Below are positions 1 through 64,000 of a stretch of 64,000 nt of DNA, piece by piece. The stretch is from Manihot esculenta (lineage: Eukaryota > Streptophyta > Magnoliopsida > Malpighiales > Euphorbiaceae): the NCBI RefSeq assembly GCF_001659605.2, contig NC_035172.2:18167051-18231050 (forward strand), in the 5' to 3' direction. Each line of letters opens with the position of its first letter. Position 1 is the stretch's first letter. The notes beneath the pieces were generated by a model. That model did not search any database and was not told the origin of the DNA. It worked only from the letters and a program-made list of their open reading frames with translations. Position numbers and translations under genes: made by a program.

Positions 1-1908
1 ATGGCCGAAAATGGGCGAGTTTTCCTCCCCATTTCCGGCCAGAGGTGAGTCCATGCCCTCCTATGGTTGGTTTTGATGATTTTCCTCAAATCTTTCAAGT
101 TTTAACAAGTGTTTACTTGGTTTTTGAAGTTTTTGGAACTAAGATCAAGTTGTGGAGCTTGGAGACCCAAGGAGCTAGATTTCTCCTACCTCCAAGTTAA
201 GGATCGTTTCTCCTCTCGATCTTCAAGAGGTAAGCTTAGATCCTACCCTTCTTGAATGTTTTAAGCAAGTTTTATGATGGTTTAGGGGGTAGAAATGCAT
301 GTTGGGGTTGGTTGGTTGTTGATAGGATTTATGTTGAGTTTGTGGTTAATGTATGTTATATGTGTTGTTGTTGGGGTTTAGGATAGTTTGAGACCCTTAT
401 ATGTTTGTTTGCATGTGTATGCATGTTGTAGAATAGCTAAATGCATGATTGGAAAAGTTTGGGAGGCAATGTACATAGAATGGCTGAGTTCTGCCACTTT
501 GGGAGAACTCAGGTTCGGCAACCGAAGGCACTTTCGGCCGCCGAACCTGCCTGCGGAGGCAAGCTTTTGGCTGCCGAACCCTGCCCCCGAAAGTTGGACT
601 TTCGGCTCTGGAGGGCAGTTTCGGCCGCCGAACCTGCCGCCGAACATGCATGACTTTCGGATCTGGAGGGAAATTTCGGCCGCCGAAGGTGCCGCTGAAG
701 GTGCATGACTTTCGGATCTGGAGGAGGGTTCGGCCGCCGAAGGTGCCCTGTCCAGCCTTCCTTTGCCTGTTTTGCATGGATGTTTTGAGGTATTTTAGGG
801 GGTTTTTGGGGAGTTGTTTAGAGTTATGTTAGTGTATGTTTGGCACCTCATTCGAGTCCTTCTGTGTAGGATCGGACCCGAGGAACCGAGGAGCCCAGCA
901 GTGAGTCAGTTGCTACAGAGTAGATTAGAGTCAGCCAGAGGTGAGTAGAACTGAACTATGTTTAAAATAATGAAAGTTTTTAGCATGTTTCATGCATCAT
1001 GAATGCCATGTATATATTAGGTTGTGTTGCATTAGAATTCACGAATATGATACATTGCATAAATTGCTGTTCATGTGGATGGATTTTGGATGAACCCTTA
1101 GCCCTCAATATGTCTGATGTTTAATGAAAGTCCAAGACTGCCCATGTCCACACGTCCTGGCATCTATTTATGTATGATGATTAATGAAAGTCCAGGGCTG
1201 CCCATGTCCACGCGTCTTGGCATTATGTGATGATTATAGAAGTCCTGCGGAGCTCCGTCGAGGGCCGGGCACATTGGATTGAGAGGGTTATTGGTGACAA
1301 GTCCATCCTTGATGTGAATTGTATGTGCTATGATGCATTCCATGAAAGCATGATTTATGATAATATTTTATGGTTCTGCTCACTGGGCTTTTTAGCTCAC
1401 CCCATTCCCTTAACCCCTAGGTTTGCAGGTACGACGCAGTCCGGGAAGTCAGCTAGAGTAGGAAGGTATTATGTATGTAATAGTTAGTAGTGGACATGAG
1501 AAAGAATATGATGTGATGAATAGTATTGAACAGTCATGTAATGTGATGATGTTTATTGAGGTTTAGAGTTGTGCTTGACCCTAGTATGTATGGTTAATCC
1601 CTTTTTATATACATGATCTATGTAATGTGTTAATGATGTTTTATGTAAACCAAGCTTAATGCATGATATGTTATCCCATTGGAGCATTTGATGAGGGCTC
1701 CAGTGTGAGGTTTATATTTATGATTATGAGTATGCACAGGTTAAGCTTGGTAAAGGAAAGAAAAAGTTTATTGTTCTATGTATATGTATGATCATGTATG
1801 GGATTTAACAGATATACAGGATGTATGTTAGGCTTGCTACGGGTCCCGGCGACCTTAAGTTGATCTGGATCCTAGCGCCGGTAGCGGTCCGAATTCCGGG
1901 TCGTTACA
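1..1908 (+). repeat. LTR of the A/B gypsy family, left end outside window
   Basis: The sequence aligns by eye with the LTRs at 8557-10727 and 11733-14004. It opens inside the LTR just downstream of the promoter (same 'ccgaaaatgggcgag' stretch as at 8818) and ends with the family terminus GGGTCGTTACA. It carries the family landmarks in order: two GGTGAGT/GGTAAG splice-donor-like sites (near 45 and 231), the TTCGGCCGCCGAA-rich cluster (about 530-745), the block after TGTAG near 870, the CACTGGGCT..TAGCTCACC block near 1381, and the conserved U5 end. No PBS follows, so it is not the 5' LTR of an intact element. It is a solo LTR or a 3' LTR whose body lies to the left. Confidence 0.85.
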
Positions 1909-2291
1909 CCCGGCTAGACTTCAGCTTCGAAATTATAACCTTCCGACGGAATTTCCGTTGGAATCTGGAATTTCGGATGTCGGAACCTCTTAGAAAGGTA
2001 AAATAAGTTTTTCATAAAATGAATTTTATGGTTAAACCAAGTTGAGGCATGTATGTTTACCATACTAGAGCATTTGATGAGGGCTTTAGTATGGGTTTTA
2101 TGTTTTCAATATGATACATGTACATGTTGAGCTTGGTTTCATGGAATGTTTAAGTTTTTATGTTAATGTATGATCATGTATGGGATTTTATCAGGTACAC
2201 AGGATGTATAGTAGGCTTGCTACGGGTTCCGACGACCTTAATTCGATCTGAATCCTAGCGCCGGTAGCAGTCCGGATTCCGAGTCGTTACA
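1909..2291 (+). repeat. 383-bp internally deleted mini-LTR, abutting the previous LTR
   Basis: It starts CCCGGCTAGAC, which is the family LTR start lacking its first seven bases, and it ends GAGTCGTTACA like a full family LTR. The first ~120 bp match LTR starts and the last ~260 bp match LTR ends (landmarks 'gagcatttgatgagggct' and 'cctagcgccggtagc'). The ~1.8-kb middle, with promoter and leader, is missing. The sequence to the right (cataccatctg...) is unrelated. It could be a deleted solo LTR, or half of a two-LTR junction from which a few terminal bases were lost. Confidence 0.75.
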
Positions 2292-2379
2292 CATACCATC
2301 TGAAAAAAATAGATTTATTACAATAATATAAGAAATGTCATACTAGTCAAAATACATAAAATATTTTATATAATACCCC

Positions 2380-3370
2380 TGGATCGTCCACTCTGTCAAA
2401 TTTATAGCGTATCTCTGCTAAGACATGTGTCACAACTTGAGTGATATGTCGTGCATTACTTCACCTGAAATTAATATAAAATAAAACTTAAGAATTTGAC
2501 ATGAATGCGTCATATGCAAGGTAAAATAAAGTCATAATAAGTATAAAATACTAATTGACTTCCAAGTGGAGCATCATTGTGTGGATCTCGTTTATTTATA
2601 GATGGTGCTATTTAAGTAAATTAGTCCCATGCTCATATCTAGAGAATGTGTAGAGTTCTACCTAATTGAGACAATTTGGGATCAGTGGTTCGACAAAATT
2701 TCTTATATAACCAAGTAAGGTGAGCGGAACCCCAACTATATATGCTGACTTTATGTAAATTGGCAGTAGAAATATTAGATTAACCCGGCTAGAATTTCTA
2801 TCATTGAAAAGGAAACCCCCAATGATTAACCTGACTAGTAAAGCATGTCTCTGAACCACTTATTCATTAGCATAGCTTATTAAAATTTTGGACTAACTTG
2901 ATGGCAAAGAGCTACACGCATTATATTAGCAGAATGTACGAGACCCAAAAACTCTTCGACAATGTATCATCTAATTTGGAACAGAGTTATCGACAACAAT
3001 ATCTCCATCTATAAGTAGATTCAAAATAACACCTACATCCTTGAGAGTAATTGTACACTCTCCCACTAGCATCATGAATGTGTATGTTTTTGGACATCAT
3101 CTCTCAATCAATGCTGTAATTAAATGATGATCCAACGAAAAAAAATCTTAATCTGACAGTACCATAAAATTCAAAATTCTAAAATATGTCTCAATACGGA
3201 GTGGAAATTCTACTTCAAAATACTCGCATATTCCCTACAATATAATAGTTCATTTATAATTTTTTGATTTCAAATCAACTGCGATTTATAAGACTGTTGT
3301 TGTGTTAATAAAGATTGATCACGAGGGCCGGACTTATGTAATCATAGTAATTTTGTCAACTCATCATATC
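2380..3370 (-). pseudogene. PMD (MAIN-like / aminotransferase-like) gene remnant
   Basis: The minus strand between about 3140 and 2990 reads as the hallmark segment of the plant mobile domain: an ITALIER stretch, a W-to-stop change, CPKTYTF, then GECTITLKDVGVILNL and LIDGD. This matches the family pattern 'ALVERWRPETHTFHLPxGExTITLQDVxxLLGLxVDG'. A GPRDQSLL segment about 300 bp upstream in the gene matches the family N-terminus. Stops and frame changes occur throughout, so it is dead. PMD proteins are plant nuclear proteins, some carried by transposons. Both ends are estimates, and the copy may be a host-gene fragment or part of a Mutator- or gypsy-type element. Confidence 0.6.
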
Positions 3371-3416
3371 TGTAAAATAAAATGTGAACAAATAAATAAT
3401 AAATTTATAATAAAAA

Positions 3417-4300
3417 TAAAAATATATAGTAACAATATGTTATATTTTTTAATATAGACAAAAAATTTATATAAACATGAATATCTAAATTTTATTTATT
3501 TCATCCCTAATTCAAAATTTTTTTAAACACCATATATAAAAAAAATTTTAGTCCTTTACTTGTAAAATTTTTCTATTTTTATGGCATTAAATATCCTTAT
3601 AAAATTTTTAAATATCTCTATAAAATTTTTTTTTCAACAAATATATATATATATATTAATTTTTTTATTTTTAATTCATTTCTGTTCCTATAAAAAATTT
3701 TTTAGTAAAATATATAATAATTTTTTTAAAAAAATATTCACAATATTAATCTAATTATAAAAAATAAAAAAATATAATAACAATTAATACTATGTTATAT
3801 TTTTTAATATAGATAAAAAATTCATATAAACATAAATATATATGATTTTATCAATTTTATCCTAACTCAAAATTTTTTCAAACACCATATATAAAAAAAT
3901 TTTAGCATTTTATTTGTAAAATTTTCCTACTTTTATCATAGACATAAATTTTTTTCAACATACATTTATAATGATTTAAAGTATTTATTTATTAAATTTT
4001 TTATTTTTATCTATTTCTATCCCTATAAAAATTTCTCCATATTTGCTAACATATTTGAATCTAATTGTAAAAAATATACATCAAAGTTTTTTTATTTTTA
4101 TATACCATCTATATTTGAATCTAATCGTAAAAAATAAAAATGTACGATAACAATAATAATATATTATATTTTTTTTAATATGGACAATAAATATCTATAT
4201 TTTATCAATTTTATTTCAACTCAAAATTTTTTCAAACACCATATATAAAAAAATTTCAGGTTTTTATTTATAAACATTTTCTCATAATATAATTACAAAC
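3417..4300. repeat. AT-rich repeat, three diverged copies of ~350 bp
   Basis: Three consecutive blocks share the same order of motifs: a 'tatgttatattttttaatatag' type stretch (near 3436, 3791 and 4160), then 'caaacaccatatataaaaaa' (near 3522, 3880 and 4234), then a 'tttgtaaaattttctac' type stretch. Spacing is about 355 bp each time, and the third copy is incomplete. The copies differ by many substitutions and small indels, so this is an old local tandem duplication. No coding sense is visible. Confidence 0.6.
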
Positions 4301-6151
4301 TATAATTTTTTTTATAAGTATAAATTTACTAACTAATTGTAAATAACAAAATAACATGGCATAAATTTATGAATAATTTATAATTACTCACATTTTACGT
4401 ATTTACTAATAGATTATCCCGTTCGATTAAATAGATAAAACTATAAAAATAAAAATATTTTATTATTATTATTCTTTTTATTCGTATTAATTTGATCAAA
4501 CATAAAATTATTAAAAAATATATATATCTATTTTGATTAAAAATTCTACACTACCAATAGAAGATAGAAGGATAAATAAATTTTTGAATTTTACCTAAAT
4601 TTTTGAATTAAAAGATAAGAAATATAAAAGAGTAATTTAGAAAAATATGAGAAGGAAAAAGAATGATGTGAGAGTAATTTGAGAGAAATATGAGAACATA
4701 ATATTATTAATGAATAATTATAATATAATTTTTATATATACTGTATAGGATTAATTTTAGATGATATAATCTATATAATATATTTGATGTGGTATCATTA
4801 TAAAAATTTTTAAATTAAAAATAAATATTAATATTTATTAATTCCGTTACTAATTAATAGTGGACATGCAAATTTGAGAATATTTATTTAATTATATTTT
4901 TAATAGTCCATTACCAAATGGTTTTAAGCAATATAAAAGTTTATATACATTAAACTTTAAAGTTTTAATGTATATTGTCCGTTACTAAAATTTTGGACTG
5001 AAACAAGCCTACAAAATCGCAATTACTATCCCCTATGATCCCTTATCCCCCGAAAGAAAACTTTGGCAGGAAAGAGAGCAAGAAGCTAGAATTTCAGCTC
5101 ATACGTTGGCTCTCGTTTTACTTCCTTGCATGAACTCGCCTACGGCAGCCCAATTGAACTCGCGTGTTTCACTTGCACTGACCATAAAATATAAGTTGAA
5201 CTCAATTGAATCATTTAAATTTCAATTCAATTGAGTTATTATAATTCGATTATATATTATTTAAATTTATTATAATAAAATTTTTAAAATTAAATATTTA
5301 TAAAAAAAAAGACTTTTTTTTTCTTTTTCAATTATCTTTTTAACACTTTTGCCAACTGGAATTGTGTTGTTGCACTACTTTCTTTAATGAGTTTAGTACA
5401 TTAACATTAGAGAGAAACAAATTTTACATTAATGCATATAAAAGTTGTAGCCCTCTACGTATATTCTCAAAGGATGTATTTTTCATAAGAATATATATTT
5501 TTATAATATAAAACAATATTAGAAGAATTCCTTTAAATTTTTATTAACTTAATCTTATCAGAATTCCTTTAAATTTTTATTAACTTAATCTTATCAATTA
5601 ATTTTAAAATTTTATTTAATTTTTAAATCACTTAATTATGTGTATTGTAATTTAATTATTTTTTATTGGTTATTTTTCGTTTACTCGCATTTTAATTATT
5701 TAACTATTTAATTATTATATATACATTAATTATTATTATTATTATTATCTTTAAATTAATTTTAATTTGTACCCAACGTCAGATTTACTAAAATGCAATC
5801 TCATTATAAATATTATAATAAAAGATATTAGTTGCTACAGGTAATTTTTTAGATTAATAATTTTGTTCTTTTATTATAGTACTGTAATAATAATTATAAC
5901 TATTACTATTAGAAGTTTTTATATATGTTTTTATAGGGTTAATATAAAAAAAATCAAAATATTTGAGTTTTAATGGATGTATTCTAAATCTTTTTTTTAA
6001 TTATTTTAAACTTAATTTCTACAATTTTGTAATTATTTTTAAAAAATAATATAATTGATAAAATAGGACATTACATAATTAAAATAAAAATTTTTGTTTT
6101 AAAAGAATGTTTTATTAATTAAATAAAATTTTAAAAGAGCATATTATAATG
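4301..6151. other. AT-rich intergenic DNA, no gene seen
   Basis: This stretch is extremely AT-rich with stops in all frames. Small structures only: an A/T-rich hairpin near 4945-4976 (arms 'atacattaaactt' against 'aagttttaatgtat'), a second inverted repeat near 5194-5240 ('aactcaattgaat' against 'attcaattgagtt'), and the 36-bp tandem repeat listed separately. The slightly less AT-rich part near 5000-5200 has no open frame that resembles a known protein. Confidence 0.5.
5525..5596. repeat. 36-bp perfect tandem duplication
   Basis: Two identical 36-bp units, 5525-5560 and 5561-5596, each begin gaattcctttaaa and end aatcttatca. The identity suggests recent replication slippage. Confidence 0.9.
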
Positions 6152-7079
6152 TAGAAAAAATTACTTTTTAGTCTCTAAGATTTAACGTAATTAACGCTTC
6201 TATCCCTCTATTTTGGCGACCCAACACTTAAGTTCCTCACTTTTTTTGTCCAAATTCATAGTTCTTCCATCCAAAATAGCCATTTGGAACACGTGAATTG
6301 ACAAAATTGACCCTCACTAAAAGTTCCGCTATTTCAAAATTACGAAACTCAAATCCAATGTCTTTTCACTGTAGATTTTTCTTTTTCTTCTTTTTTTTTT
6401 CTTTTTTTTTTCTTCTTCCTCATACTATTTCTCCAACTCTCCATCTCCAAATCACTGATTCCTCAGTTCCCATGTCAGCTTCCTTACCATAACTCCTACT
6501 CTTTCTGCAACAAATCTCTCTTTGTTTCTGTAAGAGTTCACTCTCTCATCTCTCTATTGACCTTTCAAGAAAAGATCTTGCAACTCTGAAATAATGTTTT
6601 AGAGAGAAGAAAGATGGAAAAGAGAAAAAAAAAAAAAAAAAAGAAAATCAACAATGTAAAAGGAAATAGATAAAATATGAGGGAGAAGTAAGATGAAAAA
6701 GAGAGAGAAAAAAAAAGAAAAATCATAAATATCAAAAGGAAATAGAGAAAATATGATGGAAAAGAGAGATGGAAAAGAGAGATGGAAAAGAGAGAGAGAG
6801 AAAAAAAAGGAGAATTAACAATGAGTAAAAGGAAATGGAGAAGATATGAAAGAGAAGAAAGATGAGGGATTTCACGTTGAGGGGGTTTTAACAAGTTCAT
6901 TAAGGGTATTTTTGGAAAAAATTATAATCTCTTACCTTTACTCTTTGACCAAATAATTATTTTGAACGGAAGGACTACGAGTTTGGACGGAAGAGAAAAT
7001 GAGAGATTGGATCGCCAAAATAGAATAACAGAAGTATTAATTACGTTAAACCTTAGGGATTAAAAAGTAATTTTTTCTA
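6152..7079. mobile_element. Non-autonomous TIR element (MITE/foldback-like)
   Basis: The left end (6152-6270) and the reverse complement of the right end (about 6960-7079) match over about 120 bp with mismatches. Both begin tagaaaaaattactttttag and share 'taacgtaatta' and 'ctattttggcga'. Such long terminal inverted repeats with no transposase inside are typical of non-autonomous DNA transposons in plants. The interior is low-complexity: a T/C-rich tract near 6370-6420 and a repeated GGAAAAGAGAGA-type purine tract at 6600-6870. A TA dinucleotide flanks each end but may be part of the TIR, so the superfamily is unresolved. The open frames inside are low-complexity and not genes. Confidence 0.6.
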
Positions 7080-7433
7080 TAACTCATCTATTAATTTTTT
7101 AAATTCAATTAGTTCATCATCTATAATTGTGATTAATAATTAAATGAAATTGAAAATTTTAAATAATAATAAATATCTATATTATTTTCTAACCTATCAA
7201 AATAAAAGGATAAATTATAATTATAAAAATATAAATATGAACATTTATGTAAATCTCATTATTCCCTATCCTTCACACTTTTTATATACAAGTTCTATAT
7301 GCCGGCAACATGATGTTGATCTTAATATTTTTATAGCTTTTTAAATTAATACAAATGACAAATAAAAAATTATTTACAGAAAACTATATCTAAATTAAAC
7401 TTACCCCTTATAAAATACAACTATAATCTATTA
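7080..7433. other. AT-rich spacer, no gene seen
   Basis: This is AT-rich sequence between the TIR element and the tandem duplication. A 66-codon frame at 7144-7344 is made of Asn/Tyr/Ile/Lys codons expected from base composition and resembles nothing I know. Confidence 0.5.
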
Positions 7434-8640
7434 AAATTTATTTTTTTAAAATTTAGTTTAAATAAAATTAATATTTGCTCTGTCGCAAATACATTTAAAT
7501 TAGTCATTAAATTTTTAGCGGAATAATTTATCACTAATATAATAATTAATTAACTTAACAAAAAAGTAATTCCATATTAACAAAGGAAACATATAAAAAA
7601 TATAAATTATATTAAAAGTATAATATAATTAAATTAATATTCATAAATATATTACAAATGATTAATTTAAGTTAATATATAGTAAGATATCATTTTTAAC
7701 TCATGAAAATTTTTAAAATTTAATTTTATATGTAAAATAAAATTCAAATCAAAGTTTTTACTATAACACAACATGAGGCATGAACGTTTCTAGAAGTGGT
7801 GGCTGGTATGTTAACTATTTTTGGTAGGGATGCACACATTCTTATAGACTTTGTTCTACACATTCCTTCATACACATTCCTTCATATCTCAATTGTTCTA
7901 TGTGTATGCTGATAAAGGGTTAAAATATTAGATTTGTGGACTAGTAGTGTAATACCCGGCTAGACTCCGATATTGGAATTCCTACCGCTCGGTGAATCTC
8001 TACCGCTCGGTGAATCTCGGATATCGAAATTTATTTTTTTAAAATTTAATTTAAATAAAATTAATATTTGCTCTGTCGCAAATACATTTAAATTAGTCAT
8101 TAAATTTTTAGCGGAATAATTTATCACTAATATAATAATTAATTAACTTAACAAAAAAGTAATTCCATATTAACAAAGGAAACATATAAAAAATATAAAT
8201 TATATTAAAAGTATAATATAATTAAATTAATATTCATAAATATATTACAAATGATTAATTTAAGTTAATATATAGTAAGATATCATTTTTAACTCATATG
8301 AAAATTTTTAAAATTTAATTTTATATGTAAAATAAAATTCAAGTCAAAGTTTTTACTATGACACAACATGAGGCATGAACGTTTCCAGAAGTGGTGGCTG
8401 GTATGTTAACTATCTTTGGTAGGGATGCACACATTCTTATAGACTTTGTTCTACACATTCCTTCATACACATTCCTTCCTACACATTCCTTCATATCTCA
8501 ATTGTTCTATGTGTATGCTGATAAAGGGTTAAAATATTAGATTTGTGGACTAGTAGTGTAATACCCGGCTAGACTCCGGTATCGAAATTCCTACCGCCTG
8601 GTGGAATCTCGGATATCGAAAACCTCTAGAAGGGTAAAAT
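7434..8640. repeat. ~600-bp tandem duplication spanning the junction of element A
   Basis: Copy 1 (7434-8026) and copy 2 (8027 to about 8634) are near-identical and direct. Each contains AT-rich flank, the protease fragment of element F, the TSD agtag, and the start of the LTR of element A (7949 and 8557). In copy 1 the LTR stops after 78 bp and jumps back to the flank at 'atatcgaaattta'; in copy 2 it continues into the full LTR. The shared 'aaattta' at the seam suggests a microhomology-mediated duplication. Because LTR sequence is included, it happened after A inserted. Copy 2 has an extra ~15-bp 'tacacattccttcc' unit. Confidence 0.9.
7755..7948 (+). pseudogene. Element F: start of aspartic protease region (decayed gypsy)
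   Basis: Forward translation gives KVFTITQHEA, a stop, then TGMLTIFGRDAHILIDF, which matches the gypsy segment linking gag to protease ('VFAMTQQEA...VVTGTLTVFGRDAHVLIDPGSTHSF'). The expected DPGSTH active-site segment is degraded to 'DFVLHIP'. The sequence is cut at 7948 by the LTR of A. It resumes at 48140, where the frame continues VSASIRNSIVCEHV across the rebuilt empty site. Upstream of 7755 only AT-rich DNA is seen, so the gag and 5' LTR of F are gone. A second copy of this fragment lies at 8347-8556 inside the tandem duplication. Confidence 0.65.
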
Positions 8641-10727
8641 CATGTTTTTATAAAATGTTTCCATGTATTTTATGATTTTAAGTAAGAAAGAAATTGAGTT
8701 TTGAATAAAAATGACCATAGAGGGAAACTCAGGTTCGGCCGCCGAACATGCATGAGTTTTGGAGGCACCTTAGGCTTCCAAAAGTGGCCTGGCCAGCCCT
8801 TATAAGAAGCCCCATGGCCGAAAATGGGCGAGTTTCTTCCCCATTTCCGGCCAGAGGTGAGTCCATGCCCTCCCATGGTTGATTTTGATGATTTTCCTCA
8901 AATCTTTCAAGTTTTAACAAGGGGTCACTTGGTTTTTGAAGATTTGTGAGCTTAGAACAAGTTTTGGAGCTTGGAGACTCAAGGAGCTAGATTTCTCCCA
9001 TCTCAAAGTTTGGATCGTCTCTCCTCTCGATCTTCAAGAGGTAAGCTTAGATCCTACCTTTCTTGTATGTTTTAAACAAGTTTTGAGAGGTTGTGGGGTA
9101 GAAATGCATGTTTAGGTTAATATTGAGTTTTTGGTTAATGTATGTTGTATATGCATGTTTGATGTGTTTTGGTTGGGGTTTAGGCTAGTTTTGAGACCCC
9201 TATAAGCTTATGTATGTGTGTATGCATGTTTTGGAAGTGTTGGATTTGAGTTGGAAGGTTTTGGGAGGCAAATGTGCATGAGGGCTGAGTTCTGCCACTT
9301 CTAGAAGAACTCAGGTTCGGTAGCCGAAGGTACTTTCGGCCGCCGAACCTGCCTGTGGAGGCAAACTTTTGGCTGCCGAACCCTGCCCCCGAAAGTGGAC
9401 TTTCGGCTCTGGAAGGGAGTTTCGGCCGCCGAAGGTGCCGCCGAACATGCACAAGTTTCGAATCTGGAAGGAACCTTCGGCCGCCGAAAGTGCCGCCGAA
9501 GGTGCATGACTTTCGGCTCTGGAGGGACTTTCGGCCGCCGAACCTGCCGCCAAAAGTGCCATGTTCAGCCTTCCCTTGCATGATTTTCTATGCATGTTTA
9601 AGGTGTTTTAGGGGGTTTTTGGGGGAGTAGTTTAGAGTCATGTTCATGTATGTTTGGTCCCTCATTCGAGTCCACCTGTGTAGGTTCGGACCCGAGGAAC
9701 CGAGGACCTCAGCAGTGAGATAGCTGCTTCGGAGTCTTACTAGCCTGAGGTGAGTAGAATGACTCCTTATATTGCAAAGTAAATAAATAAATTTTGAGCA
9801 TGTTCATGCATCACGAATGCCATGAGATGTATTAGGTTGTTTGCATTAGAATTCACGAATATATTGCATTGCATAATATGATGTTGATGTGGATGAACAT
9901 TTGATGATCCATTAGCCTTCGTATGGTATGATATGGTATGATGATGATATGGTTCGGAAGTCCAAGAAGACCCATTCTACGTCCCTGGCACTATGTAAGA
10001 GAAAGTCCAGGAAGACCCATTCTACGTCCCTGGCACATTGGAATGTTATGATATGTTATGTAAGGGAAAAGACCAGGACCCATTCTACGTTCTGGCACTA
10101 TTGGACATGTAGAGGGCTATTGGTGATAAGTTCATTCTTAATGTGATTTGTTTGTGATGTGATGCATTCCATGAAAGCATGAATCTTTAATATAATGTTT
10201 TACTATTTTGCTCACTGGGCTCTAGTAGCTCACCCCATTCCCTTAATCTCCCAGGATTGCAGGTATGGGCTAGACCAGGAAGTCACCAGAACTAGAAGTC
10301 ATGCTTTATGTAATAGCTAGATGTGGACATGTATTGTAAAATGTTATTATATGATGTAATGTAAAGACTTGTATTGAGGATAGAATTGTGCTTGGCCCTA
10401 GTGTATGTTAACCCCTTTTTTTGGTACATGATCTTTTAATGAAATGTTTTAATGAATGTTTATGTAAACCAAACTTAATGTATAATATGTCACCCCATTG
10501 GAGCATTTGATGAGGGCTCCAGTGTGGGGTTTATGATTATGAGTTGTGCATGCACAGGATAAGCTTGGTGAATGAAATAAAAAGTTTAAGATTTTTATGT
10601 ATATGTATGATCATGTATGGGATTTAACAGGTATACAGAAGGTATGTTAGGCTTGCTACGGGTCCCGGCAGCCTTAAGCCGATCTGGATCCTAGCACCGG
10701 TAGCGGTCCAGTTTTCGGATCGTTACA
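8557..10727 (+). repeat. Element A 5' LTR (2,171 bp)
   Basis: It starts TGTAATACCC and ends GATCGTTACA, just before the PBS. It contains a TATA-like box at 8801, a TTCGGCCGCCGAA cluster at about 9315-9560, splice-donor-like GGTAAG near 9040 and GGTGAGT near 9750, and the CACTGGGCT block near 10215. Three copies of a 'gacccattctacgt' minisatellite lie near 9969-10093. The 3' LTR (45988-48139) is very similar but 19 bp shorter, with two minisatellite copies. Confidence 0.95.
8801..8806 (+). promoter_or_regulatory. TATA-like box in element A 5' LTR
   Basis: TATAAG follows the conserved 'ggcctggccagccc'. The same position in the sister LTRs reads TATAAA (12090 in B, 20100 in C) or TATAAAA (D and H), so this is the likely Pol II promoter of the family. 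It lies about 245 bp into the LTR, leaving a leader of about 1.9 kb. Confidence 0.65.
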
Positions 10728-10730
10728 GAT

Positions 10731-10742
10731 TGGTATCAAAGC
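10731..10742 (+). other. Element A primer-binding site (tRNA-Met type)
   Basis: TGGTATCAAAGC lies 3 nt after the LTR. It matches the plant initiator tRNA-Met PBS TGGTATCAGAGC with one G-to-A change. Confidence 0.9.
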
Positions 10743-11002
10743 CCTAGGTTCATATAGTCGGACCTATAGAGAGTGTCAGACTCATAGATGTTATAAAAGG
10801 GCAAGCACAATAGGAAAATCATGTCTACTAGGATAGGATGTAGAGTCCTGTCGTGAATAATGATATGAAATGCCATGATTTTATGCATGTGCATTAATGA
10901 TATGCTATGTATGTGATATATGTGATGCGGGTTCATGTGTTTCCACATGAACCATTTGATGCTAATGCTTTATGTGATGTGTGCTGCTTTTCAGAAAACA
11001 GG

Positions 11003-11732
11003 ATGAGAGGAACTCGTCGATCTGCCCGATTGACTGGAGTACCACCTCAGGACGAGGGCACGGATGCCCGTCCTCCTGCCTTGCCTAGGGCAATGTCCTG
11101 TAGGTCTAGGAGGGAGAGAGTGTCAAGGGACCCTAGAAGGTCTTTTGATGTGAGCAGAAGAGGAACGGTTCAGGGAGGAGTGTCAGAAGATGTGGGGGAT
11201 GATATGGATGTGGATTAGAGGAGGGATGGCACTCTTGGTGTGAGCATGTCTGAAGAGGGCATGGGAGAGTCTCAGGGAGGCACTCAGGCCTCGGGGTTTG
11301 TTCAGCCACCCCAATACCCACCCTTTTCACAGAATCCCGGGTATTCGATGGGAGGTACATCAGATTTCCCCAGTTTTAATCCTTATCCTTCTTACATTCC
11401 ATACCCACCTTTCTGCCCACCTTACCCACAGTACCCTATGTACCCACCCCCATCCTTTTATCCAGGTACAACGAACCCTAACCCAGGGGATGTTGCACCT
11501 CCTCCACCACCAGCAGAACCTATGGTCCCGGAAGCCCAAGCACCTAAACCTAGCTCATCTGGAGGGAGCAAGGTTAAGATGACTGACTACTTGAAGTTGG
11601 ATGCTCCTAAGTATGAAACAGGTGATGATCCGTTTGAGTACCTCAGGACGGTCAAAATGATAACAGATGAGTTGGGGACAGATGACAGTAGAGTCATTCA
11701 GATGGTTGGGTTCACACTGAAATGTAAGAAGG
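11003..11732 (+). pseudogene. Element A gag, N-terminal part
   Basis: This encodes the start of the Gag structural protein. The ATG at 11003 begins MRGTRRSARLTG, the same start as in B (14276), C (17739) and H (62963). It is preceded by 'gctgcttttcag', a good 3' splice site. A TAG at 11216 interrupts the basic N-terminal region (DVEQRRD in B). After it come a Pro/Tyr-rich segment and the beginning of the retrotransposon Gag domain (KMTDYLKLDAPKYETGDDPFEYL). The frame is cut at 11732 by insertion of B inside 'CKKA|REWF' and resumes at 41631. The gene is dead because of both the stop and the insertion. Confidence 0.9.
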
Positions 11733-14004
11733 TGTAATACCCGGCTAGACTCCGGTATCGGAATTCCTACCGTCCGGTGGAATCCCGGGTGTCGGAGACC
11801 TCTAGAAGGGTAAAATCATGTTTTGTAAAATGTTTTAATGTATTTTGTGTTTTTAAGCTAGAAGGAAAATGAGTTTTTGCATGAAAATAGTCTTGGAGGA
11901 AAACTCAGGTTCGGCCGCCGAACCTCAAGTTTGGCCGCCGAACATGCATGCACTTCGGGAGTGCTTTAGGCCCCCGAAAGCATAAGTAAGGAAAGTCCAG
12001 GTTCGGCCGCCGAACCTTATGTTCGGCCGCCGAACATGGCATGCATGCGGAGGCACGTTCGGCTCCTGAATGTGGCCTGGCCAGCCACCTATAAAGGGGT
12101 CCCTTAGCCGAAATGGGCGACCTTTTCTCCCCATTGTCGGCCAAGGTGAGCTCTCCACCATCCTTCGCCGATTTCAAGTTTCTTCCTCCAAATCTTCCTG
12201 GATTTTCACAAGTTTTCACTTTGTTTTGAAGATTTTTTAGTATAAAGCAAGTTTTGGAGCTTTGAGGTTCAAGAAACTCAATCTCTCCCATCTTTGAGCT
12301 AGGGTCGTTTTCCTCTCGATCTTCAAGAGGTAAGGGCCGATCTTGAGCTCACTATATGTTTTAAACAAGTTTTAAGTTGATTCATGGGGTAGAAATGTAT
12401 GTTTATGTTAGTTGAGCATTGTTAGGTTTTATGTGTTTTATGGACAATATATGTTGGATATGCATGTTTGATGTGTTGTAGATGGGGTTTAGGATAGTTT
12501 GAGGCCCCTAGGAGCTGATGTATGTATCTATGCATGTTTTGGATGAGTTGTATGCTTGATTGAATGAAATAGGAGGCTTTTGTGCATGAAGAGCCGAGTT
12601 TCTGCCCTTTTGATAGAAACCAGGTTCGGCAGCCGAAGGACTTTCGGCCGCCGAACCTGCCTGGGAGGCAAGCCTTTCGGCTGTCGAAGTCTGCCCCCGA
12701 AAATGGACTTTCGTCTCTGGAAGGCACTTTCGGCCGCCGAAGGTGCCGCCGAACCTGCCTGACTTTCGGCTCTGGAGGGACTTTCGGCCGCCGAACCTGC
12801 CGCCGAAAGTGCCCTGTTCAGCCTTCCTTTGCATGTTTTGCATGATTGTTTTGAGGTGTTTTAGGGGGTTTTGGGGGGATTTTTTAGAGTCATGTTCTAG
12901 TTGTTTGGTCCCTCATTTGAGTCCACCTATGTAGGTTCGGACCCGAGGAACCGGGGACCCCAGTAGTGAGTCAGCTGCTTCAGTCTTTGTCTGAGCTAGC
13001 TGAGGTGAGTAGAATAAACCTTTACGTTTTAAAGCGAATAAATTATAAAGTTTTCAGCATGCTCATGCATCATGAATGCCATGTGATGATTTAGGTTGTT
13101 TGCATTAGAATTCACGAATATGTTGCATTACATTTTATGATGTTGATGCGGATTGGTTATTGGATGATCCTTTAGTCCTCATATGATATGATATGATGAT
13201 GATACGGCATGATATGGTATGGAAGTCCGGTTGACCCATTCTACGTCCCGGCACTATGTAAGAGAAAGACCGGTTGACCCATTCTACGTCCCGACACCTT
13301 GGAATGTTCTGATATGTTATGTTTAAGAGAAAGACCGGTTGACCCATTCTACATCCCGGCACTTTGGAATGTAGAGGACTATTGGTGACAATACCATCCT
13401 TGATGTGACTTGTTGTGATGTGTTGCATTACATGAGAACATGAGATTTTAAATATTTTATTATTTTGCTCACTGGGCTCTAGTAGCTCACCCCTCTCCCT
13501 AATCCCCCAGGTTTGCAGGTACGGGCTAGGCAGAGAAGTCAAGATGAATGAAGTCTTGTGTATGTAATAGTTAGAATATGGACATGATAAATTGTAAAAT
13601 GATGTAAAAGTTATGAATAGTTATGTCATGTAAATGTTGATTCTGAGATTGAGGTTTAGAAGTTGTGCTTGACCGAGTTTATATAGTAATCCCTTTTGTA
13701 AACATGATCTATGTTTTATGATGCTTATGTTCTACCAAGCTTGTGTATGATGAGATACCCCATTGGAGCATTTGGTTAGAGCTCCAGTGTGAGGTTTATG
13801 TTTATGTTTATATATATGCTTATGTGCATGCACAGGTTGAGCTTGGTAAAAGAAAAGAAAAGTCCAAATTTTTATGTATGTTGTTGATCATGTATGGGAT
13901 TAAACAGGTTTATAGGACGTATGTCAGGCTTGCTACGGGTCCCGGCGGCCTTATGCCGATCTGGATCCTAGCGCCGGTAGCGGTCTGATTTTCGGGTCGT
14001 TACA
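11733..14004 (+). repeat. Element B 5' LTR (2,272 bp)
   Basis: It starts TGTAATACCC and ends GGGTCGTTACA. TTCGGCCGCCGAA palindromes occur at 11910, about 12003 and repeatedly at 12620-12815. Three 'gacccattctacgtccc' minisatellite units lie at about 13230-13360. The partner LTR (24043-24204 plus 39581-41625) is about 2,207 bp; the 65-bp difference equals one minisatellite unit. Confidence 0.95.
12090..12095 (+). promoter_or_regulatory. TATA box in element B 5' LTR
   Basis: TATAAA sits in 'ccacctataaagggg'. The same box is at 39776-39781 in the 3' LTR. It lies just downstream of two copies of the TTCGGCCGCCGAA motif. Confidence 0.7.
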
Positions 14005-14007
14005 GAA

Positions 14008-14019
14008 TGGTATCAGAGC
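14008..14019 (+). other. Element B primer-binding site (tRNA-Met)
   Basis: TGGTATCAGAGC lies 3 nt after the LTR and is a perfect match to the plant initiator tRNA-Met PBS. Confidence 0.95.
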
Positions 14020-14275
14020 CCTAGGTTCATATGGTCGGACCTAGAGTGTCAGGCTCATAGATGTTATAGAAGGTCAAGCACAATAGGAAAATCATGTCCA
14101 TTAGGATAGGATAAAGAGTCATGTTTTGAATGATGATGTGAAATGCCATGAGTATATGCATGTGCATTAATGATATGTTATGATATGTGACGTATGTGAT
14201 GCGGATTCATGTGTTTCCACATGAACCATTTGATGCTAATGTTTATATGATGTGTACTGTTTTTCAGAAAATGGG

Positions 14276-17200
14276 ATGAGAGAAACTCGTCGATCTGCAC
14301 GATTGACTGGAGTACCACCTGAGGATGAGGGCACGAGCGCCCGTCCTCCTGCATTGCCTAAGGCAATGTCAAGTAGGTCCAGCAGAGAACGAGCAGCAAG
14401 AGACCTAAGAAGGTCTTTGGATCTGGGTAGGAGCAGATCAGTGAGGGGAACAGTTCAGGGAGGAATGTCAGAGGAAATGGGGGATGATATGGATGTGGAG
14501 CAAAGGAGGGATGGCAGTCTGGGAGTTAGCATGTCAGAAGAGGGAATGGGAGAGTCCCAAGGAGGCACTCAGGCCTCGGGATTTGTTCAGCCACCTTATC
14601 ACCCACCCTTCTCACAAAACCCCGGGTATTCGATGGGAGGCACATCGAATTACCATAGTTTTAACCCTTATCCCACACAGATGCCATACCCACCTTACTA
14701 TCCACCATATCCACAGTACCCAATGTATCCACTCCCGCCCTACCATCCAAATCCAGCAAACCCTATCCCAGGGGATGCTGCTCCTCCTCCTCCACCAGCA
14801 GAACCCACAGTTCCAGAAACCCCCGTACCTAAGCCTAACTCATCTGGTGGGAGCAAGGTCAAGATGACCGACTACATGAAGCTAGGTGCTCCTCAGTATG
14901 AAAAAGGGGATGACCCGTTTGTGTATCTTGAAAGGATTAAAGTGATCACAGATGAGATTCGGGCTGATGACAGTAGAGCCATTCAGATGGCTGCGTTCAC
15001 GCTTAAGTGCAAGAAGGCCCGAGAGTGGTTTAAGAATTATGTGAATCCGAGGGTGGATAGCATGTCTTGGGAAGAGTTTGCAAACGAGTTTGCAGGATGG
15101 GCTTTCCCTGATAGTTCAAGGGAGCTGAAGATGATCGAATTTGAGCAGTTAAGGCAGACAGAAGAGATGAGTGTGGATGAGTTCACAGACAGATTCTTGG
15201 AGCTGTTGCCATTTGCAGGGCAAAATCTTGACTCAGACTAGAAGAAGTCAAGGAGGTATATCATGAAACTCCACTCCAGATATTCCTCCTTGATCCAATC
15301 AGCAGATAGGGAGAGCTTCCATGCCATAGTGGATATGGCCCAGAAAATGGAGGCCAATGCCATCATTCAGGGGACAGTTAAACAATCAGTGGCACAGTCT
15401 TCTAGTTCTAAGACCCCGGGTGGGGGAAGGCTAGATCCCTCATCCTCAGGTTTAGCAGCTTCGGGCAGCAGAAAGTGGAGCAACACCACTAGGAAGCCCA
15501 AGAAGAACAAGTTCTGGAACAAGATGAAGTCCAGTCTTGGACTAGGGAGTGGCTCAAGCTCTGGTGCGGATAATGCTGTTTGTGCAAGGTGTGGTAAGCC
15601 ACACAAGGGAGTTTACCGGGCTGGGATAGCAGCCTGCTTCAGATGCGGGCAAGAGGGACACATGGCTCGGGAGTGTCCTAGGACAGTACCTATGGCTCAG
15701 TCCCAGCAGACAGCTTCAGGTAGTGTAGCGCAGCCAGCAGCTCTAGCCACGACTCAGGCCAGTGGCAGAGGCAGAGGGAGAGGGGCAGCCTTTTCTTCAG
15801 CGGGTTTCAGAGGTGAAGGTCCATCAGCTCCAGCACGGATCTTCACGATGACTCAGCAGGAGGCAGATGCATCTAACACCGTGGTGGCAGGTAACTTAGT
15901 CATTGGTTATTCAGATGTGTATGCCTTGATGGACCCTGGTGCATCTCATTCTTTTATTGCTCCGAGAGCCGTAGAGAGGTTGGGTTTGATGATCTCTGGG
16001 TTAGAGTGTCCTCTCTGGGTCAGTGGACCCAAGTGTGATCCATCAGTGGCAGAGTCAGTCTGCCAGTGCAGTCCAGTCTTTGTAGAGGGAAGATGCCTTT
16101 CTGCCGACCTTGTGGTTCTAGACTTGACAGATTTTGACGTCATTCTAGGGATGGACTGGTTATCTACCCATGGTGCTACCTTGGACTGCAGGGACAAAGT
16201 AGTCAGGTTCAGAGGTCAGGATGGGTCAGAGGTTGTCTTCAGGGGAGACAGGAGGGGTACACCTAGAGGTCTGATATCAGCTCTTCAGGCTCGTAGGTTG
16301 CTTAGGAAGGGATGTCAGGGGTATTTGGCTCATGTGAGAGAGCTTAGCAGTCAGGTTAGAGAGCCCGCCTCGGTGCCAGTGGTCAGAGAGTTCTTAGATG
16401 TATTTCCAGATGAGCTACCAAGTTTACCACCTGCTAGGGAGATAGAGTTCGAGATAGAATTGATGCTTGGAACCAGACCGATCTCTATCCCTCCCTACAG
16501 GATGGCTCCAGCTGAGTTGAAGGAATTGAAAGAACAGTTGCAAGAGCTTGTAGAAAAGGGCTTCATCCGACCGAGTACCTCACCTTGAGGTGCTCCAGTC
16601 TTATTTGTGAGAAAGAAGGATGAATCCCTTAGACTTTGTATCGACTACAGGCAGTTGAACAAAGTCACTACCAAGAACAGGTACCCTTTGCAAAGGATCG
16701 ATGATCTATTCGACCAGCTAGCAGGAGCGGGTTGTTTCTCCAAAATAGATCTGAGGTCCGGGTATCATCAGCTAAGGATCAGAGAAGAAGATGTGCCAAA
16801 GACGGCTTTCAGGACCAGATATGGGCATTTTGAGTTCCTTGTAATGCCGTTCGGGTTAACCAACGCCCCTGCAGCATTCATGGATCTCATGAATAGAGTG
16901 TTTAGCCAGTACCTGGATCACTTTGTGATTGTCTTCATAGATGATATCTTAGTGTATTCCAGGAATGCAGAGGAGCATGCCCATCATCTGAGGTTGGTTC
17001 TGCAGACCTTGAGGGAACACGGCTTGTATGCCAAGTTCTCCAAGTGTGAGTTCTGGTTGAGGAGCATCTCATTCTTAGGGCATGTTGTGTCAGAATATGG
17101 GATAGAGGTGGACCCCAAGAAGGTAGAAGCTGTGGCTAACTGGCCTAGACCCACTTCAGTGACAGAGATTAGAAGTTTCTTGGGTTTGGCAGGTTACTAC

Positions 17201-17281
17201 AGGAGGTTCGTTCAGGACTTCTCAAAAATTGCAGCTCCTCTAACCAGACTAACCAGGAAGAATCAAAAGTTTGTGTGGACT
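14276..17281 (+). pseudogene. Element B gag-protease-RT, 5' part of polyprotein
   Basis: One frame encodes Gag, then protease and reverse transcriptase. The start is the MRETRRSARLTG ATG, conserved in the family. In order: basic N-terminus, Pro/Tyr-rich segment, Gag core with [11 protein letters not shown], and the zinc knuckle [14 protein letters not shown] (near 15633). The upstream knuckle has lost its last Cys ([12 protein letters not shown]). Next come protease DPGASHSF (near 15931) and ILGMDWLS, and RT with CIDYRQLN and the catalytic FIDDILVYS (near 16932). Two stops break the frame: TAG at 15239 (CAG in A) and TGA at 16586 (TGG in A). The frame is interrupted at 17281 by element C after the RT (KFVWT) and resumes at 21941. 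Confidence 0.95.
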
Positions 17282-17450
17282 TGTAACAGCCCGGAAACCG
17301 GTACCCTGCCGTAACGGCTCCAAACTGTTCGGCGCTAGGATCCAGATCGGCTTAAGGCCGCCGGGTCCCGGCGGCCTTAAGCCGATATGGATCCTAGCGC
17401 CGAACAGTTTGGAGCTGTTACGGCAGGGTACCGGTTTCCGGGCTGTTACA
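17282..17450 (+). repeat. 169-bp palindrome replacing the 5' LTR of C
   Basis: Two 84-bp arms (17282-17365 and 17367-17450) are reverse complements with two mismatches and a single T at the centre (17366). The right arm equals the last 84 bp of the element's 3' LTR (21852-21935). The left arm is the same sequence inverted, so the element begins TGTAACAGCCC, the complement of its own U5 end, rather than TGTAATACCC. The centre falls in CGGGTCCCG, a 9-base palindrome already present in normal LTRs of the family (for example 21848-21856). A fold-back of the nascent strand at that mini-hairpin would give this structure. Confidence 0.95.
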
Positions 17451-17452
17451 GT

Positions 17453-17464
17453 TGGTATCAGAGC
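17453..17464 (+). other. Element C primer-binding site (tRNA-Met)
   Basis: TGGTATCAGAGC lies 2 nt after the palindromic left end and is a perfect match. Confidence 0.95.
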
Positions 17465-17738
17465 TTTGGGCCTCGAGAGTACGGTGTGTTGCACATCGGA
17501 AAGAGGTTAGTTTAGAGGTCATAGAAGGGCAAGCACAGTAGGAAAAATCATGTCCACTAGGATAGGATGTTGAGTCCTATCTTGATTGATGATGTGAAAT
17601 GCCATGAGTTATGCATGTGCATTAATGTTACGTTATGTATGATATGCTATGTATGTGTAGGTTCATGTGTTTTCATATGAACCGTATGATGCTAATGATT
17701 GTTTGTATGCGTGTGTGCTGTTCTTCAGAGGAGCCAGA

Positions 17739-18602
17739 ATGCGAGGTGCTCGTCGATCTGTGGAATCGACTGGAGTTCCATCTGAGAGGGAAGGTATGGA
17801 TACCTTTCCTGCTGCTCTGCCAAGAGCGCAATCATGGGGAGTTAGCAGATGGGGAACATCAAGGGACCCTGGAAGGTCTTTTGATGTAAGCAGAGAAGGA
17901 ATGGCTCCAAGAAGGATGTCAGCTAGTATGAGGGAAGTGGAGTTGGATGTTCAAAGAAGAGATATCAATTTGGGAATCAGAGTGCCAGAGGAAGGCATGG
18001 GAGATTCACAGGAGCGTGCTCAGACTCAGGATTCCAGGATCTCAAGTTCAGGAGGGATTGATCCCTCCACTCTGAGTACAGCTGCCTCAAGAGATAAAAG
18101 GTGGGGAAACACCACTAAGAAGGGGAACAGAGGCCTGAGAAGGTCGAAGAAGAGCAAGTTTTGGAATCGTTTGAAGGCTAGTCTGGGTTTTGGTGGTTCG
18201 AGCTCTGGCTCAGGCAGTTCAAGATGCATGAGGTGTGGAAGGCCACACAAAGGAGTCTGTCGAGTAGGGACTACAGCATGTTTTAGATGCGGTCAGGAAG
18301 GGCACATAGCACGTGAGTGTCCCACTGTGCCCAGGTTGGCTCCGTCCCAGCCAGCAGCTCCAGGTAGAACAGCTCAGCCAGTAGCTCCAACCATGTTTCA
18401 GGTTGGTGGTCGAGGCAGAGGAAGAGGGTCAGCCCCTCATTCCTCAGGTTTCCGTGGAGAAGGTCCGTCAGCTCCAGCTCGGATCTTCACCCAAGCTCAG
18501 CAGGAGGCAAACACATCGAACATGGTGGTGTCAGGTACGCTCACTTTTGAAAGTTCTGATGTGTATGTTTTTGTGAACCCTAGTGTTTTTCTCTTTCTTT
18601 AG
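17739..18602 (+). pseudogene. Element C gag with core deleted, fused to start of protease
   Basis: The ATG at 17739 begins MRGARRSVESTGVP, the family Gag start, after a 'ttcttcag' acceptor-like site. The basic N-terminus runs to GMGDSQERAQ and then jumps straight to RISSSGGIDPS. The Pro/Tyr-rich region and the whole Gag core (AREWF segment) are missing, a deletion of about 250 codons compared with B. The zinc knuckles CMRCGRPHKGVC and [14 protein letters not shown] are intact. The frame ends at 18602 within a degraded protease (VYVFVNP where relatives have VYALMDPGAS). A capsid without its core is unlikely to assemble, so C would have needed proteins from relatives. Confidence 0.9.
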
Positions 18603-19680
18603 TTGCTCTAGGAGCCGTTGAGAGGTTGAGTTGATAGCTTTTGGGCTAGAGTGTTCTCTTTGGGTCAGTAGACTCACGTGTGATCCATCTGGGGCAGAGT
18701 CAGTCTGCCGGTTCAGTTCTGTGTCAGTTGAGGGTAGATGCCTTCCACTCGATTTTGAGGTCCTAGACTTGACTGTCTGGACGTCAATCGAGGGATGGAT
18801 TGGTTTCTGCTTGTAGTGCTATCTTGGTCCGCAGAGACAAGGTAGTCAGGTTCATAGGACAGGATGGGTCAAGGGTTTTCTTCTGAGGGAACACAGTAGG
18901 GATGCCTAGAGGTCTGATGTCAGCCTATCAGGTTCGTAGGGTACATAGGAGGGGTTGTCAGAGGGTTCTAGCTCTTGTTTGAGAGTTTAGTCGTCAGGTC
19001 GGGGAACCAGCCTCAGTGTTAGTTGTTAGAGAGAGTTCTTAGTTGTTTTCCCAGGCTAGTTGTCAGGTTTACCACCTGTCAGGGAGTTAGAGTTTAGAGT
19101 AGGAGTGGTGTCTGGAACCAGAACCATTTCTTTCCTACCCTACAGGATGGCGCCTGCGTAGAGAGAGGTAGTAGTCAGAGTAGAGGCGAGACTTGGTAGA
19201 CAGGGGTTTTATCCGACCTAGTACCTCACCCTGGACTGTTCCAGTGTGGCGGTGGGAAAAGAAGGATGAATCCTTGAGACTTTGTAATAACTGTAAGCAG
19301 TTGACCAAGGTCACTACCAAGGGCAGGTATTCCCATGCAGGATGGATGATCTATTGGGACAGCTAGCAGAGGCTGTTTGTTTTCCAAGATAGATCTGAAA
19401 TCCGGGTACTACCTGTGAGAGTTAGAGTTAGTTTTGGGTTAGCAGTGAGAAGAAGCCAGTTGGTTAAGATGAAGAGAAGAGTAAGGATCAGAGTAGCGCA
19501 GTGGAAGCGTGTTGAGTTTCAGGAGAAGGTTGGGTATTGTTAAGGTGTTTCTTTTGGGAAAGGTGTGCCCAGAAGACCCAGGAGTTTTTACTCCAGCAGT
19601 ACCTGTGTCTCTCTTTTAGGAGAGAGGTTATTAGGTTTTGGCTTGCTTGTTTGCTTGCATGTTTTGTATGCCTGTTTGTT
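18603..19680 (+). pseudogene. Element C protease-RT-integrase scraps
   Basis: Broken translations can be followed: protease LECSLWVS and SVCRFSSVSVEGRCLP (18640-18760), the RT start near 19200-19350 ([12 protein letters not shown], DESLRLC-like, DDLLGQL-like), then a jump near 19415. Next come integrase C-terminal scraps (VEFQE near 19512) and the final 'QQYLCLSF' (19595-19617), equivalent to QQYPYLF in A and B. Most of RT, all of RNase H and most of integrase are missing, with many stops and frameshifts. The decay is far heavier than in the host element B, so the pol was probably already defective before this copy integrated. Confidence 0.75.
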
Positions 19681-19705
19681 GTGGAACATTCGGGGACGAA
19701 TGTTC

Positions 19706-19721
19706 TTAAAGGGGGGAAGAA
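19706..19721 (+). other. Element C polypurine tract
   Basis: 'aaaggggggaagaa' ends immediately before the LTR start TGTAATACCC. It primes plus-strand DNA synthesis. The preceding 'gaacattcggggacgaatgttc' contains an inverted repeat (gaacattcg / cgaatgttc) conserved in A, B and H. Confidence 0.9.
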
Positions 19722-21935
19722 TGTAATACCCGGCTAGATTCCGGCATCAGAATCCCTACCTTCCGGCAGAATCTCCGTTGGAATCTGGAATTTCTGAAGA
19801 TGCCAGAGGCTTCTAGAGGGGTAAAATGTGTTTTCTAAAAGGTTTTTACTGATTTCATGGTTTTAAATGGAAAAGAATTGAGTCTTGAAAAGAAAAAGAC
19901 CAAGGAGGCGTTTGCCAGGTTCGGCCGCCGAAAATGAAGTTCGGCCGCCGAACATGGAAAGGCTTCGGGAGCGCCTTTGGCCTCCGAAAGTCTTGTTTGA
20001 ACGAACCAAGGTTCGGCCGTCGAAAGTCAAGTTCGGCAGCCGAACATGCATGAGTTTAGGGGGCACGTTAGGCCGCCGAAGGTCTTCGACCAGGCCACCT
20101 ATAAAGAGCCCTCAGATCGGAAATGGGAGAGTTTTCTCCCCATTCTCGAGCTCAGGTGAGTTTTTGTCCTCCCTTGGCCGTTTTCATGTTCTTTCTTCAT
20201 CTCCTTCATGTTTTCATGAGTTCCATGGTGGTTTTGAAGAGTTTTCAAGCTTAGATCAAGTTTTGGGAGCTTGGAGCTTTTGGAGCTTGGATTCTCCACA
20301 CCTCCGAGTTAGGGATCACACCACCCTCGATCTTCAAGAGGTAAGTGTAGATCTTTGCTTCCCTAGTGTTTTTATAAAGTTTTATGAAGGTTTTAATGGT
20401 AGAGTATGGGTAGATATGCATGTTAGGATTTATGTGGGTTTTATGCCCAATGTATGTTATGTGATGTTTGTGTTGAGGAGTTTATGTTAGTTTATGCTCC
20501 TTTATGCTTGTGGGAGTGAGTATGCATGATTGGGAAAGAGTATGTAAGGATTTGGGTGTTTTCTATGCATGTTTTAGTGAGGTTTAGAGGGTTTTTTTGG
20601 GGGTATGTTTATGAGTTGTTTAGAGTATGTTTGGCACCTCATTCGAGTCCACCTGTGTAGGATCGGACCCGAGGGACCGAGGAGGCCAGTAGTGCTAGCA
20701 GTTGCAGAGTCAGTCAGCGTCTGCCAGGAGGTGAGTAGAACTAACTTAATCTTTTATTTTAATAAAATCAAATGCCTAAAGCATGCTCATGCATCATGTT
20801 TATATGTAATAGGATGATTGCATTAGTTTCACGAATGTGATGCATTGCATAAATTGTTGATTATATGATGAGATGGGTGGACCAAGGCGACCTCAATAGC
20901 CCGTAAGTCTGTCATTGAGTCCTTGTTAGTCGGGCGAGTACATGTAGGAAAGCCCAATGAGAGCTCCTTCGGAGCCGAGTTATGACAGAGGGAATGTTGG
21001 GGTCATGTCTAACCCTGAGGGGAAGGACGTTTCGAGAACCCTCTAAAATCACCCGCGAGAGGAAGAGAATGCTAGCGTGAACTCAAGCGGGAGTGAAAAG
21101 GATTGTTGTGTAATAGTTGTGATATGGCGCATTTCATGAAAGCATGTAATTAATGAACTGTTTTCTCTGTTTCTACTCACTGGGCTTTTTAGCTCATCCC
21201 TTTCCCCTAATCCCAGTTTTGCAGGGCTAAAGTCAAGTCAGAGTGATCTATGGGAAGTATCAGAGTATAAGCATGGGCTTGGTTGTAATAGCTTAGCTTA
21301 GTTTTGTTATAGTGGTATGTATATGTTTATGGATATAAAGAGATGTTATGCTTTGTTTTGTATGCTTGACTAGTTTAGTTAATGGACATGATTGTAAAGA
21401 GAAAGTCATGATGTATATAAAGATTATGAATGGAAAGAGCTATGTTGATAGAGATAGAGTAAAGTTAAGAAAAGCTTGGTAATGTCATGTGAATGTCATG
21501 AAAGGATAGAGTAGTGCTTTGCCCTAGTGTTTGGTTGAATCCCTTGGTTTATGCATGATCATTCTAAAACGATTTATGAAAGGTTTTCATGATGTGAATT
21601 GTTTTATGCTATGAGTTTGAACGGCCGTGAGGGAAGAAAGGGTTTCAATCCCTTGACCCAAGCGGACGTGGTTTTAAGGTTAGCTTGATGACCCATCGGG
21701 TATGAGGTTCTATGTTCTCGCGCATAGATCAAGCCAAGTTAGGTAAAACAAGTTTTAAAGATTAGTATGAAAAGTTTAAGTTTTCACGAAAAGTTTGATC
21801 ATGTATGGGATTAGACCCGAGGTTTAGCATGTTTAGTGGCTTGCTACGGGTCCCGGCGGCCTTAAGCCGATCTGGATCCTAGCGCCGAACAGTTTGGAGC
21901 CGTTACGGCAGGGTACCGGTTTTCGGGCTGTTACA
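19722..21935 (+). repeat. Element C 3' LTR (2,214 bp)
   Basis: It begins TGTAATACCCGGCTAGATTCC and ends CGGGCTGTTACA. TATAAA is at 20100-20105 and a splice-donor-like AAGAGGTAAG near 20336. TTCGGCCGCCGAA motifs occur at about 19919 and 19939, with fewer copies in the leader than in A and B. The middle (20870-21100) differs from A and B and lacks the gacccattctacgt minisatellite. Its last 84 bp are the template of the left-end palindrome. Confidence 0.95.
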
Positions 21936-21940
21936 GGACT

Positions 21941-23935
21941 GACCAGTGCGAAGAGAGTTTTGAAGAGCTTAAGAAGAGGTTAACGTCAGCACCAGTGTTA
22001 GCTTTGCCAGCTAGCAATGAGGATTTCACAGTTTTCTGTGATGCATCCCGAGTGGGATTGGGTTGTGTGTTAATGCAGAATGAAAGGGTGATTGCTTATG
22101 CTTCTAGACAGCTGAAGAAGCATGAGTTGAATTACCCCACACATGACCTGGAGATGGCAGGAGTAATCTTTGCACTCAAGATGTGGAGGCACTACCTCTA
22201 TGGGGTTAAATGTGAGATCTTCACAGATCATAAGAGCCTGCAGTACATCCTGAGTCAAAGAGATTTGAACTTGAGACAGAGAAGATGGGTAGAGCTGCTG
22301 AGTAATTATGATTGCAAGATTCAGTACCATCCGGGTAAGGCGAATGTTGTGGCAGACGCTCTAAGCCGGAAATCACTAGGCAGTCTATCCCACGTCACGG
22401 CGGAGAGGAGACCAGTGGTGAAGGAGTTTTACAAGCTCATTGATGAAGGTCTACAGTTGGAGTTGTCTGGTACAGGTGCATTGATTGCTCAGATGATAGT
22501 GGCACCCGTGTTTCTGGAGCAGGTGGCTCAGAAACAGCATGAGGACCCAGAATTAGTGAAGATTGCCAGGGCTGTTCAGTCAGGCAAAGATAGTGAGTTC
22601 AGATTCGACAACAAGGGGATCCTCCGCTATGGGAGCCGATTGTGTGTACCAGACGACATAGGGCTAAAAGGAGACATTATGAGAGAGGCTCATAATGCAA
22701 GATACAGCGTTCACCCCGGAGCCACCAAGATGTATCAAGATCTGAAGAAAGTTTATTGGTGGCCAGCTATGAAGAGAGAAGTGGCACAGTTTGTGTCAGC
22801 CTGCGAAGTGTGTCAGAGGGTGAAGCTGGAACATCAGAAGCCGGCTGGAATGCTTAACCCGCTACCTATTCCAGAGTGGAAATGGGAAAATATAGCTATG
22901 GACTTCGTAGTGGGGTTACCGGCGACGTCCAACAGATTGGACTCCATATGGGTGATTGTGGACAGACTCACCAAATCTGCTCACTTCATCCCTGTCAGGA
23001 GTGGCTATTCTGTGGACAAGTTGGCGCAGGTGTATGTTGATGAGATCGTCAGGTTGCATGGGGTTCCTGTTTCGATAGTGTCCGATAGAGGACCCCAGTT
23101 CACCTCCAGGTTTTGGCGGAGTCTGCAAAATGCTATGGGTACCAGGTTGGATTTCAGTACTGCCTTCCATCCATAGACAGACGGACAATCAGAGAGGACC
23201 ATCCAGACGATAGAGGATATGCTTAGAATGTGTGTGCTGGATTTTGGCGGTTCTTGGAGGCAGCATGTACCCTTGGTTGAGTTTGCCTACAATAACAGCC
23301 ATCATGCTAGCATCGGTATGGCTCCATATGAAGCTTTATATGGAAGGAAGTGCAGGTCACCTGTTTGCTGGGAGGAAGTTGGAGAGAAGGCCTTGGCAGG
23401 GCCTGAGCTAGTAGAGATCACCAGCAGGGTGGTACCCATAATCAGAGAAAGAATCAAGACTGCTGCAAGCAAACAGAAGAGTTATGCAGACCTCCGCAGA
23501 AGGCAAGTAGAGTTTCAGGAGGGAGATCTGGTATTGCTCAAGGTGTCTCCTATGAAAGGAGTGGTTCGCTTTGGGAAGAAAGGTAAACTAGCCTCACGAT
23601 ACATCGGACCCTTTGAAATCTTGCAAAAGATTGGGAATGTGTCGTGCAAGCTGGATTTACCTGCTTCAATGGAAAGAATCCATCCGGTTTTCCATGTTTC
23701 AATGTTAAGAAAGTTTGTATCAGATCCGGGCAAGGTTCTTAGTGAGCCTGATGTGGAGATCCAAGAAGATCTCACCTATGTTGAACAGCCAGTACGGATC
23801 ATAGACACCCAGATTAGGAAGTTGAGGAACAAGGAAATCCCGATGGTGAAAGTCCTTTGGAACCACCACAATATGGAAGAATGCACTTGGGAGACACGGG
23901 AGTCCATGTTCCAGCAATACCCTTATCTTTTCTAA
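21941..23935 (+). pseudogene. Element B RNase H-integrase-chromodomain, 3' part of polyprotein
   Basis: This continues the 14276-17281 frame after element C. RNase H starts near [13 protein letters not shown] (22022) and includes [11 protein letters not shown] and ADALSRKS (22350). Integrase has the HHCC zinc finger ([12 protein letters not shown] to CEVCQ, 22710-22820) and the D,D,E residues in MDFVVGLP (22899), SDRGPQFTS (23080) and GQSERTIQ (23185). The C-terminal tail has [11 protein letters not shown] and a chromodomain-like end ([17 protein letters not shown]), closing with QQYPYLF and TAA at 23933. One stop breaks it: TAG at 23174 (HPQTDG in A, CAG). Apart from its three stops, B pol keeps all the visible catalytic residues. 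Confidence 0.95.
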
Positions 23936-24027
23936 GGTTAGTTCCTTGTGAGTTCATGTGTTTTATATGTATGTTATGTTGTGTGCCTTGCATGTGCTAG
24001 TTGAGGAACATTCGGGGACGAATGTTC

Positions 24028-24042
24028 TTAAAGGGGGGAGAA
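24028..24042 (+). other. Element B polypurine tract
   Basis: 'taaaggggggagaa' lies directly before the 3' LTR start, after the same 'gaacattcggggacgaatgttc' motif as in C. Confidence 0.9.
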
Positions 24043-24204
24043 TGTAATACCCGGCTAGACTCCGGTATCGGAATTCCTACCGTCCGGTGGAATTCCAGGT
24101 GTCGGAGACCTCTAGAAGGGTAAAATCATGTTTTGTAAAATGTTTTAATGTATTTTATGTTTTTAAGCTAGAAGCAAAATGAGTTTTTGCATGAAAATAG
24201 TCTT
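24043..24204 (+). repeat. Element B 3' LTR, first 162 bp
   Basis: This is the start of the LTR, TGTAATACCC to 'gcatgaaaatagtctt'. It is split at 24204 by solo LTR D, with gtctt duplicated, and resumes at 39581 with 'ggaggaaaactcagg', exactly as at 11895 in the 5' LTR. Confidence 0.95.
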
Positions 24205-24997
24205 TGTAACGACCCAAAAGTCGGACCGCTACTGGCGCTAGGATCCAGATCGGCTTAAGGCCGCCGGGACCCATAGCAAGCCTGACATGTAACCTGTAAA
24301 CCTGTTTAATCCCATACATGATCAACAATCATACAAAAAAATTAAAACTTTTCTTTCGTTCATTTTCTCATACACCAACTCAACCTGTGCATGCACTAAA
24401 CATAAACATAATCATAAACATTGCCCCTCTGTGGGACCTCATCAATGCCCCCAATGGGTGGCATAACATGTGTTGAGTTGGTTTACATAAACATCATAAA
24501 AGATCTAGGATCATGCATTAAAAGGGATACCATACACATAGGGTCAAGCACAATCTCTAATCCTCAAGGTCATTACATTACATAACTATTCACAACTCTA
24601 CATCATCTTACAATTTATCATGTCCACTTTCTAACTATTACAATTACAAGACTTTACTCTTCTTGACTTCTCTGTCTAGCCCGTACCTGCAATCCTGGGG
24701 GATTAGGGAAAAGGGGTGAGCTACTAGAGCCCAGTGAGCAGAATAATAAACCATTTGAAACATATGATAACATGAAATGCATCACATCACAGCTAATCAC
24801 ATCAAGGATGAATTTGTCACCAATAGTCCTCTACATGTTCCAACTATGCCAGGGGCGTAGAATGGGCCTCACTGGTCTTTCTCTTACATAATCATAACAT
24901 AGCATGACATAACATTCCATAATGCCAGGGGCGTAGAATGGGCCTCACTGGTCTTTCGTACCGTATCATCATCATATCATAATATACGAGGACTAAA

Positions 24998-27651
24998 TGT
25001 AACATCCTCAAACCCATAGGTAGAGTAGTGCCATCGTTAGGCTATTTCATTCCTAGAGTAAGTGGCATTAGGGGAGGTGCTAGCTTAACTCTAATCTGCT
25101 AATAACTGAATCATAGAAAACTTAAATAAAGAAACGGACATATCCAGAAATAAAGCAGACAGTGTGATTAGCGAGTCGGGAACGAGTCACTTTCGGGAGG
25201 TGCTTAGGATTTTCCGACGTGCTTGCTTGAGGTGCTTGTTTATATCCGTCATGCTTGCTTAAGTGAAAAGGGCTTCTAAAGGCTATATATATAGTTTAGT
25301 AGGTCAATCTATGAATATTGAAAGTTTAAAAACTAAATTGAAACATTGGAAAGAGTTTAGTAGGTTAAAGTAGAAATATGGAAAGTTAAAACATAAAAAT
25401 TCAGATTTACTTTCCATGTGTCTCCTACCTAAGGAGAGAAGAAATGACAATGCAAAAGAAAGAAAAGGGATTGTCTTCTTCCTTTGTCCATGTTGCCGTA
25501 GGTCATCCAACTTCAAAGAAGAAAAAAATTTGCTTTTCTTTCTCCCACCAAAGCCAAGCCAAAACCTTACCAAAACAACTTCTTCCTTTAACCAAAATTC
25601 ATCCTCAGATCAAGAGCTAAAGGAACAGCCATATAGTGAAAGAATTGAAGAAGAAAAGTTGAGGGTTCCATATGCACCAAGCTTGAAAATCAAAGGTGAG
25701 CTTAGAAATGAGTAGGAAATAGCATCATCTCATTTCTTCATGCATGAATTTGAATTATAAAGTTTTAATTTACAATTTATTCAGTCCTTCCCTAAGATAT
25801 AAATTGGCATAGGTGAAGGAACATCAAAGGGAAAGGAGATAGCTAGAGATTAGAAGAGGAAAAGAAAAGAAGAATTCAAGAAAGGTTTGGTGTTTTAATG
25901 ATTTTCTGTTTTCCTTTGATTCTGCCATGAATAAGTGAAATTAGAGGTTGATTTTACTTGCTGAAAATGTTGCGTTGATTGTATAAATATGTTATATGAA
26001 TGTTAAAATGATGTTTGAAAGGCTTAGAGTAAAGAAATTTAACATGGGAGCTAAAAGTGTAAATATGGCAGAATAGGTTGTAACAGGACAGCTTGTGTTA
26101 CTAACTTCATAACTTCTTGTGTATATATTGAAATTAGGCCTAAAATATACCAAATGAAAGCTAAGACAAATATCTAAAACTTTTATGAATTGAAAAAATT
26201 CTGAATCTGTAGTTAAAATGATGAAAATTGCAAGTGAACCTAAAATGGACACAGTGGTAGTGCATCCGGAACAGAGTCTATTGATTATACCATAACTAAT
26301 TACATACTTAGTGAAATTTGTTAAGACCAGTGCCAAATGAATCTTAAGAAGTATACCTAAAACTTTGTAGAAGACATTTAAGCTTGAATTTGTATGCAAA
26401 TGTATGAATCTGATAAGTTTTGTGATACTATTAACAAGTACCAATACTGAACTGATTAAGACCTTATTGAGCAGCTTGTAAAGAAAAATTCATAACTTAA
26501 GCTAGGATGATCAGATTTGCATGAACCATACCTTGTTGGAAAGATAAGACATAAATATACATTTATTATGAAGAAACTGAAGTCAAATTGTAACTCTAAA
26601 CTGCTTGAAAAGTTTATGCAATATATGGCAGAATGTAGTTTTCTATATTGAAATGCTAAGTCAATAAAGTTTTGCACTATTTGCCATGAGTTTTCCATAT
26701 TGTAAACCTTGGCATATGATATATGTACTTTGGAAAAAGAAATCAAATAGCTTCAAATGACATGCATTTACATTGATACATTGAGTTAATGATACTTGGC
26801 CCTGGTAAACGTAATAGGAGTCGAGGTTAGCTTAAGGGTATGGCATGCCATATAAATATACAGAGTTCGCAGTACTGCTACCGATACATGATCTATATTA
26901 GAGGTTACATATCTGGTACCTCATAAGCATGGCCACAGAGCCCTGCTATCACAGTTTTGGCCTCTGAGCCTACCGTTCGGCACCCTGTGCCTACCGTTAT
27001 AACTCCTTATCTACCTAGTCGATCCTACTATGTGGTTATAAGGGCTAAGATCTTAATTAAGATTGATACTTGATTTTGTGAACTTATTGGTGAATGTTAA
27101 CATGTTTACATCTACTAGCTTGTAATTGTTTACTTGATTATCTATTTATGCGAGCTTGTTTGTTTTATTCTGTTATTTGTTGTTATCACCCACTGAGCAT
27201 TAGCTCAGCGTGTTGGTTTTTACCTCACGCAGGTTGTAGATAACGTAGGCACGTGAAGTTCATCAGAGGTCTACATCAGATACCAAGGCCATTATCATAG
27301 CTGGTTGTTTTGAGTCTCTGAGTCATAGTGCAGTTATAATTTGGCATGTACATATTTAATAGAGTGAGTTGTAAAGGTTATGTAATCAAAGAATAGTAAG
27401 ATGTCAAATATCAGTTGATAATTTTTCATGTGTTTTTCATGTGCTACAGTTTGAAATATTAATGAAACAGATGAGACTCTGTTAACTTTTTGGTTTAAAA
27501 TCTCACATTTATTTGATGAAATTTACATGCATTACCTTAAAACTTGATATTTACAGATAAAGGTAATTGATTAGTTGTGATATATCTAAAAAGGTATAGT
27601 TTGTGACATTCCTTGCTCTGTCTACTCTTTGATAGGGTAAGGGGTGTTACA
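24998..27651 (+). repeat. Element E 5' LTR, full length (2,654 bp)
   Basis: It runs from TGTAACATCC to GGGGTGTTACA, with a PBS 5 nt further on. A TATATATA run at 25284-25292 is the likely promoter. The first ~1,080 bp exist only here; the other three LTR copies start at the equivalent of 26078. It contains 'cccactgagcattagctcag' near 27188, related to the CACTGGGCT..TAGCTCACC block of the A/B family. Confidence 0.93.
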
Positions 27652-27656
27652 ATTAG

Positions 27657-27668
27657 TGGTATCAGAGC
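27657..27668 (+). other. Element E primer-binding site, unit 1 (tRNA-Met)
   Basis: TGGTATCAGAGC is a perfect match, 5 nt after the LTR. The identical site recurs at 31173-31184 and 34689-34700 in units 2 and 3. Confidence 0.95.
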
Positions 27669-27799
27669 ATAGGTTTAGGCGGTTCTAGGTCATAGTATGT
27701 ATGTGTATATGCATAGTATATGTACATGCCAAAATGAGTTACAGCTATGATATGGTTCTGATGTAAATCTCTTCTTTTTGTGTTTAGGTCGTATATAAG

Positions 27800-29599
27800 A
27801 TGTCATCTGACTCACAGAGAGCAATAGATGAGGAGGTAGAGAGTCATGCTCCCTCTAAGGCAGCTGCACCTGCTGCTACTCCTCCACCTGCTGCTGCTGG
27901 CGGACTAGGGCAGGATGCATTATTTCAGCAAATAGCTGAGTTGCTTAGGAGGGTTACACAAAATGTACCAGAGGTACCACCACCACCACCTGTAGCAGTC
28001 CAGGTTCCCCCACCTGTGGTCGCTAGGCCTCCAATAGAAAAACTCAGAAAGTATGGTGCAACAGATTTTAGAGGTAAAAAGGAAGATGATCCTTCAGCTG
28101 CAGAATTCTGGTTAGAAAGTACAGAAAGGGTTTTACAGCAGCTACAGTGTTCACCAGTAGATAGCTTGATGTGTGCAGTATCATTGCTAAAAGATGAAGC
28201 GTATCGATGGTGGACAACTTTAACACAGATGGTTCGACCAGAGCGCCAGACTTGGGAATTCTTTTTGTCAGAGTTTAAGAAGAAGTATGTTGGGGCCTTA
28301 TATATAGAGGAGAGAAGGAGGGAGTTCTTATACCTCAGACAGGGCAGGCTTACAGTAACTGAGTACGAGCGAGAATTTGTCAGACTTAGTAAGTATGCCA
28401 CAGAGATAGTTCCTACAGAGGAAGAAAGATGTAAACGCTTTGAGCAGGGATTACATGCTGATATCAGGATGTACCTCACAGCTATGCATATCAGGGAACT
28501 TTCAGTTTTAGTAGATACGGCCCACAGCCTGGAGCGCATTAAAGAAGAAGAGCAAAGTAGAAGGCAGAAAGGGCAGCAGAAGAGGAGTCAGAGCCAGTAT
28601 CAGGGACAATCCTCTGCATCACAGACAAGTAGTAAGAGACAGAGGGAATTTCAGCAGACAGGGCAGAGAGGACCACCTAGGCAGATTCAGAGACCTGGGC
28701 AGAGTTCAGTAGTAAGGTCTGGACAGCAGACTACCTCAGTATCCAGTACAGGAGGACCAGGCAGAGGGTTGCCACCAGTATGTGAGCATTGTGGCAGGAG
28801 ACATGGTGGAGTATGTAGGTGATTGACTGGGGCTTGCTACTTATGTGGAAGCTCAGACCACTTTATGAGGGATTGTCCTAGAGGCCAGTCAATGCAGCCT
28901 ATACAGACAGAGAAATCTTTGCCGACAGGGTCTAGAGGCAGAGGTAGAGGTAGAGGTGAATCTAGCAGTGCTCAGAGTCACAGAGTATCAGAGACAGTAG
29001 ATAGACCAGACACTAGAGCACCTGCCAGAGCATATGCCATTCGTGCAAAGGAAGACCAGGACAAACCAGATGTTATTGCTGGTAAATTTTCTATCTTTGG
29101 CAAATATGTTTATGCATTAATTGATCCTGGTTCCACACATTCATACATCAGCATACCCATCAGTAATGAGAAGGGAATGCAAGTAGAACCCTTAGAACAT
29201 GACATAGCAGTGACCAATCCCTTAGGACATCTTGTGATTGTGAATAGAGTTTATAGAGATTGTCCTATAGGTGTACAAGGTCATACCTTTTTAGGTGACT
29301 TGATAGAGTTACCTTTTAGAGAGTTTGATGTGATTTTGGGTATGGATTGGTTGTCTAGACATCATGTCATAGTTGACTGTAAGTTAAAACGAGTTACACT
29401 CAAAACATTAGAGGGTTCTGAGGTTATAGTTGTGGGCGAGAGGTCAGATTACCTCTCTAATGTCATATCTGCCACTACAGCTAGGAGGTTGATTAGAAAA
29501 GGCTGTACAGCCTATCTGGCTAGTGTAACTGAAACTAAAAAGGAAGGGCCTAATGTGTCAAACCTACCCACAGTATGTCATTTTCCAGATGTATTGTAA
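27800..29599 (+). pseudogene. Element E GAG-PRO, unit 1 (one stop)
   Basis: This is the same 600-codon frame as unit 3 (34832-36631), broken by a TGA at 28820 where unit 3 has AGA. The start is the MSSDSQRAIDEE ATG, 132 nt downstream of the PBS. It comprises an Ala/Pro-rich N-terminus, the Gag core (AEFWLESTERVL to EFVRLSKYA), zinc knuckles and retropepsin. The frame ends FPDVL because the fused LTR supplies TAA immediately after the seam; intact relatives continue there into the RT linker (FPDVFPDELP). The stop falls between the two zinc knuckles and would release a Gag lacking the second knuckle and protease. Confidence 0.93.
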
Positions 29600-31167
29600 C
29601 AGGACAGCTTGTGTTACTAACTTCATAACTTCTTATGTATATATTGAAATTAGGCCTAAGATATACCAAATGAAAGCTAAGACAAATATCTAAAACTTTC
29701 ATGAAATGAAAAAATTCTGAATCTGTAGTTAAAATGATGAAAATTGCAAGTGAACCTAAAATGGACACAGTGGTAGTGCATCCGGAACAGAGTCTATTGA
29801 TTATACCATAACTAATTACATACTTAGTGAAATTTGTTAAGACCAGTGCCAAATGAATCTTAAGAAGTATACCTAAAACTTTGTAGAAGACATTTAAGCT
29901 TGAATTTGTATAGAAATGTATGAATCTGATAAGTTTTGTGATACTATTAACAAGTACCAATACTGAACTGATTAAGACCTTATTGAGCAGCTTGTAAAGA
30001 AAAATTCATAACTTAAGCTAGGATGATCAGATTTGCATGAACCATACCTTGTTGGAAAGATAAGACATAAATATACATTTATTATGAAGAAACTGACGTC
30101 AAATTGTAACTCTAAACTGCTTGAAAAGTTTATGCAATATATGGCAGAATGTAGTTTTCTATATTGAAATGCTAAGTCAATAAAGTTTTGCACTATTTGC
30201 CATGAGTTTTCCATATTGTAAACCTTGGCATATGATATATGTACTTTGGAAAAAGAAATCAAATAGCTTCAAATGACATGCATTTACATTGATACATTGA
30301 GTTAATGATACTTGGCCTTGGTAAACGTAATAGGAGTCGAGGTTAGCTTAAGGGTATGGCATGCCATATAAATATACAGAGTTCGCAGTACTGCTACCGA
30401 TACATGATCTATATTAGAGGTTACATATCTGGTACCTCATAAGCATGGCCACAGAGCCCTGCTATCACAGTTTTGGCCTCTGAGCCTACCGTTCGGCACC
30501 CTGTGCCTACCGTTATAACTCCTTATCTACCTAGTCGATCCTACTATGTGGTTATAAGGGCTAAGATCTTAATTAAGATTGATACTTGATTTTGTGAACT
30601 TATTGGTGAATGTTAACATGTTTACATCTACTAGCTTGTAATTGTTTACTTGATTATCTATTTATGCGAGCTTGTTTGTTTTATTCTGTTATTTGTTGTT
30701 ATCACCCACTGAGCATTAGCTCAGCGTGTTGGTTTTTACCTCACGCAGGTTGTAGATAACGTAGGCACGTGAAGTTCATCAGAGGTCTACATCAGATACC
30801 AAGGCCATTATCATAGCTGGTTGTTTTGAGTCTCTGAGTCATAGTGCAGTTATAATTTGGCATGTACATATTTAATAGAGTGAGTTGTAAAGGTTATGTA
30901 ATCAAAGAATAGTAAGATGTCAAATATCAGTTGATAATTTTTCATGTGTTTTTCATGTGCTACAGTTTGAAATATTAATGAAACAGATGAGACTCTGTTA
31001 ACTTTTTGGTTTAAAATCTCACATTTATTTGATGAAATTTACATGCATTACCTTAAAACTTGATATTTACAGATAAAGGTAATTGATTAGTTGTGATATA
31101 TCTAAAAAGGTATAGTTTGTGACATTCCTTGCTCTGTCTACTCTTTGATAGGGTAAGGGGTGTTACA
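29594..31167 (+). repeat. Element E truncated LTR, copy 1 (1,574 bp)
   Basis: It equals 26078-27651 of the full LTR and begins in 'ttgtaacagg' immediately after 'ccagatgta' of the protease. It lacks the first ~1,080 bp, including the TATA-like promoter, and has no PPT before it. Confidence 0.95.
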
Positions 31168-31315
31168 ATTAGTGGTATCAGAGCATAGGTTTAGGCGGTT
31201 CTAGGTCATAGTATGTATGTGTATATGCATAGTATATGTACATGCCAAAATGAGTTACAGCTATGATATGGTTCTGATGTAAATCTCTTCTTTTTGTGTT
31301 TAGGTCGTATATAAG

Positions 31316-33115
31316 ATGTCATCTGACTCACAGAGAGCAATAGATGAGGAGGTAGAGAGTCATGCTCCCTCTAAGGCAGCTGCACCTGCTGCTACTCCTC
31401 CACCTGCTGCTGCTGGCGGACTAGGGCAGGATGCATTATTTCAGCAAATAGCTGAGTTGCTTAGGAGGGTTACACAAAATGTACCAGAGGTACCACCACC
31501 ACCACCTGTAGCAGTCCAGGTTCCCCCACCTGTGGTCGCTAGGCCTCCAATAGAAAAACTCAGAAAGTATGGTGCAACAGATTTTAGAGGTAAAAAGGAA
31601 GATGATCCTTCAGCTGCAGAATTCTGGTTAGAAAGTACAGAAAGGGTTTTACAGCAGCTACAGTGTTCACCAGTAGATAGCTTGATGTGTGCAGTATCAT
31701 TGCTAAAAGATGAAGCGTATCGATGGTGGACAACTTTAACACAGATGGTTCGACCAGAGCGCCAGACTTGGGAATTCTTTTTGTCAGAGTTTAAGAAGAA
31801 GTATGTTGGGGCCTTATATATAGAGGAGAGAAGGAGGGAGTTCTTATACCTCAGACAGGGCAGGCTTACAGTAACTGAGTACGAGCGAGAATTTGTCAGA
31901 CTTAGTAAGTATGCCACAGAGATAGTTCCTACAGAGGAAGAAAGATGTAAACGCTTTGAGCAGGGATTACATGCTGATATCAGGATGTACCTCACAGCTA
32001 TGCATATCAGGGAACTTTCAGTTTTAGTAGATACGGCCCACAGCCTGGAGCGCATTAAAGAAGAAGAGCAAAGTAGAAGGCAGAAAGGGCAGCAGAAGAG
32101 GAGTCAGAGCCAGTATCAGGGACAATCCTCTGCATCACAGACAAGTAGTAAGAGACAGAGGGAATTTCAGTAGACAGGGCAGAGAGGACCACCTAGGCAG
32201 ATTCAGAGACCTGGGCAGAGTTCAGTAGTAAGGTCTGGACAGCAGACTACCTCAGTATCCAGTACAAGAGGACCAGGCAGAGGGTTGTCACCAGTATGTG
32301 AGCATTGTGGCAGGAGACATGGTGGAGTATGTAGGAGATTGACTGGGGCTTGCTACTTATGTGGAAGCTCAGACCACTTTATGAGGGATTGTCCTAGAGG
32401 CCAGTCAATGCAGCCTATACAGACAGAGAAATCTTTGCCGACAGGGTCTAGAGGCAGAGGTAGAGGTAGAGGTGAATCTAGCAGTGCTCATAGTCACAGA
32501 GTATCAGAGACAGTAGATAGACCAGACACTAGAGCACCTGCCAGAGCATATGCCATTCGTGCAAAGGAAGACCAGGACAAACCAGATGTTATTGCTGGTA
32601 AATTTTCTATCTTTGGCAAATATGTTTATGCATTAATTGATCCTGGTTCCACACATTCATACATCAGCATACCCATCAGTAATGAGAAGGGAATGCAAGT
32701 AGAACCCTTAGAACATGACATAGCAGTGACCAATCCCTTAGGACATCTTGTGATTGTGAATAGAGTTTATAGAGATTGTCCTATAGGTGTACAAGGTCAT
32801 ACCTTTTTAGGTGACTTGATAGAGTTACCTTTTAGAGAGTTTGATGTGATTTTGGGTATGGATTGGTTGTCTAGACATCATGTCATAGTTGACTGTAAGT
32901 TAAAACGAGTTACACTCAAAACATTAGAGGGTTCTGAGGTTATAGTTGTGGGCGAGAGGTCAGATTACCTCTCTAATATCATATCTGCCACTACAGCTAG
33001 GAGGTTGATTAGAAAAGGCTGTACAGCCTATCTGGCTAGTGTAACTGAAACTAAAAAGGAAGGGCCTAATGTGTCAAACCTACCCACAGTATGTCATTTT
33101 CCAGATGTATTGTAA
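31316..33115 (+). pseudogene. Element E GAG-PRO, unit 2 (one stop)
   Basis: Identical in layout to unit 3. TAG at 32171 replaces a Gln codon (CAG in units 1 and 3), truncating Gag to 285 residues before the zinc knuckles. The remainder stays open, with CYLCGSSDHFMRDC and DPGSTHS, to the TAA at the LTR seam (33113). It differs from units 1 and 3 by a handful of substitutions, for example Q-to-H after the RGRGRG stretch. Confidence 0.93.
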
Positions 33116-34683
33116 CAGGACAGCTTGTGTTACTAACTTCATAACTTCTTGTGTATATATTGAAATTAGGCCTAAGATATACCAAATGAAAGCTAAGACA
33201 AATATCTAAAACTTTCATGAATTGAAAAAATTCTGAATCTGTAGTTAAAATGATGAAAATTGCAAGTGAACCTAAAATGGATACAGTGGTAGTGCATCCG
33301 GAACAGAGTCTATTGATTATACCATAACTAATTACATACTTAGTGAAATTTGTTAAGACCAGTGCCAAATGAATCTTAAGAAGTATACCTAAAACTTTGT
33401 AGAAGACATTTAAGCTTGAATTTGTATGGAAATGTATGAATCTGATAAGTTTTGTGATACTATTAACAAGTACCAATACTGAACTGATTAAGACCTTATT
33501 GAGCAGCTTGTAAAGAAAAATTCATAACTTAAGCTAGGATGATCAGATTTGCATGAACCATACCTTGTTGGAAAGATAAGACATAAATATACATTTATTA
33601 TGAAGAAACTGAAGTCAAATTGTAACTCTAAACTGCTTGAAAAGTTTATGCAATATATGGCAGAATGTAGTTTTCTATATTGAAATGCTAAGTCAATAAA
33701 GTTTTGCACTATTTGCCATGAGTTTTCCATATTGTAAACCTTGGCATATGATATATGTACTTTGGAAAAAGAAATCAAATAGCTTCAAATGACATGCATT
33801 TACATTGATACATTGAGTTAATGATACTTGGCCCTGGTAAACGTAATAGGAGTCGAGGTTAGCTTAAGGGTATGGCATGCCATATAAATATACAGAGTTC
33901 GCAGTACTGCTACCGATACATGATCTATATTAGAGGTTACATATTTGGTACCTCATAAGCATGGCCACAGAGCCCTGCTATCACAGTTTTGGCCTCTGAG
34001 CCTACCGTTCGGCACCCTGTGCCTACCGTTATAACTCCTTATCTACCTAGTCGATCCTACTATGTGGTTATAAGGGCTAAGATCTTAATTAAGATTGATA
34101 CTTGATTTTGTGAACTTATTGGTGAATGTTAACATGTTTACATCTACTAGCTTGTAATTGTTTACTTGATTATCTATTTATGCGAGCTTGTTTGTTTTAT
34201 TCTGTTATTTGTTGTTATCACCCACTGAGCATTAGCTCAGCGTGTTGGTTTTTACCTCACGCAGGTTGTAGATAACGTAGGCACGTGAAGTTCATCAGAG
34301 GTCTACATCAGATACCAAGGCCATTATCATAGCTGGTTGTTTTGAGTCTCTGAGTCATAGTGCAGTTATAATTTGGCATGTACATATTTAATAGAGTGAG
34401 TTGTAAAGGTTATGTAATCAAAGAATAGTAAGATGTCAAATATCAGTTGATAATTTTTCATGTGTTTTTCATGTGCTACAGTTTGAAATATTAATGAAAC
34501 AGATGAGACTCTGTTAACTTTTTGGTTTAAAATCTCACATTTATTTGATGAAATTTACATGCATTACCTTAAAACTTGATATTTACAGATAAAGGTAATT
34601 GATTAGTTGTGATATATCTAAAAAGGTATAGTTTGTGACATTCCTTGCTCTGTCTACTCTTTGATAGGGTAAGGGGTGTTACA
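33110..34683 (+). repeat. Element E truncated LTR, copy 2 (1,574 bp)
   Basis: Same seam and same length as copies 1 and 3, ending GGGGTGTTACA directly before unit 3's PBS. A few scattered substitutions separate the copies. Confidence 0.95.
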
Positions 34684-34831
34684 ATTAGTGGTATCAGAGC
34701 ATAGGTTTAGGCGGTTCTAGGTCATAGTATGTATGTGTATATGCATAGTATATGTACATGCCAAAATGAGTTACAGCTATGATATGGTTCTGATGTAAAT
34801 CTCTTCTTTTTGTGTTTAGGTCGTATATAAG

Positions 34832-36631
34832 ATGTCATCTGACTCACAGAGAGCAATAGATGAGGAGGTAGAGAGTCATGCTCCCTCTGAGGCAGCTGCA
34901 CCTGCTGCTACTCCTCCACCTGCTGCTGCTGGCGGACTAGGGCAGGATGCATTATTTCAGCAAATAGCTGAGTTGCTTAGGAGGGTTACACAAAATGTAC
35001 CAGAGGTACCACCACCACCACCTGTAGCAGTCCAGGTTCCCCCACCTGTGGTCGCTAGGCCTCCAATAGAAAAACTCAGAAAGTATGGTGCAACAGATTT
35101 TAGAGGTAAAAAGGAAGATGATCCTTCAGCTGCAGAATTCTGGTTAGAAAGTACAGAAAGGGTTTTACAGCAGCTACAGTGTTCACCAGTAGATAGCTTG
35201 ATGTGTGCAGTATCATTGCTAAAAGATGAAGCGTATCGATGGTGGACAACTTTAACACAGATGGTTCGACCAGAGCGCCAGACTTGGGAATTCTTTTTGT
35301 CAGAGTTTAAGAAGAAGTATGTTGGGGCCTTATATATAGAGGAGAGAAGGAGGGAGTTCTTATACCTCAGACAGGGCAGGCTTACAGTAACTGAGTACGA
35401 GCGAGAATTTGTCAGACTTAGTAAGTATGCCACAGAGATAGTTCCTACAGAGGAAGAAAGATGTAAACGCTTTGAGCAGGGATTACATGCTGATATCAGG
35501 ATGTACCTCACAGCTATGCATATCAGGGAACTTTCAGTTTTAGTAGATACGGCCCACAACCTGGAGCGCATTAAAGAAGAAGAGCAAAGTAGAAGGCAGA
35601 AAGGGCAGCAGAAGAGGAGTCAGAGCCAGTATCAGGGACAATCCTCTGCATCACAGACAAGTAGTAAGAGACAGAGGGAATTTCAGCAGACAGGGCAGAG
35701 AGGACCACCTAGGCAGATTCAGAGACCTGGGCAGAGTTCAGTAGTAAGGTCTGGACAGCAGACTACCTCAGTATCCAGTACAGGAGGACCAGGCAGAGGG
35801 TTGCCACCAGTATGTGAGCATTGTGGCAGGAGACATGGTGGAGTATGTAGGAGATTGACTGGGGCTTGCTACTTATGTGGAAGCTCAGACCACTTTATGA
35901 GGGATTGTCCTAGAGGCCAGTCAATGCAGCCTATACAGACAGAGAAATCTTTGCCGACAGGGTCTAGAGGCAGAGGTAGAGGTAGAGGTGAATCTAGCAG
36001 TGCTCAGAGTCACAGAGTATCAGAGACAGTAGATAGACCAGACACTAGAGCACCTGCCAGAGCATATGCCATTCGTGCAAAGGAAGACCAGGACAAACCA
36101 GATGTTATTGCTGGTAAATTTTCTATCTTTGGCAAATATGTTTATGCATTAATTGATCCTGGTTCCACACATTCATACATCAGCATACCCATCAGTAATG
36201 AGAAGGGAATGCAAGTAGAACCCTTAGAACATGACATAGCAGTGACCAATCCCTTAGGACATCTTGTGATTGTGAATAGAGTTTATAGAGATTGTCCTAT
36301 AGGTGTACAAGGTCATACCTTTTTAGGTGACTTGATAGAGTTACCTTTTAGAGAGTTTGATGTGATTTTGGGTATGGATTGGTTGTCTAGACATCATGTC
36401 ATAGTTGACTGTAAGTTAAAACGAGTTACACTCAAAACATTAGAGGGTTCTGAGGTTATAGTTGTGGGCGAGAGGTCAGATTACCTCTCTAATGTCATAT
36501 CTGCCACTACAGCTAGGAGGTTGATTAGAAAAGGCTGTACAGCCTATCTGGCTAGTGTAACTGAAACTAAAAAGGAAGGGCCTAATGTGTCAAACCTACC
36601 CACAGTATGTCATTTTCCAGATGTATTGTAA
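34832..36631 (+). CDS. Element E GAG-PRO, unit 3, uninterrupted 599-aa frame
   Basis: The only uninterrupted retroelement polyprotein frame in the window. Residues 1-95 are Ala/Pro-rich. Residues ~100-210 are a retrotransposon Gag core (AEFWLESTERVL, YRWWTTL, EFKKKYVGALYIEERRREF). Residues 328-339 form a short CEHCGRRHGGVC knuckle, and 346-359 a canonical CX2CX4HX4C knuckle that binds RNA. Residues 376-386 are Arg/Gly-rich. Residues ~430-530 are retropepsin with active-site DPGST (D442) and ILGMDW. The frame stops at FPDVL where the LTR is fused, before RT. The truncated LTR upstream lacks the TATA region, so expression would depend on read-through from 5' or a promoter in the remaining LTR. 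Gag+protease without pol recalls the non-autonomous TR-GAG group. Confidence 0.85.
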   Translation: MSSDSQRAIDEEVESHAPSEAAAPAATPPPAAAGGLGQDALFQQIAELLRRVTQNVPEVPPPPPVAVQVPPPVVARPPIEKLRKYGATDFRGKKEDDPSAAEFWLESTERVLQQLQCSPVDSLMCAVSLLKDEAYRWWTTLTQMVRPERQTWEFFLSEFKKKYVGALYIEERRREFLYLRQGRLTVTEYEREFVRLSKYATEIVPTEEERCKRFEQGLHADIRMYLTAMHIRELSVLVDTAHNLERIKEEEQSRRQKGQQKRSQSQYQGQSSASQTSSKRQREFQQTGQRGPPRQIQRPGQSSVVRSGQQTTSVSSTGGPGRGLPPVCEHCGRRHGGVCRRLTGACYLCGSSDHFMRDCPRGQSMQPIQTEKSLPTGSRGRGRGRGESSSAQSHRVSETVDRPDTRAPARAYAIRAKEDQDKPDVIAGKFSIFGKYVYALIDPGSTHSYISIPISNEKGMQVEPLEHDIAVTNPLGHLVIVNRVYRDCPIGVQGHTFLGDLIELPFREFDVILGMDWLSRHHVIVDCKLKRVTLKTLEGSEVIVVGERSDYLSNVISATTARRLIRKGCTAYLASVTETKKEGPNVSNLPTVCHFPDVL

Positions 36632-38199
36632 CAGGACAGCTTGTGTTACTAACTTCATAACTTCTTGTGTATATATTGAAATTAGGCTTAAGATATACCA
36701 AATGAAAGCTAAGACAAATATCTAAAACTTTCATGAATTGAAAAAATTCTGAATCTGTAGTTAAAATGATGAAAATTGCAAGTGAACCTAAAATGGACAC
36801 AGTGGTAGTGCATCCGGAACAGAGTCTATTGATTATACCATAACTAATTACATACTTAGTGAAATTTGTTAAGACCAGTGCCAAATGAATCTTAAGAAGT
36901 ATACCTAAAACTTTGTAGAAGACATTTAAGCTTGAATTTGTATGGAAATGTATGAATCTGATAAGTTTTGTGATACTATTAACAAGTACCAATACTGAAC
37001 TGATTAAGACCTTATTGAGCAGCTTGTAAAGAAAAATTCATAACTTAAGCTAGGATGATCAGATTTGCATGAACCATACCTTGTTGGAAAGATAAGACAT
37101 AAATATACATTTATTATGAAGAAACTGAAGTCAAATTGTAACTCTAAACTGCTTGAAAAGTTTATGTAATATATGGCAGAATGTAGTTTTCTATATTGAA
37201 ATGCTAAGTCAATAAAGTTTTGCACTATTTGCCATGAGTTTTCCATATTGTAAACCTTGGCATATGATATATGTACTTTGGAAAAAGAAATCAAATAGCT
37301 TCAAATGACATGCATTTACATTGATACATTGAGTTAATGATACTTGGCCCTGGTAAACGTAATAGGAGTCGAGGTTAGCTTAAGGGTATGGCATGCCATA
37401 TAAATATACAGAGTTCGCAGTACTGCTACCGATACATGATCTATATTAGAGGTTACATATCTGGTACCTCATAAGCATGGCCACAGAGTCCTGCTATCAC
37501 AGTTTTGGCCTCTGAGCCTACCGTTCGGCACCCTGTGCCTACCGTTATAACTCCTTATCTACCTAGTCGATCCTACTATGTGGTTATAAGGGCTAAGATC
37601 TTAATTAAGATTGATACTTGATTTTGTGAACTTATTGGTGAATGTTAACATGTTTACATCTACTAGCTTGTAATTGTTTACTTGATTATCTATTTATGCG
37701 AGCTTGTTTGTTTTATTCTGTTATTTGTTGTTATCACCCACTGAGCATTAGCTCAGCGTGTTGGTTTTTACCTCACGCAGGTTGTAGATAACGTAGGCAC
37801 GTGAAGTTCATCAGAGGTCTACATCAGATACCAAGGCCATTATCATAGCTGGTTGTTTTGAGTCTCTGAGTCATAGTGCAGTTATAATTTGGCATGTACA
37901 TATTTAATAGAGTGAGTTGTAAAGGTTATGTAATCAAAGAATAGTAAGATGTCAAATATCAGTTGATAATTTTTCATGTGTTTTTCATGTGCTACAGTTT
38001 GAAATATTAATGAAACAGATGAGACTCTGTTAACTTTTCGGTTTAAAATCTCACATTTATTTGATGAAATTTACATGCATTACCTTAAAACTTGATATTT
38101 ACAGATAAAGGTAATTGATTAGTTGTGATATATCTAAAAAGGTATAGTTTGTGACATTCCTTGCTCTGTCTACTCTTTGATAGGGTAAGGGGTGTTACA
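36626..38199 (+). repeat. Element E truncated LTR, copy 3 (3' end of E)
   Basis: It ends GGTGTTACA followed by the TSD ctaaa. The 3' end of the element is therefore authentic even though its LTR lacks the 5' 1.08 kb. Confidence 0.95.
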
Positions 38200-39580
38200 C
38201 TAAAGGATCATTCAACATTCATCCACATCATCAACATATTATGCAATGCAACATATTCGTGATTTCTAATGCAAACAACCTAAAATATCTCATGGCATTC
38301 ATGATGCGTGAATCATGCTAAAACGGGTTTATTATTTAAAAGCATAAGAGTTATTCTACTCACCTCTAGCTGAAGCTCTACTGACTCAGAAGCAGCTGAA
38401 CTCACTGCTGGGGTCCTCGGTTCCTCGAGTCCGAACCTACACAGGTGGACTCAAATGAGGGACCAAACAACTAGAACATAACTCTACAAACATCCCCCAA
38501 AAACCCCCTAAAACACCTCAAAACAATCATGCAAAAACATGCAAAGGAAGGCTGGACAGGGTAGGTTCGGCGGCACCTTCGGCGGCCGAAAGTCCCAGAC
38601 AGAGATGAAAGTCTCTTTTCGGGGGCAACTTCGGCAGCCAAAAGGCCTGCCTCCCAAGCCATGTTCGGCGGCCGAAAGTCCTTCGGCTGCCAAACCTGGT
38701 TTCTGCCAAAGGGCAGAAACTTGGCTCCCTTTGCACAAAAACTTCTCCTTTCCATACCAACATGCATATAACTCAACCAAATCATGCAAATATACATACA
38801 TAGGCTCCTAGGGGCTTCAAACTACCTAAAACCCCAACTACAACACACAATCACAACACATTGCTCAAAAACACAACATAAACTCAAAAACCTAACTATG
38901 AGCTAAACATGCATTCTACCCCATAGATCTTGCATAAAACTTACTTTAAACATGAAATGAGCTTAAGATCGGCTCTTACCTCTTGAAGATCGAGAGAGAG
39001 ACGACCTAAACTCGGAGATGGGAGAGATTTGAGTTCTTGAAACTCAAAGCTCCAAAACTTGCTCAAAACTTGAAAATCTTCAAAACAAGATGAAAACTTG
39101 TGAAAATCGTGAAAGATTTTAAGGGAAAGCTCAAAGATTGGTGAGGAACGGCGGAGAGCTCACCTTGGCCGACAATGGGGAGAAAACTCGCCCATTTTCG
39201 GCTAAGGGACCCTTTTATAGTGGCTGGCCAGACCACGTTCGGGGGCCGAACGTGCCTCCGCATGCATGCCATGTTCGGCGGCCGAACTTGAGGTTCGGTG
39301 GCCGAACCTGGACTTCCCTCACTTATGCCTTCGGGGGCCTAAGGCACACCCGAAACGCATGCATGTTCGGCGGCCGAACTTGAGGTTCGGCGGCCGAACC
39401 TGAGTTTTCCTCCAAAGGTGTTTTTATTCAAAAACTCATTTCCTCTTTACTTAATATCATCAAAAACATTAAAACATTTTAAGAAAGCATGGTTTTACCC
39501 TTCTAGAGGTCTCCGACATCCGAGATTCCACCGGACGGTAGGAATTCCGATACCGGAGTCTAGCCGGGTATTACAGTCTT

Positions 39581-41625
39581 GGAGGAAAACTCAGGTTCGG
39601 CCGTCGAACCTCAAGTTCGGCCGCCGAACATGCATGCACTTCGGGAGTGCTTTAGGCCCCCGAAAGCATAAGTGAGCGAAGTCCAGGTTCGGCTGCCGAA
39701 CCTTATGTTCGGCCGCCGAACATGGCATGCATGCGGAGGCACGTTCGGCTCCTGAATGTGGCCTGGCCAGCCACCTATAAAGGGGTCCCTTGGCCGAAAT
39801 GGGCGAGCTTTTCTCCCCATTGTCGGCCAAGGTGAGCTCTCCGCCATCCTTCGCCGATTTCAAGTTTCTTCCTCCAAATCTTCCTGGATTTTCACAAGTT
39901 TTCACTTTGTTTTAAAGATTTTTGAGTATAAAGCAAGTTTTGGAGCTTTGAGGTTCAAGAAACTCAATCTCTCCCATCTCCGAGCTAGGGTCGTTTTCCT
40001 CTCGATCTTCAAGAGGTAAGGGCCGATCTTGAGCTCACTATATGTTTTAAACAAGTTTTAAGTCGATTCATGGGGTAGAAATGTATGTTTATGTTAGTTG
40101 AGCATTGTTAGGTTTTATGTGTTTTATGGACAATGTATGTTGGATATGCATGTTTGATGTGTTGTAGATGGGGTTTAGGATAGTTTGAGGCCCCTAGGAG
40201 CTGATGTATGTATCTATGCATGTTTTGGATGAGTTGTATGCTTGATTGAATGAAATGAGAGGCTTTTGTGCATGAAGAGCTGAGTTTCTGCCCTTTTGAC
40301 AGAAACCAGGTTCAGCAGCCGAAGGACTTTTGGCCGCCGAACCTGCCTGGGAGGCAAGCCTTTCGGCTGTCGAAGTCTGCCCCTGAAAATGGACTTTCGT
40401 CTCTGGAGGGCACTTTCGGCCGCCGAAGGTGCCGTCGAACCTGCCTGACTTTCGGCTCTGGAGGGACTTTCGACCGCCGAACCTGCCGCCGAAAGTGCCC
40501 TGTTCAGCCTTCCTTTGCATGTTTTGCATGATTGTTTTGAGGTGTTTTAGGGGGTTTTTGGGGGATGTTTTTAGAATCATGTTCTAGTTGTTTGGTCCCT
40601 CATTTGAGTCCACTTTGTAGGTTCGGACCCGAGGAACTGGGGACCCCAGCAGTGAGTCAGTTGCTTCAGTCTTTGTTAGAGCTAGCTGAGGTGAGTAGAA
40701 TAAACCTTTACGTTTTAAAGCGAATAAATTATAAAGTTTTGAGCATGCTCATGCATCATGAATGCCATGTGATGATTTAGGTTGTTTGCATTAGAATTCA
40801 CGAATATGTTGCATTGCATTTTATGATGTTGATGCGGATTGGTTATTGGATGATCCTTTAGTCCTCATATGATATGATATGATGATGATACGGCATGATA
40901 TGGTATGGAAGTCCGGTTGACCCATTCTACGTCCCGACACTATGTAAGAGAAAGACCGGTTGACCCATTCTACGTCCCAGCACTTTGGAATGTAGAGGAC
41001 TATTGGTGACAATACCATCCTTGATGTGACTTGTTGTGATGTGTTGCATTACATGAGAACATGAGATTTTAAATGTTTTATTATTCTGGTCACTGGGCTC
41101 TAGTAGCTCACCCCTCTCCCTAATCCCCCAGGTTTGCAGGTACGGGCTAGGCAGAGAAGTCAAGATGAATGAAGTCTTGTGTATGTAATAGTTAGAATGT
41201 GGACATGATAAATTGTAAAATGATGTAAAAGTTATGAATAGTTATGTCATGTAAATGTTGATTCTGAGATTGAGGTTTAGAAGTTGTGCTTGACCGAGTT
41301 TATATAGTAATCCCTTTTGTAAACATGATCTATGTTTTATGATGCTTATGTTCTACCAAGCTTGTGTATGATGAGATACCCCATTGGAGCATTTGGTTAG
41401 AGCTCCAGTGTGAGGTTTATGTTTATGGTTATGTATATGCTTATGTGCATGCACAGGTTGAGCTTGGTAAAAGAAAAGAAAAGTCTAAATTTTTATGTAT
41501 GTTGTTGATCATGTATGGGATTAAACAGGTTTATAGGACGTATGTCAGGCTTGCTACGGGTCCCGGCGGCCTTATGCTGATCTGGATCCTAGCGCCGGTA
41601 GCGGTCCTATTTTCGGGTCGTTACA
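39581..41625 (+). repeat. Element B 3' LTR, remaining 2,045 bp
   Basis: Continuation of 24043-24204 after D. TATAAA is at 39776, AAGAGGTAAG at about 40010, and the TTCGGCCGCCGAA-type cluster at 40310-40500. There are two minisatellite units near 40915-40980 against three in the 5' LTR. It ends GGGTCGTTACA before the TSD gaagg and the rest of A's gag. Confidence 0.95.
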
Positions 41626-44600
41626 GAAGGCCCGAGAGTGGTTTAAAAACTATGTGAACCCGAGGTTGGATAGTCTATCCTGGGAAGAATTTGCTAATGA
41701 GTTTGCAGGATGGGCTTTTCCTGATAGCTCAAGGGAGCTGAAAGTGATCGAGTTTGAGCAGTTGAGGCAGACGGAGGAAATGAGTGTAGATGAGTACACA
41801 GATAGGTTCTTGGAGTTGTTGCCGTTTGCAAGGCAAAATCTGGATACAGACCAGAAGAAGGCAAGGAGGTATATTATGAGGCTTCATTCCAGGTATTCCT
41901 CCTTGATTCAATCAGCAGAAAGGGAGAGCTTCCATGCCATAGTGGATATGGCCCGGAGGATGGAGGCTAGTGCAAAAATCGAAGGAAAAGTTAAGCAGTC
42001 AGTGGCACAGCCTTCTGGTTCCAAGACCCCAGGTGGGGGAAAGTTAGACCCTTCATCTTTGAGTGCAACAGCTTTAGGCAGTAAGAGGTGGAGTAACACC
42101 ACCAAGAAGCCAAAGAAGAACAAGTTCTGGAACAAGATCAAGTCAGGTCTGGGATTAGGAAGTGGCTCGAGCTCAGGTGCAGACAATGCAGTATGTATGA
42201 AGTGTGGGAAGCCGCACAAGGGAGTATGTCAGTTTGTGACGACAGCCTGCTTCAGATGTGGGCAGGAGGGACACATGGCATGGGAATGTCCTAGAGCAGC
42301 TTATGTGGCACAGTCCCAGCAGACAGCTTCTGGTAGTGTGGCTCAGCCAGTAGCTCCAGTCACGATGCAGGCCAGTGGCAGAGGCAGAGGGAGAGGGGCA
42401 GCCTCTTCTTCAGCGGGTTTCAGGGGTGAAGGTCCATCAGCTCCAGCATGGATCTTCACCATAACACAGCAGGAGGCAAATGCATCAAACACCGTGGTGT
42501 CAGGTAATCTCATCATTGGTTGTTCAGATGTTTATGCCTTAGTGGACCCTGGTGCATCTCATTCTTTCATTGCTCCGAGAGCCGTTGAGAGGTTGGGATT
42601 GATGGTCTCTGGGTTAGAGTGTCCCCTATGGGTCAGTGGACCCAAGTGTGACCCGTCAGTGGCAAAGTCAGTCTGCCAGTGTAGTCCAGTTTTTGTTCAG
42701 GGCAGATGCCTTTCAGCCAACCTTGTGGTTCTAGATTTGACAGATTTTGACATCATTCTAGGGATGGATTGGCTATCTACCCATGGTGCTACCTTGGACT
42801 GCAGAGACAAGGTAGTCAGATTCAGAGGTCAGGATGGGTCAGAGGTAGTCTTCAGAGGAGACAGGAGGAGTACACCTAGAGGCTTGATATCAACCCTACA
42901 GGCTCGTAGGTTGCTCAGGAAGGGTTGTCAGGGTTTTCTAGCTCATGTGAGAGAGCTGGATAGTCATGTCAGAGAGCCCGCCTTAGTGCCCGTGGTCAGA
43001 GAGTTTTTAGATGTCTTCCTAGACGAGCTGCTAGGTTTACCACTTGCTAGGGAGATAGAGTTTGAAATAGAATTGATGCCGGAAACCAGACCAATCTCTA
43101 TCCCTCCCTACAGGATGGCACCAGCTGAGTTGAAAGAGTTGAAAGAGCAGTTGCAAGAGCTGGTAGATAAGGGTTTCATCCGACCGAGTACCTCACCTTG
43201 GGGTGCTCCAGTGCTGTTTGTGAGAAAGAAGGATGGATCCCTCAGACTTTGTATCGACTACAGGCAATTGAACAAAGTCACTACCAAGAACAAGTATCCG
43301 TTGCCTAGGATTGATGATCTATTTGACCAGCTAGCAGGAGCAGGTTGTTTCTCCAAGATAGATCTGAGATCCGGGTACCACCAGTTGAGAATAAGAGAAG
43401 AGGATGTGTCGAAGACGGCATTCAGGACCAGATATGGGCACTATGAGTTCCTTGTGATGCCGTTCGGGTTAACCAATGCCCCTGCAGCATTCATGGATCT
43501 CATGAACAGGGTTTTCAGACAATATCTGGATCACTTTGTTATTGTCTTCATTGATGATATCTTAGTGTATTCCAGAAATGCAGAGGAGCATGCCCATCAT
43601 CTGAGGTTAGTCTTGCAGACCTTGAGGGAACACGGCTTGTATGCCAAGTTCTCCAAGTGTGAGTTCTGGTTGAGGAGCATCTCATTCTTGGGGCATGTTG
43701 TGTCAGAAAATGGAATCGAAGTGGACCCCAAGAAAGTGGAAGCTGTAGTTAACTGGCCTAGACCCACTACAGTGACAGAGATCAAGAGCTTTTTGGGTTT
43801 GGCAGGTTACTACAAGAGGTTCATTCAGGACTTCTCTAAAATTGCAGCTCCTTTGACCAGATTGACTAAGAAGAACCAGAGGTTTGTGTGGACTGACCAG
43901 TGTGAAGAGAGCTTTAAAGAGCTAAAGAAGAGGTTGACGTCGGCACCGGTGTTAGCTCTGCCTACTAGTAATGAAGACTTCACAGTTTTCTGTGATGCGT
44001 CCCGGGTGGGGCTGGGTTGTGTGTTGATGCAGAAGGAAAGGGTGATTGCTTATGCTTCTAGGCAGCTGAAGAAGCATGAGTTGAATTACCCTACACATGA
44101 CCTAGAGATGGCAGCTGTAGTCTTTGCACTCAAGATGTGGAGGCATTACCTTTATGGGGTTAAATGTGAGATCTTCACAGATTATAAAAGCCTGCAGTAC
44201 ATCCTGAGTCAGAGAGAGTTGAACTTGAGACAGAGAAGGTGGGTAGAACTACTTAGTGACTATGATTGTAAGATCCAGTACCATCCGGGTAAGGCGAATG
44301 TTGTGGCAGACGCCTTAAGCCGGAAATCACTTAGCAGTCTATCCCATATCACGGCAGAGAGGAGACCGGTGGTAAAAGAGTTTCATAAGCTTATTAATGA
44401 AGGACTGCAGTTGGAGTTGTCTGGTACAGGTGCTTTGATAGCCCAGATGAGAGTGACACCTGTGTTTCTGGAGTAGGTGGCTCAGAAACAGCACGAGGAC
44501 CCAGAGTTAGTGAAGATTGCCAGGACTGTTCAGTCAAGCAAGAACGAAGAGTTTAGATTTGACAGCAAGGGGATCCTCCGCTATGGGAATAGATTGTGTG

Positions 44601-45889
44601 TACCAGATGATATGGGTCTGAAGGGAGACATTATGAGAGAAGCTCATAATGCGAGATATAGTGTTCACCCTGGAGCCACCAAAATGTACTAGGATCTGAA
44701 AAGAGTCTATTGGTGGCTAGCTATGAAAAGAGAAGTGGCACAGTTCGTGTCAGCCTGTGAAGTATGTCAGAGGGTGAAGCTGGAATATCAGAAGCCGGCT
44801 GGAATGCTTAACCCACTACCGATTCCAGAGTGAAAATGGGAGAATATAGCTATGGACTTCGTGGTGGGGTTACCGGCAGCATCCAACAGATTAGACTCCA
44901 TATGGGTGATTGTGGACAGACTGACCAAATCTGCTCACTTCATCCCTGTCAGGAGTGGCTACTCTGTGGATAAATTGGCGCAGGTGTTCGTTGATGAAGT
45001 GGTCAGGTTGCATGGGGCTCCTGTTTCAATAGTGTCTGATAGAGGACCCCAGTTCACCTCCAGGTTTTGGCGGAGTCTGCAGAGTGCTATGGGTACCAGG
45101 CTAGATTTCAGCACTGCTTTCCATCCTCAGACGGATGGACAATCAGAGAGGACCATCCAGACAATAGAGGATATGCTCAGAATGTGTGTGCTAGATTTTG
45201 GCGGTTCTTGGAGGCAGCATCTACCTTTGGTGGAGTTTGCCTACAATAACAGCTATCATGCTAGCATAAGGATGGCTCCATATGAAGCTTTGTATGGAAG
45301 GAAGTGCAGGTCACCTATTTGCGGGGAGGAAGTTGGAGAAAGGGCCTTGGCAGGGCCTGGACTAGTAGAGATCACCAGCAAAGTAGTGCCCATAATCAGA
45401 GAAAGGATCAAGACTGCTGTGAGCAGGCAAAAGAGTTATGCAGATATCCACGGAAGGCAAGTAGAGTTTCAGGAGGGGGATTTGGTATTGCTCAAGGTGT
45501 CTCCTATGAAAAGGGTGATTCGGTTTGGGAAGAAAGGTAAGCTAGCTCCACGGTACATCGGACCCTTTGAGATCTTGCAGAAGATTGGGAATGTATCGTA
45601 CAAGTTGGACTTACCTGCTTCTATGGAGAGAATCCATCCAGTTTTCCATGTTTCCATGTTAAGGAAGTTCGTGTCAGATCCGGGCAAGGTTCTTAGCGAA
45701 CCTGATGTAGAGATCCAAGAAGATCTCACCTATGTTGAGCAGCCAGTGCGGATCCTAGACACCCAGATCAGAAAGTTAAGGAACAAGGAAATCCCGATGG
45801 TGAAAGTCCTTTGGAATCACCACAACATCGAGGAATGTACTTGGGAGACACGGGAGTCCATGTTCCAGCAGTATCCTCATCTCTTCTAA
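41626..45889 (+). pseudogene. Element A gag-pol, main part
   Basis: It resumes the gag of 11003-11732 ([13 protein letters not shown]). The zinc knuckles are [12 protein letters not shown] and [14 protein letters not shown] (near 42190-42290). Protease has DPGASHSF (42545) and [10 protein letters not shown] has [19 protein letters not shown] and FIDDILVYS (43547). RNase H has [10 protein letters not shown] and ADALSRKS, with FTDYKS where B has FTDHKS. The integrase zinc finger is at 44640-44780, followed by MDFVVGLP (44852), [17 protein letters not shown], and a chromodomain-like tail ending QQYPHLF at 45889. The 5' 940 codons from 41654 are open. Stops follow at 44474 (TAG for CAG), 44690 (TAG) and 44831 (TGA for TGG), all in or near the zinc-finger part of integrase. 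Confidence 0.95.
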
Positions 45890-45973
45890 GGTGAGTGTTA
45901 TGTGTTTTGTATATATGTTCATGTTTTATGCTATGCATGTGTTCTTTGGTGAACATTCGGGGATGAATGTTCT

Positions 45974-45987
45974 TAAGAGGGGGAGAA
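45974..45987 (+). other. Element A polypurine tract
   Basis: 'taagagggggagaa' lies directly before the 3' LTR, after 'gaacattcggggatgaatgttc'. Confidence 0.9.
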
Positions 45988-48139
45988 TGTAATACCCGGC
46001 TAGACTCCGGTATCGGAATTCCTACCGTCCAGTGGAATCTCGGATATCGAAAACCTCTAGAAGGGTAAAATCATGTTTTTATAAAATATTTTCATGTATT
46101 TTATGATTTTAAGTAAGAAAGAAATTGAGTTTTGAATAAAAATGACCATAGAGGGAAATCCAGGTTCGGCCGCCGAACCTCATCTTCGGCCGCCGAACGT
46201 GCATGAGTTTTGGAGGCACCTTAGGCTTCCGAAGGTGGCCTGGCCAACCCCTATAAGAAGCCCCATGGCCGAAAATGGGCGAGTTTCTTCCCCATTTCTG
46301 GCCAGAGGTGAGTCCATGCCCTCCCATGGTTGATTTTGATGATTTTCCTCAAATCTTTCAAGTTTTAACAAGGGGTCACTTGGTTTTTGAAGATTTATGA
46401 GCTTAGAACAAGTTTTGGAGCTTGGAGACTCAAGAAGCTAGATTTCTCCCATCTCCAAGTTAGGATCGTCTCTCCTCTCGATCTTCAAGAGGTAAGCTTA
46501 GATCCTACCTTTCTTGTATGTTTTAAACAAGTTTTGAGAGGTTGTGGGGTAGAAATGCATGTTTAGGTTAATATTGAGTTTTTGGTTAATGTATGTTGTA
46601 TATGTATGTTTGATGTGTTTTGATTGGGGTTTAGGCTAGTTTTGAGACCCCTATAAGCTTATGTATGTGTGTATGCATGTTTTGGAAGTGTTGGATTTGA
46701 GTTGGAAGGTTTTAGGAGGCAAATGTGCATAAGGGCTGAGTTCTGCCACTTCTGGAAGAACTCAGGTTCGGCAGCCGAAGGTACTTTCGGCCGCCGAACT
46801 TGCCTGTGGAGGCAAACTTTTGGCTGCCAAACCCTGCCCCCGAAAGTGGACTTTCAGCTCTGGAAGGGAGTTTCGGCCGCCGAAGGTGCCGCCGAACATG
46901 CACGAGTTTCGGATCTGGAAGGAACCTTCAGCCGCCGAAAGTGCCGTCGAAGATGCATGACTTTCGGCTCTTGAGGGACTTTCGGCCGCCGAACCTGCCG
47001 TCGAAAGTGCCCTGTTCAGCCTTCCCTTGCATGATTTTCTCTGCATGTTTAAGGTGTTTTAGGGGGTTTTTGGGGGAGTAGTTTAGAGTCATGTTCATGT
47101 ATGTTTGGTCCCTCATTCGAGTCCACCTGTGTAGGTTCGGACCCGAGGAACCGAGGACCTCAGTAGTGAGATAGCTGCTTCGGAGTCTTTTCAGAGCTAG
47201 CCTGAGGTGAGTAGAATGACTCCTTATATTGCAAAGTAAATAAATAAATTTTGAGCATGTTCATACATCACGAATGCCATGAGATGTATTAGGTTGTTTG
47301 CATTAGAATTCACGAATATGTTGCATTGCATAATATGATGTTGATGTGGATGAACATTGGATGATCTATTAGCCTTCGTATGGTATGATATGATATGATG
47401 ATGATATGGTTCGAAAGTCCAAGAAGACCCATTCTACGTCCCTGGCACATTGGAATGTTATGATATGTTATGTAAGGGAAAAGACCAGGACCCATTCTAC
47501 GTTCTAGCACTATTGGACATGTAGAGGGCTATTGGTGATAAGTTCATCCTTAATGTGATTTGTTTGTGATGTGATGCATTCCATGAAAGCATGAATCTTT
47601 AATATAATGTTTTACTATTCTGCTCACTGGGCTCTAGTAGCTCACCCCATTCCCTTAATCCCCCAGGGTTGCAGGTACGGGCTAGACCAGGAAGTCACCA
47701 GGACTAGAAGTCATGCTTTATGTAATAGCTAGATGTGGACATGTATTGTAAAATGTTATTATATGATGTAATGTAAAGACTTTTATTGAGGATAGAATTG
47801 TGCTTGGCCCTAGTGTATGTTAACCCCTTTTTTCGGTACATGATCTTTTAATGAAATGTTTTAATGAATGTTTATGTAAACCAAGCTTAATGTATAATAT
47901 GCCATCCCATTGGAGCATTTGATGAGGGCTCCAGTGTGGGGTTTATGATTATGAGTTGTGCATGCACAGGATAAGCTTGGTGAATGAAAGAAAAAGTTTA
48001 AGATTTTTATGTATATGTATGATCATGTATGGGATTTAACAGGTTTACAGAAGGTATGTTAGGCTTGCTACGGGTCCCGGCGGCCTTAAGCCGATCTGGA
48101 TCCTAGCGCCGGTAGCGGTCCGATTTTTGGGTCGTTACA
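45988..48139 (+). repeat. Element A 3' LTR (2,152 bp)
   Basis: It begins TGTAATACCC and ends GGGTCGTTACA, followed by TSD agtag. TATAAG is at 46252. It closely matches the 5' LTR and has one fewer minisatellite copy (near 47420-47500). Confidence 0.95.
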
Positions 48140-51100
48140 AGTAGTGAGTGCTTCAATTAGGAATTCTATTGTATGTGAGCATGTTTAAAAGAATTACTGT
48201 TAAGTTAGGTGATCGTGAGTTATTAGCGAATTTGATTCCTTTACACCTTCAAGATCTTGATGCTATCCTGGGTATGGATTGGATATCTCGCCATTGTGCC
48301 ACAGTAGATTGTTTTGAGAAGTTAGTGATGTTTGATTTTCTTAGAAGGTCTAAGTTCATCTTTCATGGAGAAAGAAGTTTTCTTCTTATATAATTTCTGC
48401 TATGACTGCTAGGAAAATGCTTGGAAATGGTGGTCAAGCATACCTAGCTTATGTGTTTGATAGCAGCTTAGAGGAACCTAAGTTAGAAGATATTTCAGTA
48501 GTATGTGGATTTCTTGATGTTTTCCCTGAAGAGCTTCTTGGATTGCCTCCATACAGAGAGATTGAGTTCTCAATCAATTTAAACCCAAGTATAGCTTCTA
48601 TCTCTATGGCACCATACAGAATGGGTCTAGCAGAATTGAAGGAGTTAAAAGTATAATTGCAAGAGTTGCTTGATAAGGGTTTTATAAGACCTAATGTTTC
48701 ACCTTGGAGAGCTCCCATGTTGTTTGTGAAGAATAAGAATGATTTTTTGAGATTGTGCATTGATTATAGGCAACTAAATCGAGTTACAATGATGAACAAG
48801 TATCTCCTACCTTGCATTGATGATCTCTTTGATCAACTTCAAGGTGCTAAGGTGTTCTCTAAGATCAATTTATGGTGTGAGTATCATCAATTGAAGATCA
48901 AAGAGTTTGATATACCTAAGAAAACTTTTAGGACTTGTTATAGGCATTATGAATTTCTTGTTATGCTTTTCAAGTTAACCAATGCACCTACTCCTTTTAT
49001 GGATCTCATGAATAGGGTGTTGAAACCTTACTTAGATAGTTTTGCTATTTGTGTTTATTAACAATACTTTAGTACATTCTCCTAACAAGGAAGATCATGA
49101 GAAGCATTTGCATATCATAATGCAAACTTTGAGAAGGAGGCAATTGTATACTGAGTTGAGTAAATGTGAGTTTTGGCTAGATAAAATGGTTTTTCTAGGA
49201 CATGTTATGTCAACAGATGGAGTATTTATTGATCCTAAGAATATTGAGGCAGTAGTCAATTGGGATCCTCCAACTAATACTACATAAGTTAGGAGTTTCT
49301 TAGGCTTAGCAGGATACTATCGCTACTTTGTTTAAGATTTCTCCATCATTACAGCACCATTGACTAAACTGCTTATGAAGAATACAAAGTTTGAATAAAC
49401 AAATGAATGCTAAGAGAGTTTTGAGAAGCTTAAGGCTTGTCTCACCTTAGCTCCAGTCCTTACTCTATCCTCAGGTATAGGCGAGTTTGTTGTATATAGT
49501 GATGCTTCTCGCAAGGGTTTAGGTTGTGTGTTAATGCAACATAGGAAGGTGATAGCTTATGCTTCTAGACAACTTAGATCACATGAATTAAATTACCCTA
49601 CCCATAATATGGAGTTAGAAGCAATGGTGTTTGCTTTAAATATCTTCTCACGCAGAAAGAGAAACATGAGCAATGGTGGTGGGTTGAATTGCTAAAGGAC
49701 TATGGCTGTACCATTCAATATCACCTAGGCAAGGCTAATGTGATAGTTGATGCCTTTAGTCGCAAGGCCTTTGGTAATATAGCTAATTTCAAGGCAGCCC
49801 AAATTCTATTGTTAATAGAGATTATATCCTTAAGAACAGAGTTAGTAGTGGATGGTTCAAGGGCATTATTAGCAACTCTAAAATTTAGACTAGTTTTAGT
49901 GAAAAAGGTTAGGGAAGTACAACACCAAGATGAAAAGTTAAGTAAGATCAGTGATAAAGTAAGAAAGGAAACTCACACTATCTTTATTTTAAAGGAGGAT
50001 GGAACCTTAATGTTTGGTAATAGATTATGTGTACCTACATTTGAAAGCTTGAGGAGAGAGATCACGGAAGAAACTCATTGTTTTGCATACTCTATGCATC
50101 TTGGTAGCATTAAGATGCATAGAGATCTTAAAAAAAATTATTGGTAGCTAGGTATGAAGAAAGAGATAGCTGATTTTGTATCAACTTGTTTAGTGTGCTA
50201 ACAAATTAAAGCAGAGCATTACCATGGACTTTATTTGTAGATTGCCTCATATTCATATGGACATGATGTAGTATGGGTGATAGTTGATAGATTAACCAAG
50301 TCAACACACACATTTTTTACCTAGTAGGATGGACTACTCTCTGAATAAATTGACAGAGATCTATGTCAATGAGATTGTAAGACTTCATGGTGCCCTAGTC
50401 TCCATTGTTTCATATCGAGATCCAAGATTCACATTGCAATTTTGGCCTAGCTTGCAAAACGCTTTGGGCACCATGTTAAAGTTTAGTACTTCCTTTCACC
50501 CTTAATAGATGGTCAATCATAAAGAACTATCCAAAACTTGGAGGATATGCTTAGAGCGTGTGTGATTGATTTCAAGGGAAATTGAGACAAGTATGTGCCG
50601 TTAATGGAGTTCACTTACAATAATAGCTATCATGCTAGTATTGACATGGCTCCTTATGAAACCTTATATAGGAGAAGATATAGAATGCTAGTGTGTTGGA
50701 TAGAGGCCGGAGAAAGAAAGGTAGAGGGTATATAAATGGTGCAACATACTACAAATAAAATTCAGATAATCAAAAGTAAACTAAAAGCAACACAAGATAG
50801 ACAAAAGTTGTTGTACAGTTTGGTAAGTATAGAAAGTTGAGTCCTTGGTTTGTCGGGCCATATGAAATTTTAGAAATGATTGGACTAATTGCTTATCATT
50901 TAGCTCTATCTCCAAAGTCATCAAAGATTCATGATGCCTTTCACATGTCCATATTAAAGAGGTATAGAAGTAATCATTCTCATGTCCTTCAAAATCAACC
51001 AATTGAGCTTAGAGAAGATGTAACTTATGAGGAAGAACCAATGGAGATCATAGCTAGAGAAGAAAAAGTTTTAAAAAACAAAATAATACCTATAATTAAA

Positions 51101-51150
51101 GTTCGTTGGAGCAACTACTCTAGTAGAGAAGCTATTTGGGAGTGAGAGGA
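48140..51150 (+). pseudogene. Element F: decayed gypsy pol (protease to chromodomain-like tail)
   Basis: It continues the protease interrupted at 7948: VSASIRNSIVCEHV, RELLANLIPLHLQDLDAILGMDW. RT (48570-49290) keeps [11 protein letters not shown] and [22 protein letters not shown]. Its catalytic aspartates are gone: [11 protein letters not shown] in place of [11 protein letters not shown], and FINNTLVHS in place of (Y/F)IDDILVYS. RNase H follows ([15 protein letters not shown] near 49496; FSRKAFG near 49753). Integrase is fragmentary ([26 protein letters not shown]). The tail is open from 50837 to 51145 (FHMSILKRY, IIKVRWSNYSSREAIWE). There are many stops and frameshifts. It is related to A and B but diverged, and is the oldest element in the nest. 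Confidence 0.9.
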
Positions 51151-51215
51151 GGATATGAGCCTTCAATATCTGTGCTTGTTTGCTCCACCAGGTATATAAA
51201 TTTCAAGGATGAAAT

Positions 51216-51235
51216 TTTTTTTAAGGGAAGAAAAT
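51216..51235 (+). other. Element F polypurine tract
   Basis: 'tttaagggaagaaaat' precedes the LTR start TGTAACCC, after 'atttcaaggatgaaat', a short inverted repeat like the 'gaacattcg..cgaatgttc' of A and B. Confidence 0.7.
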
Positions 51236-51785
51236 TGTAACCCTTGCTAATAAGAAAAAAAAAAGGTGGGGCTCTCAAGTAAAAAAAAAAAAGGAAAAAG
51301 AGGATTTAAATCCTCTTCTTGCTCTAGTTACGGGAGAGTCCTAAAATCAGCACAAGCCAAAGCCCTCCCCCATTTATTGTTTAAAAAAAAAAAATCTTTT
51401 CTTGATCACTCATCTCTTCTCCATCTTTAATTTTAATCATCCAAATCTAAACCAAAGTCCCTCAATTTTTGTTTTTAATTTCTTACAATAAAAAACCTAA
51501 TCTAAAACCCATTTCCCTCCCTCTTGAGCATCAAACTTTAATAGGTAAATTTCTTTTTCTTCAATTTTACATGATTTCATAGCATATTAAGTGGTGATTT
51601 TGTGATTTGAGAATCTAGGATAAAAAAATTGATTTTATGGTTGATTATTCTTTATTTTTATGGGTTTTGTTCGATGAGTTATTATTATTATAATGAGTTA
51701 ATTATCATGAAAGAGAGATATTAAAAGAAGGATTTCACTATGTATTTAAAGTTTGAGGTTTAATTTTTTAAATATTTAATGCTCT
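51236..51785 (+). repeat. Element F 3' LTR, probably truncated
   Basis: It starts TGTAACCCTTGC directly after the PPT. It contains several A-runs, a C/T-rich leader-like stretch (51380-51540) and 'aataggtaaattt', a splice-donor-like site. No TTACA terminus is seen before the sequence changes character near 51785, so the end is probably lost. The 5' LTR is not in the window. Confidence 0.6.
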
Positions 51786-52480
51786 ACAGGGTAGAGTGTA
51801 TGACATTATCAAAAAGCTTGTCTATCTAGAGCTCATTCAAGCGATGACGATCCGTGGCCTTAGAGCACTTTTGATTAACAGGATGCCTAGAGTAGGATCA
51901 TCAAGAAGTGAGGGCGCTTGATTTAACGCTAATGCCAGGTGTTGGATGCTCGGAGGGTATGAGGATTCAACCACAATGCTCATAGGAAAGGGTTCAGAAG
52001 AAAAGGGGATAATAGTAGGAAGCTCAGAAGCTGGGATGAAAGTAGAGGCGCCCAGGGCAAAAGACTCAAGCTGTAAGTGGGTCGACTCTTCTGTTATAGG
52101 TTAGGTCGGGGGAGGAGGAAGCATGATCATTTCTTCCGCTGGGTGAACACACTTAGCAGGGGGACCAATAGCTCCAACAATAGCCTTGCCTTTGCAAGCA
52201 GCACGCGCCGCTTCAGTAAATTTATTTCTAGACCTAGCCATATCTACAAAAAGAGAAAAGTAAGTAAGCAAGGCAGTTTAAATTTTAAAAAAGGTAAAAA
52301 TATAAGTACCATGATCTCTAACCAAGGAGGTGCCTTTCCTAAGGCTGAGGAGGCTGGGCAGGTAAGGATGTCGAGTCTGGCTCGCCTGAAGATGACTCCG
52401 CCAAGACTAAACGACGTTCTTCACTGCCTGGGTAATGTCAATTTTCTTCAGAGACTTAGCCATTATCAAAAGGGAGGCTA
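51786..52480. other. Unassigned repeat-derived sequence
   Basis: Base composition is higher in GC than the flanks, with short frames on both strands (for example 52077-52481 plus) that resemble no protein I recognise. It most likely belongs to the same element as the PF04195-like remnant to the right. Confidence 0.35.
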
Positions 52481-52499
52481 AAGCCGCATCCTCCTTCCT

Positions 52500-53180
52500 C
52501 CTTGGTGGGACCTCATCCTTCCTTGGCTCCACCCAAAAGTGCCAGCTTGTTTGAAAGCACTCAAAATCTCAAACATTCGGTAACGAAGGACAAAAAACTT
52601 ATTTTTCCACCGCTTCAATGAAGAAGGTATCCGGTCAAACATGATTAGATATTTTCGCCCACTAAAATATCAAAATTCTTCATTTTTACAGGTACCCAGC
52701 TGGTATAGTTTGGAGAAGAGGGCTACGCTCAGTTTGATGTTGTTATTAATGCAAATAAACTAGAAGTCCACCAACATTCTCCAACTATTAGGGTGTAACT
52801 GGGCAATCAAAAGCTTATCGAACTGAAGAACGTCAACAAAAAATGGGTCTACAGGAAACCGAAGACCCGCCATCAGCTGCTTCTCGAAGACCATAATAGT
52901 GTCTTCCGCAGGAATCAAGTCATTTAACACTTGGAGAAGGAGCAAAGACGCGAAAGGTCTCTCGAGAGATTTAGTATGTATCATAAAAACGTTCTATATC
53001 TTGCTCTAATAGGACAGAGAGGATGTCACTAATAGAGCTACCCTCGCTTTCTAGAGTCTTGCTCAATGGAACGATGGGGGTAGGACAGGAACGGGACAGT
53101 TGGAGGGGGAGCTTGAAGCAGAATTCTCACTAGGGATAAAAGAAGAGAAAGTATTTCTGTTCATCTTGAAGAGAAAAAAA
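52500..53180 (-). pseudogene. Remnant of a PF04195-like ('putative gypsy type transposon') protein
   Basis: Minus-strand translation starts MNRNTFSSFIPS (near 53174). After frame changes it reads SEGSSISDILSVLLEQDIERFYDTY, then GLRFPVDPFFVDVLQFDKLLIAQLHPNSWRMLVDF (52870-52760), a stop, NNNIKLSVALFSKLY, and PSSLKRWKNKFFVLR. The pattern 'FPL-hPF...vL..l.laPaQL.PNaWr...F' followed by 'S.KgWK.rFF' is that of the plant transposon family PF04195. Several stops and frameshifts make it non-functional. Tat-lineage gypsy elements often carry an extra antisense ORF between pol and the 3' LTR, so this may be such an ORF of a plus-oriented element. Confidence 0.55.
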
Positions 53181-53489
53181 AAAGGGAAAACAGAACTTAT
53201 TGTAGCAAGTATAAATGAAAAAGAAGTTGCGACTGAGTGTTTTTGAAAGCAAAAGATCATGGGAGAAAGCAAAAGTGGTATTTGGGAAATCAGAAGGATT
53301 CTTATAAAATGGCTTTGACGGCAGGCTTTAAATGCAGCACGATAAGCAGGGCAGTCATCATTGAGAGGCTAGATAGCCAAAACGGCGTGAGCAATAAAAA
53401 ACCAATCTCCATGGGCCACGTGCCCCATATCTCAAGAACAACTATCTCCTTTGAATTTGAAGAATTAAAGACCAACGGGGACCTTTGAT

Positions 53490-54130
53490 GCTATATAACA
53501 ATCTCCCAAGGAAAGCCATAAGCTGTCACCACAAGATAAGGCCAGTGGCAAGGATCTGATATGTGAGAAACACAGTCCTGCCTAAGGAAAGAAAGACCCG
53601 GACATCTAAAAAATCTGGTTTATCATCAAGACTCGTTCTTCCTTGGATAGGATGAGTCTCGTTACAAAATTATTATTATCAGGCACAGTCCAACATATCT
53701 TCATTATGCTTGTAATCGCGAATCACCAACCTATTAGCTAGCGGCATCCCTTATCAAGCAGCCAACCACGTCACCATCGGATTATCATGAAATGTTATAT
53801 TTATCTCTACTTTCATGCAATATAAAAAGAGAAGAATCACAGAAACAAATGTATATTATTCTCTTACATTACTCAAACTCTTAAGTATTTTATTGTATTT
53901 ACTCTCTTCTCCGAGTTACCACCTCATGATCTCTTCTTTACAGATCTAATCAATCAAAGCACAGTTATGCTTTCCTATTACATTACTTTTGTGTTTTTAA
54001 TAGATCAAATAATGACATATTAAATATTCTCTTCATTGTTCCATTTACTTTTACTATTAATAAATAAATACAATTGTGTATTTCTAATAATTATATCATG
54101 TAATTTTATGTGTTAACATATTTACCCCAC
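53490..54130 (+). repeat. Possible LTR with TATA box (boundaries unknown)
   Basis: A strong TATAAAAAGAG at 53821 is followed by a C/T-rich leader-like stretch (53850-53960) of the kind seen in gypsy R/U5 regions. It lies right after the antisense PF04195-like remnant, where a 3' LTR would be expected. I could not define TG/CA ends or a TSD; 'ccactcctaaca' near 54139 is a candidate end. Confidence 0.3.
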
Positions 54131-54139
54131 TCCTAACAG

Positions 54140-54910
54140 CGTTTGTAACGGCAAACTAAAAATAAACTATTGACTAAAGTGCATGGCATATTGTTTTAAA
54201 AAAATTAGGATATGTTTATTAAAAATTGAAAATTTTAGAGTTTCTGTTAACTATAAATTATTTTTTATAATACTTATTTAAAGAATCAATTTATTGAATT
54301 TATAAATTTGATTTATAATTAATCATAATTAAATTTAATTTGTGTTAAATTTTGATGTAATTTAAAATATTTTCATTTGTTTTAAATCATTAAATATATT
54401 TTAATAAAATACAAATATACGTAATTTATATAACTATTATTTTCTTTTATAATTATATTTTAAATAAATATTTAATTTTTATTATCAAATTATATTTTAT
54501 TAAATTTATTGTAATTTTTAAAGATTAAACAATTATATTATATATATTAGAATCCAGTAAATATTAAATTTTATTTCAACTAAATTTAGATAAATAAAAA
54601 TTTTATTAGATTATAGCTTTATTTTATGAAAGTAAGTTTAATTTAGATATAGTTTTTTATAAATATTTTTTATTCATCATTCGTATTAATTTAAAAATAT
54701 ATATATAAAAAATATTAATATCAAAAACATGTTGTGGACATGTAGCACTTGTATCTATAAAATGGTAAAGGATAGATATCAATGATATTTTCATTTATAT
54801 TATATAATTATAATTTATCCTTTTGATTGGTTAGAAAATAATATAGATATTTATTATTACTTAATTCTTTAAATTTGATAGTTAAATAGATTAGTATTTA
54901 AATTTATATT
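54140..54910. other. AT-rich DNA, nothing recognised
   Basis: Very AT-rich, with stops in all frames and no repeat structure beyond simple A/T runs. Confidence 0.5.
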
Positions 54911-55408
54911 TGATGACCGCTGGATTTCTCCACCCCGGTTTAAGGCTAGGCCCATGATGACAGCCTATAATCTGAAGGCTTCTAAGCCTCCCATATGAAT
55001 CAGACCCGGTCCGCTCATCTTCTAGACCGGACTCCCCCTTTTACTCTCTCAATCAGGCCGGCCCAGCCCTTCCGGCCCCGAGACCAGACCTCCCTTGGGC
55101 TCCAGTCTTACTCTCATCTTCCAGCCCAGCCCGGAGGAGGAAAGGTAGCCAGCCCATTAGCCTAATGGGTCCATCGACATGCGTGCCAGGAGAGAATTAA
55201 ATGGCCGTTACGCATGGAGCAGAATATCTGATATTCTCGTACGTCCGTATCAGTATGGCAGAGACAGGTGGCTCAATGGCAGTGAGGCCGTTACACGTCA
55301 CTGACAGACAAAGGAAAAGAATAAAAGGGGAGAAGCATTCTCCTCTCCAAAAAAAAAAAAGCTTTTAGAACCCTTATAAAACCCTATTTTCTGGATCTCA
55401 GATCATCA
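54911..55408 (+). repeat. Element G 5' LTR (498 bp)
   Basis: It starts TGATGACCGC and ends GATCATCA, with a 6-bp terminal inverted repeat TGATGA/TCATCA, and is followed 2 nt later by a TGGCGCC primer site. It is GC-rich compared with the flank. It includes 'aataaaagggg' near 55321 and 'cttataaaacc' near 55373 as candidate promoter/leader elements. Confidence 0.8.
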
Positions 55409-55410
55409 AT

Positions 55411-55428
55411 TGGCGCCGTCTGTGGGAA
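55411..55428 (+). other. Element G primer-binding site (TGGCGCC type)
   Basis: TGGCGCCGTCTGTGGGAA follows the LTR by 2 nt. The TGGCGCCG start matches the 3' end of plant tRNA-Asp, and this exact PBS-like string is typical of Tat/Retand-like gypsy elements. Confidence 0.75.
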
Positions 55429-55486
55429 CGAAGGAGATCTTTTCATCGCCGGAGTTCCACTCTTACAACACCCACTGAGATCCACA

Positions 55487-56746
55487 ATGGCCAACCATAA
55501 TGAAAACAACATTCCTAATACCCCCAACAATCTGAGCTCTGCTTAGGAGGGGCAACAGTTCTCTTTCTCCAGCCCTATAACCCCCAACAATCAAACACCA
55601 ATCCCCTTCAACCCCTTGCCAAACCCGGCAGGGAATGCACCCGGAGCTACTTTATCCAACCAGGATCTCCAAGCTATGGCTCTTCAACTACAAAACACAG
55701 CTCACTGGTTGGGGCAGATGATGCAACAAAGGGGACTCAATACCCCAATGAACGTGTTGCCGGTGGTAGAAGAACCCCAAACCAACGAGCCCCATCCTAC
55801 CTTCAACCATCCTCAAACAAATAGTAGAGAAACCAGAGAAAGGGGGAGAAGAGCCGAGGGAGGAGAAGAACCAGAAGCTAGAGTTCATGGAAGGAGGGTG
55901 AGGGAGTTGATAGAAAATGACGAGGCAGACAGTTATTCTGCCGGAACAACCAGGAGGACGGGAAGTGAAGCATGGGAGGAGGAATACCGTCGGGAGAAGA
56001 GACCCAGACAAGAGGAGGAAAACGTAGATCAAAAGTTGCAGAAGATGAGGGAACAACTCCTAGCCGAACTGGGGGCGAAAGACCCCAACCAGACTCTTTT
56101 ACCCACCTCCTCGACCTTCTGAAAATGGGTACAGCAGAAGACCATCCCTAAGAAGTTTATGATGCCACCCATGGCGGCCTATGACAGAACGGGAAACCCG
56201 AGAGAGCACGCCCTCAACTATAAGATCTTCATGGAGCTGTAGACTCTATCGGATGCCTTGATGTGCAAGGTATTCCCAACGACGCTCACAGGGCCGGCAC
56301 GGGCATGGTTTAACAGCCTGGAGGCTGGAAGCATCATAAGTTTTGGAGACCTGGCCACCATCTTCATCAGCCGGTTCATTGCCGGAGTGCCTGCGGACAG
56401 AAAGACGAGTTACCTGGAGATGGTCAGGCAAAGAAGAGATGAATCGCTAAGGGAGTACATCGCCCGTTTCAATATGGAGGCCTTACAGATCCCCGAGCTA
56501 GACGAAGGCAGAGCGGTGGAGGTTATGCAGAAAGGGATGACCTAGCCCGAGTTTTTTGGCTCGTTGACCAGGAAGCCTCCCACCTCACTGGTAGAGCTGA
56601 TGAAGAGGGCAGAGAAGTACATAAGGCAGGATGATGCCTTGGTGACGAGCAGATTTGCCAAAAGGGCGGCAGACAGGGGGAAAGCCCCGGAAGAAAGGAG
56701 GCCAGAGAGGCATGATAAAAAGCCGAGTAAAAGACCTGAGCCGTAC
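55487..56746 (+). pseudogene. Element G gag (Tat-like), broken
   Basis: The frame begins MANHNENNIPN at 55487. TAG at 55542, TGA at 56120, TAG at 56240 (an ELQTL-like site) and TAG at 56543 all lie in the same frame, so the gene is damaged only by point mutations up to its truncation. It has a charged, Glu/Arg-rich hydrophilic region (55830-56080), then the Gag core: MAAYDRTGNPREH, GPARAWFNSLEAGSIISFGDLATIFISRFIA, RRDESLREYIARFN. This is the retrotrans_gag domain (PF03732). It is cut at 56746 by element H; TSD cgtac (56742-56746) has its partner beyond the window. Confidence 0.85.
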
Positions 56747-59150
56747 TGTAACGACACGAAAATCGGACCGCTACCGGCGCTAGGATCCAGGTCGGCTTAA
56801 GGCCGCCGAAACCCGTAGCAAGCCTAACATGAACTCTGTGTACCTGATAAATCCCATACATGATCAAACCTTAATATAAAAAAACTGAAAACAACTTTCC
56901 TACCACTTACCAAGCTTGACCTGCATGCACTATGTCTGTAAACATAGAACCCACTCTCATAGGGTCAGCATAGCACAAGTCAGCCTTGGTTCAACACATT
57001 TCTCATGAAGAAACGTAAAACAGGATCCATATACAAAGGGATTATCCATACACCAGGGCAAAGCACAACTCTATCCATAAATACATTATATAACTATACA
57101 TCATATTATAATACACCACTTTGAATTACATCATGTCCACTACTATCTATTACATACACTTCACCCTAGCTGCTATCCCGTGCTATCTCTGACTGGCCTT
57201 GCAAAACTGGTCGGAGAGGGATGAGCTACTAAAGCCCAATGAGCAGAACAGCAATAAAAAGCAGTTAAACATATGCTTTCATGAAATGCATCACATCACA
57301 AACATATCACATCAAGGATGAACTTGTCACCTATAGCCCTCTACATATCATATCATAATATGTCCAACTTACCAGGGGCGATACGGCCTCACCTTGCTCT
57401 CTTATATAGCTTATATCATAACATGTCCAACTTACCAGGGGCGATACGGCCTCACCTGGCTCTCTTATATCTAACATAGTGCCAGGGGCGACCTGGTCTT
57501 TCTAACTCATGTCATATCTCATATCATGTCGTCTCATCTAATCTCAAGGGCTAAGGATCATCCAATGTCCATCCACATCAACAACATATTATGCAATGCA
57601 TCATATTCGTGGATTCTAATGCAACGCAACCTAGTACATATCATGGCATTTTATGATGCATGGATCATGCTCTGAAATTCATTTGATTTCTCAATTAAAA
57701 AGATTAAGTTTAGTTCCACTCACCTTAAGCAACTGCTGGGCTGGACTAGCTTAGAACCAACTAACTCTGAGGGCCTTCTCGGTTCCTCGGGTCCAATCCT
57801 ATACAGGTGGACTCAAATGAGGTACCAAACAACTCTAACATAACGTTAAACATCTCCCCAAAAACCCCTCTAAGACACCTCAAAACATGCATGCAAAATA
57901 GGCAAAGGAAGGCTGGACAGGGCACCTTCGGCGGCACATTCGGCGGCTGAATGCTCCCACAGATCTGAAAGTCAGGCACTTTCGGAGGTAGGTTTGGAGG
58001 CCGAAAGTCTCCTCCAGAGACGAAAGCCAGGCACTTTCGGCGGCCGAAAGTGCCTGGCTTTCGTCTCTGGAGGACACTTTCGGAGGTAGGTTCGGAGGCC
58101 GAAAGTCTCCTCCAGAGACGAAAGCCAGGCACTTTCGGCGGCCGAAAGTCCCTTTCAGAGCCGAAAGTCCATTTTCGGGGGCAAGGTTAGGCGGCTAAAC
58201 CAAGCCTTCAAAGGCATGTTCGGCGGCCGAAACTACCTTCGGCGACCGAACCTGAGTTCATCCAGAACTCAGCCTCTCAAGCACTTCAGCCTCCCAAACC
58301 TTCCAAACACCCAAAACATGCCTCAAACCTCTCTACAACATGCATAACTCATACAACAAGCATATAGGGGTCTCAAACTAGCCTAAACCCCCAACAAAAC
58401 TCATATAACATGCAATAACATACTTTTGTCACAAAGGGTATCAAAACCCTAAACATGCATACCATGCAACTCATGCAATCCTTCATAAAACTCATTTAAA
58501 ACATCATAAAAGCTAAGGATCTATACTTACCTCTTGAAGAACAAGAGTTAGTGCGACCTCAAACTTGAAGATATGGAGAATCCAAGCTCCAAAGTCTTCA
58601 AACTTCCAAAACCTTGCTCAAAGCTCACAACTCTTCAAAACAAAGAGAAAACTCATGAAAACTTTGAAAGATTTGAAGAAACATCATGAAAACAACCAAA
58701 GGAGAGCATGAGCCTACCCTTGCACGAAAAGAGAGTGAATGCTCACTCCATTGTCGGTCAACGGGGCTTTTATAGGTGGCCAACCGCCTCACCTTCGGCG
58801 GCCAAACCTGCATGCAAAACCTCACCACTTTCGACGGCCGAACATGGGGTTTGGCGGCCGAAAGTAAGCCTTTTTCGGAAGCCAAACTTGGGCTTCGGAG
58901 GCAGCAAAACTATGCAATGTTCGGCGGCCGAACTTCACCTTCGGCGGCCGCACCTGAAAAATGCCTCCTTGGTATTTTCTCTTCAAAACTCAAGTCCTTT
59001 TGCAACAAAACTATAAAATCATATTTAAAATATTTTAGAAAACATATTTTACCCCTCTAGAAGACTCTGACATCTACAGAATTCCAGATTCCAACGGAAA
59101 GTCCACCGGAAGGTAGGGATTCCGATGCCGGAATCTAGCCGGGTATTACA
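56747..59150 (-). repeat. Element H 3' LTR (2,404 bp)
   Basis: On the minus strand it starts TGTAATACCCGGCTAGATTCC (59150) and ends TCGTTACA (56747). TATAAAA is at 58768-58774 and the splice-donor-like AAGAGGTAAG near 58530. The leader has an unusual inverted repeat at about 57957-58143: segments with 'ctttcggcggccgaaag' and 'gagacgaaagccaggcac' occur in both orientations. Three 'ccaggggcga' minisatellite-type units lie at 57373-57495. Confidence 0.93.
58768..58774 (-). promoter_or_regulatory. TATA box in element H 3' LTR
   Basis: TATAAAA on the minus strand, in the family-conserved position downstream of GGCCGCCGAA motifs. Confidence 0.65.
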
Positions 59151-59166
59151 TTCTCCCCCCCTTAAG
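59151..59166 (-). other. Element H polypurine tract
   Basis: On the minus strand 'taagggggggagaa' directly precedes the LTR start. Next to it lies the conserved 'gaacattcgaggacgaatgttc' inverted repeat. Confidence 0.9.
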
Positions 59167-59229
59167 AACATTCGTCCTCGAATGTTCCTCAACTAATACA
59201 TGCATACACATAAAAGCATATAATTTCTA

Positions 59230-61346
59230 GCCTAAAAAGAAATACGGTACCACTGGAGTACAAACTTCTGGTCTCCCAGACGCACTTTTCATACTGAGGT
59301 GATTCCAAGGGACCTTCACCATCGGGATATCCTTGTTCCTTTATTCTCTAATCTGTGTGTCAATGATCCGCACTATCTGCTCAATATAGGTGAGATCTCC
59401 TACGATCTCGACCTCTTGTTCCTTAAGAACCTCACTCGGATCCGACACGAACTCACACATCTTAGGAACATAGAAAACCGAATGGAGCGCTTCCATTGAA
59501 GTAGATAAATCTAGCTTGTAGGATACATTCCCATTCCTTTGCAGGATTTCAAAGGATCAGATGTATCTCCGAGCTACGTTACCCTTCTTCCCATAATGAA
59601 TCACCCTTTCTTTAAAAGACACCTCCAGCAATACCACAACCTTCCCTTGAACCTGAACGGACTTCTGCTGCGCACTCTACAAAAGTTGTCTCCCTTCTGG
59701 GACTCTCTGCTTGCTTTCCTGACTACCGACATTATCTCTACTGTTATACAGGATAAACTGCCAAGCGACTTTCGACTGAGGGCAGCTAACATCTCACCTG
59801 CCTCACCCAGAAGATACTGAATCTTGAATCAGCGTCGCTAAGAAATTCTACCCATTACCTCTGCCTCAGATTCAGCTCTTTTTGACTCAAGATGTACCGC
59901 AAGCTCCTTTGATCTCAAAATATCTCACATCTTACCCCTAACAGGTATTGCCGCCACATCTCGAGTACAAAGTCTACAACTACCATCTCTAGATCATGTG
60001 TAGGATAATTCAACTCATGCTTCTTCAGCTACCTAGAAACATAAGTAATTATCCTGCCACTTTGTCTTAACACACAATCTAGTCCCACCAGGGACGCATC
60101 ACAGAACGGTGTTAACGTCAACCTTTTCTTCAGTGCCACTATAGTGGGTCTAGACTAGTTAGCTACAGCTTCCACCTTCTTGGGGTCCACTTCGAGTCCT
60201 TTTTCTGATATAACATACCCCAAGAATGAAGTGCTCCTCAAACAAAACTCACACCTGAAGAACTTGGCATACAAGCCATGTTCCTTCAAGGTTTGCAACA
60301 CTATCTTCTGATAATGGGCACTCTCCTCTGTGTTTCTGAAACTCACCACGGTATTGTCAATACCGGAGTGATCCAGAATCTCACTACAAACTCTGCTTAT
60401 GAGGTCCACGAATGCTGTAGGGGCCGGCATTACTAAGAACCTATAGTGCCCATATCTCATCCTGTACACTAATTTTAGCTCATCTTCTACTCGCATTCTG
60501 AACTGATAGTACCTGGATCTCAGATCTATCCTAAAAAGACAACCAGCTACTAGTAGCTGGTCTACAATAGATCATTGATCAAAGGTAACAGATACTTACT
60601 CGCGGTAGTGACTCTATCCAACGACTTGCGATCGACACAAAGCCTCAAGGATTCATCCGTTCTTCTCATTAACAACTCTAGAGCACTCCAAAGGGAGATA
60701 CTCGGTCGGACGAAACCCTTGTCTACCAACTCTTACAACTACTCTGTCTATTTCTTTAACTCTGCAGGTACCATCCTGTAGGGAGTGGTAAAGACGGGTC
60801 TGGTTCCCATCATTACTTTTACGCTCCAACTCTATCGCCCTAACAGGTGGTAAACCTGGCAACTTGTCTGGGAAAACATCTAAGACTCTCAGACTATGGG
60901 CACTGAAGCTGGTTCCCCTCGATCTGAGTGTTATGCTCCCCTAACAGAAGCAAAAAACCCCTGACAACCTCTCCTGAATAGCCTACGAGCCTATAGGGCT
61001 GATATCAAATCTCTAGGCATCTCTACACTGTCCCCTCAAAAGACTACCTTTGGTCCATCCTGATCTCTGCCTCTGCTATCTAAAGCAGTACTATGAGCAG
61101 ATAGCCAATCCACCCCTAGAATGACATCAAACAGTCAATCTAGAACCACTAGGTCAGCTGGAAGGCATCTACTCACAACAAACACTGAACTCTACTGGCA
61201 GACTGACTCTGCCACTGATGGATCACACTTGGGTCCCTTGACCCAAAGAGGACACACTAAGCCCATAAGATATCACACCCCAAACTCTCTACGGCTCTCA
61301 AAGCACTAAGGAAAGAGAAACATCAGGGTTCACACAAGCAGACACA
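59230..61346 (-). pseudogene. Element H pol remnant (protease, RT, RNase H scraps)
   Basis: Read from high to low coordinates: degraded protease (61340-61100), RT linker and start (GLPPVRAIELE near 60860), and an open 114-codon RT segment (60496-60155) with [27 protein letters not shown] and [11 protein letters not shown]. In that segment the catalytic [11 protein letters not shown] of relatives is replaced by IDNTVVSFRN, and FGLTN is missing. RNase H end [10 protein letters not shown] lies near 59780. The integrase catalytic domain is missing; the sequence goes on to scraps of the C-terminal tail (DLTYIEQ-like near 59380). It cannot encode a working enzyme. Confidence 0.85.
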
Positions 61347-62963
61347 TCAAAACAGAAGGGAGTGAACCTTACTTGCCACCGCCATGTCCGATGTGTCAGC
61401 CGCCTGCTGCGACATGGTGAAGATCCGGGCTGGAGCTGATGGACCTTCACTCGGGGAACCTGCTGAAGAAGGAGCTATCCCCCTCCCTCTGCCTCTGCCC
61501 TGCGCCATGGCTAAAGCTCCTGGCTGAGCCACTCTGTCTGAAACTGTCTGCTGGGTCCGTGTCACCAAGGTCGCGGTGGGACACTCACGTGCCATGTGCC
61601 CCTCCTGTCCACACCTGAAACATGCCGTTGTCCCAACCAGACAGACTCCCTTGTGCAGCCTACCGCACCTAGGACATCTGGAGTCGTCCAAACCAGAGCT
61701 CGAACCATCACCTCTTCCCAGACCAGACTTTACCCGATTCCAGAACTTGTTCTTCTTTGATCTTCTGAGGCCTCTGTCTCCCTTCTTCCTCTTTGTGACA
61801 GCCTTGCTCAGAGGGGAGAGATTAACATCACTTGTCCCTGGGATTTTGAGACCCGAAGACTGTGCCACATGTTGCTTAATTGTCCCTTGAATGATGGCAC
61901 TAGCCTCCATCTTCCTGACTGCATCCACTATAGCGTGGAAACTCTCCCTCTCTGCAGCTCAGATAAGAGAGGAATACCTAGAGTGAAGTCTCATGGTATA
62001 CCTCCTAGCTTTCTTCTGATCTGAATCATATGCTTGCCCCACGTACTGGAGTAGATCAAGAAACTTGTCGGTGTACTCATCTATACTCATACTCTCTGTC
62101 TGCCTTAGCTACTCAAACTCAATCGCCTTAAGCTCCCTTGAACTATTTGGAAAAGCCCATCCTGCAAACTCATTGGCAAATTGTTCCCAGGATAAGCTTT
62201 CCAACCTTGGGTCCACATAGTTTTTGAACCATTCTCTTGCTTTCTTGCATTTCAATGTGAACCCTGCCATCTGAATGGCTCTACTGTCACTTGCTCCCAA
62301 TTCATCCATTATCATCTTCACCGTTCTGAGATACTCAAAAGGGTCATCACCTGTTTCAAACTTGGGGGCATCCAACTTTAGGTAATCTGTCATCTTTACT
62401 TTATCCCCAACTAATGAACTAGGTTTGGGTATTTGGACAACAGGGACAACTGGTTCTGCTGGTGGTGGAGGAGGTGCAACATTCCCTGGGTTAGGGTTTG
62501 CTGGACCTGGGTAGAATGATGAGGGTAGAAACACGGGATACTGTGGGTAAAAGGGAGGATAGGGCATGAAGGTGGGGTATGGGTAATAACTGGAGTACTC
62601 CGATGTACCTCCCATCGGATACCCCGGGCCCTGAAGATAGGGTTGGTACTGGGGTGGGTGAACAAAACCCGAGGCCTGAGCGCCTCCTTGGGATACTTCC
62701 ATACCCTCTACTGACATACTCATGCCTATACTACTAGTATCTCTTCTCTGATCCTCCTCTTTTGATTCCCTCACATTCTCTAACATTCTGCCAAAAACTG
62801 ATCCCCTCCTGCTTGCATCAAAAGATCTTCTCGGGTCCCTTGATGTTCCTTCTCTGCTTGTCCTACAAGACCTTGCCCTTTGCAGAACAGGGGGATGGGC
62901 ATCTATGCCCTCACTCTCTAGTGGAGCTCCAGTCAATCTAGCAGATCGACGAGTTCCTCTCAT
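61347..62963 (-). pseudogene. Element H gag, broken
   Basis: Start ATG at 62961-62963 (MRGTRRSARLTG), just after an acceptor-like 'ttttcag'. In order: basic N-terminus, Pro/Tyr-rich segment, Gag core ([44 protein letters not shown]), TAG at 62109 (EFEQLRQ in B), then LHSRYSSLI, zinc knuckles CPRCGRLHKGVC and [14 protein letters not shown] (about 61665-61570), an RGRGRG stretch and PARIFTMSQQ. The reading frame shifts just before the protease. The first 285 codons are open and the zinc-knuckle region is well kept, so gag is much better preserved than pol in this element. Confidence 0.9.
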
Positions 62964-63208
62964 CCTGCTTCTGAAAAGCACAACATCACACATAACACAT
63001 CAAATGATCCATGTGAGAACACATGAATCCACACCACATACATAACATATCATTAATGCACATGCATCTCATCATGGCATTTCACCTCATCATGCAAGAC
63101 AGGACTCCACATCCTATCCTAGTGGATATGATTTTTCTCCTATTGTGCTTGCCCTTCTATAACCTCTATGAGCCCGACACACTATAGGTCCGACCATATG
63201 AACCTAGG

Positions 63209-63220
63209 GCTCTAATACCA
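63209..63220 (-). other. Element H primer-binding site (tRNA-Met type)
   Basis: On the minus strand TGGTATTAGAGC, one C-to-T change from the perfect PBS, 3 nt from the 5' LTR. Confidence 0.9.
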
Positions 63221-63223
63221 ATC

Positions 63224-64000
63224 TGTAACGACCCGGAAACTGAACCACTACCGGCACTAGGATCCAGGTCGGCTTAAGGCCGCCGGAACCCGTAGCAAGC
63301 CTAACATGAACTCTGTGTACCTGATAAATCCCATACATGATCAAACCTCAATATAAAAAAACTGAAAACAACTTTCCTACCACTTACCAAGCTTGACCTG
63401 CATGCACTATGTCTGTAAACATAGAACCCACTCTCATAGGGTCAGCATAGCACAAGTCAGCCTTGGTTCAACACATTTCTCATCAAGAAACGTAAAATAG
63501 GATCCATGTACAAAGGGATTATCCATACACCAGGGCAAAGCACAACTCTATCCATAAATACATTACATAACTATACATCATATTATAATACACCACTTTG
63601 AATTACATCATGTCCACTACTATCTATAACATACACTTCACCCTAGCTGCTATCCCGTGCTATCTCTGACTGGCCCTGCAAAACTGGGAATTTGGGAGAG
63701 GGATGAGCTACTAAAGCCCAGTGAGCAGAACAACAATACAAAGCAGTTAAACATATGCTTTCATGAAATGCATCACATCACAAACATATCACATCAAGGA
63801 TGAACTTGTCACCTATAGCCCTCTACATATCATATCATAATATGTCCAACTTACCAGGGGCGATACAGCCTCACCTGGCTCTCTTATATAGCTTATATCA
63901 TAACATGTCCAACTTACCAGGGGCGATACGGCCTCACCTGGCTCTCTTATATCTAACATAGTGCCAGGGGCGACCTGGTCTTTCTAACTCATGTCATATC
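63224..64000 (-). repeat. Element H 5' LTR, cut by window end
   Basis: The U5 end (GTCGTTACA at 63224) and about 777 bp of the LTR are visible. It matches 56747-57530 nearly base for base after the first ~30 bp. Confidence 0.93.

Follow-up and report, generated by a model that had tools for sequence, protein, structure and literature searches.

Nested LTR retrotransposons at the locus

The window analyzed in this work is a 64,000-nt stretch of the Manihot esculenta genome (NC_035172.2, positions 18,167,051 to 18,231,050), which contains a nest of LTR retrotransposons. Positions are given below in the numbering of the window.

8557-48139, + strand: element A, target-site duplication (TSD) AGTAG, enclosing B
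11733-41625, + strand: element B, TSD GAAGG, enclosing C and D
14005-24042, + strand: internal region of B (chromovirus-like Ty3/gypsy), with its pol gene interrupted by C
17282-21935, + strand: element C, a defective LTR element of the Ty3/gypsy type inside the pol gene of B
24205-39575, - strand: element D, a solo-LTR-like insertion in the 3' LTR of B, split by array E, TSD GTCTT
24998-38199: array E, within LTR D, with a single TSD, CTAAA

The plus-oriented elements A and B, which we take to be Tekay/Del-like chromoviruses, have intact left LTRs with canonical U3 left ends and perfect TSDs. D exhibits one U3 end and one U5 end, i.e. the end types of A and B in reverse, and also has a perfect TSD. 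Four Pfam profiles (RVT_1, RT_RNaseH, Integrase_H2C2 and rve) match B above their cut-offs, the Chromo profile scores 24.4 bits against a cut-off of 25.1, and a stop codon is found inside the integrase.

In array E, an apparently full left LTR (24998-27651) precedes three copies of a 3516-nt unit, each composed of 1943 nt of internal sequence and the last 1573 nt of the LTR; the LTR parts differ from each other at 5-9 of 1573 positions and the internal parts at 3-7 of 1943. The internal region always ends at the joint between CCAGATGTAT and TGTAACAGG and runs straight into the middle of the LTR, so that the right side of the unit lacks U3. Tandem LTR elements in plants are described in the cited part of PMC11899658; the partial-LTR unit of E may have originated by a repeated misdirected first strand transfer or by later unequal recombination. 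Pairs of palindromic motifs of the GTTCGGCCGCCGAAC type, 92 nt apart, were found near the start of four LTR copies in the region examined (10001-40000):

11906-12048: left LTR of B
19916-20058: right LTR of C
39270-39412: LTR D
39592-39734: right LTR of B

Anatomy of element C

The following features were identified in element C and at its borders.

17277-17281: left TSD, GGACT
17282-17365, - strand: left arm, an inverted copy of the terminal 84 nt of the LTR, with the U5 end outward (TGTAACAGCCCG...)
17362-17370: switch point, with the mini-palindrome CGGGTCCCG, which occurs natively at 21847-21855
17366: central base of the palindrome, which is T on the + strand, as on the + strand of the native LTR
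17367-17450, + strand: right arm, the same terminal 84 nt in their usual orientation, the sole remnant of the 5' LTR
17453-17464, + strand: primer-binding site (PBS) TGGTATCAGAGC, 2 nt past the U5 end
17661 to about 18602, + strand: reading frame with a zinc knuckle (Pfam), a gag/NC remnant
18231-19408, + strand: segment aligning with the zinc-knuckle/protease/early-RT region of B (about 75%); the remaining pol is absent
19708-19720, + strand: polypurine tract (PPT) AAAGGGGGGAAGA
19722-21935, + strand: right LTR, complete, 2214 nt, TGTAATACCCGG...GGGCTGTTACA
21936-21940: right TSD, GGACT

Both the right LTR and the junction of U5 with the PBS are intact, with the dinucleotide GT separating the right arm from the PBS, which is presumably of the tRNA-iMet type, and with the PPT placed before U3. 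The canonical pair of direct TG...CA LTRs is absent: the left side contains only 84 nt of the LTR (89 nt if the right arm is counted from 17362, with the common mini-palindrome included) and their inverted copy. Thus, element C is a derivative of a Ty3/gypsy LTR retrotransposon, not a canonical member of this group.

Comparison of the internal region of C (2271 nt) with the part of B left of C yielded three aligned pieces (63-247, 299-336 and 781-1958), which correspond to 5' parts of gag and to the region from the zinc knuckle to early RT, and the part of B right of C aligned only with the last 44 nt before the LTR. The alignment gap suggests that C has lost a part of gag relative to B, along with nearly all of pol. 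A Pfam scan of one reading frame identified only the zinc knuckle, and C has no RT-RNaseH-integrase module of its own. Since these parts of gag and pol are missing, the enzymes would have been supplied by a helper element, and we regard C as non-autonomous and probably mobilized in trans.

A palindromic left end flanked by a perfect TSD

A preliminary description of this locus, made from the sequence, had claimed that C lacks U3 at its left, where instead the terminal 84 bp of the element occur twice, head to head around a single T. This is indeed the case: the two 84-nt arms around T17366 are complementary at 82 of 84 positions, and the outer left end is the exact U5 terminus TGTAACAGCCCG, the reverse complement of the element's own U5 end, instead of the U3 terminus TGTAATACCCGG with which A and B begin. 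Exact matches to the 12-mer TGTAACAGCCCG were found in the window only in both arms and at the end of the right LTR of C. The possibility that an ordinary 5' LTR had been misread as a palindrome was considered and rejected, as only 19 of the 84 positions of the left arm are identical with the start of U3 (in an ungapped comparison that counts the common TGTAA). A second, inverted element at the same place was also rejected, because it would have to be inserted exactly at the border of the TSD.

The insertion itself proved to be as regular as the preliminary description had proposed. The perfect 5-bp TSD GGACT flanks C, with the exact U5 terminus next to it on both sides, and in silico excision of C restores a continuous pol frame of B between the RT and RNase H matches. 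The TSD and the restored host frame together mark an insertion of the integrase type.

A scan of the 64-kb window for near-palindromes (40-nt arms, at most 6 mismatches, centre of at most 20 nt) reported 26 combinations of centre and spacing, which fall in only two places, the left end of C and 58036-58090. The latter place harbors a near-palindrome at 58001-58083 (41-nt arms, 98%, 1-nt centre), located inside a minus-oriented LTR (56747-59150), the partner of which extends beyond the window, and placed between the direct repeats 57977-58055 and 58075-58153. This arrangement looks like a turn-back and a return switch at CTTTCGGC-G-GCCGAAAG, and the duplication suggests that turn-back switching occurs in the LTR family of C, without telling at which stage.

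At the junction in C, the sequence follows the inverted LTR as far as CGGG and the direct LTR from CGGGT onward. The turning point coincides with a natural mini-palindrome of the LTR, as had been noticed before; the 2214-nt LTR has 10 perfect palindromes in which arms of at least 4 nt surround a single central nucleotide, CGGGTCCCG being one of them. The 19-mer spanning the junction found no match with up to 3 mismatches in 100 shuffles. The structure, its termini, the TSD, the turning point and the central base are all directly visible in the sequence. The identity of the central base is informative: as the + strand has T, the minus strand joined to the interior of the element follows the native sequence to the end of CGGGACCCG before it turns back.

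Substitutions and age

Both arms were compared with the terminal 84 nt of the right LTR (21852-21935). Counted from the U5 end, the right arm departs from this sequence at positions 64, 35 and 13, and the left arm at position 13 only. The right arm hence has two private changes and the left arm none, with the left arm agreeing with the right LTR at both sites where the arms differ, and a single site separates the right LTR (T at position 13) from both arms (C). Assuming that both arms and the right LTR were initially identical, the substitutions number 0, 2 and 1 in the left arm, right arm and right LTR, respectively, which is compatible with equal ageing (P = 0.78, from three changes only).

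These three substitutions argue against an artefact of the reads, although short palindromes are known artefacts of assembly and library preparation. A fold-back read or chimera of the present sequence is hard to reconcile with a left arm that sides with the distant LTR against the arm adjacent to it, and the palindrome stops exactly at the TSD, with the host frame continuing beyond; we therefore give very little credence to an artefactual origin of the structure. The two LTRs of B align in three pieces, with differences at 4 of 162, at 39 of 1420 and at 12 of 681 positions (the second and third piece overlap) and with additional gaps, which amounts to a divergence of about 2-3%. The insertion of B and the three changes in C thus appear to be of a similar order of age, and three changes permit nothing finer.

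Origin of the two U5 ends

We consider it probable that an error in reverse transcription produced a cDNA bounded by U5 termini on either side and that integrase inserted this molecule as C. In support of U5-type ends joined on both sides, which the preliminary description had regarded as probable, the U5 terminus is exact, the TSD is perfect, and the host frame is restored; we infer the use of two U5 ends by integrase strongly and the route by which such a cDNA arose with moderate confidence. The additional claim that the minus strand folded back and primed its own synthesis before integration holds in part: a switch at the mini-palindrome before integration is favoured, though not proven, but plain self-priming predicts a central A, where T is found.

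Which molecules paired, and when, we reconstruct as follows. During the copying of U5 of the left LTR, the minus strand would have been extended as far as ...CGGGACCCG, and this 3' end would have annealed to the identical palindrome of a second minus DNA, an early tRNA-primed copy of a co-packaged RNA. Both 3' ends would then have copied the opposite strand through to its 5' end, whereby the minus strand of the element would acquire an inverted U5 reaching to the exact start of tRNA-primed synthesis, the second minus DNA would become the plus strand of the left end, and U3 and R of the left side would never be copied. The expected product is a linear duplex, the left end of which would consist of the exact U5 terminus plus two nt and would present the same substrate as the right end; integrase would trim the two U5 ends, and an ordinary insertion would follow. 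Such pairing of minus strands at CGGGACCCG would thus account for the observed sequence and leave both U5 ends open. A fold of the element-attached minus strand on itself was considered as well and rejected, as it would give a closed hairpin without a free U5 terminus.

A related possibility is that self-primed minus strong-stop DNA replaced the plus-strand strong-stop DNA in the second strand transfer. Such a hairpin donor could provide two open U5 ends and the PBS tail in one event, and its predicted product has the correct length of 169 nt with five mismatches, namely the centre, the two changes of the right arm, and position 13 counted in both arms. Self-priming of HIV-1 minus DNA, which speaks both for this reading and for the pairing of two minus strands, was reportedly described by Guo et al. 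in 1997. According to the cited part of PMC4668388, early minus (strong-stop) DNA of HIV-1 indeed primes itself, and nucleocapsid lowers this activity. However, a hairpin donor predicts A at 17366 on the + strand, so that an extra transversion would be needed to explain the observed T, and the junction hairpin is weak (-0.6 kcal/mol, 3 bp). In addition, the PBS of Ty1 and Ty3 is not copied from the primer tRNA, as stated in the cited part of PMC5371799, and the details of retroviral strand transfer may accordingly not carry over to C. Altogether, we regard this origin as improbable. The weak hairpin also counts against the pairing of two minus strands. A self-priming hairpin of negative energy occurs at 85 of 2195 possible 3' ends, and the switch point of C is not among the best 25; the RNA and DNA folds around the switch site are not unusual (z = -0.79, -0.60 and -0.58), thus no special pause is evident there.

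The alternative that deserves most attention, although we consider it unlikely, is that a normal insertion was rearranged later, through template switching of a Pol theta-like or microhomology-mediated type that repaired a break or a stalled fork within the 5' LTR. In this case, the 3' end on the left, ...GGACT-TGTAA, would have paired with the inverted TTACA at the end of the LTR, copied 84 nt of inverted U5 and jumped back at CGGG, with a loss of about 2.1 kb of U3-R. This scenario is compatible with the central T and makes use of the common 5-nt inverted terminus (TGTAA/TTACA) of both LTR ends and of the 4-nt microhomology (CGGG) at the right junction. The inverted duplication at 58001-58083, likewise with a 1-nt centre, indicates turn-back switching at some stage in a related LTR, and the shared C at position 13 is what copying of the left arm from the right arm after insertion would leave, which counts against the switch before integration. 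Repair nonetheless requires two switches, and the exact U5 terminus at the TSD would have to result from the choice of one of 102 microhomologies of at least 5 nt with the last 84 nt in inverted form, or of 3828 if the entire inverted LTR is considered (candidate left junctions were 100 nt of host sequence plus the first 2125 nt of the LTR), while pairing of minus strands before integration yields this terminus automatically.

A further point against the minus-strand pairing comes from the LTR itself. A TATA motif occurs at similar LTR offsets in C (379, one of 4 TATA matches) and B (358, one of 5), which would imply an R-U5 of about 1.8 kb; with such a length, the switch would have occurred only 89 nt into R-U5.

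Comparison with known systems

Among the papers listed in a search of open-licence literature, we found no precedent for an LTR element integrated with two U5 ends. Searches of viral contigs reported no matches to the U5 end and none to the U5 core, and of two stretches that matched the pattern of the RNaseH-integrase of B none was confirmed. The GC-rich 19-mer of the junction matched at least 119 stretches of a contig collection, and the 80 matches listed carry prokaryote titles; this pattern is uninformative. A protein search with the reading frame of the palindrome returned 2 hits from 2 candidates (72-74% query coverage), and judging from the protein letters only, both contain LATG(P/L)GGLKP, the reading of the ordinary LTR and not that of the palindrome.

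Element C resembles canonical Ty3/gypsy chromoviruses such as A and B in its TG...CA termini, its 5-bp TSD, a PBS identical with that of B, its PPT, and its related LTR and gag, but differs from them in the missing left U3-R, the inverted U5 at the left end, and the loss of a part of gag and nearly all of pol. In HIV-1 strong-stop self-priming, as described in the cited part of PMC4668388, a minus 3' end likewise switches back onto minus-sense DNA where the sequence is self-complementary, yet the products there are aberrant cDNAs, whereas C is an integrated copy with two U5 ends and a TSD, and its central base argues against plain self-priming. The DIRS-1 group of tyrosine-recombinase retrotransposons shares with C the presence of inverted terminal repeats; however, according to the cited part of PMC5633606, these are two whole inverted LTRs and a tyrosine recombinase is thought to integrate circles, while C does not have two whole inverted terminal repeats but one full direct right LTR and an 84-nt inverted left end, with a 5-bp TSD of the integrase type and integrase-encoding relatives.

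At the junctions of retroviral 2-LTR circles, end sequences also meet in a palindrome that integrase can recognize, but in the cited part of PMC1905944 U5 is joined to U3 in a short junction that places both CA ends within the circle, whereas in C U5 meets U5 at an internal point of the LTR, with the CA ends on the outside. Provirus ends are likewise abnormal in aberrant HIV integrations by host repair; according to the cited part of PMC5041404, such ends are joined by the host and accompanied by deletions, duplications or rearranged host DNA, in contrast to the perfect 5-bp TSD of C. Finally, the tandem LTR retrotransposons of plants are rearranged LTR elements in a single TSD, as is array E, but the cited part of PMC11899658 describes direct repeats and mentions no inverted end, such as the one found in C.

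Implications

Without a left U3, C should not be capable of normal transcription of itself. The evidence comes from one locus, with no second copy of the palindromic end seen in the window, and it is from this locus that we infer the mechanism. It is conceivable, though we rate it as doubtful, that pairing of minus-strand 3' ends at the conserved U5 mini-palindrome is recurrent in this LTR family and that integrase regularly inserts such two-U5 cDNAs, giving rise to a class of promoterless copies without a 5' LTR that is overlooked by annotation based on LTR pairs. The signature of a TSD followed by inverted U5, U5 and the PBS can be searched for in any plant genome. If our interpretation is true, C is a natural genomic record of an integrase that completed a TSD-making insertion with two U5 ends, and the turn-back products of minus strands, known from work on HIV, can integrate and be inherited. 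Some elements annotated as lacking a 5' LTR would then represent complete integration events, not decay.
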